NCBI GenBank assembly: GCA_951640165.1 | Contig: OX621265.1 | Location: 21,217,001-21,281,000 of the forward strand | DNA: 64,000 nt | Origin: Pseudoips prasinana | Lineage: Eukaryota; Arthropoda; Insecta; Lepidoptera; Nolidae | Direction of reading: 5' to 3' | Shown: positions 1-64,000 of the stretch, piece after piece | Layout of the letters: every line of letters starts with the position of its first letter | Position numbering within the stretch: the stretch's first letter is position 1 | Position numbers and translations under genes: made by a program | The notes under the pieces: model-generated | The model's input: the letters and a program-made list of their open reading frames with translations, nothing else | The model's database searches: none | Told to the model about the DNA's origin: nothing

Positions 1-490
1 AAACACAGAATGGTCATCCTGGGGCTGGCATATCCAGAACCAGGAGACTACAAGGATCTACCCCTAAGAAGAATACTGGCTTATGTGCAGACTTCATTCA
101 GGGCTCTAGGGATAGAATAAAAACCAATGGGGGTTAGTACAAAAGAATAAGGTAGCATTAAAGCGCGACCGTCCTTTTAAACACAAGGTCCATTATAATA
201 ATAATACTGAATTCATACCTTAATATAGACAGAACCATTCAGACAATATGTAGTAAAATATAAATTTCAATAATTAAACCTAAACATAATCTCCTTGACA
301 ATAACTTAATACAAGCTAGCTAAATACCACTACCATTATAAAATAAATTGTACAAATGTTTTAACATTCCGTGTACCTAAATATCTGTAATAAGTAACTA
401 GAAATAATAACTGTATTACTACAAACATGTTCTGACTATTTACAAGCGCTTTTTTAAAGTCTACGTGAATAAATACTTTTTTTATTTATT
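1..490 (+). mobile_element. LINE C-terminal fragment with 3' UTR (dispersed family R370)
   Basis: Bases 1-118 read as an open C-terminal peptide ending in ILAYVQTSFRALGIE and stop. A 3' UTR follows, beginning ggtagcattaaagcg and ending in tttaaagtctacgtgaata plus an A/T-rich tail. The same 3' UTR recurs at 50750-51110, 52000-52335 (minus), 52660-53045 (minus), 59365-59815 and, degraded, near 44945-45050. This marks it as the 3' end of a repeatedly inserted LINE. Clade not determined. Confidence 0.6.
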
Positions 491-654
491 TATTAGATCC
501 TGAAGGGTCGAAGTGCTATTCGCTAGTACACCCCAACCAAGACAAGACAAGACTGTTGAGAGTCAGTGCAGTCTTCTGCTAAGCCGTAGTAGGCACCTCG
601 GCATCTTACCTTCCAGGCATGGCATTGCTTCTTTGGATATTCTATAGCCCAAAG

Positions 655-1240
655 CCAAACTGGCAAGTAAGAAGTTGGGCGTCTTGAATAGAGCTAGGCG
701 GTACTTCACTCCAAGACAGCGGCTTGCGCTATATAAAGCACAAGTCCGCCCGCACATGGAGTATTGCTCACATACCTGGGCAGGAGCCCCTAAATACCAG
801 CTCGACCCACTTGACTCCCTCCAAAGGCGTGCTATTAGAATCGTTGGGGATTCCAATCTTACGGACAGATAGGAGTCGCTAGAGCAGCGGAGAGACTTTG
901 GATCTCTCTGCGTGTTCTACCGTCTCTTTCACGGGGAATGCTCTGGGGAACCCCCGTCCCCTTTTTATCATCGGGCCACGCGCACTCGCAGTAAGGTTCA
1001 TCCGTATCACCTGGAAGCGATCTCGTCCAGCACGGTTCGCTTTCAGCGTTACATACATCCCACGTACGTGAAGGCTCTGGAATGAATTACCTGCTGCGGT
1101 GTTTCCTCAGCGCTACGATATGTCCTTCTTCAAACGAGGTTTAAAAAGTATTGAATCTCACAGTAGGCAGCGGTTTGCTGGCCCCCCTGGCACTGCGAAT
1201 GTGCTCGTTTGCTTCCTAAGGCAATAAAAAAAAAAGCCCG
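655..1240 (+). pseudogene. Jockey-like LINE reverse transcriptase 3' fragment
   Basis: Frames encode KLGVLNRARRYFTPRQRL, then QVRPHMEYCSHTWAGAPKY and RRAIRIVGD, a typical jockey-clade RT C terminus. An in-frame stop after SNLTDR and later frame changes break it. It ends with a poly(A)-like tail (gcaataaaaaaaaaa) at about 1225-1240. It is 5'-truncated, with no catalytic core. Confidence 0.75.
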
Positions 1241-1464
1241 ATGCTGACCACCAGTTCTCAGAAGTTGAGAGGGAGATATCAGTTAGTGAAGATAGAAAGA
1301 GAGAGGTACGTTTCACGGTAATATATTATACTGTGAGGGCAACAGAGAGTAGTGTGACCTCCCATTTTCTTTCTCTTTCTCTCATAGGCAGTTACGTTTC
1401 GCATATCTAAGTTTTACTTCAGTCGTGTGGTTTAAAGCATACTCGTTTTTTTCACATTTAAGTT

Positions 1465-1975
1465 TCAATGTTAAGGTCTGCCTCTCTACCACCTCGATGG
1501 TTTCGGGTTTGAATCCCGGACAGGACACTATTTATGTGACTCGGAAATAGTTGTTTTGGCCCAGTTTTACTTTGCATCCATGAAATTTGTATGCAGGTGT
1601 GGTGTACAAAGTACAGTTCATTGACTTAAACGCGCGCGCAGTCAGCAATTCCACGCTGCGCACTGACCGAAATATTTCGTTTTAATATTTAAATTGTTAT
1701 AATGTTAGTTGACGAACAGCCACCAACCGAGCCGCGTTAACTCTACCATTACCATTTGTACCAGTTTAATATACCAGTGTATTTTCTATACCATCGTATT
1801 TTATTATTATATGTTGTAGTTACGCCCAACAAATTGGTCCTTCGAGCCGGATTTATGCGGCATTTATGTCAATGAATTGTACTTTGTACATGTGGCGTAG
1901 CGATTAATTCACCTCGCCACTACGTGTCCCGGGTTCGATCCCCAAGCAGGACAACTATTTAGTTATATGTTTTAA
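1465..1975 (+). mobile_element. tRNA-headed SINE-like sequences (two degenerate heads)
   Basis: Two B-box-like motifs, gggtttgaatcccgg near 1503 and gggttcgatccc near 1930, each precede 'acaactattta'-type SINE body sequence. An A-box-like tggcgtagcgatta lies near 1903. Both look like decayed tRNA-derived SINE heads. Boundaries are uncertain. Confidence 0.4.
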
Positions 1976-1980
1976 AGTAC

Positions 1981-2096
1981 TCCGCGACACAAGGATTAAT
2001 ATCCAAAGTGCCGGCGATGTCTAAAATAACAATAAATTCTTTTATTGTGTTTTTAGACATCGCCCGCACTTTGGAAATTAATCCTTGTGTCGCGGA
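1981..2096. repeat. 116-bp near-perfect hairpin
   Basis: Two 56-bp arms fold around the 4-nt loop ttct (about 2037-2040) with about four mismatches; outer arm tccgcgacacaaggattaat. It directly abuts the minisatellite-bearing TIR element to its right. Confidence 0.8.
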
Positions 2097-2099
2097 CGT

Positions 2100-3690
2100 C
2101 AAAAGAAACACTCACACCTAGGTCATAAGTCTCTGCATAGCAGGGTACTTTATAAACATGACTGTGTGGCTACCTATTTACTATTATATAATTATTATTA
2201 ATTATGCACATATATACATATATATATATAACATATATACATAAACATACCATATATTATATTTACTAAATATATTTAATACACCTACATAGTAATATAA
2301 CATAATATTTCATACATACAAATGTTTACTATACTTAATTATTAATTTATTTCTAATTGCCTTGCCTCACAATCGTATCGGTCATTATAATAAGAATATA
2401 AATTGTACGACATAAATTGCATAGGAGACCGGTCGCCGCAGGCGCATATAACTGGTTCGATATTATTGTTTGGAACATTCGGGTAGTCATGCGACGGCTC
2501 TGAGACGCAAGCCCGTGTCACCTCGCTTACTGCCTACCGCGCTTAATTACGTACATTCTTTTAATTGTTCCTATTTTCTGTATATTTCTTTTCTATCTGA
2601 CTTAATTCTTTCTTCTGAACTATTTTGTGAGTGTGCTGTGCTTTCCAATAAACTTTCTTCTGTGCTTGTGTACCTATTGAATTTCTTCTGTGCTTGTGTA
2701 CCTATTGACTTTCTTCTGTGCTTGTGTACCTATTGACTTTCTTCTGTGCTTGTGTATCTATTGACTTTCTTCTGTGCTTGTGTACCTATTGACTTCCTTC
2801 TGTGCTTGTGTACCAATTGACTTTCTTCTGTGCTTGTGTACCTATTGACTTTCTTCTGTGCTTGTGTACCTATTGACTTCCTTCTGTGCTTGTGTACCAA
2901 TTGACTTTCTTCTGTGCTTGTGTACCTATTGACTTTCTTCTGTGCTTGTGTACCTATTGACTTTCTTCTGTTCTTGTGTACCTATTGACTTTCTTCTGTT
3001 CTTGTGTACCTATTGACTTTCTTTTGTGCTTGTGTACCTATTGACTTTCTTCTGTGCTTGTGTACCTATTGACTTCCTTCTGTGCTTGTGTACCAATTGA
3101 CTTTCTTCTGTGCTTGTGTACCTATTGACTTTCTTCTGTGCTTGTGTACCTATTGACTTCCTTCTGTGCTTGTGTACCAATTGACTTTCTTCTGTGCTTG
3201 TGTACCTATTGACTTTCTTCTGTGCTTGTGTACCTATTGACTTTCTTCTGTTCTTGTGTACCTATTGACTTTCTTCTGTTCTTGTGTACCTATTGACTTT
3301 CTTTTGTGCTTGTGTACCTATTAACATTCTTCTGTGCTTGTGTACCTATTGACTTTCTTCTGTGCTTGTGTACCTATTGACTTTCTTCTGTGCTTGTGTA
3401 CCTATTGACTTTCTTCTGTGCTTGTGTACCTATTGACTTTCTTCTGTTCTTGTGTACCTGTTGACTTTCTTTTGTGCTTGTGTACCTATTGACATTCTTC
3501 TGTGCTTGTGTACCTATTGACTTTCTTCTGTGCTTGTGTACCTATTGACTTTCTTCTGTGCTTGTGTACCTATTGACTTTCTTCTAACCACCAACTATCA
3601 AAAACAACCTGCACCGCATCCCCATAATTGTTTATAGGTAAAGTACCCTGCTATGCAGAGACTTGTGGGCGTTCTTTTTTAAATAAAATA
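2100..3690. mobile_element. TIR element carrying a minisatellite
   Basis: Left sequence 2128-2152 (agtctctgcatagcagggta...) is the exact reverse complement of 3639-3663, with weaker matching outward to about 2100 and 3690. The interior has no transposase. It contains a short AT-rich segment, an apparent poly(A)-signal-like ccaataaac, and the 28-bp minisatellite. Likely a non-autonomous DNA element. Confidence 0.55.
2652..3585. repeat. 28-bp minisatellite, about 33 copies
   Basis: Unit ttcttctgtgcttgtgtacc + tattgact, period 28 bp. Variants (ttccttctg, accaattg, tgttcttg, gacattc) recur in blocks, indicating higher-order duplication of several-unit blocks. Confidence 0.93.
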
Positions 3691-4054
3691 AAATAACCCG
3701 ATCACTCGTTTGGATTTTCTTCAAACATGTCTTAGCCATGATCTTAATAAAACTACAGTTAACAAACTTGAAACTAAATAATTTAATCACAATAATTAAT
3801 TTATAACAAGCACTGAGCGATTTGTATCAAGTCACAAACAAATATAAACATTATAACGTGTTTATATCTAAAAGGTAATTGGCGGGGAACTTCTTAACCG
3901 GCGACATTTTCAAATGCACACAACTCCATTAATACTAAAATCATTACTTCTCTTTTTAACTATAGCTTGTATGAAAAGGACACGACGTTCTTACAACTGA
4001 CGAGTTTTTACTGTTTTCTACTGTTTGTTACTATTTCTGGACATCTGTAAAATA
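3691..4054. other. AT-rich spacer, nothing recognised
   Basis: No ORF, repeat or RNA gene recognised. A phrase near 3963-3990 (tatgaaaaggacac) resembles one at 19438-19450, suggesting an old repeat. Confidence 0.4.
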
Positions 4055-4373
4055 TATACATATAATAAAATCGTAGGAAAGTCAAAACTGTACATTGAAT
4101 ATTTTTTAAAAGGATACTTTGGGACGTGATCTACTATAGACATCGAAGCCAAAAATATAGTTTTTAGAATTTTTGTCTGTGTGTCTGTTTGTCTGTATGT
4201 ATGTCCGGGCTAAACTCAAAAAGTACTGCATGGATTTAGTTCAAATTTTGCATGAATATTACTAAGAGGTCGGGTCAACATATAGGCTACATATTCTCAC
4301 GCTATCACCTACGGGGAAGGAGCTGTGATAATTTATGAAGATTAACGCGGGTAAAACCGCAGGGCAGAGCTAG
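4055..4373 (+). mobile_element. Lep1-type short Helitron
   Basis: Begins tatacatataataaaatcg and ends in a hairpin (gcgggtaaaaccgc) followed by CTAG and a T, the expected Helitron 3' terminus. A second member with the same 5' half is at 45371-45667 and a 5' fragment is near 55393. No coding capacity. Confidence 0.7.
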
Positions 4374-5100
4374 TTATCTAAATAAACGTTTTGCTTCTAT
4401 GATTTCAAGCAGTTCGCTTGCAAACGAGTTCCAATAGCATCCTGAATAAGTAGTATGTGCTTCGTGCGCGAGTCCGACTCGTGTAACGTTATGTTACATA
4501 TATTTAAAATAAAATATTAATAATGTGTCTTTAAAACACATTTTAGTTCCTCAACACTTATAGGCGACATTTTAGTGGCTCTGGGCGATGCGATGAGCCG
4601 GTCTCATCATTCGCCTGAGCCTCTCGAAGCGAACGCACGTCCTCTTTTTTATTTATCGTTTTCTATAATTATACGATATCAGTGGCGTCACTAAATGTGT
4701 TCGTGGGTTAGTTTATATACTAATATCTTTGTTTATATTATACGTGTGCCCGACACCCCAGAATTAGGGTCCAAAGTCCACGTTGGACTTTTACCTCGCT
4801 CACCGATCCTTTCCATTGGGGACTTCCAAGGATCGACCTGGTGCATCCCGTCTACCACAGCGGCCACGCGGCTACCCCACCTTCGGCGGCAGCGGACATC
4901 ATTTGGAGGATTTTGAGCGCCAGACCATCGACGGCGGCACGCAGCCTGGGTGCATTACCAGAATCGGGTCAGGTTACGAACCTACCGTATTGCCCCTACC
5001 GGCGTTTATAGCTGTGGCATTTATAGCTGTGGCATTTATTTATTAATAAATTATGTGCTCGGAGATTTGCCTTCTTATTTAATTAAGACCCTAAGGTAGA
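4374..5100 (+). other. Unclassified segment with a GC-rich core
   Basis: 4690-5040 is GC-rich relative to its surroundings and has two overlapping open frames (73 and 87 codons) with no recognised domain. It ends with a duplicated gctgtggcatttat. It may be an internal piece of an unidentified transposon. Confidence 0.3.
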
Positions 5101-5117
5101 CCTCCGTGACGCTTGCA

Positions 5118-5338
5118 CTTGGGTTTTGTTCTGTACACCACCTACTACCCCCGTCTTTCTATTCACTACCAGTTCTGGTCCATTCATCGGTTGCCTGGAA
5201 TAGAGCGCTAATAGCTATAAGGCTGCATAGTATATTAGTTATCTGGTTTCCATACTACAAGCTCTGCTTAGTTTGGGATCCGATTGCTGTGTTTATATAA
5301 TGTCCCAGAATATTATATATATATATATATATATATAT
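5118..5338 (+). mobile_element. LINE 3' UTR fragment joined to a SINE tail and (TA)n
   Basis: 5118-5215 matches the minus strand of about 24045-23940, the 3' UTR of the CR1-like LINE here (caccacctactacccccg). 5228-5310 matches the 3' part of the SINE family seen at 48745-49000 (atctggtttccatactacaa). A (TA)n tract follows at 5313-5338. Confidence 0.65.
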
Positions 5339-5800
5339 TGAGTGGCAGTTACGACCCACTATTTTTGTGGTCCTGGATAACTCGTTTTTGAAGTCTGTGT
5401 CTTTGTGTGTCTTTCAAGTGACTATTTAAGATATATTGTGTATTAAGATAGTCACTAAATTAGGAATATAAAAAGAATTTTTAAAAACAAAACACGACTT
5501 TAAAAGCAAATATAAAATCTGAATTATAATATTTAAAGTTGGCATCAATTACTATGTATGACTATTCTATTCTTATTGGCACCAACTTCAAATGAATGTT
5601 TCGAAGATGTTGACTTTTTTGAATAGATAGTTACTTATATATCGCATTCATACAAAGACTCACTCCAGTTTCCAAGAGGGATAGGGAGGGACCATGGTTT
5701 GTCACGATCTTTGATCTTTGCACACCTCTTTTGCCTCGTTTACTGTCATTATATTCTTCATAAATGCGTCATTAATAATTTATATTGTTTTTTTTAATGT
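5339..5800. other. AT-rich spacer, nothing recognised
   Basis: No coding frame or repeat boundary could be supported. Short self-similar phrases around 5430-5480 only. Confidence 0.4.
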
Positions 5801-5930
5801 CAGAGGTCGACAAACGAGCAAGTGGGTCACCTGATGGTAAGTGATCACCGCCGCCCATGGACACTCGCAACACCAGAGGAGTCGCGGGTGCGTTGCCGGC
5901 CTTTAAGAGTCAGCAAACAAGTGTTGCTGA
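5800..5930 (+). mobile_element. Lepidopteran dispersed repeat fragment
   Basis: The phrase cacctgatggtaagtgatca, followed by ccgcccatggacactcgcaa and gttgccggccttt, is a very common lepidopteran interspersed repeat that I recognise. The open frame across it is incidental. Family name not assigned. Confidence 0.55.
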
Positions 5931-6290
5931 CCCTTCCCCCCACCCCGGTGAGCTCTGGCGACCTTACTCACACTCAGAAATACAACATTAAATTATTAAT
6001 GTTATTATTAAGGAATGTCTTCTGTAAGGTGGAGGTACTTCCCCAGTCTCTTCGAGCGAATGAACGCTGTGCCCTACCTCTCTTAAATAATATATTACTT
6101 ACAAATTATGAACTGTGTCTGAAATAAACAATTTATTATTACAAAATTATTCAAGACACCCTGTTCTTTTGATAAGGGCTACGTTAGAAAGAGATGTAAT
6201 GAAATTAAAATACGTTTATTTGGAAATGGTAAGAATCTAATTCGCCAGTTAAGAGATTTGCTCCTATTAATTAAATCCCTGTCTCCCTGT

Positions 6291-6348
6291 TGTCCGAAAT
6301 TATTTACTTTACATGTTGTATAACATGTAAAGTAAATAATTTCGGACA
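6291..6348. repeat. Perfect 27-bp hairpin, 4-nt loop
   Basis: Arms tgtccgaaattatttacttt... and reverse complement pair without mismatch around loop gtat. Flanks are unrelated AT-rich sequence. Confidence 0.9.
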
Positions 6349-6850
6349 ATTTAGGGCTTTTACACATGGTGCAGAACAAGTTGCACAAAATATTTTTTTA
6401 ATATTTTTAATTATTAATTTGTTGAATATTAAATATTTAATATATTTACACTATTTATGATGATATTGCTAATTATTTATTCTACTTCGTCAGGGGTCGT
6501 CTCGTCTTCAATTTGTACCTGAAAATAAATAAATATAACAAAAATTATTGTGACAGTTTTTATTGCAAATTAACCTACATTTATATAAAGTTGAAATCAA
6601 TATCTCACACTCAAGTCGGTAATGTCTTGCAGTGAAAAAATATAACTTGAAACAACGTAACCTTAAAAAATATGTCACAAATCCTTTTCGATAATTACTA
6701 ACGCCATCTCTTATCGAGCATTTGGAATCATAATTCTAGCAAAAAACAACGTAAGATTGCGAGTTGTTTTTAAAATTTACTTTATAGTTCAAGATAAGAT
6801 ATAAGTGGATACAAACATGCCGAATTGTAGATCAGAACCGAAGGAGACTG
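6349..6850. other. AT-rich downstream flank of Sam50
   Basis: No gene recognised. If the signal at 6852-6857 is used, cleavage of the Sam50 transcript would fall at about 6825-6840. Confidence 0.4.
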
Positions 6851-6851
6851 A

Positions 6852-6857
6852 TTTATT
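6852..6857 (-). terminator. Candidate Sam50 poly(A) signal AATAAA
   Basis: AATAAA on the minus strand, 34 bp beyond the array's last unit. No AATAAA or ATTAAA occurs in the 164-bp unit, so this is the first canonical signal after the functional stop. If used, the mRNA would carry about 5.5 kb of array as 3' UTR. Confidence 0.6.
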
Positions 6858-6890
6858 AGTGGATAGGTATAGTGTGACTATGTCGGCCCC

Positions 6891-9800
6891 GGCGCACGCA
6901 CACCCGGTACTGTGTGTGTGTGTGTGTGACGTACCGTAGCGACACTACAAGAAGTTAGCTCCCACGCCGAACTGTATGCCCGGCGCCGCCACGTCGTGCG
7001 GGCGCGCGCGCAGCGGCACGCAGTAGTTGAGCTCGAGGCGCGCGGCGCGGCCCAGGCGCACGCACAGCCGGTACTGTGTGTGTGTGTGTGTGACGTACCG
7101 TAGCGACACTACAAGAAGTTAGCTCCCACGCCGAACTGTATGCCCGGCGCCGCCACGTCGTGCGGGCGCGCGCGCAGCGGCACGCAGTAGTTGAGCTCGA
7201 GGCGCGCGGCGCGGCCCAGGCGCACGCACACCCGGTACTGTGTGTGTGTGTGTGTGACGTACCGTAGCGACACTACAAGAAGTTAGCTCCCACGCCGAAC
7301 TGTATGCCCGGCGCCGCCACGTCGTGCGGGCGCGCGCGCAGCGGCACGCAGTAGTTGAGCTCGAGGCGCGCGGCGCGGCCCAGGCGCACGCACAGCCGGT
7401 ACTGTGTGTGTGTGTGTGTGACGTACCGTAGCGACACTACAAGAAGTTAGCTCCCACGCCGAACTGTATGCCCGGCGCCGCCACGTCGTGCGGGCGCGCG
7501 CGCAGCGGCACGCAGTAGTTGAGCTCGAGGCGCGCGGCGCGGCCCAGGCGCACGCACACCCGGTACTGTGTGTGTGTGTGTGTGACGTACCGTAGCGACA
7601 CTACAAGAAGTTAGCTCCCACGCCGAACTGTATGCCCGGCGCCGCCACGTCGTGCGGGCGCGCGCGCAGCGGCACGCAGTAGTTGAGCTCGAGGCGCGCG
7701 GCGCGGCCCAGGCGCACGCACACCCGGTACTGTGTGTGTGTGTGTGTGACGTACCGTAGCGACACTACAAGAAGTTAGCTCCCACGCCGAACTGTATGCC
7801 CGGCGCCGCCACGTCGTGCGGGCGCGCGCGCAGCGGCACGCAGTAGTTGAGCTCGAGGCGCGCGGCGCGGCCCAGGCGCACGCACAGCCGGTACTGTGTG
7901 TGTGTGTGTGTGACGTACCGTAGCGACACTACAAGAAGTTAGCTCCCACGCCGAACTGTATGCCCGGCGCCGCCACGTCGTGCGGGCGCGCGCGCAGCGG
8001 CACGCAGTAGTTGAGCTCGAGGCGCGCGGCGCGGCCCAGGCGCACGCACACCCGGTACTGTGTGTGTGTGTGTGTGACGTACCGTAGCGACACTACAAGA
8101 AGTTAGCTCCCACGCCGAACTGTATGCCCGGCGCCGCCACGTCGTGCGGGCGCGCGCGCAGCGGCACGCAGTAGTTGAGCTCGAGGCGCGCGGCGCGGCC
8201 CAGGCGCACGCACACCCGGTACTGTGTGTGTGTGTGTGTGACGTACCGTAGCGACACTACAAGAAGTTAGCTCCCACGCCGAACTGTATGCCCGGCGCCG
8301 CCACGTCGTGCGGGCGCGCGCGCAGCGGCACGCAGTAGTTGAGCTCGAGGCGCGCGGCGCGGCCCAGGCGCACGCACACCCGGTACTGTGTGTGTGTGTG
8401 TGTGACGTACCGTAGCGACACTACAAGAAGTTAGCTCCCACGCCGAACTGTATGCCCGGCGCCGCCACGTCGTGCGGGCGCGCGCGCAGCGGCACGCAGT
8501 AGTTGAGCTCGAGGCGCGCGGCGCGGCCCAGGCGCACGCACACCCGGTACTGTGTGTGTGTGTGTGTGACGTACCGTAGCGACACTACAAGAAGTTAGCT
8601 CCCACGCCGAACTGTATGCCCGGCGCCGCCACGTCGTGCGGGCGCGCGCGCAGCGGCACGCAGTAGTTGAGCTCGAGGCGCGCGGCGCGGCCCAGGCGCA
8701 CGCACACCCGGTACTGTGTGTGTGTGTGTGTGACGTACCGTAGCGACACTACAAGAAGTTAGCTCCCACGCCGAACTGTATGCCCGGCGCCGCCACGTCG
8801 TGCGGGCGCGCGCGCAGCGGCACGCAGTAGTTGAGCTCGAGGCGCGCGGCGCGGCCCAGGCGCACGCACACCCGGTACTGTGTGTGTGTGTGTGTGACGT
8901 ACCGTAGCGACACTACAAGAAGTTAGCTCCCACGCCGAACTGTATGCCCGGCGCCGCCACGTCGTGCGGGCGCGCGCGCAGCGGCACGCAGTAGTTGAGC
9001 TCGAGGCGCGCGGCGCGGCCCAGGCGCACGCACACCCGGTACTGTGTGTGTGTGTGTGTGACGTACCGTAGCGACACTACAAGAAGTTAGCTCCCACGCC
9101 GAACTGTATGCCCGGCGCCGCCACGTCGTGCGGGCGCGCGCGCAGCGGCACGCAGTAGTTGAGCTCGAGGCGCGCGGCGCGGCCCAGGCGCACGCACACC
9201 CGGTACTGTGTGTGTGTGTGTGTGACGTACCGTAGCGACACTACAAGAAGTTAGCTCCCACGCCGAACTGTATGCCCGGCGCCGCCACGTCGTGCGGGCG
9301 CGCGCGCAGCGGCACGCAGTAGTTGAGCTCGAGGCGCGCGGCGCGGCCCAGGCGCACGCACACCCGGTACTGTGTGTGTGTGTGTGTGACGTACCGTAGC
9401 GACACTACAAGAAGTTAGCTCCCACGCCGAACTGTATGCCCGGCGCCGCCACGTCGTGCGGGCGCGCGCGCAGCGGCACGCAGTAGTTGAGCTCGAGGCG
9501 CGCGGCGCGGCCCAGGCGCACGCACACCCGGTACTGTGTGTGTGTGTGTGTGACGTACCGTAGCGACACTACAAGAAGTTAGCTCCCACGCCGAACTGTA
9601 TGCCCGGCGCCGCCACGTCGTGCGGGCGCGCGCGCAGCGGCACGCAGTAGTTGAGCTCGAGGCGCGCGGCGCGGCCCAGGCGCACGCACACCCGGTACTG
9701 TGTGTGTGTGTGTGTGACGTACCGTAGCGACACTACAAGAAGTTAGCTCCCACGCCGAACTGTATGCCCGGCGCCGCCACGTCGTGCGGGCGCGCGCGCA

Positions 9801-12478
9801 GCGGCACGCAGTAGTTGAGCTCGAGGCGCGCGGCGCGGCCCAGGCGCACGCACACCCGGTACTGTGTGTGTGTGTGTGTGACGTACCGTAGCGACACTAC
9901 AAGAAGTTAGCTCCCACGCCGAACTGTATGCCCGGCGCCGCCACGTCGTGCGGGCGCGCGCGCAGCGGCACGCAGTAGTTGAGCTCGAGGCGCGCGGCGC
10001 GGCCCAGGCGCACGCACACCCGGTACTGTGTGTGTGTGTGTGTGACGTACCGTAGCGACACTACAAGAAGTTAGCTCCCACGCCGAACTGTATGCCCGGC
10101 GCCGCCACGTCGTGCGGGCGCGCGCGCAGCGGCACGCAGTAGTTGAGCTCGAGGCGCGCGGCGCGGCCCAGGCGCACGCACACCCGGTACTGTGTGTGTG
10201 TGTGTGTGACGTACCGTAGCGACACTACAAGAAGTTAGCTCCCACGCCGAACTGTATGCCCGGCGCCGCCACGTCGTGCGGGCGCGCGCGCAGCGGCACG
10301 CAGTAGTTGAGCTCGAGGCGCGCGGCGCGGCCCAGGCGCACGCACACCCGGTACTGTGTGTGTGTGTGTGTGACGTACCGTAGCGACACTACAAGAAGTT
10401 AGCTCCCACGCCGAACTGTATGCCCGGCGCCGCCACGTCGTGCGGGCGCGCGCGCAGCGGCACGCAGTAGTTGAGCTCGAGGCGCGCGGCGCGGCCCAGG
10501 CGCACGCACACCCGGTACTGTGTGTGTGTGTGTGTGACGTACCGTAGCGACACTACAAGAAGTTAGCTCCCACGCCGAACTGTATGCCCGGCGCCGCCAC
10601 GTCGTGCGGGCGCGCGCGCAGCGGCACGCAGTAGTTGAGCTCGAGGCGCGCGGCGCGGCCCAGGCGCACGCACACCCGGTACTGTGTGTGTGTGTGTGTG
10701 ACGTACCGTAGCGACACTACAAGAAGTTAGCTCCCACGCCGAACTGTATGCCCGGCGCCGCCACGTCGTGCGGGCGCGCGCGCAGCGGCACGCAGTAGTT
10801 GAGCTCGAGGCGCGCGGCGCGGCCCAGGCGCACGCACACCCGGTACTGTGTGTGTGTGTGTGTGACGTACCGTAGCGACACTACAAGAAGTTAGCTCCCA
10901 CGCCGAACTGTATGCCCGGCGCCGCCACGTCGTGCGGGCGCGCGCGCAGCGGCACGCAGTAGTTGAGCTCGAGGCGCGCGGCGCGGCCCAGGCGCACGCA
11001 CACCCGGTACTGTGTGTGTGTGTGTGTGACGTACCGTAGCGACACTACAAGAAGTTAGCTCCCACGCCGAACTGTATGCCCGGCGCCGCCACGTCGTGCG
11101 GGCGCGCGCGCAGCGGCACGCAGTAGTTGAGCTCGAGGCGCGCGGCGCGGCCCAGGCGCACGCACACCCGGTACTGTGTGTGTGTGTGTGTGACGTACCG
11201 TAGCGACACTACAAGAAGTTAGCTCCCACGCCGAACTGTATGCCCGGCGCCGCCACGTCGTGCGGGCGCGCGCGCAGCGGCACGCAGTAGTTGAGCTCGA
11301 GGCGCGCGGCGCGGCCCAGGCGCACGCACACCCGGTACTGTGTGTGTGTGTGTGTGACGTACCGTAGCGACACTACAAGAAGTTAGCTCCCACGCCGAAC
11401 TGTATGCCCGGCGCCGCCACGTCGTGCGGGCGCGCGCGCAGCGGCACGCAGTAGTTGAGCTCGAGGCGCGCGGCGCGGCCCAGGCGCACGCACACCCGGT
11501 ACTGTGTGTGTGTGTGTGTGACGTACCGTAGCGACACTACAAGAAGTTAGCTCCCACGCCGAACTGTATGCCCGGCGCCGCCACGTCGTGCGGGCGCGCG
11601 CGCAGCGGCACGCAGTAGTTGAGCTCGAGGCGCGCGGCGCGGCCCAGGCGCACGCACACCCGGTACTGTGTGTGTGTGTGTGTGACGTACCGTAGCGACA
11701 CTACAAGAAGTTAGCTCCCACGCCGAACTGTATGCCCGGCGCCGCCACGTCGTGCGGGCGCGCGCGCAGCGGCACGCAGTAGTTGAGCTCGAGGCGCGCG
11801 GCGCGGCCCAGGCGCACGCACACCCGGTACTGTGTGTGTGTGTGTGTGACGTACCGTAGCGACACTACAAGAAGTTAGCTCCCACGCCGAACTGTATGCC
11901 CGGCGCCGCCACGTCGTGCGGGCGCGCGCGCAGCGGCACGCAGTAGTTGAGCTCGAGGCGCGCGGCGCGGCCCAGGCGCACGCACACCCGGTACTGTGTG
12001 TGTGTGTGTGTGACGTACCGTAGCGACACTACAAGAAGTTAGCTCCCACGCCGAACTGTATGCCCGGCGCCGCCACGTCGTGCGGGCGCGCGCGCAGCGG
12101 CACGCAGTAGTTGAGCTCGAGGCGCGCGGCGCGGCCCAGGCGCACGCACACCCGGTACTGTGTGTGTGTGTGTGTGACGTACCGTAGCGACACTACAAGA
12201 AGTTAGCTCCCACGCCGAACTGTATGCCCGGCGCCGCCACGTCGTGCGGGCGCGCGCGCAGCGGCACGCAGTAGTTGAGCTCGAGGCGCGCGGCGCGGCC
12301 CAGGCGCACGCACACCCGGTACTGTGTGTGTGTGTGTGTGACGTACCGTAGCGACACTACAAGAAGTTAGCTCCCACGCCGAACTGTATGCCCGGCGCCG
12401 CCACGTCGTGCGGGCGCGCGCGCAGCGGCACGCAGTAGTTGAGCTCGAGGCGCGCGGCGCGGCCCAGGCGCACGCACA
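6891..12478 (-). repeat. 164-bp tandem array of the Sam50 terminal coding exon
   Basis: The boundary motif gacgtaccgtag recurs from 6928 to 12340 at exactly 164 bp, 33 intervals, so about 34 units. On the minus strand each unit carries 120 nt encoding Sam50 residues 433-471 with the TAG stop, then 44 nt of 3' UTR containing (CA)9. By eye the units are identical except for one junction base: G instead of C at 7067, 7395 and 7887. The unit length is not divisible by three and no unit except the rightmost has the exon's 5' part or acceptor, so the extra copies cannot be translated as repeats. They lie downstream of the real stop. An assembly artefact cannot be excluded from sequence alone. Confidence 0.97.
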
Positions 12479-12562
12479 GCCCGGCGCCGCACGCCGCGCG
12501 CGCCTCGTCCACGCCGCCCAGCGCGCCTAGGGCTCCCAGCGCCCCCAGCTTACCCGACTGCT
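12357..12562 (-). CDS. Sam50: Sam50 terminal exon 11 (residues 404-471)
   Basis: Acceptor CATTGCAG|AGCAGTC; exon 10 supplies the first base of the split GAG codon. The exon opens with an Ala/Leu/Gly-rich insert ([14 protein letters not shown]), continues [10 protein letters not shown] and ends with the beta-signal QFGVGANFL then TAG at 12359-12357. Residues 433-471 plus the stop are also the first unit of the 164-bp tandem array that continues downstream, so only this copy keeps the full exon and the splice acceptor. Confidence 0.94.
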
Positions 12563-15500
12563 CTGCAATGCAAAGTATTCAGAACTTCTTACTTTGTTAT
12601 CAACCACATTCATATGGAACCATCTCGAATTCATACCCTATCGATTAAAAAAAGAATAATTGAAATCGGTCCACAAACGCCGGAGCAATTACGTAACATG
12701 CAAAACTAAAAAAAAGCGCGAGCAGCACCGTACACTCGATAGAAGTGAGCTTTTTAAATGCTCATCATAAAACGCAATGATAAATATTTAGAACATTTTC
12801 TTTTTTGTGCTTTAAACTCAAACATTCACAGCCTTATAGTTCGTAAACAAGCTTTCGACAAGGTGGACCATAAATTTCTATTAGATAAGGTTACTTATAA
12901 TGGTATCCGTGGCAACCTATTACTTTGTTTCATTACTTACATATTTACTGGTTCACAAAAGGCAGTTGTTAATGGTTTCCAATTTAACCCAATTATTGTC
13001 ACATCTGGTGTAAGGTTGGGCGATGATATATCAATGAAACGCTCTGACTGCTGGATAATAACTCACTCTTTTTTAATAAGTAAACATGCTTTATATTAAT
13101 AGGAAAGGGTGATACATACTTATGTCTAACTTACATACTACACCTCCAACGAAAGGAAAAAAAAATAAAATAATATGACAGTATTATTTTATTTACTTAC
13201 AACTAACATAGTAAATAAATCGCAGTATTATGCACTACAATTGCATGGGTTTTATTAACATCTGAATACATAGTTCTAAATGTTTGTTTTATTTAGATAA
13301 CATTACAATTTACGTAAGCAAGCATATCAATGTTTTGTATAGTTATATTGAGTAAAAGTTAAGTTGAATACAACAATTAATATAAGGTGTAAAATAGTAA
13401 AAATATGTAAAATTGTATATAATAAAAATATAATCATGAATAATATAGCTTAGTCCTATTCTTATGTACTAAATCGGTTTTACCATTATCTTTTAATATT
13501 TCAACATTTGGTGCAACATCTTTGATTACCAAGTATGGTCCATTGTAAACACTTTGAAGTTTAGTACCAGTCTCATTTCGTACAAGTATCAAGTCGTTCT
13601 CCTTATAGGTAATGGGATTACAGGTAGAATCATGTTTCTCTTTTCTTAGTATTTTACTTTGTATTAAATTTTGGTACGCTTCTTTTTGTGATGTTTGGAG
13701 TCTGTACTTCAATTCTAAGGGATAATTGTCATAGTTATAAAGTGGCTCTACTGCATTTTTATTCAAATTGGATGGTATATTACAACGTTTCCCGAATACT
13801 AACTCATACGGCGTAAATTTGGTAGCAGTATGAACAGACGTATTGTAGGCGAAGCACCAGTAGGGTAACCATGTACTCCATGAATTCGAATGGTTATCGG
13901 TTTGTATTCTTAAAAAATTACCTAAATTTTTATGAGTATTCTCTAAAGAGCCTATAGTTTGGTGATGGTATGCAGTAGAGTTAAGAGTAGTTATATTTAA
14001 TAATTTACAAGTTTCCTGGAAAATTGATGATAAAAATTCAGAACCCCTATCAGTCGCGACTCTATCTGGTATCCCAAAACGGAGTATAAAATTATTAACA
14101 AAGTTTTTCGCTATCTCATTTGAACTTTTAGAAAACATAGGATATGCCTCTACGTATTTACTTAATTCGCATTGGATAGTCAGTATATACGAATAGTTGT
14201 AGTCATCCTTATCTAATGGACCTACTACGTCAAGGAAAATTTTTTCCATTGAAGAATTCGCAGTAGTTGTTATTACCATAGGTTCTTTAATATAATGAGA
14301 ATTATGTTTCTGCTTTTGGCACTTCTCACATTTCTTAATAAATTCCTTAACATCGCGTTCAAGACCTGGCCAAAAGTAATATTTCTTGATATTTTTATAC
14401 ATTCGTCTTATACCAGCGTGGCCACTAGTTGGTAGAAGATGAAAATCATTTAATATTACTTTTTGGTCGTCTTTGTTGTCAATTATTTCAACATTGTTTA
14501 ATATACACAATCGCGGTCCGGACCAATTAGTGTAATTCTTAATTTCTTTAATTATTTTTTCTATAAATTCGTCATACATTTTACATCTTATGAAAATTAA
14601 TTCAAGTACATTTATTTTCTCGCAAAAATATCTCAGTTCCCTCACAAAAGCGGCTGGCGTCAGTTCTGATTGGGATACTGGATTTATAAACAAAGTCATT
14701 CTAGATGACGAATAACAAAACACTTTATTCTCTAATTCAATTTCATTAGACTTACGTAAGCTTTTTAGTTTATATTTACCAATAAATTTTAGTTCTACAG
14801 AATTTCTCGGTTTACTATGAATTTCTACAACTTTTGGTTGCGCAGGCCAATCGTCAGTAGGAACCATAGCACTCGGAGAATCCTGAAGGTCTAATTGTTT
14901 TTTACGTTGTGCACGTGTCATAACAGAGATAATGCTTTCATGCATAGTTTTTAAGTCTGTCGATGTAATAGGTAGGCGTGACATTGAGTCAGCTATAATA
15001 TTATCTGATCCTTTTATGTACTTTATGATGAAATCATATTCTTCAAGTAAAAGTCTAAATTTCATGAGACGACTAGAGGGATCTCGCATTGTAAATAAAT
15101 AAATAAGTGGTTTATGATCGGTTTGAATAATAAAAGTCCTACCATATAAATAAGGGCGAAAATGCTTCACAGCCCAAACTATTGCTAACAGCTCTTTTTC
15201 CACTGTGGGGTAGTTAAGTTCAGCTTTATTGAGGTTTCTGCTTGCAAACGCTATAGGTTTATTATTTTCGTTACATAAGACGGCGCCCAATGAATGTTGC
15301 GAAGCATCCGTTTGTAATATAAACTTATGGTCTGTCGAAAAATCCGGATATTGAAGTATGGGAGGTGAAGATATAATAGATTTTAACTTTAAAAATGCAT
15401 TCTGACATTTTTCGTCCCATATAAATGGCGTATTTTTCTTAGTTAAGCGCGTAAGTGGATACGCTATAAACGCAAAATTTTTGATAAATTTCCTATAATA

Positions 15501-18500
15501 GTTCGCAAACGCTACAAATCTTATCAATTCTTCTACATTGTTTGGAACTGGCCAATTGTTCAACGCTTGAATTTTTTGAGGGTCAGGTAGAACACCTTCA
15601 CCGGATATGATATGTCCTAAATATAAAATGTCTTTTTTAAGGAAATTACATTTAAGGGGATTTAATTTTAAATTGACCTGACGTAATCGAGTAAAAACAT
15701 CAATGAGATTTTTAGCGTGTCCTTCTAAGGACTTTCCAAAAACGACAAGGTCATCTAAATAAACTAGGCATTTCTCGAAAGTTAACCCTGACATGGCAAC
15801 AGTCATCATTTTTGAAAATGCATTAGGGCTTGTTTTCAACCCCATAGGCATTCTTGTCATCTGATATTGGCCTGAAACGGAAGCAGTACAATTATTGTCT
15901 GTGTTACTGTTATTTGCAATTTTATATTGACCCGAACAAAATGCTGTATATTTTCGACTTTCGGGGTCAAGGTCACATTGGTAGTACCCGCTAGAAAGGT
16001 CAAGCGTAGAAAAGTATATAGCTCCTGAAAGAGAATCCAAAATTTCGGTTATATTAGGGAGGGGAAATTTATTGTCTTGGATGTTATTGTTTAATTTTCT
16101 GTAGTCAATTACCAATCGCCACTTCCTATTGCCTAAACTATCTATTTTTTTCGGAACCAGTAACAATGGGCTAGACCATTCAGACTGGCATGGCTCAATT
16201 ATGCCTTCTCGTAACATATCACTAATCTGATCATTTACTTCACGTTTTTGGGAATATGGAATTCTATAGGGTTTACTAAATACAGGCTGAGTATTAGGTT
16301 TTAAATTAATTTGGTGTTTATAAATGTTTGTTGTGGTTAACTGGTCTCCTGGTAATAAAAATACATCTGAAAATTTTGCACATATGTTTTCAATAGTTAC
16401 TTGCTCTTCAGCATTCAAATGTTTTAAATTTAATAAGCTAAATAATTTTTTACACGATTCGAATTGACAATTTTACATTGATTAAAACTACACACATTAT
16501 ATTCGCTAACATTCTGTATGGTCGGTTGAATATTGTCAAGGGAAACCTCCTTGTCGCTTGTATTTAAAACCAAAATAGGTATCAAGCCATTTGTAGGCTT
16601 TACTAACGTACTAGCCAGAAATACTTCCTCCTGTAATTCCGAGGAACAAACTAGACATTCTTCTGTAAACGTAGTTTGTATATAATGTATCGATTCTGAT
16701 CTTGGCGGTAAAATAAAACAATGGGAACTCGATCTTAAAGGTAAAATAATGTTATTATTTAGTGTCAAAGTAGAACAATTAAGATTTAAAATAGCATTAA
16801 ATTTGGAAAGAAAATCTTGTCCTAAAATAGCATGTGCCTTACATGGCAAGGAATTAAAAACATAAAACTTATGTTCGAATGAATGACCTGGCGGATCATA
16901 ACAGTTACTAAGTGTTAAATAAACGTATCCGATTGCTTCTATTGAACCGCCTATTCCGTTTATTGTAATGGTCTCTGTATGGAGTGGAATGTTTAATCCA
17001 ACAACATGTTTATATTTAATAGCACAGATGGTTGCGCCGGTGTCTATTAGAAATGAATAGTTATATTTATCTACATATAAATCAATGCAACAAGTACTAT
17101 CGTTTGCACAAATGAAATCATTATTCACGAAAAAATTTGCTTTGTTCCACAGGCGAATTGTCATTAGTGGGTTCATCGTTCAATACACGAATATTTGGAT
17201 ATTGACGTGTCCCTCGATGACCCCTATAATTATTATTGTACCTATTATTATAGTTCGAGTACTTACCTCGGTACGATGTTGACGGACCTCGTACTTGATT
17301 CTCGAAGGCACGACCACGGCCTCGGTAGAACGTAGCACCACGGTGCATGGTTGGTCTGCTAAAGTTATTATATGTAGAAGCACCTCGAAACTGGCGAGTA
17401 GTCCCAGCATTAAAGTTACCTCTGTAATACGTAGGTTTATGATAGTTGTTACGCTTTTTATTATACGTTAAAATATCTCCAGACTGAGACGGCAACGCAA
17501 TTTCCTCATCTACCGCTGCCTGTACCGCGTCCTTCAATGAGTCAAAATTTCGTGCAGCTATTATAGTGCTAAGACGCCTATTGCGCAACCCGTCGGCAAA
17601 ACGTTTGATCGCTTGCTTTTCATTTAAGGGCTGTAAAATTTTTAAATTCTGCGTATTACCGTCGGCTTGCGCGATAGTCAGATCCATGAATATTTCGGTC
17701 AATTCTTTGCCGTAATCATCAATTGATTTTCCATCTTGCCGAACAGATTGTAGTTTATTTTGTAAAGCTACGGAACTCTTTTTAGGTAAAAGAATCGTAC
17801 GCATATCAGCTAATAATGCATCTACGGTTGTATAACTAGTATTAAGTTTCAACTTCGCGGATTGAGAAAGACGACTCTTTAAAACAAAGTTTATCAAATT
17901 TAATTTACATTGTTGACCATTCAAAATAGAACTATAATAGTCAATTCCGTCAATTAATTGTCTCGTTGATGATTCATCGTTCATGACTGGTAACAAACTT
18001 AAAGCTGTTTTTAAATTAAATTCCATTTTGGAGTCCTTTCCGTTATTTGTTGTCATACCAAATGTTTCGCTACTAGACTTATCAGATACACGTACATGTG
18101 ATTTATGACAAAATTCCTTAATCTCTAAATATAATTCTTTAATCCTATCACTATAAGATTTAATTAATGACAAACTTTCGGCACTTAATTCTTTCTTTTC
18201 TATTTGATTTTTTAAACTTGAAAATAAAACGGTGTAACTATTATACGCAACAGTTGCCTCATTGAACTTTTCTTTTAATCGTTCAGGCGTTCTTTTGTCA
18301 TAACTCAACTTAGTTAAATTCTCTTTAATTACTCTTAACTTCTCATATACATTGCTAAGTTCTTGGGCCATAATATGTCATCTTAACTAAAAAGGATAAT
18401 ATACTTAACATACAAATAAAAGTTACATAAATCGGTTACCATTGGGAGACGTACGTTCCTCGTTGAGTTACGTTTATGCGCACAGCAAAGCACAAATTTT

Positions 18501-21500
18501 GTACACACTTTTTAACACTTAGTGGCACTTATTACAGCTCTCAGTTCTTATCCACTCGGTTTTAGCTCGAAATCGTCCATGCACTGGGTAGGCTTTGTTC
18601 TGGCACACGTTGAACATCTGGTTACATCTGAAGCTCCTCGACGCCCGCGCCGGGTAAATGTTCTCCTCAAAGATTGGCGAATGATTTTTTCATCGATCCA
18701 TGCCTCATGGCAATTTTTGTAACATTTGTAAGCAAAATAAATTGCCAATATCAACAGCAAGCCAAGGATTATCATCATAACTATGCTGATCGCCGATAGA
18801 TGAAATTGTAGTTGTTCAGTACTGGCCGAATTTGAAGTCCCAATGCCATTTTGATTGATGATAACATCTTCTCTTTTTGGTGTATTAGAATTGCACATTT
18901 TTGAAGATAAAAAAAAAATGAGTCTTTAATCACGTAATGTAGTCTCAGAACCAAATTCGTAAAATGTCCACATGATGACCGAAGTGCGACCCGATGCCTC
19001 AAATACCAAACATGGCAGGGTCGCCATGTAAGGTTGGGCGATGATATATCAATGAAACGCTCTGACTGCTGGATAATAACTCACTCTTTTTTAATAAGTA
19101 AACATGCTTTATATTAATAGGAAAGGGTGATACATACTTATGTCTAACTTACATACTACACTGGTGTGCCCCAAGGCTTAATAATTGGGCCACTTTTATA
19201 TACTTCATTTACTAATGACGTTAAAACATGTTTCATCCTTTCCCAAATTATAATATACGCCGACGATATAAAAATTTACAAGACATGCGAAACCATACAA
19301 GATTGCCTACTTTTACATGAAGACATAGAGATTCTTTCGTTAGTATAATATTCCATACATAATGACCGGTAGTGCATGGTCATAACTACTGTACTATGGT
19401 ACTAAACTAATTTTAACTTTTTAACAGCATAGCTCTTATGAAAAAGACACAGCATCTTTAGGTGTGAAAGTTTAATTTTGGCGCGAAATAGGAAAAAAAA
19501 GCAAACATTAATGACACGTCCGTCGACTAATGCGCCCGTTGCGCATATTAGTGCGGAGTTTCATTAATTTGATAGTTCTATGCATGCCCTGTTCTTATCA
19601 TACAAAGTATACTAGAGAGAGATATAATAACATTTGAATTAATAGGAGTTCTCCAAGGCTCGCATTTAGGACCGAACTTTATCAACTATCTTACAGACAC
19701 ACTAAATAAACCGCGCTTATTGTACGCCGATGACCTAAAAATATATTCAACTGTAAACAATATTCATGACGCCTTATCTCTTCAGTCAGATCTTGAAATG
19801 GTCAAAGTTTGGGGTCGAAAAAACTGCATGTCTTTGAACGTCTAAAAGTGCTGCGTTATTTCCTTCACTAACAAAAGTAAAAAAGTATTACATAACTACA
19901 ACTTAAAAGGATGCGAGTTAGTAAGAAAGAACTGGGTTAAAGATCTGGGTACATTTTGATAACATGGTTAATAAAAGCCTCAAGCTGCTCGGTTTTAATG
20001 CAGAATAAGCTAGAACCTTCAAATCCTAGTTGTTTATTCTTTATTCCACTTTTATTCGGAGCATCCTTGAATATAATCGCCTTTCTACGCTAACCATAAA
20101 AACCGCAAAAGAAATGCCTACACATAATGTGCCACAGACTTGGCGTTCTGAGACAACTATAATCATTCGCCATCGAGGGAGACGATGGCTGGCCCTCACG
20201 TCATACTCGTGAACGGGTGCTGCTTGCGGTAACTGGTCGAACTGCTGCTGGGGTATTAATTTTTTTTAGGTTGAGATCCTTTTGCGCTAGCCAACTGCTC
20301 GTTGTTTTCAATTCTTTAATTTTAATATACAATTGCTAAATGTAACAATAATAGCTTAGTAACTTGCTATTTAATATTTATTTAAGGATATTAAAAATAT
20401 ATGTGACGAAACAGACCGCACGGACGGACTAATTCAAAATATTTTGTTGCTTTAATAAGCCTGGCCAATGTTTTATTCTAGTTATGCGAAAGTAATCTAG
20501 AAGAAAATACAAGAACATCTGCATTTTTACTTTTTTTATATTCCCAAAGATAGCCGAGATAATAGCAATCAAAGTACGCATTTTCGAGCGATATTATTTT
20601 AAACCGCAAGCGGCGTTCGATCGCGCTGTGACATCACGTGTCCCCTCACGCAGCGCGCCGGCCGGTTTGCGGGTACAAATCTAGGTACTATTCATTTAAT
20701 CACCGCTGCTGGTGGCTCGTACTTGCGATTTTATTACGAGAAAATTATTAGAAAATGCTGTGCAGTGCCCAAGAGTTTTTATTCCAATGTTAACACACCC
20801 AAAAAGTGATTTTAATACATCTATAAATCCTATGATAAGGAAGAAATGGATGACCGCAATACGCAGACAGGATTCAATAGGACTGAAAACTATTGCATTT
20901 TGTTATGAATATTATTTTGATGTCAATAACTATTATATTTATACTTTTCTCATGAAGCACTACGTTATCTATTGGTGCATTTTATAATCAACTTCTGACA
21001 AAGGTAGATAAACTTTTAAGTTTACCTACCTTTTGTTATTTAAGTATTAAACAATTTAATCTTATAAAAAATAGTTTATTGATCCTTCTAAATAAGAGAC
21101 ATTAATATTGTTATTATCTATCAGGAACCTTGACATCAGGATGTTATAATAAATATATAAACCAACCATGTCGTATTTTTTAAATGCGAATAAGTAATGT
21201 TGCCTAATACTGACCTAGATTAAACATGGGATATTTGGAAAAAAAATATAATAACCACGAAATATTTTATCTACTTATACAATATTTCGTTATTATTATC
21301 TACCTTTGACGTTAACCACTAATACTTAATAAGTAAAAATATGTATGTTGCATATAAATGAAGTAAAATTGACTGCAAGTGTTGCGCAGCGGCTAAGACA
21401 GTCGCCGCTGTGTCTCCGAGGTTTGCTTCCCGCGCCGGACAAGTATTTGTGTAACCCGTAAATAGTTTTTCAGTGACTGGATGTAATTTGTGTCCGTCTA

Positions 21501-24500
21501 TTATATGTTTGTAAAGTATTAAAGTAGTATTATTGTCTTTGAAAAAAAAAACGTTAAGAATGACAGTGGTATTAATCTACAGCTGTTAGCGGGCCGCTGA
21601 CTATAGTACTTACCTGCGGACGTAAGTATCCTTGGAGATGGTGTACAAAATTTTACAAACATTTTGCTAGAAATATATTAGGTCTTTACCTATGAAATTG
21701 CCGTTCTGCAGTACTGGCCATTTCAAATCAAAATAATTTTTGTTTGGCTAAGAATTCTAATTTCAAATTAATTTTATTTTAAAAACATGGATTCTTTTTT
21801 CCAAAAGTAGTCATTTCTTTATTGATTAGTGTTACATTTTCATCGCATTTCAATCTTTTTCGTCATCATGGATACGTTAAAAATTCGAGTAATTATGGAA
21901 TATGAGTACCGTCGTGGCAGCAACGCGGCACAAGCGGCACGCAACATCAACGACGTTTACGGAGCTAACACTACAAACCAACGCACCACCTGTTATTGGT
22001 TTGCTCGCTTCCGTTCTGGAAATTTCGACCTGAAAAATGAACCTCGCGGTCGTCCGAAGACTTTGGTCGACAATGACGAATTAAAGGCGGTTGTGGAAGC
22101 TGATGATACACAATCTACGGCTGAATTAGCAGCAGCTTTCGACGTTAGCGTCAAAACAATATTGGTCCATTTGCGTCAAATTGGCAAGGTAAAAAAGCTT
22201 GACAAATGGGTGCCCCACGAACTCAATGATCGCCAGCGCGAAGTACGCGTCGAGACGTGCCTTGCACTGCTCAACAGACACACAAATTAAGGAATTTTGA
22301 ACCGCATTGTTACCTGCGATGAAAAATGGATTCTGTTTGATAACCGCAAGCGCTCAGCAAGTTGGTTGGATCCTGGTTCAGCACCTAAACAATGCCCTAA
22401 ACGAAAACTTACCCCTAGAAAAGTGATGGTCACTGTTTGGTGGTCTAGCGCCGGTGTGATTCATCACAGCTTCTTACCAAACGGGGTGAGCATTACTGCA
22501 GATGTGTACTGTGAAGAACTGAGCACAATGATGGAGAAGCTGGCGCATCTCCAACCAGCATTGGTCAATCGCTCGTCTCCGCTGCTCCTGCACGACAACG
22601 CGCGACCTCATACTGCACAGCAGACGGTCTCCAAGTTGCAAGAACTGGGGTTGGAAGCTCTCCGTCATCCGCCCTACTCACCAGACCTTGCGCCTACAGA
22701 CTACTACTTTTTCCAGAATTTGGATAACTTCTTGGCGGGAAAAAAATTCAATACCCGAGAGGCAGTACAAAATGCCTTTGAAGAATTTGTTGCCTCCCGT
22801 CCAGCTGATTTCTTTAAGAAGGGCATCAATAAACTGCCACTGCGATGGCAAAGATGCATTGATTGCATGGGTGATTACTTCGATTAATACAAATAAAAAA
22901 ATTCATGAAAAAAATTCGTTTAAATTTTTTCATACAAAACGGCAATTTCATAGGTAAAGACCTATTAATAACTCAAACTCAAACTCAAATTCATTTATTC
23001 GTGTGATTTTTGGTAATACAGGGTCTTAAAATAAACATAGTTCCTCAAAAATCTGCCAAAAAAGGCGTACACGTTTGCTTTGATATTATACAATCTATAC
23101 AATAATTTGCTATACATTTTATTCTAAATTACATAAATTTGTACTCTGGAATTACATTATTATCAAATCTATCTATCATTCAATATATTAAAATATCATA
23201 TTTAGTGGCACCAAGTTTAATGTCATATTATGGTTAAAAAAAGTAATATGTCAAAGACTTAAATATTAAATTTGTCATGAAGAATTAAATATGTCAAAAT
23301 GAAATTAAATTTGAAACCCGTACAGGTCGATTAGGTGTCATTAAATACAATGTCAAGGAAATAAAATACAACATGTCATTGAATACAAATAGCTATTAGT
23401 AAATACATCTTAAATGTCATGAACTAGGAATTCGGTAATGGTATAATAGCACTTTTCATTAAGCATTATTCTTAGTTTATGTTTGAAACTAGCAAGCGGT
23501 AAATCTTTTATTACATTAGGTACTTTATTGAAAATCTTAGGTGCCATACAAAATATGCTTTTGTGCATAAGTGCGGTTTTTGCAGGTCGGAAACATAGCT
23601 CATGTCTATGTATTTGTCTTGTAGGCTTTAACCTTTGCTCAGAAGTTTTTTTAAATAAGTGAATGTTGTTTTTCACGAATAAAGCCGTCTCAAAGATGTA
23701 CAAGCAGGGTAGTGTTAAGATTTTCAGTGACGAAAAATATGGTTTGCAACTGTCAGTCTGTTTCAATTTGCATATAGATCTAATGCATTTTTTTTGAGCT
23801 TTGAATATTAATTCACTTTCACTGGAGTTGCCCCAGAAGATTATGCCATAAGATAGATAGATAACTCTTTATTGCACACCAAAGACATAAACTTAGAGTA
23901 AAAAATTACATTAAAATGGAAATAGTACAAGTGGCGGCCTTATCGCTAAAAGCGATCTCTTCCAGGCAACCGATGAATGGACCAGAACTGTTAGTGAATA
24001 GAAAGACGGGGGTAGTAGGTGGTGTACAGAACAAAAGATGAATGAATATACCGAAGGTACATTCAATAGCAGAAAATTTATTTGAATATTACGAAGTCAA
24101 TAAAATAATATAAATAAATAAATATATATATATAAATAAATATATATAATTATAGATATGTGTATATATACATATGAATACAAACATACATAAATACACA
24201 AAATGGCATTCAGAGAGTTAGATAATATTCTTTTAAGAGTTTTTTAAACACAGGAAGTGACTGGGCACGTGTTACCGACACAGGCAATGCATTCCACAGA
24301 CGAGCAGCTTGCACGGTAAAGGATTTATCATAAAATGTAGTGGAATGCATTGGTATTTTAAGGCGTAAGTTTTCTGATGATCTCAAACTTCGTGCATGCG
24401 TCTCCTTTAAGAACTGGAAGCGATCCTTAAGGTAATTTGGTGTATTAGGATTGAATAAAATATTATACAGAAGAGAAAGAATGTGCGTATTCCGGCGAAG

Positions 24501-27500
24501 GCGTATAGGAAGCCACTTGAGTTTAGTACGAAATTCAGAGACATGATCATATTTCCGTAATCCAAATATGAAACGTATACAGAAATTCTGGAGCTGCTCA
24601 AGTTTATCTAGTTGGTCCTCCGTGATATCGAGATAACTGGCATCAGCATAGTCAAGGATTGGAAGGAGAAGAGATTGGGCAAGTGCAGTTTTGGTGGCAA
24701 TCGGCAGAAAGTTACGAAGACGTCTTAGGGCCCCAGAAGACGCAAACAGTTTCCTGCTAGTTTCTTTGAGTTGAGGAGTCCAGGATAAAGTTGAATCTAT
24801 GTAGATGCCCAGGTTCTTAACTTGATCACTAAAAGGTATGGTAGTACCATCAAACATAGCCTTTGGAATTTGTGACCAATTTATCGTTGATAATTTTCTT
24901 GAACTGCCCACAACAATTACTTGGGTTTTAATAGGGTTTACCATTAGCCCGTATTTTTTGCTCCAACAAGCAATCCGACCTAAATCTTTATTAATAATAT
25001 CTATAGCTTCAGATAGCTTCTCGACTGGTGCCTGAGTATATATTTGGAGATCATCTGCATAAAGGTGGTAAGAGGAAAGTAATTGATCAGAGATAGTATT
25101 AATAAATATGGCGAAGAGTAGAGGAGAAAGCACGCCACCCTGTGGCACACCAGCACTAGAGTTACACCAAGAAGAGTAAGTATCTTCAATGAGAACCCGT
25201 TGTCGGCGACCAAACAGGTAACTACGAATCCAATCAATAGCCGTTGGAGATATGTTAATAGAGCGTAATATGGCCAGCAAAATATCATAATCGACAGTAT
25301 TAAAAGCATTGCTAAAATCTAGCAGTGCCAGAGCCGTCAGATTACCTGCCTCCATACCAAACCTAATGTCATCCGTAATTTGGAGGAGAGCCGTAGTGGT
25401 ACTGTGACCAGGGCGAAAACCGGATTGAAAGGGATTAAAAAGGTTATGTTTACAGAGGAAAGAGCTGAGCTGATGATGGATAAGACGTTCAAGGACTTTA
25501 GAAAGGAAAGGTAAAATGGAAATAGGTCGATACTCAGAGAAAGCTGTAGGATTAGGCTTCTTTGGCAATGGAATAACTTGTGCGTCTTTCCAAGAAGATG
25601 GAAAAACACCACAAGTTATGGAGAAGTTAAGGATATGGGAAATTACTGGAAGGATTTCATCAAGGATAGGGACGATCATGTTACGGCTGACATAGTCACA
25701 CCCAATAGCATTGGAGGTGATGGATGTTATGCTCTTTTTAACATCACAATCGGAAAATTGATGAAAAATAAAAGTTGGAAATTGAGGCGAAGGAAACGAA
25801 GAGAGATAATTCAGAGTATGTGCTTTAATTGTCTTATCAAATTGAGACGACGTAGAGAAATGTTGATTAATCGAGTTGATGTCTAAATCTTTAGGAATTG
25901 CGTCTTGACGAGATTTTCCAACCCCCATTTGGTTAAGAAATTTCCATACTTTAACTGGATCTCCATTTTCTATGGAGCTATGAAAATGTTGGCGTTGTGC
26001 ATTCCTACACACCTTATTGCAGTGATTCCTTATCAAAACATATTTATTCCAATTATGCTCATTATTTCGTATCTTGAATTTGCTTTTGGCGGCTGCTTTG
26101 CGATTTTGTAAAGATTTAATTCCTTCAGTGAGCCAAGGAGCAGGTTGATGTTTTAATTTTATAGCTCGTAAAGGAGCATGTTTATCGTACAAATCGATAA
26201 TCGAGGAGTTGAAAAAATTTACTTTTTCATCAATTGAATTTGATGCAAAGAGCGGCGTCCAATCAATATTGTTCGCGTCTTCACGCAGGTTAGCGATATT
26301 TATGCCACCAAAACTGCGTTGCAAAAGAACTTTGGGTTTGGCCTTAGGTGGGCGAACTTTATATGAAAGATAGAGAAGGTCGTGGTATGAAAAGGCATCA
26401 GCCGAGCACTGACCGTACTTGGCAACATGATCAGTAGAAGAAACAAGAACAAGATCAAGTAGCGATGGAGAACAGTTTGGTGAGTTATGTGTAGCACTAA
26501 GAGGGAGAAGAGAAAGGTTATTGGATTCTACCAAAGAAAGAAGCGCAGAAGAGCGGTAGTCTTGTTTAAGAATGCAAGTATTGAAATCACCCATGACTAT
26601 AGAATGACTGTAAGAATGGATAAACCTTTGCAAGAGATTACCAAAGGAAGAAAAATAATTGACACGGAGTGAAGGACTATAGTAAACTCCGAGTAATATT
26701 TTGGAATGGTGAAGCTCAAGTTCTAGAAAAAGATGCTCGCCAGCATCTGTAGGGGGTGGTTGTGCTGATATATCTAAGATGGAAAAAGAAATGTTAGTGC
26801 GGAGATATATGGCAACACCCCCACCACCGCGGGGAGTACGATCGTTTCTTATAAGTTTGAAGCCAGGTAGGGAATAAGCTGTAGTTGGTAGGCATGGTTT
26901 CAGCCATGATTCGGAGACAAGTATAGCATGTATGTTCTTACAGTCAAAACTGGCCAGCATATCGGGGAAATGAGCCGGAATACTCTGAGCGTTAATGTGT
27001 ATGACATTAAAGTTCCGAGGTACATCAGAAAAGTTAGACGCGAGTGTCTCAGCAAGAGATGGAATGCTAATAAAACTTTCATCATCACTGATGACGGAAT
27101 AGAAACTATCATTATCACTATTATTATCGGATGCCATAATAAATAAATAATATACTTAGAAATTAATATATATAAATGAATATAACTTAAGTCAAAATAT
27201 ATAAAATAAAATAATAATAATAATAAAAAAAATTACAACCTAAAAAGATAAAAACAAATAATATATGTAGGTCAGCAGTGGTCCACCCACCGGTTCAGTG
27301 TTTAAAAATTAAAATACATATATGAAGTTCTATAACATAATACAAACAGAAAATTTGACAATAAAAATAAAACACAAATAAAATAATTGCCGTGTAGTCC
27401 GTAACGTATTATTGAGTCAACGTACCCATAATAAGCGGTGACAACCGCAGGCTGATCTACAATTTTTCCTATTTTATATAATGCAAATGCAAATTTATTA

Positions 27501-30500
27501 ACTTTCATTACTAACACCGATATATGTTCTTTCCATGTAAGTTGGCTGTCGATAGTGAGGCCTAAAAATTTTGTATTTTTTACTTCTTCAATTGATTTAT
27601 TTCGAAATGTTATACTAAGGTAAGGCGTGGTCATTCTTTGATGAAAATTCATGATTTTAGTTTTGTCAAGGTTAAGGACTAATTTATTGTGTTCCAACCA
27701 GTCAACTGATTGCTCTAATGCATTGCTTATGTCATTTTTTAACTCGTTGTAATTATTTTGCTTCACAATTAAAGTACTATCGTCTGCAAACAGTGTCAAT
27801 GGATAAACTATATTTTGTGGAAAGTCATTAATATAAACAAGAAATAACAGCGGACCTAGTACGCTGCCCTGAGGTACTCCACTAGAAACATAAAGTTTTT
27901 TAGATAGGTATTTTGTTTCTATTTTAGACAACTTATTTATTCGAATAATTTCTGTATAGTGTGTCCTATTATGCAGGTAGGATTTAATTAAAGAAAGGAC
28001 ATTTCCTCTTACACCATATGCATTCAACTTATTCAATAGAATGTCATGGTTAACTAAATCGAATGCCTTCGTCATGTCCATATATATGGCCGCTATAGGG
28101 TTACGCTCATTCACATTTACAGTAATAATGTCAAGAAAATCGTATATTGCCATGTTAATAGAGTTATCTTTCCTAAAACCTTTCTGTTCTTTAGCAAACA
28201 TTTTCATTTTTTCAAGATAGTCGTAAAGGGCTTTATATATAACTTTTTCAAATATTTTAGAAAATACCGATATTAGTGCGATTGGTCTATAATTTTTAAT
28301 ATCTATTGAATCATCTTTTTTTAGTATGGGTTTTATAATTGTATTTTTTAGCTCATTAGGATATATCCCACTGCATATAGAGAGATTAATTATATAGCTG
28401 AAAAGGGGTGATATTTGTGCAGATACAAACTTAAGAACTTTAGTTCTTATATCGTCATATCCAACACTGTTTGTATTCTTTAAGTCATTAATAATGTTAT
28501 AGACTTCGTTAGGTGCAGTAGGAGCTAGAAACATCGACTGTTTACAGTAAGGCAGTTTACTTTTATTTATACTCTTCTTTAATAAATTCGATGATTAGTG
28601 TGCTTGATTTATAAAGTAATTATTAAATGCATCAGCTATGTCATCTGGTTTAGTTAATCTAATTCCGTCATGATTTATTTCCTTTATGTAGTCTTTCAAT
28701 ACAGTATATCTATTTTCATTAATTATTTGCCACGTTGTCTTGGACTTATTTTTAGATGAAGTTATTCTGTGTTTATTTTTAGCTAATTGCGTCAACTTTA
28801 TAATTTTCTTAAGTCTGGTAGAATATATTTTTAATTTAGTTATGTTATTTCTAGTTGGATTGAGTCTATGATGCCATAATAACTGCCGCTTTTTATGACT
28901 ACAGTTTTTTATGCCATGTGTTATCCAGTTCGGTTTCTTTATTGACTTAACTGTTTTTAGGATAACCGGAAAACATAAGTTATAAAATAGTACTGGCCTT
29001 AATTTTATCCTAAAATACTAGACATATCGTTAACACTTTTGAAGATTCATTCACAGAGTGAGTTTATCCTCTGCCGTTTGGTCTTATTTTGGTCGTCTAT
29101 AATGGCATTAAAATTTGGAATTATATATAAATATGAAAAGGTACTTACTTATATTTTTATTTTATATTAGTTTAGTTAGTTCTTTATTAGATTTAATAAA
29201 AAAGGCACCGAAAACAAAAAAAATAAGTAAGTAACTAAGTCGAGAGAATTATTGGTAGATTAAGAAACTTTGGATTCTTGACGCTGCATGCTAAAGTCGA
29301 TCAAAGTTTGTCAGTCGTATAAGGAAATCTTCCTCCCATGTAACCCTCTTCCAGGGTGCAGATATATGTAACTCATAAGGTATTTAAGAAGTTGATGTAA
29401 TACAATAATAACAAATTAATAAATAAAGCAATGATACAAGTACAGCGCGCGCGAGTCATCACTTCAATGTGTTTCATACGGCGCGGGGCACGAGCGCACG
29501 GAGCGACCGGTCGCGCAGCAGCTGACGTCACGCGTCGAGCGCGCAATATTTTGGAAATTTAAAAGTGTTCAAAACTTCTCATAGTCATAACTTCCGTAAT
29601 ACTGCATTGATTTACGTAAATTAAAGACTAATCTAATGCACGTAATTTAATTTTTAGCTTTTAGTGCAATATTCGCATGTGTTGGTCACCCTCATTACTG
29701 CTTTTAAACTGTGTTTAAGTAATACATTGTGAGCTTGACAAGTACAAGTGTATGTAAATACCCAAGTGCTGAATAATTTTCATTATTTCATTTTATTTAT
29801 AGGTAGGTACGACTCGCTATAACGCGCTTGGACGCTAGTTATTATTATTACGAATTCCCGGAAACCATTTACCATACTTAATGCTATACCATTTATGTAT
29901 GGTGCCACTAAAGCTAACCTGAAGATAAAACCGATATAAAATAAAATAAATACCGATATAACTTAACCGTTATATATCGGTTATATATCGGTATTTATTT
30001 TATTTTATTTTACCTGATAATAAAACCGATATAAAATAAATACTGATAAACTTAACGTTATATTATTATATCGGTTAAATTGAAACACATAAATACCGCT
30101 ACTTACCAGGCATGGTGAGGCAGCCGGCGTTGAAGAACAGATGCGAACGGAAGAGCGCGCCGATGCCGGAGCGCGCGCCCTGGAAGGGCAGCGGCGCGTA
30201 CAGGTGCAGGCCGCCCGCCCAGTACACCTGCCGGACATCAGCTAATTAGCCTCCATGACCACTAGACAAAGATCTACGCAATACTATTCCACATATCGCA
30301 GGCTATGGAGTGTGTCACCCAGTTTCTGTCATAAGCTTTAAATCATCTCTCCTTCGCTTGCGAGCTTAACCTCAAGTTTTTGGACAACCACATAGTAGTA
30401 AGTTTTTCTAATTTTGTCCTGCTGAATCTTAAAGTAACGTGCTTGGGATTGAGTTGTTCTGAGTCAACACACATGATTGTAATTAATCTTTAGTATATTT

Positions 30501-33500
30501 ATTTTAAAAAAGGATTCCTACTGAGTTTACTGGCAGTGTTTCTCAGTAGCTGCCACGTCATGCACTGCACGGTAGGGTAAAAAAAATGACGATTCCACAT
30601 AAATGTAATTTTTTTACGGAATAAATGAATTTTGATATTACTTTAACTTTTTAAAGATTGTATAAGCTGTTATGGATGCCGTAAACGTGTAATAACCTGC
30701 TGCAAAAAAAACCCCTGACACGTGCGCTGCGGGCACTTATATGGTATGGAGAGATATGGTGTTATAACATATTCATTTATTTAAATGTATACTGACACAA
30801 TTCACAAATTTCTGCCCATTTTATACCATCATTTGGTTGTGCTTAATAGGTATATATCATGCAGTGACGGTGGCGAACTGTGTTAAATCTATAATATTTA
30901 ACTAAATGAAGACACTTCGGTAAAAAAAGTATTCCCGTTATAAACATCTTCAGATAGTCGGATAAGGATATGGTTTTTTCTTAGTGAAAGGACAAACCGC
31001 ATCCTTGAATCACGGAGTTCTTTACAAATGCCTTTGTATCATAGCGTTAGTTCATCCCATCCATAAGTCTGGGGACAGAGAGAGTGTTGGAAACTATAGA
31101 CCATTATCGGTACTCTCAGTCATATCTAAAATTCTTGAAAAGCTCTTAAATTCCATACTTGTCAATTTTCTTAACCAAAACAACCTGATTAGGCAAAACC
31201 AATTTGGATTTATAAAGGCAAGTCCACAGAAGATGCTACTCTATTATTGACTGAGACGATTGCTAAAAATCTTGACAACAAAGAGAAAGTTATAGGTGTG
31301 TTTCTAGATTTGTCTAAAGCCTTTGACACGGTCTTCATTCCCCTGCTTCTTTCCAAAATGTAATAAATTGGTATATGCGGTATTGCACTTGATATTTTTC
31401 GATCCTGTCTTTCAAATCGGACCCAGTTTGTTAAAGTTGGTAACTATACAAGTGCTCAAGCATCACTCTCTTTTGGCATTCCACAAGGTAGCGATTATAG
31501 GCCCGACTCTGTTTCTCCTCTACATTAATAGTTTGTGTAAGAAATCAATGCCAAATTACAATATAATCACTTATGCTGATGACACAGCGCTCATTGTACA
31601 TGGTAAGACATGGGAAGAGGCGTAATATTATACTGAGAATGCGCACAGAGAGGTTATGATGTGGCTACATGTGAATCTGTTAACTTTAAATGTTGACTGA
31701 TTTACAACCGTCAACAGAGTTTAAAGTTAGTGCACATACCTGTGTTATTAAAAATAAATTCAATTGCCCCATACTAACTCGTACGCAAAATATAAAATAT
31801 CTTGGTCTCATAATAGACAGTTCCCTAAACTGGTCAGCTCACATATGCCAACTTACATCCCGTATAAGGAAACTTATCCCTGTATTTAGAAAACTTAGGA
31901 ATTCAGCTGATCTTCCAACGCTATTATGCGTTTACCACGCCCTTGCTCAGAGTTTGCTGCAATATTGTATTATTGCTTGGTGTGGAATCAATAAGTCTAC
32001 TTCAAATAGAACGTGCACAGAGAGCAATATTAAAAGTCATTCTTGGAAGACCGCGAAGATACAGCACTGAGCTCTTGTACAGGGAATTTTCAATACTGAC
32101 CGTAAGACAGCTTTTTATTCTTGTTGCATAAACATAAAACTATTGGGTTTAAACAAATAATAAAACGAAACAAAACGAGAATCTGCACAATGGTCCCTCA
32201 TAGAACTACACTCGCTCGACACCAATACTATATAATTAGTAACAAATTGTACAACGCCGCAAATGATGTAAATAACATCTACACACTTTCGAGCTATAAA
32301 TACAAGATTGTTTTACGAGACTGGCTTATACGCTTAAATTATATCGACACAGAAAAAATTGTAAAAGCTTGAAACACACACACACACGCACACACACACG
32401 TACACACACACTCACGCACACAAACAGTGTATTTGAGATAATTTATACCTTATAATAAATCAAATCAATGTTTATTGTGTGAAATTTGGTACAAAAAGAG
32501 GATCTTATTCTATACATACATAGTTCTCAAAAATCAACCATACAGGTGTACACAATTTTACAGTTCCTGCAGTAATAACAAATGTCAAGTGTAGTTAAAT
32601 ATTCTCATGTTAATTAACTAAAAATAATAAATACCAAATTGTCATAACATTAATATTTTTCATAATTAAACAATCCCAATAATATCAAATTAATACAAAA
32701 CAAATACAAAATTACATTCAAATTTATATAACAGTAATTATTTATAAGTCAACAAGTAAATATAATCAAATAATAATGTGATGTCAAATATCTGTTACCA
32801 TAATTCAATAATTATTTTAATTGTCAAGATACGAATAAAAATTTATTGAAATTTTAATACAGTTTCTATATATAGCATATTATTCGGCTTTCAAAAAATA
32901 GACTGGTCCTCAAGAAATTGTTTGACACTATAGTATGCTTTACTAAGAAGAAAACCTTTCAATTTCTGTTTCATGCTGGGAATATTGGAACTATTCAAAA
33001 TATCTTTCGGTAGACGATTGTAAATACGCGGCGCCATGCAAAAGACACTATTACTGAATTGCGCCGTTCGATTTAACGGAAAACCTATTTTGTTATGATT
33101 GCGTGCACTCTTCAATGGTCTAAATAAATTCTTATTTGAAGCTACAAATATTGAAACTTCATATATATAAATACATGGAAAGGTTAGAAGTCTTACACTT
33201 ATGAAAAAAGGTTGACAGCTTTCCGTAGGCTTAAGTTTACAAATCGCTCTCACGCATTTCTTTTGGCTTTTAAACACTATATCTTTATCAACTGAGTTGC
33301 CCCAAAAAATTACACCATATCTCAATAATGAATCTACGTAACCGTGACAGGCAGTAATAACAGCAGTTTGGTTCACAATCTTTCCAAGCATATACAGAGC
33401 GTAAGAGAACTGATTTAGTTTTGTAGTTACATTTTCGACCTGAGTCTTCCAATTAAGATTACAATCAAGACTTAAACCTAAAAATTTTGTATTTTTTACT

Positions 33501-36500
33501 TCATTAATTTTATGTCCATTAAAAGCTATGTCAATGTCAATTAAATAATTTGTCCTATTTCTAAATGTCATAATATTTGTTTTGTCAAGATTTATTAATA
33601 AATTATTTTCATGTAACCACTTAATTTTTTGATTTAATGTCATGTTCATATCACTCTCTAAGTCATTTTTACATTTATTAGTAAACATTACTGTGCTATC
33701 ATCCGCAAAGAGTACCATGTTTTCATTAATTGATTTGGGCAAGTCATTTACATAAATTATAAATAATAATGGACCTAATACACTGCCTTGAGGAACTCCT
33801 TGTGTAACATCAAGATATTCTGATGTGTATGTGGTTTCTTTTTTTGTTTTTAAACATATTCGTTTAATTTGGGTGCATTGTCGTCGATTCTTGAGGAAAG
33901 ACGTTAAAAGATCCAAGACGTTTCCCCTAATACCATAACCTTCTAATTTTTCCAGTAATATGTCATGATTTACATAATCAAAGGCTTTTTGTAGATCCAT
34001 GTACAGTGCAGATACAAGAACTTTATTATTTAAGCCATTCATAACTGTTTCTAAAAGCCTGTAAACTGCCAAATTTATAGTTTTATTCTTACGAAAACCT
34101 ACCTGAGCTTCAACAAAAACATTATTCGCTTCAAGAAATGAATATAAATTTCTACTTATTAATTTCTCATAAATCTTAGAGAAGATAGATATTAAGGCAA
34201 TTGGTCTGTAGTTTTTTATATTTGTTTTTTCATTTTTTTTGAACAGAGGCTTTATTATTGAAGTCTTCAGTTTCTCTGGAAATACACCGGTTGTAATAGA
34301 CATATTTACTAAGTGGCTTAATATTGGTGAAATAATTTTTGATACTGACTTCAGTATATAAGTACTTACTTCATCAAAACCAGTGCTATGTGTATTTTTC
34401 AATGAGTGTATTAATATATAGATGTATTCAGATGTGGTCGGCTTCATAAACATGGAATGGGAATAGTTACTACGGCATGCTGATGTTTTCTTTATGGTAC
34501 CATGACCTAAGTCAGTTTGGTTTTTATCAGTGAAGAAGACATTAAAAGCATCAGCTAGACTAATGGGATCATTAATAATGGTTCCATTGACAGTTAATTC
34601 TTTAACTTCATTTTTGGGTTTATTGTTTTTTCCATTGTTAATTATTCCCCAAGTGGCTTTGGATTTGTTCGAAGCCGTTTTAATAGTGTAGTCATTCTGG
34701 GCTTTCTGTGTTAATTTTATTATTTTGTTTAAGCGTATTGTATACAATTTGAATTTGTTCTTATTTAATGCGCTTGGATGTTTTCTATAACCCCATAACA
34801 ATTCACGTTTTCGCTTCGAGCAATTTTTTATGCCCTTCGTTATCCATTTCAGTCTTTTTCGGCAGCGTATTTTAAGCTTTTGCAAAGGAAAACATAAATA
34901 ATAAAATAATGTGAACATGTCATGGAAAATGTCAAAAGCTTTGTTAGAGTCATCTGTTTCATATACTTCGTTAAATGTAAGTGACTGTAAGCATTCTTTA
35001 AACTTGTCAATGTTTTCCTTTCGATAGTCTCTTCTTTCGACATACCAATGAGAAAGAGAACTTGTTTCTTTTACTGGACAGGTTAGGACTGGGCTGTGTG
35101 GTCCGATATAGCAAATTCATAGATGGTGTGAGTCGATCCCCTTATATTATGCATAAAATTATCAATACATGTACCACTTTTAAGCCGGGTTGGTACATTA
35201 ATAGCTAGCTTCAGATTATAACTGTCGATAATTTGAACTAAAGCATTGGTATCTCTAGTATTCTTCATCGTGTTAATATTGAAATCTCCGCATAATATTA
35301 CCTTTTTCTTACTAAAGCACACGTCGTGGAGCAGTAAGTCTAAATTAAAATAAAATTTTTGTAGCTGTTCCATACTATTTCGAGGAGGTCTATAAACGCA
35401 AATGATTAATACTTTATGAATAATAAGTTCGACTGCACAGCACTCAAAAATGCCTGATATGGCATATTTGTCCACAGTTGGGACTAACTTATAACTGCAA
35501 AAATATTAAAAGAAGTCTGGAATGTGTGAGAACTTTATGTAAATCGGCAGACGTGATAGCCCTTCAAGAAACTTGGCTGTTACCGTACGATATTCAAGTA
35601 CTGGGTGATATTGACGACAACTTCGGCTCCACAGGGAAGTCGGCGGTGGACTTAACTGCTGGAGTGCTACGAGGTAGACCTCACGGAGGGGTTGCGATAC
35701 TATGGAGAAAAAGTGCTTTTCGCAATGTTACGGTAGTGAAGTGTTTAAGTGAGCGTATTGCTGCGATTAAAGTAATAACTGGAGCTGGTCGTGAAATGTT
35801 AGTTATGAGTGTGTATATGCCGACTGACCAAACTGTGAACTTGCCGGAATTTACTCAGTGTTTGGGTGAGTTAAATGCAATTATACAAGACAATAGTATC
35901 GAGGTAGTATTTATGTTAGGAGATTTCAATGCACATCCTAATGCTCCGTTTTGTACTGAACTTCTTGATTTTTGTGAGGAAAATGACTGGATATGTGCTG
36001 ATTTAGTCAAACTAGGTATTTCATCTGAAACATATACCTTTCAAAGTGAAGTATATGGGTGTAAGCGATGGCTGGACCACTGTGTGGTGACTGAATCAGC
36101 ATGGCAGTCTGTGATGAATATTATGGTCCTCAATGATGTATACTGGTCGGATCATTTCCCCTTACAGGTAACATGTAATTTAGAAGTAATTAATGCAAAG
36201 GTAGAAGTACACAATTATATTAGTAATGATGTTGTATGGGGGGTTAGAAAATTAGATGAAGTTCAGAAATATCATGGAATTTGCAATAATAACTTTAGAA
36301 AAATTATGTTTCCTGATGAACTTCATAAATGTGCCGATAGTATGTGTCAAAAGTTACAACACAGATCTGTAATTGACAACTTATACAACAATATTGTTAA
36401 TATATTAAGCCAGGCTTCGGCAAACAGTCGCAGTTCCTTACCTAAGAAGCCGAGTAATGTTAAGTGTGTTCATGGCTGGAACAAGCATGTTAGAGATGCG

Positions 36501-39500
36501 CATAGGCAGGCTAGACTGGACCATCAATTGTATGTATTGGGTGGTAAACCAGTGAGTGGACCCTTGTATGATAAAATGTATGAAAGTCGTCGGATTTTCA
36601 AGTCACGCTTAAAGTACTGTCAGAACAACCAGGAACAGATAAAAATGGATATACTTGCCTCGCAGCATTCTGCTAAGAAATTTAATAAGTTCTGGAAGGG
36701 CACTAAGCGTTTAAATGGTAAGGCTAGTCTGCCAGTGTGTGTTGATGGCCTCAGTGATGCTAAAATGATTGCAAATTCATTTAAGGATCATTTTCAGGTG
36801 AAATCCTCCTTGCAGTCGGTGCCTGAGACTGAACATGGCCCAGTAGAAATGCCTATTGGATTTTCAAGTAAAGATGTGGCTGATATTATTAAAAATATGA
36901 AAAGAGGGAAGTCACCCGGCCATGAGGGGCTCAGTGTCGAGCACTTGCAGCATGGGGGAGTGCACCTGTATAGAGTTTTAGCCATGTTTTACACTTTTTG
37001 CATACGGCACTCATATTTACCATCTAATCTTATGAGAACAGTGGTTGTGCCAATAGTAAAAAATGTCACTGCTGATATCTCTGATAGAAGTAATTATAGA
37101 CCAATTTCTTTAGCTACTATAATTGCAAAAGTGTTTGATGGGTTATTAGATAGAAAACTTGACCGTTTTGTAACATTACAAGATACACAGTTCGGTTTCA
37201 GAGAGGGGCTGTCAACCGAAAGTGCAATACTGTCTCTGGAACACACTGTTGATTATTATGTAAAAAGGCACACTCCAGTATATGCATGCTTCTTGGATTT
37301 GTCCAAAGCTTTTGATCTGGTGTCATATGATAAGCTTTGGACAAAATTAAGAACTGCTGGTGTCCCAGCCGATCTTGTGAATATCCTTGCTTACTGGTAC
37401 AGTAACCAGCTTAATATAGTTAGGTGGGGAAATGTATACTCAGATGACTATTCTTTAGAGTGTGGGGTCAGGCAGGGCGGGTTGACATCACCAAGGCTCT
37501 TTAATATATATGTTAACCTACTATAGCTTCTTCTGTTCTTGCTCTAAACATATGAACTGGCTTTTTTGCTGGCGGGTAGTCGTAACGGCAAGACGTTAAA
37601 AAGTTAGTCTCTTTAAATTTTATATATAATATTTAATTTAACAGTGAACTGTTCAATTATCTATGCTTATAATTAATACATAATCATCGTTACCTGCCAT
37701 TGAGTGATCTCTCCTGTATTCATCACAAAACTACACTGATTACACCGAGGATGGATTCCGATCAAGTTACACTGACTCAGCTTCGTGATATCTTCGTGCA
37801 AAGGATGGCTGATTTCGAGAAGGAGTTGAAAGAAGCACCTACGACGCCCACCAACTTAGCCACAGAATTCAGCTGCTTCAAAACCTTTATTCTGCGCTCG
37901 CTTCACAGTCTTCAGAAGCAGAGCGAGCTACTTCAAAAACAAACAGAACATCTCGAGCAGCGGGCCGAGCGTTTAGAGCGGCGTCAACGTCGTAAGATGC
38001 TTTTGTTACACGGCGTGGATGAAAAGAAGAATGAAGTGACGGCGGAGGAAGTTGTGTCGGTTGTGGCATGTTGGATGCCATATTGATGACATATGTGTCA
38101 ATAATCTGAGTTATGCAGATGATATGGTGCTGCTGAGCCCTTCAATTGGGGGTCTTAGACAGCTGATAAAGGTGTGTGAGGTTTATGCTGTGGAGCATGG
38201 CCTGAGGTATAACGAAAGTAAAAGTGAGTTTATGTTTTTCAAGTGTAAAAATAAAAACCATATACCTATATTTATACCACCTATACTACTTAATGGTGTA
38301 CCTCTAACTCGTGTTCCACAGTTTAAATATCTGGGACATATTGTCAATGAAAATTTGAGTGACGAATTAGACATTGACAGGGAGCGCAGGGCATTGTCGG
38401 TTCGCGGTAACATGTTGGCACACAGGTTCGCTCGATGTACGGCTCCTGTTAAAATAACAATGTTCAAGGCATTCTGCCAGACGTTTTACACGAGCGGCCT
38501 GTGGGCTAACTTTACTCAAAAAGCCTACAATGCCTTGCGCGTCCAGTATAACAATGTGTTTAGGGCACTGTTTCGGCTCCCTCGATATTGCAGTGCATCC
38601 GGCATGTTTACTGATGCCAGCGTAGATGACTTCTACGCAATTATGCGTAAGAAAGTAGCGTCGGTGGTGCGACGAGTACGGGGGAGCCCTAATAGCGTCC
38701 TGAAGATGATTGGCGAGAGAACCGATACTGTTCTGCTCAGTAGGTTCACTGCACTCCATGTGTTGCGAGACCAGTGAGCCTGCTGTTTCAGAGTAGACGG
38801 TGACACTTTGTATTTTAATTACTAACATTAGTTTACTTTTAATACTAACAACCCTGTCGTGCTTATGGACTCTTTTGTCTGAAATAAATGATTTTTATTT
38901 TTTATTTTATTTATTTTATACTCGTGTTTATTGTGAACCAAAATACATGAACCACCGTGCCGATTTTGACGACTAAAAGATGCTGCTAAAGAGTAATTAA
39001 ATACATTTATTAAATTAATATCATAGTTTAACAAGTTATGCTCCGTAAGACACAGTACATCAATAAATCTACCCTGTTCCATAAGCCATTTTAAGTTTAC
39101 AATTAATAATTCAGACTTACTTAAAAGACCATTGATGTTTAGGTGTAGAATATTAATTTTTTTATACACGAAAAAACGATTCGGATGGTCTAGAAATTGG
39201 GCTGCTATGAACATTGTCCGGCTTTGAAATTCCCAATAACATATCATAATCGTCAGTTTGAGTACCCTTGTCAATAAGAGATTCATATTTAAAATTGCAT
39301 TTATTTTTGAATGCGCTAAGTTTTAATTTATAATCTGTTTCTAATATTTCTTTCAGCAATATTTGACAAACGTGTTTACAATAGAACCTGTTGCAACGAA
39401 TTTGCCTTGAAAACTCCATATCAACGTATTTAACATTAACAAATTTGGAACATAAAAACTTCACCTCGTAGTTTAATTTTGATTCTCTTAGATACCTATT

Positions 39501-42500
39501 ATAGGGAATTTCACAGAAAAATACATTTGTATGTCTAGAGGAACATAAAAAATAACTAATGCATGTTTTAAATATAAGTGGAGACCTATCATTTATACCA
39601 CCTAGCACAATAAGGTAGTCATTTTTTGTTAAATTTTGTATTTCCTTTCGCTCAGATATGAGAACATCTTGTAAAGTGGCATTTGATTTCCAAAAACATG
39701 TTACTTTGAAGCGTTCTCCAACTAGAATTTGAAGAGTACGTCGTAAATCTCGTCCCTGTTCATCTGCTATTACAACAATTTTATTGGTGTGCTGCTTCTC
39801 TTCTTGAACATTATTTCTATTTTTACAGTCACTTGTTATTTTTTGAATCAGAGGCGTTGAAGTGTTTAATTTATTGTGAGTTTTAGAACAATTATTTACT
39901 TTTGTGCAATTTACTGTTGGATCGCCAGGCGACGTATCCCCCAAATCTTCAGTACGTTCTATTAATGCAGAATTATTTACTGTGTCAAGGTTAGCTTATT
40001 CTGATGTCAATGACTGTAGCGGTTTAGTCGGAGTATACTTGATAGATTTTTGGCGTAGTCTTCGTCGTGACATGGGTGTATTCCGAATGACGTCAGATGA
40101 GCTGATCTTCTTATAAGTCTCATTTAGTTTTAAACTTTTTTCCAGTTCGATTCTTAGTTGTACATTGTCAGCATTTAGGTTCTCGATTTCCTTATGTGCA
40201 CTTCGTAATTGGATGTTAAGTTCGTTAATATTATCTTGTAGTTCTGTTATCGTAAAACATTCAGTGGAAGATGTATTCGGCATGCTCAATATTGTGTTAT
40301 CAAATAGAGGAGATTTTGAGACAGATTCGTCACTTAATGAGTTTGCTCGCGGAAGACGTATCCGATGAGTAGCATTTGGTTCCCCATCCATATCGAGGTC
40401 CAGAAATTTTTTGTTTCCGTACTTCCAAGGTTTTTTCTCAAATTTAGGGTAATCTATTATATGTCGAAACACTGGGCACTAGATACTTGTTAACATGTCT
40501 GATTTCTAGATAATCGAGAATATCATCCAGGGCCATGGGTAGTGGCTCAAAAGCCAGATTTCGTCAGTGTCTCACTTTGTACATGACGAATTATTTGTGC
40601 TGGTTATATTAATATATGTGTCATAAAAAAATATCTTCTAATCAGCTGACTCAATCTGTGTATGTTGGTATATCAAAATATTGAGTTATAGTTGCTTTGT
40701 TTTATTTAAATATCTATTTTAACCCTTGTTCGTTTTTTTATTAAATTATTTAAATCAGTAGATAAAATTAGAGTCTGTTTATTCTGGTTTTCTACCAGAT
40801 GGTAAGTAAATTTTACAAGAGGCAACACTATTATTTCTACTACTCTGCAATAGAGGTAATATTGGCGCTAGTTGTCATACAAGAATAGTTTCCGGTATTC
40901 TTCACTAGAGTTAGCAATGGCGCTAGTAGTAATTACCTAGTTCGTCCACTCGTCACAAATGTATGTGGCGCTAGTAATCGCACAAAGTCCAAAGTTCACA
41001 TTTTGAATATTTTTTCGTAACGTTTGTACGTACCGTAATGCCAAATATTGAATGAAAACAGCTTTTTTGTACTAAGTTTACTGTTTTGAAATGTTGGTAT
41101 TAGAGTTCTTGAGAGCACTGCTTAATTATTGTCAGTTTTTAGCACTAAAATAGGTTTCTGCAGGAACTTCGTTGTACTTGTAATTTCACTGAACGTCGAT
41201 TGTCACAAATAATACATCTTGGTGATTGTTGTTTGTACATGCACTTCAACAACTTTTTACTTCACTTAGTTTATTATTTCAATTTATTACAAATTTAAAA
41301 TACACGGGTCATGTAAACAGTGCCGGTGTTGCCAGCCAACTCCGCTAATATTTGTTTTATGTACTTAGCATAAATCTTAGCCAATAGTTTGTTTATTTTT
41401 AGTTTTTAATCTTAGTTTTTGGGACTTGGTTATTGAGTAAAGACAATTTTAGAGGGAAGACGCTGCCGACTGTGACACAGTTTATACTAGTACAGTCGTC
41501 AACGAAATCACTATTAAATAAAATTAAAAAAAAATCACTCTAATATTATAAAGCCGAAAGTTTGTGACTGTGTGAGTGTGTATGTTTGTTACTTCTTCAC
41601 GTCTAAACGGCTGAAACGATTTTAATAAAATTTGGTATGTAGTTAGCTGACACCCTGGTTTAATATATGTATAGGCTATCATTTATAAAGTTTAACGCGG
41701 GTAAAACCGCGGGGCACAGCTCGTACTAATATTATATAGGCGAAAGTTTGTGAGTCTAAACGGCTAGAACGATTCTAATAAAATTTGGTATGGAGTTAGC
41801 TGACACACTGGATTAACACATAGGCTATAATTTATACAGTTTGACGCGGGTAAACCCGCGGGCACAGATAGTTACTCATATTTACGCTTATGGTATTTCC
41901 CGATAAGGCTGTCTGCGAGAGCAAATCCGAAAATACAACATAAGTTTTCTTTTTTAATAAATAAATAATCCAAGCAATACTTTTCTCATTTTAAAATAAA
42001 ACTAAAAACGTGTAGGGGCAAAATAAAATACTTTATTTACTTCAAAACCGTCTTATTTATTGCAGAGCGTTGTTTACTGATAATATAATACGGATCTTTT
42101 CACTTATTAGTTTATATTTTCAGTTCAAATTCAATAAAACTGGACTGTCTTTACTGATTTAAATTAATAAATTTTAAAATTAATTAATTCTGTAGATGAC
42201 TAATGTCCCTTAATATACAGTCCCACGCTACGCTAACGTCACCCAACGAGGTAAGTTATCTTAAATAGAAATAGTCATAAAGTAGCTCAGTCAATTTCCC
42301 CTGCGCCAGTGTTTTGCGCGTTGCTATTTTATCACATTACATGCTATACAAACCTCGAATATATAGCGGGCTGAATCGCTGCTAAGGCGATTGGCACACT
42401 GCCCCGAATGATGCAGCATAAAAATAAAATATTTCTTTATTCCGTATTTTTTTTATTTATTCCGTAAATTTTTTTACATTTACGTGGAAACGTATTTTTA

Positions 42501-45500
42501 TTTACCCTACCGTGCAGTGCATGACGTGGCTGCTACTGAGAAACACTGCCAGAAAACTCAGTAGTTAAATAAAATATACTTCACATTAATTACAATCATG
42601 TCTGTTGACTCAGAACAACTCAATCCCAAGCACTTTTATCCCTTAAATAATCAGAAATGTTGTAATATGCTCTGCTGCACAATTTGGCTTTAATAATTCT
42701 TTTAAACTTATTCGTAGACAATTCTCTAATATCATTGGGATGTTTGTTATAGAATCTTATACAGTACGTAGAGCGTGTTTTAACGTTGCTTGTAAGTATC
42801 TCCGTGTGTATATAAAACACGCACAGACCAACATACTGAAACTGCATCCACGCGCGTTCATGCAGACGCGAGTTCTGTGTGAGACTGTGCGTGTGACACG
42901 CACACAACAGACGGAGATACTTACGCGCAACGTGACAACACGCACTCGCGCACTACGCTGCGTGACGCGGCGCAGTGTGCCATCGCCTAATTGAAAAGTT
43001 TTGCGTTGCATTTGCCCATCCACCCGTGGCTTGTTCATTTCCCACGCCATGCTTTCCGAACTCACGCAGTAGCTCCCCTTCCGCCTGTGATTTGTCTATC
43101 ACGATCTGACTCCATACCATGCTTTCCTAACCCACGCAGTAACGTTGATCCACCTAAATACAAGTTATTCAGCAGCTCAGTCACTTACCCGTCCGCCTGT
43201 CGCCTGTCCGTCGCTATGCGGTCCCACGCCACGCATTCCGAACCCACGCAATGATGTCGGTCCGCCTAGATAGAAGTGGTCTGGTATCTCAGTGCCGAAC
43301 ACATCGTGCAGGACGCCCACTGCACCCGTCACTTGGAGCACCTGAGGGCCGATTAACAATTTAAACATACACAGTCTTATTTAAAAACGCTACTTAAATT
43401 TAAGCCAGCCGCTCAACCATGGTTTATCAAACTTTTCATTTAAAAACACGATTTAACTTTGACCCGCGGTTAAGCCATGTCAAAATTTAAACCACGTCGG
43501 CCCCTGGTTTAAGCCTTGCTCAAATATGGCGGATTTTATTTGCATCATCTGACGTTTTGTTTGTGAATGGAGGTTTTATTGAAGTTACTAACCGTTTTAA
43601 TTATTAAATAAATACTGAATTCCAGTTGGAATCTTATCACAAACTTCAAAATCCACCGAAGAAAATCAATAGTCCTTGAAAATTCACTGTTACGATCATA
43701 AATCTATCATTCCATGTCTACCATAGAGCAAAAATCATAAAGTTTTGATACATAATCCGATTTAGTCAATTAATTTTGGTCAAGCTCTATACCAGTCCCA
43801 GAAATGTTGACAGTGTAAAATAAAATGACGTTACTTAGCTGAGAAACCTTTAAGTAGGGTTTTTAAATAAAGAAATAGTTGAGCGGGGTTCAAGTGGTTG
43901 AGCAGGGTTTAGCTGAGACATGGTTAAGCGGCGGATCACGGAATTATTTTAAATAAGAGTGACAGTGTACACATAGGGTGCTTTTGCAGCTGGCTTTCTA
44001 GTTGCAACCCTCTCGTTTTATGAGGCTACAGCCTCTTTACATCATTCTGTCTCCCGCTTTACTCTGGGGGGAAATGGTACTATTCATTTTCTAACTCTTC
44101 CTTTTATTTATTTCTGATTAAATTCGTTGCGGGATCCAAGACAGCTGTCGCGACATGCCTGAGCCTCACCGCTCAGCGTCATTTCATTGTGGGCCACTGT
44201 TGATCCTGGCTTACAGGAGTTGCAGTGGTGGGTAAGAGGAAGGGACTACTTCCGATTAAAAAAAGGGTGTTAAAACTGTCGTTGCAGACCTAAAAACAAT
44301 TCAAAAGTATTTATATTACCTCCATTTATTACATATGAAGGTTCAGCAGAAACCAACTGAGGCAAAAAGCACCAAGAGTTTTATGAGAGTGACTCTTGCT
44401 TGAATTATTAACATCATTGTAAGGGTTTTTGTTATTTAACAATATTATAATAATGATAAAATGACGTATAGAAATAATTTATGTTAAATGTAATAATGTC
44501 AAATTTTAATTAATCTTCTTTGTCAAAATATGATATGTTTTAGTTTAGCTCTTCTCTCTCTTGTGGCGTTCCTCGGTGAAATATCACGCCCAATTTGACA
44601 GCTAACGGCTTACCGGCCGCTATGCGCTGTTCAAGTCCTAACATTTGTATGAGTATGTGTGTATGTATTCACTTACCACATCCTCAAGAAGCGAGGCATT
44701 CGCCTGAGCCTGTAACTCAGTCTTAAGGTTGGCAACCCCCCCTCCCAGACCAGCCACCTCAGAACTAAACTGGACCCACGTGCCTTTGGTCGGGAAGATA
44801 GGCTCATCTCGATGGTCGACAGACACTATGTGCCTCAGGATTGACTTCATTTGAGGACCTATGATAATACAAATAAATTATAAATATTTATTTTTAAGTA
44901 ATTTATATCAAAACATGTATTAGGATTGTAATAACTCTATAAATTAAAATTAAAATTCACGTAGATTTGTAGATAGCCAGAATATGTTTGTAGGAATATA
45001 GTTAAGTAAATATACATTATTATTTCTAGTTACATATGGATATTTGGATAACCGGCTTACATAAAAATCAATAAAAAATAATTACATTATTATCAAATAC
45101 AATATTTTAACTAAACATGACATTTATTACTTGTGAAATTTAAAATTGTGTACACCTGTGTGGTTGATATTTGTGAACTATTTATTTATATTAAAGATCC
45201 TCTTTGTACCAAATTTCACACAATAAATATTGATTGATACAATCGAAGGTACGGACCTCTTCAGGTGCGAATCCGAGGTGCATTTAGCCGGTTTTTAATT
45301 CGGTATTATCTAATACCGGTATTTAATGAAACGGTATGTTTGAAATACCGCTATACGTCATACAAGTATCTATACATATAATAAAATCGTAGGAAAGTCG
45401 AAACTGTACATTGAATATCTTTTTAAAAAGATATTTGGGGCGTGATCTACAATCGATATCGAAGCTAAAAATATAGTTTTTAGAAAATTTGTCTGTGTGT

Positions 45501-48500
45501 CTGTTCGTCTGTTGTATGTCCGGGCTAAACTCAAAAAGTACTGTATGGATTTACTTGAAATTTTGCATGAATATTACTAAGAGGTCGGGTCAACATATAG
45601 GCTACATAATATCACGATATCACCTACGGGGGACAAGCTATGATAATTTATAAAATTGCACAGCTAGTTAATATATAAAATTGCACGCTTTCAATCGTAA
45701 TCATGGTGCAAAATGGGGTAGAAATATCCTTTTCTATTATCTGTCAAAAGATTTCGCAGTCATTTTAAAACAAATGCCTTGTTTGGGAGGCTTTTGTTCA
45801 GGGGGTTATTCGGCTGACATGAATGAACTCTATTATTTCATATACAGCAACAATAACATTTTATATACAAAATCAAGACATATTTTGGAAGTATAATTAC
45901 ACAGTTAATTATTGAATGAACTTAGTGACTTTCTTTCTTAATTCCTCAATTACTACAATCTTGTACACTTCACAAAAATATACTGACATACAGAGCCTTG
46001 AAATTAAGCAATATTCACAGTTGAGTTTATACTGTGAGCCACTATTTTGAATATCTTAAGTAATTGGACTGATCATAACTTGACAGAAAATCATAGCATA
46101 ACTGGGTCTAAATAATAATAAATATGTTTGGTTACTGCACTAAATATCATCCAAATCATAGCACAGCTGGGTACGTACCGCTGCTCTCGCGCACCTTGAA
46201 GCTGGTAGTCTTGCTGAGCACGGAGGTGTCCCGCACCAGCCCTTCCCACTGCAGGTTGTGCTTGGTCTGTGGGGACATGATATTGTTTGTAATACTGTTA
46301 GCTATAAGAAAGTCAATATTATTCTGACATTAGGGCAACCACTGTCCATACGATAAGTAAGTAAGTATTACTTACTACTTAGTTCTACGCGAGAAAATTT
46401 AAATAATGATTTCTTATCATTACGCGACCGTGCTAAAATATCCAGGCTTTTTTTATGCCAATTGCTAACTTAAATGACGAACTGCTAAATGAATGGTAAT
46501 GTAGATGGAATACCTCAACCAAGGGTCGCCATCTGCACCAGTTCTTTCCGGACGTACGCGAACGGTTAAATAAAACTTGGCTAATCATAGACCATTGTGT
46601 TGCACAATTTCTTACCGGACACGGCAATTTTAAAAGTAAATTGTATAGTTTCAAATTAGTATCTTCACCAATCTGTCTGTGCTCAACTTCCAGTAACGAA
46701 TATGAACAAACCGCTCACCACATCCTGTGGGAGTGTGATCTCTGGCAAAATCAGCGAGATATTATGTTAAACAGCTTGCAACCAATATCTGGAGTAGTTT
46801 ATTATACGGATCTTGTAGCAACAAGGAACAACTTCCGTGCGTTTAAGCGTTTTTACCATACCTACTATTGGAATCAAATATAACAGCTCACTTAGGACCC
46901 TTAAATAGATCCTCGGTGCTTTTGCAGCTGGCTTCTCTAGTTGAAATTCTTTCGTTTTATGAGGCTATAGCCTCTTTACATCATTCTGTCTCCCGCTTTG
47001 CTCTGGAGGGAAGTGGAACTATTCATTTCTAACTCCTCCTTTTTTTACTTTCTGATTAAATTCGTTGCGGGATCCAAGACAGTTGTCGCGATTCCCCGGG
47101 ACATGCCTGAGCCTCACCGCTCAGTGTCATGTCATTGTGTGCCACTGTTGATCCTGGCTTACAGGAGTTGCAGTGGTGGGTAAGAGGAAGGGACTAGTCC
47201 CGAATAAAAATAAAATAAGTATTACATCTGATTGTCACTTACAGCAGGTGAGGTCTTAAAGGCGAGGTCCATCAACAAGCCGCGGTCGAGTAACCGGTAC
47301 CCAGACCATGGGTACTCATGGTTCTGTTGGTACACTGTTGCCGTCACACTAGAAACGTCAAGAAATACATAAATCAGTGCAAAAGAGAATATACAACAAG
47401 AAAATAGAAAATCTACTGTACCCTTCTCTATAATATGTACAGACCTTATAGCTATAACCTAACCGTAGGAAACCCCGAGACTCCAACTACAGTAAGATTA
47501 TTTTGGAAAAGAGTTGATACTCCTACACTGCTAGACCGATATTAACCAAAGATAGGTAAAAACCATCGCAAGTGTGGCAAGTAGGCAAGTACTCGCCCGC
47601 GACTAAACGCAGCACAACATCACCCGATCGCTACGTCATATGGTCATAGGCGCATCGCAGCCATATTGTAATCTCGTCATCTTCGGGCGGCGCTAGCGCA
47701 GTTGGCGAGGTTAAGCATCTAGGCTTGCGTTCAGTCCATAGAAGGGTGACCGGCAAAGTGGTTTAATTTCTGGGCGTGTCCGTGCTTCAGAGAGCACGTT
47801 AAGCTGTAGGTCCCGGTTGTAGTCATTAGACAACAGTCATTAAGCCATGACAGCGGCCCCCTGAGCTGTGGCCCGAACCCCAAAAGGGTGGTCTCGGGTA
47901 TTAGTCGTTTAATATAAGCTACTGGTTAAGAGCCTTCTGCGCTAGCCAAATGTTCATTGCCTTCAATTCTTTAATTTTAATATTGTACAACTAAATTTCA
48001 AAATAATAGATTAGTAACTTGTTATTTATTTTAGGATTTCAGAAAATATATCTGATAAAACAGACCATACGGACTAATTAATTTTTTGTAATTTTTATAC
48101 TGTATTCGACTATGTTTATGTACTGCATTGTGAACTTGACAAGTACAAGTTTATGTAAATACCCAAGTGCTGAATAAATTTCATTATTTCATTTCATTAT
48201 TGGGCGGCTTGAAGAACTCGGACATTAGGGTAACCACTGTCCATGCGATACGTAAGTACTACAACCGGGACCGACAGCTTAACGTGCCTTCCGAAGTAGG
48301 GAGACATTGAGAGCATCTAGCTATTAACTAATTAAAGTTTATAAAAAGGATGTTCACTCACATAGGCACCAGTGGCTTGTGCGGGAACGGCTTGGTGGCG
48401 GCCACGCTGAAGTTGGAGGAGCTGCGGTACCCCATACTGTATTCCGCGGCGATGCGTTCGCCGCGCCCGGCCACGTTGGGCATCTTCACGCCTACACACA

Positions 48501-51500
48501 AACTCCATAAAATGGAATGATTAGAAATACCGGGGATTCACCCCCGGTATTTCTAATCACCCCATTTTAATAATAGGCAATAATAATAATTACTTCAAAA
48601 AGCGGCTATATTGAACACATGTCGCATTACACGAAAATTTCTTACATCATCTACTTATTCCCCAGCATTTTCTATTCAATTTTCTATTCCATTTATCCTC
48701 AAAGAGGAGAATATACATTTGTCAAAAAATAATAATGGATAATAATATCCTGGGACATTATTTACACACGGCTATCTGATCCCATACTAAGCAGAGCTTG
48801 TACTATGGAAACCAAATAACTGATATACTACATACACTACTTTTCTTTTGTAAATACATACTTATATAGATAACTACACCCAGCCGCAGGACAAACAGTC
48901 ATGTTCTTGCACACAAATATCTGTCCTGGGTGGGAATCGAACCCACGACCTACGGCGTGAAAAGCAAGCATTTGCCACCCACGTCAAAAGCCAACAGGCC
49001 CGTCAAATATCCATACAAAAGCCACAAAATTCTATCTTTTGTAGGTATGGATACTATCCCTATTTCTATTCACCCCCCTGCTTCTATTCACCCCGGTGCT
49101 TCTATTCACCCCGGTGCTTCCATTCACACCCGTTGTTTCTATTCACCTCGTTTTACCGTACGTATTATCCGGTGAAGCGGTTGATCTAGTGGTTAGTCAC
49201 CCTGACTGCTAAGTCACCCTGACTGGAAAGGGCGTGGGTTCTGTCTCCACCCCGGGGGGCTACCGGCTAAGTCGCCGAACATCGGATTAGTGATAGGCTT
49301 TCAAATATATACAGGTTAAAAATGACTTAATCATACGTTAAATCGGTTGAAAATCGATTCCGGGTTATTTATGACGTCAGATGTGCTCATGGAAGCCGAT
49401 TGAGTAAGTCATTTTTCGTTCAACCTTTATTCATTTTCGACGGTCACCGTAGGCTAGTTGGTAGTGCTCCTGCCTACGAAGCTGGTGGTCCTGGGTTCGA
49501 ATCCCGGTAAGGGCAAATATTTGTGTGATGAGCACGAATGTTTGTTTCTGAGTCATGGATGTTTTCTAAGTATATAAGTATTTATCTATCCATATAAGTA
49601 TGTATATCGTCGACTGGTACCCATAGTACTAGCTTTGCTTAGTTTGGGGCTAGGATGATCTGTGTGACATTGTCCCTGATATTATTATTATTTGAACGCC
49701 GATCACTATCTCGATGTTCGGCGACTTAGCCGGTAGCCCCCCCAGGACAAATATTTGTGTGATGAGCACAATCATTTTTTCTGTGTCTGGTTGTAATTTA
49801 TCCATGACAGGACGGTTGGCGTGGTTGGTAAATGTTTGCCTTTCACGCCGCAGGTCGTGGGTTCGAAGCCATTATTTGTGTGCATTCAGTCACATATCTA
49901 TTTGCCCTGAGCGTGGGTGTAATTATCTATATATGTTTGTATTTACAAAAAAGAAGTAGTATATGCAGTATATCATGGTATCATCTGGTTTCCATAGTAC
50001 AGTTTTGGATCAGGTGGCCGTGTGTGAAAAATATCCCATTATATTATATTATTAACATATTATATATTTAGAAATATATAAGTATGTTTATCAGTTGCCT
50101 GGTCGCCATAGAGGCTCTGTCTTTTATGGTCAGATGGCCGTGTGTTATTTGTCTCAACATATTTATTATTTACTAGCTGTGCCCCGCAGTTTTACCCACG
50201 TTAAACTTTATACATTATAGCCTATGTGTTAAAACTGGGTGTCATCTTACTCCATACCCAATTTTGTTAAAATCGCTCCAGCCGTTTAGATGTGTAGAAG
50301 TAACAAACACACTCAAACACTCACAAACTTTCACCTTTATAATATTAGCGTGATTTACTAGATATACCTGTTCGTGCATCATCGGGACTCGTCGGCTGGC
50401 ATCGATAGTGGCGCGCGGGCGCGGGTTCTCGCCCGGTCTAACGGCACTCCCGGCGGACGAACCGCACCGATGACACGCGCGTTTACTCATTATTTTTATA
50501 TATAGTCCATAGTTTAATTATATTATGTTTTACTGCATAAACTAGTTTTACAGGCCACTAGTCTTTCACTTTACAATACCGGTATTGAAACCTTAATATA
50601 CCGGTATTTGATATCGCTCTCACCTAACACGAGATTGCCTTCGTTCTCGCTCACGGTGGTGTTGATGCCGCCCACGACGCGCGACAGTTCGCGCACTTGA
50701 AACGTCACCTATAAAGAAAACAGGAATATTCACACAATATTAGAAACATTGGATCCGGTGGCAGCATTAAAGCTTGACCGTCGTTATTAACACAAGGTCC
50801 GTCATAATAATAATACCTGAATATAGACAGAACCATTGACAATATGTAGTAAAAATATTAGACTTAAACTAGATAATTAAACATAATCTCTTGACAATAA
50901 CTTGATACGAGCTAGCTAAATATCATTGCTATAATAAAATAATTTTTATAAATGTTTTCATACAATGTGTTAGGTACACATTGTATGAAAACATTTAGAA
51001 AATGTATCTATGTTACTAGAAATAATAATGTATACAACTATATTACTACAAACATGTTCTGACTATTTACAAGCGCTTTTTTAAAGTCTACGTGAATAAA
51101 AACCTTTTTTATTTTATTTATTGTACTGTTCTGCCACGGCGGCAAACAGGCGACACATGCCTTCAGGTATGCGAAGGGCTCCGTACCATAATCTATAAAA
51201 ACGAGCAAAAAATTTATTTTATTTTGTTTTTTAATTATAGCGGCTACAGAAATACATCATCTGTGAAAATTTTAACTGTCTGTCACGGTTCAAGAGACAC
51301 AAACTGGTGACAGACGGACAGACAGAAAGACAGCGAAATCTTAATAATAGGGTCCCGTTTTGCCCTTTGGGTACGGAAAATAACAAAATACTTAACTTGT
51401 TCATTTTTTTTCGCCAACTCTTCAGTTGCAGTTGCATATTTAATGGTTTTCAAAGTCAGTCAGTCGTACCCCATTAAAGCAGTGGAGACTTTACTAGAGC

Positions 51501-54500
51501 CTTCTATGGAGTTTTGGTTTCAACACGGAAAATCACAATTCACGGCCAAATCACACTTCCCTCCAGTTGTTTCCGTTGTCGAAGATGTTTTAGAACATAT
51601 AGCCCTGTGTATCACGGACAGGTATGTTTGGAGAAGGAGACGGCCGCGATTGCTAGTGGAGCCGCGTGCTTGGACTAACCTTGTACGACGCCAGCACATC
51701 AAGCTACCCCAATCTGTCAAATTTCCCCAATTGAAAGTGAACCTTATGCTTTTGTGATAAAGTTCAAAATCTATAACAGAAATTTGACAGATAGGGGTAG
51801 CTGGATGTGCTGGCGTCTGTACATGAGGCGCTCCTGACGCGTGCTCTCCGTACTCTTAACCTTATAGCAGCTGAGACCTATTTGTGTGTTCTCTGAGTGA
51901 GTTCACGAGTGCATTATTCATACCTAGTTATAAGTAAAATTTGTGTAGGGGTATAAAATTGTATTGTGCTTAGATAAGCACTCTATAAAATAAATAAAAT
52001 ATAAAGGTTTTTATTCACGTAGACTTTAAAAAAGCGCTTGTAATAAGTCAGAACACGTTTGTAGTAATATAGTTGTATACATTATTATTTCTAGTAACAT
52101 AGATATATAGGTACACATTGTATTGATTGTATGAAAACATTTATAAAATTTATTTTATTATAGCAATGATATTTGGCTAGCTCGTATCAAGTTATTGTCA
52201 AGAGATTAAGTTTAATTATCTAGTATAAATCTAATATTTTTACTACATATTCTCAATGGTTCTGTCTATATTAAGGTATTATTATTATGACGCACTTTGT
52301 GTTAATAACGACGGTCGCGCTTTAATGCTACCAACGGATCCAATGCGCATTACCTACATACCCATAATATCGCATTGGACTTATACCTGTAATGATAGAT
52401 GTAAGAGGAAATTAATAAATTAAAAAAATGTTATATCTAAAAATCCACCATATTTACACATCAAAACGCGAATTTACACCAGTTTTTGGAAATGAGACGT
52501 AGACTCGATGCGTCTTTTTCCGCGTTGGCGCGAAAACCCGTAACTTGTTAAAGTTGAGAAGAGATGACAAACAGAGTGTCAAAACTGAGAACAGATATAC
52601 TTGTTATTAATGTCTATAGTCTTTGACCTTTATGGTCGAATTTCGAACTAGTAAAATAAAAAAGGTTTTTACTCACGTAGACTTTAAAAAAGCGCTTGTA
52701 AATAGTCAGAACATGTTTGTACTAATATATACTTAATTAATCAATTTATAATAATTTCTAGGCACATATAGATATTTAGGCACACGGATTATATGAAAAA
52801 AATTACAATAAGATTTATTTTATAATAGTAACGATATTCAGCTAGCTTATATTAAGTTATTGGCAAAGAGATCATGTAAAAAAATTTAACTAAATTTTTA
52901 CTACATATTGTCTGAATGGTTCTGTATTATTCTGTTCAATATTATTATTATATGTGCTATAAATCTTGTTGTAATATACATTGTGTTTGTAACGTCGGTC
53001 GCGCTTTAATGCTACCACCGGATCCAATGCGCCCCAACTGAGAAGACCCAGCGAAACAAACTATCTCTAGTTATTATTATTGTATCGGTACCTCAAGCCC
53101 TTCAGGCGTGGCGTCGGCTCCGGAAGACACGTCAATAAGCACCCCTATCTCTCTGAAGCACCCCATAGCGTCCAGGGCGCTGCGTACCTGGAACATTAAA
53201 CAACAGACTCAAAATCCAGTTCAACTGGGCATCAGGAATACCTCGTTTTTGTTGTACAGACGTCAACACATCCAGCTACCCCCAATCTGTCAAATTTCTT
53301 TTATAGATTTTCAACTTTATCACATAAGCATAAGGTTCACTTTCTATTGGGGAAATTTGTTGTTTATATAAACATGTTGTATGAGTCTGGAAACACGTCG
53401 TTCGGGAGGGTGTTCCTCTGCTTAGTCGTGCGTATGATGAAAGAGGAAGCAAAGCGCTTCGTACGGCATAACGGGATGTCCACAACAAAGCGGTGGAGAC
53501 CCTCCCGACGCCTGGTAGTCCGATGAAAAAAGGGGGAAGGAGGGATAAGTTCATGGAGGTCTTGAGCGCATTATACATGAAACGGCCTGTAGAAAACCGA
53601 TAAGCTTGCAACCTTACGCCTTATGCAAAGAGCGCAGCTGATACTTTGCGTAGCCATCCCAAAGGTGAGAGCAGTATTCCACTACGATGTCGAAGAGAAC
53701 CATGCTTCTCCGAAATGTATATACAGGCTGGCTGAGGAGTTGACGCTCAAACGCACAATTTAGATACTTTATGATGACGGGTGTCCGGGTATGTACGTTC
53801 TACGATTTTGCGTAGTTTTCGAGATAGAATTTTTTTAATGGTTTTGTCGTAAATTTCACTTAACATCAGTTTTCGGTTTTTTTCTCCGTCTGTTGAACAT
53901 TTCTGGTTCCTTTTTTTGTGAGAACTATTTAGCATAGTTTAACCTAACACCCTCAAAAGTATGGTTTATCTAATCATTGCAGAACTGCCTTAGAATGTAT
54001 TCGAAATTTCATAATCATAATCATCATTTATTTGTGAAGCATAGGTAATAATTCAACGATTGGTCTTAAATTAGGTTACGTGCACTATGTTCTACCATGA
54101 GAATGGTGTACAAATCACATCTACTTATTTGGTGTACATACCATCTAAGTTCACAAAAAACAATCTAAATTTACAAATACTAAATTCTGATACAAAAAAA
54201 AACAAAATTAAAGTCAAAACAGAAAGTCCAATGGGTAACAGTGAAATTCAAGATACAAAATAAATAAAATGTCTTGCTAGAATGCACTAGATAGAATAAA
54301 AATTAGGGTTTGAGTTCAGGACTCATAAATTTTCAATTTTCAAAGTATCAAAAAAAACGCAAACTCGTAGAACATACATGGGGGTGATTCAGATACTTCT
54401 CATCATAAAGTACCTTTGCGTTTGAACATCAACGCCTTGGCCACCCGTGCCTTACTCAATATATGTTCTGAAGTCAAGGTTGTATTACCTTGTGTGCCCT

Positions 54501-57500
54501 CAAAATGACATCCTCAAAGTCAGTGGCGTGAAACAGATCGTCGACTGCAGAGCGTATGATGTCATCCTTAGTGCGGTTCAGGCCGTCGACGTGCACGCGG
54601 TCGACCCTCGCGCGTACGCCGTTCAGCTTGATGGTGGGCTTGGAGATGGGCTCCTCCATTTCGAGGGGTTCTTCAAACTCGAACAGGCCACCACCCACGC
54701 GGTCCGGTTGTTCAGACTGCAAATGAAGAAAATATCTATGATGGCCTCCCGACCGAATTTCGGCCACGGCGGCCAGTCTTAATGGAGACTAGCCAATTGC
54801 GCACTTTCTATTCCAGCACTCTCATGATCCGATGGGACCCCTAGCGACACGACCGGAAATAGTTCAGGTACATGATCGACGGCTTTACGTGCTCTCCGAG
54901 GCACGGGGGTGTAATACCGCCAACATCCAGACTTCGGGTTGATACTGAGAAATTTCTTTTTACGGAAAAATCCTAAAATCACTTTTTGGCCCGACCCGGG
55001 ATTTGAACCCAGGACCTCATTATCTGCGGGTGAACACGCTACCGCTAGACCAACGAGGCAGTCGAGAAAATATCTATACTAACATTATGAAGAGGTAACA
55101 CTTGTGAGTTTGTGACGTTGTAAGGGGTAATCTCTGGATCTACTGAACCGATTTTCAAAATTATTTCTTCAATAGAAAGCTACGTTATTGTGGAGTGTCA
55201 TAGGTTATGAAAAAACGGGCAGGGACAAAAAGATTAATAACGGGAAGTAAGTAAAGGAAATGGAACACAGTAGTAACATTGTGGTACCCAAGAGAGGGGA
55301 AGAGAAAAAAGGGGGAGAAAATATGGAAAGATGATGTGGATAAAACAGCAATATACTATAGTTCTATGTCCGAATAACACATCTATACATAAAATATAAT
55401 AAAATCGTAGGAAAGTCAAAACTGTACATTGAAAGAAATGTAAAATTTTAACCGAGTAAAAGAATTTTGAATTTAATTGAACATACAATAATATGATATG
55501 TTAGAAGTCAAAGTATGTTTTCTTATTGTCTAATTAGTAGGGAGTGGGCATTCTAGGAAATTGGTGGGGAGTTGATTTAGCCGTCATATAAATATGACAT
55601 AAATTTACCCAGTATTAAAAACATGATTTATTAAAAATTACTTATATATCTGCTATTCGTGTATATAACCACTTACCATCTGATATAAAGCAATCAAATG
55701 GAAAATTGTTTAAAACGAAATGAAAGAATATGTTAATAGAGAATGTTTACTATAGTTTGCATGAGTTTTTTGCCAAAAAATAATGTGTTATTATTACTAG
55801 GAATAAATTAAATAGACTTGTTTGTATTGCATATCCGATATGGGTAGACTGTTGATCCTAAAAACTGTTTCGTTATGATAAGACCTTATTGTACACAGTT
55901 ACGCAATAAATAATTCTTTATCTTTAAATATTTCTCAATGAAATAATATTTCTTTTTAGCCAGGAACTTACATAGTTTATTTGGAAAGTTTTTTAAAAAT
56001 TTTATTGACAAAAAGAAAGATAATATCTATATATTACATATATACATTACTTTATTTGATCAATTCTTGATTTATGGTCTTTGATATGACTATGAGATCC
56101 ATGCTTCAAATCTCGGGTAAGATCAAAAAGTTTGATGGTCACCGTAGCCTAGTTGGTAGTGCTCGTAGGCGAGTCTAGCCTACGAAGCTGGTGGTCCTGG
56201 GTTCGGATCCCGGTAAGTGCAAATATTTGTGTGATGAGCACGAACATTTGTTTCTGAGTCATGGATGTTTTCTATGTATTTGAGTATTTATCAATCTATA
56301 TAAGTATGTATATCGTCGCCTGGTACCCATAGTACAAGCTTTGCTTAGTTTGGGGCTAGGATGATCTGTGTGACATTGTCCCTATATATTATTATTATAA
56401 TTTTACTGACAATAAACATCTAGTGTCTCCATCATCATCTTGATCGTGGATCATGGATCTCCATCCATCCCATCGGATTATGAGAGTGGGAAAATAGAGA
56501 GTGTATGTGTGTTTGTGTACACACTCCAACACTGTATTATGATTCCCAACCAGGACAGATATTTGTGTGCATGAACCTGTCTGTTTGTCCTGAGTCTAGT
56601 GTAATTATCTATATAAGTACATATTTACAAACAAAACGTAGTATATGTAATATATCAGTTATCTGGTTTGATTATTTAATTGAATATTGTATTTATTATT
56701 TATTTGTTTACTTACTTAAAAATATGACGATGATAATGATAATCCTTGTGATGGGACTGGGCTTGTTATTATATAAAATTTTATTAAAATGAGGTTTTTA
56801 ATAATGTTACTACATTTTGCATACCTCATTGAGGTTATAAATCAGCGCACTACCAACTATATGTAACCTGTTTTATATGCAAATAAATAAATCTGAATCT
56901 GAATCTGGTTTCCATAGTACAAGCTCTGCTTAGTTTGGGATCAGATGGCTGTATGTGAATAATTGGCCCTATTGGCCACCATATTTGAAATTCACCCAAG
57001 AGCACTATAGTAATAGTACCAGCATGATGACAAATCCACAGAACATCTTTTTCTCACTAACCTATTTCTCATATCTGTTGGAGTTAGCCAGGAATAAACT
57101 GTTGCAATTAATTACTATAACAAAAGAAGTGATCTGATCTGACACCCATTTCAAATTGCATCTTTTTACATCAGCGGCCGCCTGAGCTGTGGCCTGAACC
57201 CCATAAGGGTGCCCTCAGGTATTAGTCACTTAAATTAAGCTACTGGTTGAGAGCCTTTTGCGCTAGCCAACTGCTCGTTGTTTTCAATTCTTTAATTTGA
57301 TATACTATTGCTAAATGTAACAATAATAGCTTAGTAACTTGCTATTTATTATTTATTTAAGAATATTAAAAATATATGTGACGAAACAGACCGCATGGAC
57401 GGACTAATTGAAAAAAATTGTTGCTTTAATTACTGTTTTTAAACTGTGTTTATGTAATACATTGTGAGCTTGACAAGTACAAGTATATGTAAATACCCAT

Positions 57501-58062: not shown

Positions 58063-58575
58063 TCTGATAGTTATAATTCGTCACCTCTTAAGTTTGATAA
58101 ACACAACACGTTTTTAGTTAATTTTGAATTTTCTTATTTTAAATTACATAAACATTTAACACTGATTTGACAACTAAGTTGACACATGACAGCTGATTTA
58201 TTGTTTTGTTGCTAATGGTAGTTTTTCAATTTCCCTGGTTTTCAAACTCTATTCTATTTATTTATTCATGATTATATGACCCTGGATGTGGGTAGCGTAA
58301 GATCGGTAATTGTCGAAACCTTTGGGAAAGGCCTATCTGGTTTCCTACACCTACATGGTTCAGCGATAGACATCTTTCGGTTGACATGATAGCTGCTATA
58401 GTTTTATAAATAATTTGTTGTTGTTCCTAAAACAGGACGTCCTGCCCTTTTTATATTACTTTCTATCATGTAAATATATAACGTAAACATTCTGATTACA
58501 ATTTCTCATCATGGCTCCATGCCATGATGATAAATTGTACACGAAATTGTTAGGAGAAAATAAACGATTTTGTTA
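58063..58575. other. Sam50 5' UTR and upstream region
   Basis: The first 100-150 bp probably hold the 5' UTR and promoter. 58275-58400 includes gggtagcgtaagatcggtaa and aaaggcctatctggtttcct, which look like a piece of an interspersed repeat. No divergent gene is visible. Confidence 0.35.
58155..58170 (-). promoter_or_regulatory. Candidate Sam50 initiator
   Basis: ATCAGT at about 58166-58161 on the minus strand matches the arthropod Inr (TCAGT), about 100 nt upstream of the ATG. No TATA box at the usual spacing is obvious. Weak evidence. Confidence 0.25.
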
Positions 58576-58579
58576 TTAA

Positions 58580-58690
58580 CTAGACGTGCCCCGCGGTTTA
58601 CCCTCGTTAAACTTTATAATTTTTAGCCTACTAGCTGTGCTCCGCGGTTTTACACGCGTTAAGTTTTATAAATTATCACAGCGACATCGA
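58580..58690 (-). mobile_element. Two Helitron 3'-end fragments
   Basis: ctagacgtgccccgcggttt at 58580 and ctagctgtgctccgcggttt at 58631 are successive Lep1-type 3' termini in minus orientation, each with its hairpin. Confidence 0.65.
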
Positions 58691-59140
58691 TGATTCTGCC
58701 AATAACGTAAACATTACTGAGGGAAATACAAAAATATTTATAAGACGCAGTTGTCAAAGCGACATTATTTCTCAAATACATGTAAAAAATATATGTATAG
58801 TATGTCTGATGTAGTAGTGGAACTGAACAAGCCAGTTTCTTAAAGAAAAACATAAAAAAATTATTAACCACTTTAATCAAAACTGACGTGAGGAGCTAAG
58901 TTCGTGAAGACTGTAACGGATAACTCACGTAATTCATTTTATGTTGGACTAAGATCTCGTACAGATTGTATTCACCCGAAGATAAACTCCTGTAAAGATT
59001 GAAAACTGTTGGCCAAGTCCAACATAAAATAAACTACGTAAGTTACCCGTCAATGTTTCCACGATATTTATAAAGAAAGAAAGAAATTGAGAATAATTAC
59101 ACCTCAAATTGAAAATATAGAACTTTGTCTTTATTATTTA
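58691..59140. other. Spacer, nothing recognised
   Basis: AT-rich. A weak inverted relationship between 58925-58950 and 59018-59045 (taactcacgtaattcatttt). Confidence 0.35.
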
Positions 59141-59310
59141 CTAGATGTGCCCCGCGGTTTTAACCCGCGTTAAATTTTATAAATTATAGCCTATGTGTTA
59201 ATCCAGGGTGTCAGCTAACTCCATAGCAAATTTTAATTAAAATCGCTTCAGCTGTTTAGACGTGAAGAAGAAACAAACATACACACTCACAAACTTTTGC
59301 CTTTATAATC
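59141..59310 (-). mobile_element. Lep1-type Helitron
   Basis: Plus-strand ctagatgtgccccgcggttt through aaacttttgcctttataatc. Full-length-looking member with the CTAG terminus. Confidence 0.75.
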
Positions 59311-59329
59311 TTATCTTATCTTTTTTGGG

Positions 59330-59815
59330 GTGTACTTGCGTCTCTACTGGGCCGTGTTGCAACCGGTAGTAGAGACACCCACTGAGTTTGTTTCGCTGGG
59401 TCTTCTCAGTTGGGGCGCATTGGATCCGGTGGTAGCATTAAAGCGTGACCATCGTTATAAAGATAAGGTTCGCCGTAATAATAACATTTAATTTGAACAT
59501 TAACAACTAAATTTGTACCTTAATACAGACAAAACCATTCAGACAATATGTAATAAAAATATAGCTAAAATTTAGGTAATTAAACCTACCCATGATCCTT
59601 GACAGTAACGTAATTTAAGTTAGCTAAATATCGTTACTATTATAAAATAAATCTTATTGTAAATTATTTTCTACTATCCGTCTACCTAAATATCTATATG
59701 TACCTGGTAATAATTATAAATTTATTATATATTACTACGAACATGTTATGACTATTTACAAGCGCTTATTTAAAGTCTACGTGAATAAAAACCTTTTTAA
59801 TTTATTTTTTATTTT
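59330..59815 (+). mobile_element. R370 LINE 3' end, longest copy
   Basis: gttgcaaccggtagtagaga, then ttgtttcgctgggtcttctc, ggatccggtggtagcattaa and tttaaagtctacgtgaataa. It extends about 80 bp further 5' than other copies. Confidence 0.75.
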
Positions 59816-60938
59816 ACAGCACTGCGACCCTTCAGGATCTTTTGTACTATTGCCTTTATAATATTGGTGTTATAAACACGAAATGTATTGTAGCTATATA
59901 TAATTAATTTCGTGTTTATTAAAACATTACACAAACTAAGAAAAACTTGAACTTGCTTGACAGCTTGAACGATACGCGCCGACTGGTGTTCGTGTTGTAA
60001 TTCACTTTTCTAACTCACTATTATTATTCTCCCATCATAAGGGCGAAACAAATAAACTATATTTAATATGCGTCTACTTTATTAAAGTAGTAAGTATTAT
60101 ACTTGCTTCAGCTGGTTTAGTAACTAAGCAAAAGAACCAAATATCAGTTCTCCAATACATTATACAAGGATACAAAATAAATTCACCGACGTATTATAAA
60201 TTTGTTTTCGCTCATATCCCAGTTGTTTCAGATGGTCGTTCTATCGTTATATAATATTGTTATCTAATGATACCTGGTAAGTTATTATGATGATGCTCAT
60301 CTTCAGGAAATATTTTACACATTTTCCAAGTTTTCCCATCAAAGCCCTATCTCCCCGGAAATAAAGGATTTCTACAAAATTAGATACCCTGTTGCCATAT
60401 TTTCTTTCTTCTTTTAATTTTATTTAAATGTCAATGCCCGAAAATTTAGTCCACCTTTTTTAAGAAATTAAATTAGAAACAAATGCAGGATAAACCATTA
60501 ATATGTTTGCTTTTTTCAATGATCTCTTACTATCACTTAGGTACTCGAACGAAACTAAACGCAAATTAATTTCATCATGCTTTCATACTCTCTGACTCCA
60601 GGGAGTATAATAAAAAAGTTAAAGTAATTATCAGATTGTTTTTCAGTCTGAGGTTATGGTGCGAATGTTATCGTGCTGCACGGGTACGGAAATAAATACT
60701 CCGGTATATGCTTACTGATATAATAAGTTCTTTTTATACAGTCAGTGGTTACACAGCACAAGCAATAAGCACAGAACACAGAAGGAGAATAGACGAGATA
60801 TGTAGAAGAAGAGATACACGTAACATAAATAATACGATAGTAATTAAACAAAGTGAAATGCGCTTCGCGTCACAGTTTGCGCTGGACTGACTGCGTAGTG
60901 CATATACATAGTACTCTGTGACTGACTGGCCGGCGCGG
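59816..60938. other. Spacer, nothing firmly recognised
   Basis: Includes a 13-bp inverted repeat ataaacacgaaat/atttcgtgtttat (about 59871-59920). 60830-60938 is GC-richer and leads into the hAT insertion. Confidence 0.35.
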
Positions 60939-62069
60939 CAGTGTTGCCGTTTAGGAAAAAGAAAAGTCTCTAGACCTCAATGCAATAGTCCCTAGATTTT
61001 GAAAAAATAACTAATAAAAAATCCGCTAGAAGTAGCTAAATTACCATGGTATAAATAAGGTAACAAAATATTGTAAATATATACTTGGTTTTTTAATAGT
61101 TTTAGTGATTTTGGTCAGGACATCATCAGGCAAGACATAGCTATGGCAATTTCGTTTTAAAATCTTTAACTGATTCCTTATAAGAAGTATGGAGTTTAAA
61201 GTAGTTGAAGCCAGCCTGTTCCTCAGTTTGTTCTTTATAATATTCATTTGACTAAACATTCGTTCCACTTCTGCGTTGGAATGGGGCAACGATAAAACTG
61301 TGATGGCTAAGTCTGCTATGTCTTTGTACGTATTAAAACCTGCAGCGTCCTTGTACTTTAATACATGAGCCCAAAATTGTACAGTATCCTGTATTCGTGA
61401 TGTCCCATTTCACAAAGTTAATACTGTGCCATTGTTTTAAAATGTTTTCAATTTTGTCCTCCTCAAAACCTAATTCCACAGCGAGTTCAGCGATTTAGTT
61501 ATCTTTTAACTGTTTCAAAGTATTGTCTACAGATAATTGTGTAATTTTTAGTAAGGCCATGTAATTGCTGGGTAGGCGGTTTTGAATTTCTTTTGCTAAG
61601 CGCATGGTAAAATCAATACAACTTTTTCTAACTGTTGCAACTGTTTGGGATGGTAAATTGGCTTTAGCAACGTGGGACTCAAACATGTATGCGAGATGAG
61701 GTACTGGGCTTAGGTGGTTATCAATTTGAATGGTCAAATATTCATTTTCAGTTGTTGCGGCGTTCGGTATCCTGTTACTGGTAACACTGGATTTCCTGTT
61801 ACTGGATTTCCCAAAAAACCAATAGCAATATTCGTAGTGTTGCTAGTAACTACATTTAAATTTGAACTTAAATATGTTTGTGTTTTCCATATCGAAAAAT
61901 TGCTTCTTCTAATTTCATTACACTACTGGGGGTTGGTAGTCAGCTATGCATACAAAAAGTCGCTAAGAGTCGCTAAATTTATTTTAGTCGCTAGATCGAA
62001 AAAAAAAGTCGCTAAGCACATCCAAAATCCGCTAGATATAGGGACAAAGTCGCTAAAACGGCAACACTG
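60939..62069 (-). mobile_element. hAT-family element with 8-bp TSD
   Basis: 1131 bp. Ends CAGTGTTGCCGTTTAGG and, inverted, CAGTGTTGCCGTTTTAG. The 8-bp TSD cggcgcgg flanks both sides (60931-60938, 62070-62077). Subterminal cgctaa/ctagat motifs recur near both ends. Contains transposase remnants on the minus strand. Confidence 0.88.
61041..61740 (-). pseudogene. hAT transposase remnant (C-terminal dimerisation)
   Basis: LSLPHSNAEVERMFSQMNII and LRNRLASTTLNSILLIR are the hAT C-terminal dimerisation motif. Upstream, SPVPHLAYMFESHVAKANLP belongs to the preceding region. Several stops (near 61497, 61430) break the frame, and the N-terminal BED/catalytic parts are absent. Confidence 0.82.
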
Positions 62070-62180
62070 CGGCGCGGCGGCCCACGATCGTTCATCGCGG
62101 GCGCCGGTGCCGGTGGGCGGGGCCACGGAGTACTATGTATGGCGGGGCATGCTTGCCCCACAACTTACCTGCTACTAACT
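62070..62180. other. GC-rich islet flanking the hAT insertion
   Basis: cggcccacgatcgttcatcg, gggcgccggtgccggtgggc. With 60850-60938 it would form one continuous CG-rich block before the insertion. It may be a promoter-like region or part of an older element. Confidence 0.35.
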
Positions 62181-62740
62181 ATATAAAACAAATCTGTGCG
62201 TACGGGTTGTACAAACAGTTAATTAGTTTAGATTAATTTAAATAACATATAAACTAATGTTAAATAAATATTACAAATTAAATTACATTTAACTAAATAT
62301 AAATATGCAGAGTAGGTACGCCACAAATCTATGTAGTATTTATTTAATATAGGTATTATGTTATCACTGCATACGAATATAGTTTGAGATTTATATATGG
62401 GTGAATTGCACAACCAAAAAAATACACGGCAAACCTGAGAACGGTAGTGCAATGTGCTGATTTTTTAATTTACACATTTATTCATTTTATTCTCAACAAC
62501 GAATGTACTTCTCTACCATGACAAAAAAAAAACATAGATTTCTAACCTTTGATAGACCGAAAAAAAAAATTACAAAGTGTTATTTTATCATCACGGTGGC
62601 CTGTCCTGAACCCAATTCCTCTCATAAAATACCTTCCCCTGCAAATACATTCGTAATATGGACTTAAATCGATTTTGGTATCATTAAATTGTAATATATT
62701 CGATAAAATATAACTATTTTTGTTTGTTTATCTTCTTTCT
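62181..62740. other. AT-rich spacer
   Basis: No gene or repeat boundaries recognised. Confidence 0.4.
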
Positions 62741-62744
62741 CATG

Positions 62745-63225
62745 GGTTTGACAGGCAGTCAACTTTTGTCTGGAAAACGTTATCATTTCAGAGGACAGTA
62801 AGTTTTTAGTAGAATAGCCACGTCAACATTGCGTTGTTACGCCTCTGTCAACTTTCCTCACTTCGGATCAGTCCGACTCAAGATCTCGGCATGAACTCAC
62901 TGGTCCCATCCCAATGTCTTGCGGTTTCCCACCAAAAAAGTAAGTTTATCATTTCAGTGATAGTTTAATTTCGGTGGCTGTTATAACTCTTGCTAGATTC
63001 GTTTAATTTGTTTCAAAATTATGTATTAACTTCGCCGTAAGTACTGTTTTGTTTGAGTAGTGTTCATATTTTTTTAATAATTTATTTCGGAGTTAAATAT
63101 AGAACTAACCTCTATTTTATCACCTCAGTGTTATCATTTCAGTGGATTCGTTGGACTGTTATACCAATTACAGTCCACCGGAATGAAATGTATCTCCGAA
63201 ATGATAAAACCATAAAGTTTTAAAG
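62745..63225. other. Segment with repeated ttatcatttcag
   Basis: The 12-mer occurs at 62780, 62946 and 63131, and an inverted gaaatgataa at 63198. Flanking gtaagt motifs occur at about 62798 and 62940. It may be an inverted-repeat element; no coding frame was established. Confidence 0.35.
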
Positions 63226-63289
63226 ACCCTTGTGTCAAATACAAAGTCATAGTTTGGTAATGTACTTTTACCTTGAGTATATTATTAAT

Positions 63290-63865
63290 CATTTATTTCA
63301 CCCACGTGTGCAGCCGTATCCAGTGAGCCAGCATGGGGCTGTCCCATCTATCACACAATACACTCAGGATGCTGTGGGAGCTAGCACGTATTCTACCGAG
63401 AATAGAAGCGCACCGTTTCCGTATAACTGCATGAAAACCATCAACCCTGGTCTCGGTGAACATCCCGGAAGCGCTACAAAAGCGTGGAAGACCCAACAGC
63501 ATCCTGAACACATTGTTATACTGGAAACGCAGGGCGTTGTATGCCCTCAGCGTATACCTGACCCACAGACTGCACGTGTAAAAAGACTGGCAGTATGCTC
63601 TGAAAAGGGTTATTTTGACTTGCGTCGAACAACGTGCAAATCTGCGGATCAGCATATTACCTCGGACAGCCATCGCCCTGCGTTCCCTTTCGATGTCCAG
63701 GTCATCATTCAGGTCATACGTGATCCAGTGGCCCAGGCACTTAAACGTTGTTACTCTGTTTATCGGAGCATTATTTATGGTGACATCTGGCACGTTAGCG
63801 TAACATTTGGTGCCTGCCTTGAATACTAGTAGTTCGCATTTTTTCGCATTGTACCTGAGTCCCTG
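63290..63865 (-). pseudogene. LINE D-family RT C-terminal fragment
   Basis: GLRYNAKKCELLVFK, FKCLGHWITYDLNDDLDIER, RFARCSTQVKITLFRAYCQS and LPRFCSASGMF correspond segment by segment with LINE D at 38190-38700. Open over 166 codons to a stop at 63293. Confidence 0.85.
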
Positions 63866-64000
63866 GGAGTATAGATTAGATTATTCGGGTGTATTTGTTG
63901 TGTAATATTTGTGTTTTAGATATATAATATAAACATATATCTATTTAGTAAGTACATGAATATACTTTAGATACACATTTGTTCTGCTCAACGATAATGT
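63866..64000. other. AT-rich window end
   Basis: No feature recognised. Confidence 0.4.

Follow-up and report, generated by a model that had tools for sequence, protein, structure and literature searches.

The 64-kb stretch of moth DNA analyzed here (the window) carries on its minus strand what is, judged from its sequence, a complete gene for SAM50, a mitochondrial member of the Omp85 superfamily. The gene model is open from end to end, with 10 GT-AG introns and no internal stops, and lepidopteran SAM50 proteins match it exon by exon. It replaces the numbering of the initial annotation, which took exon 8 as its reference: the model has 11 coding exons, a tandem array follows exon 11, and the exon upstream of this array-bearing exon is exon 10.

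12357..58062, minus strand: SAM50 gene, 11 coding exons, 471 aa
58062-58042, 54716-54489, 53187-53092, 50708-50624, minus strand: SAM50 exons 1-4 (gene model)
48491-48362, 47348-47243, 46266-46179, 44858-44677, minus strand: SAM50 exons 5-8 (gene model)
43341-43189, 30227-30107, 12562-12357, minus strand: SAM50 exons 9-11 (gene model)
12357..12562, minus strand: last coding exon (exon 11); its 206 nt include the stop codon TAG at 12359-12357 (ortholog alignment)
6884..12484, minus strand: tandem array, period 164 bp, 34 copies
7047..8030, minus strand: distal units 2-7, with a minority, exon-like junction base in units 2, 4, and 7 (3 of 33 junctions)
8031..12458, minus strand: units 8-34, 27 units without any difference
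12295..12458, minus strand: unit 34, gene-proximal, containing the stop codon and the greater part of the coding stretch for the working SAM50 C terminus

SAM50 is an essential gene, and its C terminus is presumably the beta-signal. The last exon matches the C termini of the solved Sam50 structures 7btw (E = 1.7e-4), 7vku, and 7e4h, and on its own matches PF01103 at E = 4.4e-5 and 23.6 bits, just below the cut-off of 24 for the piece. A homologue, P0003, matches Sam50 structures 6wuh/9nk8 at E = 4.4e-32. In the AlphaFold2 model of this homologue, which is not the window protein, we counted 16 barrel strands, and the C-terminal 40 residues contain the final two strands together with the end of the one preceding them. 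The two nearest full-length homologues are 85% identical to the window protein in a search that listed matches at E ≤ 1e-120 only; two protein searches scored only those candidates sharing most words (7,997 and 7,993). In a 41-row tree, made up of the window protein plus 40 of 115 fetched proteins (our selection, mostly full-length Lepidoptera), the window SAM50 falls in the canonical SAM50 clade, adjoining Erebidae. Noctuids have a second SAM50 clade. A fast-evolving SAM50 paralogue was considered as an identity for the window gene and rejected, as the gene falls outside that second clade in the 41-row tree.

Structure of the array

The initial annotation had claimed about 34 tandem copies at 33 equal spacings, and two counts agree. 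An anchor sequence occurs 34 times head to tail between 6883 and 12458, with 164 bp between adjacent copies in 33 of 33 cases (unit k thus starts at 6883 + 164(k − 1) in the register used here), and Tandem Repeats Finder reports 6884-12484 with a period of 164, 34.1 copies, 99% matches, and 0% indels. The bounds first given were roughly right, the true edges at 6884 and 12484 being slightly wider. A constant 18-nt TG tract, also part of that annotation, is found at equal length in 34/34 units. Elsewhere in the 64-kb window, a search for the unit returned only TG-tract and short matches of 11 to 23 nt.

Of each 164-bp period, 120 nt code for the C-terminal end of SAM50; the stop codon follows, and the remaining 41 nt belong to the 3′ UTR. 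The matches of the exon and the P0003 model thus bear out the annotation of the unit as the end of the SAM50 barrel with its stop codon and proximal 3′ UTR. The description of an amplified terminal exon, however, holds for the last 120 coding nucleotides onward and not for the complete exon, since the first 83 of the 206 nt of exon 11 and its splice acceptor lie outside the unit. The gene model likewise upholds the claim that the working C terminus belongs to the array, as its gene-proximal unit 34.

The units are nearly uniform. Thirty of the 34 equal the consensus; unit 1, at the array edge, is 2 bases off, and units 2, 4, and 7 share one identical single-base departure. Mean pairwise difference across all 34 units is 0.0017 per site, compared with 0.044 for a 28-bp array in the same window. 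The 34 coding copies vary at their first codon only (CTG or GTG), which lies at the junction between units.

Probable origin of the array from two direct repeats

The unit is bounded by an imperfect direct repeat, one copy of which (E) lies in the last exon and the other (U) in the 3′ UTR:

12460..12484, minus strand: E, exon copy of the direct repeat, 25 nt, bounding the unit
6884..6907, minus strand: U, 3′ UTR copy, 24 nt, at the distal array edge

Aligned with each other, E and U differ by one mismatch and one gap across 25 columns (score 20, against a best score of 14 among 5000 pairs of composition-keeping shuffles). They are now 34 units apart, and we infer that they lay one unit apart in a single-copy ancestor. 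The five junctions printed in full (into units 2, 3, 4, 7, and 34) are U-like on the 3′ UTR side and E-like on the coding side, and by unit comparison the rest match one of the two printed forms, so that 33/33 junctions are E/U hybrids. At one diagnostic site, the U base is found in 30 junctions and the E base in 3 (units 2, 4, and 7), a split that crossovers at two places within the repeat would give; alternatively, the base common to units 2, 4, and 7 could stem from one point mutation. These minority junctions cluster distally (P = 0.0037), a pattern spotted post hoc in three units that may derive from one event. It is also possible that the distal U copy is not the ancestral partner but an end unit that has been truncated and mutated. 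Repeats that bound the unit and hybrid junctions are what birth between short direct repeats would leave behind.

We therefore consider it probable that the array arose at an intact SAM50 3′ end by mispairing of E and U, followed by recent expansion through out-of-register exchange or slippage. The single-copy ancestor would have had its AATAAA 88 nt beyond the stop codon. The 25-nt stretch of the last exon would have mispaired with the near-identical 3′ UTR stretch to yield the first extra unit, and further out-of-register exchange or slippage would then have produced the expansion. Later growth or homogenization may have acted chiefly on the gene-proximal side, because the 27 identical units lie there and all three minority junctions fall in the distal seven units. 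A trend of minisatellite change toward one end in the accessible text of PMC2599865 is not significant and is therefore given no weight in this polarity argument.

Since units 8 to 34 are identical, expansion or homogenization was likely recent; 27 identical units need very recent bursts or strong homogenization. Alternatively, rolling-circle or break-induced replication could have built the array in a single step. For dating we assumed rates of 2.9e-9 per site per generation and 1e-5 to 1e-6 per TG tract. A star-like expansion with no new substitution in 34 × 164 bp is then younger than ~186,000 generations, and the TG tracts bound it at ~9,000 to 88,000 generations. The bound assumes that the minority junction base was parental, as were the two bases peculiar to unit 1 at the edge, and homogenization would void it. 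The initial annotation had stressed the equal spacings and the TG tract, which it expected to be unstable in length. Neither supports a special system: both fit very recent expansion or homogenization, and direct-repeat edges and hybrid junctions fit ordinary birth. Striking as it is, the array probably represents a minisatellite of recent origin and not a system of a new type.

Fate of the array in the transcript and alternative readings

The 33 extra copies all follow the working stop codon and precede the first AATAAA downstream of it, and none of the 11 kinds of poly(A) hexamer searched was found within the unit. Three further features bear on the transcript end:

6852..6857, minus strand: AATAAA, first after the array (hexamer search), starting 27 nt past the array edge
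12345..12346, minus strand: GT of the predicted donor-like site ACG/GTACGT, 10 nt downstream of the working stop codon; every unit has this site
6476..6520, minus strand: candidate 3′ terminal exon (predicted), with an acceptor-like AG at 6520-6519, 13 open codons, a stop codon, and an overlapping AATAAA

The SAM50 protein would stay unchanged because translation would end at the working stop codon. The array would be either kept as a 5.5-kb GC-rich 3′ UTR or spliced out from the donor-like site 10 nt past the stop, and we regard it as probably a passenger that is tolerated, not a device under selection.

Splicing would make the array a new 3′ UTR intron, with the donor-like ACG/GTACGT joined to the stop-codon acceptor TTCTTGTAG of a later unit or to the acceptor at 6519. 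Its junctions would run from TGTCGCTACG to a later TGTCGCTACG, or to position 6518, and with the array as an intron its copy number would be immaterial to the mRNA. This concerns transcript fate and is compatible with the origin by E/U mispairing; we hold it possible but rather unlikely. The donor-like site stands at the 99th percentile of window GT sites, and the intron after exon 7 of SAM50 also starts GTACGT. However, the splice-site matrices were built from ten introns only, and without this look-alike donor of the same gene the percentile is 97th. Acceptors also score high (stop-codon AG, 94.8th percentile; AG at 6520-6519, score 11.1, 99.85th percentile of AG sites), and the candidate exon 6476..6520 could possibly act as a 3′ terminal exon that skips the array, but AT-rich DNA gives strong acceptors by chance, the unit's (CA)9 CAG acceptor is weak (31st percentile), and a branch-point-like CTAAC lies abnormally close to the stop-codon AG. 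An exon junction 10 nt past the stop would escape nonsense-mediated decay. Tandem duplication has been described as a route of intron gain (PMC4974935, accessible text); the intron here is predicted from site scores.

A genome with one or a few units, their number inflated by assembly or by PCR stutter in a low-input library, is in our judgment quite improbable. Twenty-seven identical units and 34 equal TG tracts are extreme and would fit such an artefact, but the interspersed minority junctions (units 2, 4, and 7) and the edge unit's own bases are unlike a simple looped duplication, and E and U delimit the array.

It is very unlikely that the repeats are a regulatory array whose copy number is selected, controlling SAM50 mRNA (stability, small RNAs, or localization) or the end of transcription. 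Their position between stop codon and AATAAA and a unit GC content of 68%, against 30 to 42% in array-free 2-kb stretches, might suggest such a role. However, the unit folds no better than dinucleotide shuffles, either as RNA (z = 0.87; 160/200 shuffles at least as stable) or as single-strand DNA (z = 0.69; 155/200), and since unit identity implies youth there was little time for function to arise.

Use of downstream units as alternative terminal exons is extremely unlikely even though each unit keeps the 40-codon coding end. The unit lacks both the true acceptor and the initial 83 nt of exon 11. Exon 10 ends in phase 1, and each unit has five AGs (phases by hand). Three of these do not fit that phase, namely the CAG preceding the coding stretch and the internal AGs at offsets 77 and 137; splicing to the stop-codon AG would leave nothing to translate, and the sole in-phase AG (offset 150; score −3.8) would keep only the last four residues. 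No stop-to-stop segment of at least 110 aa was listed inside the array on either strand, so no long repeat protein is hidden there. None of 641 candidate proteins matched a 105-aa out-of-frame reading of the array at E ≤ 1; as such a reading would be lost fast, this result says little about relatives.

Implications and comparison with known systems

Conversion within the array could, on the sequence as assembled, possibly rewrite the working SAM50 end. We think it doubtful that the C terminus of this essential protein evolves in concert with the 33 silent copies as a reservoir of mutation and conversion while the array stays harmless as a spliced-out, copy-number-variable 3′ UTR intron born by duplication. 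If the array is true, two questions could be addressed in nature: do silent copies in tandem convert the coding end that is in use, and does a tandem duplication of recent date become a 3′ UTR intron? At this locus a minisatellite appears to have been caught at birth, with both of its parental repeats and two junction kinds still legible, and a conserved gene has its functional end within a repeat array.

Among the literature matches listed, from a collection that covers few subscription journals, none shows a precedent of this kind. A duplication of one terminal exon is reportedly known from human LRRTM4 (PMC8774418), in one family by the study's title; in both cases a terminal exon is present in more than one copy, but the LRRTM4 case apparently does not involve dozens of short units in tandem. 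Human VNTRs in 3′ UTRs and last exons are likewise tandem arrays in a transcribed 3′ gene end, but to our knowledge their units are entirely coding or entirely UTR, whereas each SAM50 unit holds its own stop codon. Intron gain by tandem duplication, as described in the accessible text, also duplicates donor-like and acceptor-like sites and could create an intron; that case involved one duplication with a new intron detected, whereas SAM50 has 33 extra copies in its 3′ UTR and a predicted intron.

The closest parallel is the minisatellite birth model in the accessible part of PMC6947457, credited there to Haber and Louis, in which short direct repeats flanking a stretch give rise to the array through slippage or unequal exchange. 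That review loosely defines a minisatellite as a head-to-tail array of up to ~100 units at one place, and the SAM50 array consists of 34 head-to-tail units of 164 bp at a single place. The 164-bp unit falls between the minisatellite and larger satellite units of the review, whose birth model, in the text available, leaves satellites with larger units unexplained owing to distance, a point that counts against this origin for the SAM50 array. Model and array share a repeat-bounded stretch as the unit, hybrid junctions, and later expansion via longer homology, but differ in the length of the flanking repeats, 5 to 10 bp in the model and 24 to 25 nt here. Unlike in the model as given there, the SAM50 unit spans the coding end, stop codon, and 3′ UTR, and the working gene end is therefore a member of the array. 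The unusual feature is thus the location: the working C terminus is itself an array unit.

Structure of the array and its host gene

The array at the 3′ end of SAM50 is striking, and the initial observation of it was right. About 34 tandem copies at an invariant spacing of 164 bp had been described, and this was borne out: a 164-bp unit occurs 34 times at 6883 to 12458, with 33 of 33 spacings at 164 bp, and Tandem Repeats Finder concurs (6884 to 12484, 34.1 copies, 99% matches, no indels). The consensus is matched exactly by 30 of the 34 units; unit 1, at the array edge distal to the gene, differs from it by 2 bases, while units 2, 4, and 7 have one base change in common. On the minus strand, a period reads as 120 coding nt followed by the TAG stop and then by 41 nt in which (CA)9 lies. 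The further claim that the terminal coding exon had been amplified holds for C-terminal coding sequence, stop codon, and 3′ UTR but not for the entire exon, as the first 83 nt of the 206-nt last exon and its acceptor lie outside the repeat unit.

Lepidopteran SAM50 proteins, retrieved with the last exon as the query, were aligned exon by exon to the window. The gene model built from these alignments encodes 471 aa without an internal stop, in 11 coding exons (58062 to 12357) separated by ten GT-AG introns; its two nearest full-length homologs, among the 7993 scored candidates sharing most words, are 85% identical to it. A tree was built from the window protein plus 40 of the 115 fetched proteins (41 rows). 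It places the window protein in the canonical clade of noctuoid SAM50, next to Anticarsia, two Arctia rows, and one further row (support, 95/87), and the source species is therefore probably an erebid or closely related to one. Eight noctuid rows form a separate, fast-evolving second clade. That second clade consists of fetched homologs P0012, P0013, P0051, P0052, P0054, P0057, P0060, and P0061; several noctuids carry a fast-evolving SAM50 paralog plus the canonical gene. An AlphaFold2 model of another homolog, P0003, built from 31 homologs with the window protein left out (mean pLDDT, 74.7; last four residues below 50), has 16 barrel strands, counted by hand from the strand list. The stretch matching the unit, the C-terminal 40 residues of this model, covers the final two strands together with the end of the strand before them.

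Transcript end and later units

The working stop codon (12359 to 12357) lies within unit 34, the most gene-proximal, and the other 33 copies are downstream. The unit contains none of the 11 poly(A) hexamers that were looked for, and the first AATAAA beyond the array starts at 6857, now 5500 nt past the stop codon versus 88 nt in the inferred ancestor with a single copy. An unspliced mRNA would have the entire array as 3′ UTR. Since predicted donor-like and acceptor-like sites occur in and after the array, its removal by splicing is possible. With matrices built from only ten introns, the donor-like ACG/GTACGT found in each unit, 10 nt past the stop codon, ranks at the 99th percentile, or at the 97th once the look-alike donor of this gene is omitted. 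As acceptors, the stop codon ranks at the 94.8th percentile and (CA)9 CAG poorly, at the 31st, while a stronger site past the array, at 6519, reaches the 99.85th. On the minus strand, 6476 to 6520 holds a strong acceptor-like site, 13 open codons, and a stop overlapping AATAAA, which could be a SAM50 3′ terminal exon or chance. The unit folds no better than shuffles.

Judging from the sequence, later units are unlikely to be used as coding ends, because, of the unit's five AGs, a single one is in phase with exon 10 (phases assigned by hand), and splicing to it would retain four residues; this AG also has a poor acceptor score.

Other repeats and mobile elements

Directly downstream of SAM50 exon 9, the intron contains, at 43077 to 43165 (minus strand), a degenerate duplicate of that exon's 3′ portion. 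About 90 nt align (score of 46; 1000 shuffles reached at most 29), with 37 to 51% protein-level identity in the rows seen; on this alignment, the copy is an older tandem exon duplication within SAM50. A 28-bp minisatellite at 2652 to 3585, with nine types among its first 33 units, lies between the arms of an inverted repeat of 35 to 39 nt (2124 to 2158 and 3629 to 3667) and has the appearance of one carried within a mobile element. At 1981 to 2096, a second inverted repeat is nearly perfect and has 56-nt arms. A Ty3/gypsy-like element and further reverse transcriptase frames are located as follows.

13437 to 18377, minus strand, Ty3/gypsy-like element in the last SAM50 intron, three long open frames
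24213 to 27155, minus strand, reverse transcriptase (RT)-bearing frame
32894 to 35116, minus strand, RT-bearing frame
35427 to 37523, plus strand, RT-bearing frame

Of the three frames of the Ty3/gypsy-like element, one encodes RT, RNase H, and integrase, another protease, and the third has a weak match to gag that falls slightly short of its cutoff. No Pfam family matched a 125-aa frame at 18551 to 18925.

Origin and age of the array

Local alignment of both array edges recovered a 25-column direct repeat (score of 20 versus a best of 14 among 5000 shuffled pairs). Its two copies, which differ by one mismatch and one gap, are as follows.

12460 to 12484, E repeat, in the last exon
6884 to 6907, U repeat, in the 3′ UTR

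Since their starts are 5576 bp apart, exactly 34 units, E and U would be one unit apart after removal of 33 units. The five junctions inspected directly (into units 2, 3, 4, 7, and 34) have U at the start and E at the end, and every other junction is identical to one of the two forms seen among them. At a diagnostic site that distinguishes the parental repeats, the U base is carried by 30 of the 33 junctions and the E base by 3 (units 2, 4, and 7). The array was probably born between E and U by the published route of minisatellite birth. Alternatively, U might be a decayed end unit, and the minority junction base might be a point mutation.

All three minority junctions lie within the distal seven units, a clustering with a P value of 0.0037 (distal six of 33 junctions) for a pattern spotted post hoc. 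Units 8 to 34 show no differences among them, and mean pairwise difference across all 34 units is 0.0017 per site, compared to 0.044 over 33 units of the 28-bp array in the same window. Together, these observations point to recent growth or homogenization on the gene-proximal side.

Among the open-access matches listed, we found no precedent; a human case in which a terminal exon is duplicated has reportedly been described (PMC8774418). As to mechanism, the array is most likely a young minisatellite of an ordinary kind whose location is unusual. The published model in which minisatellites are born between short flanking repeats is reviewed in PMC6947457, which gives 5 to 10 bp for these repeats and considers that the model does not explain satellites with larger units; the SAM50 array would share that origin, but with a flanking repeat of 25 columns.
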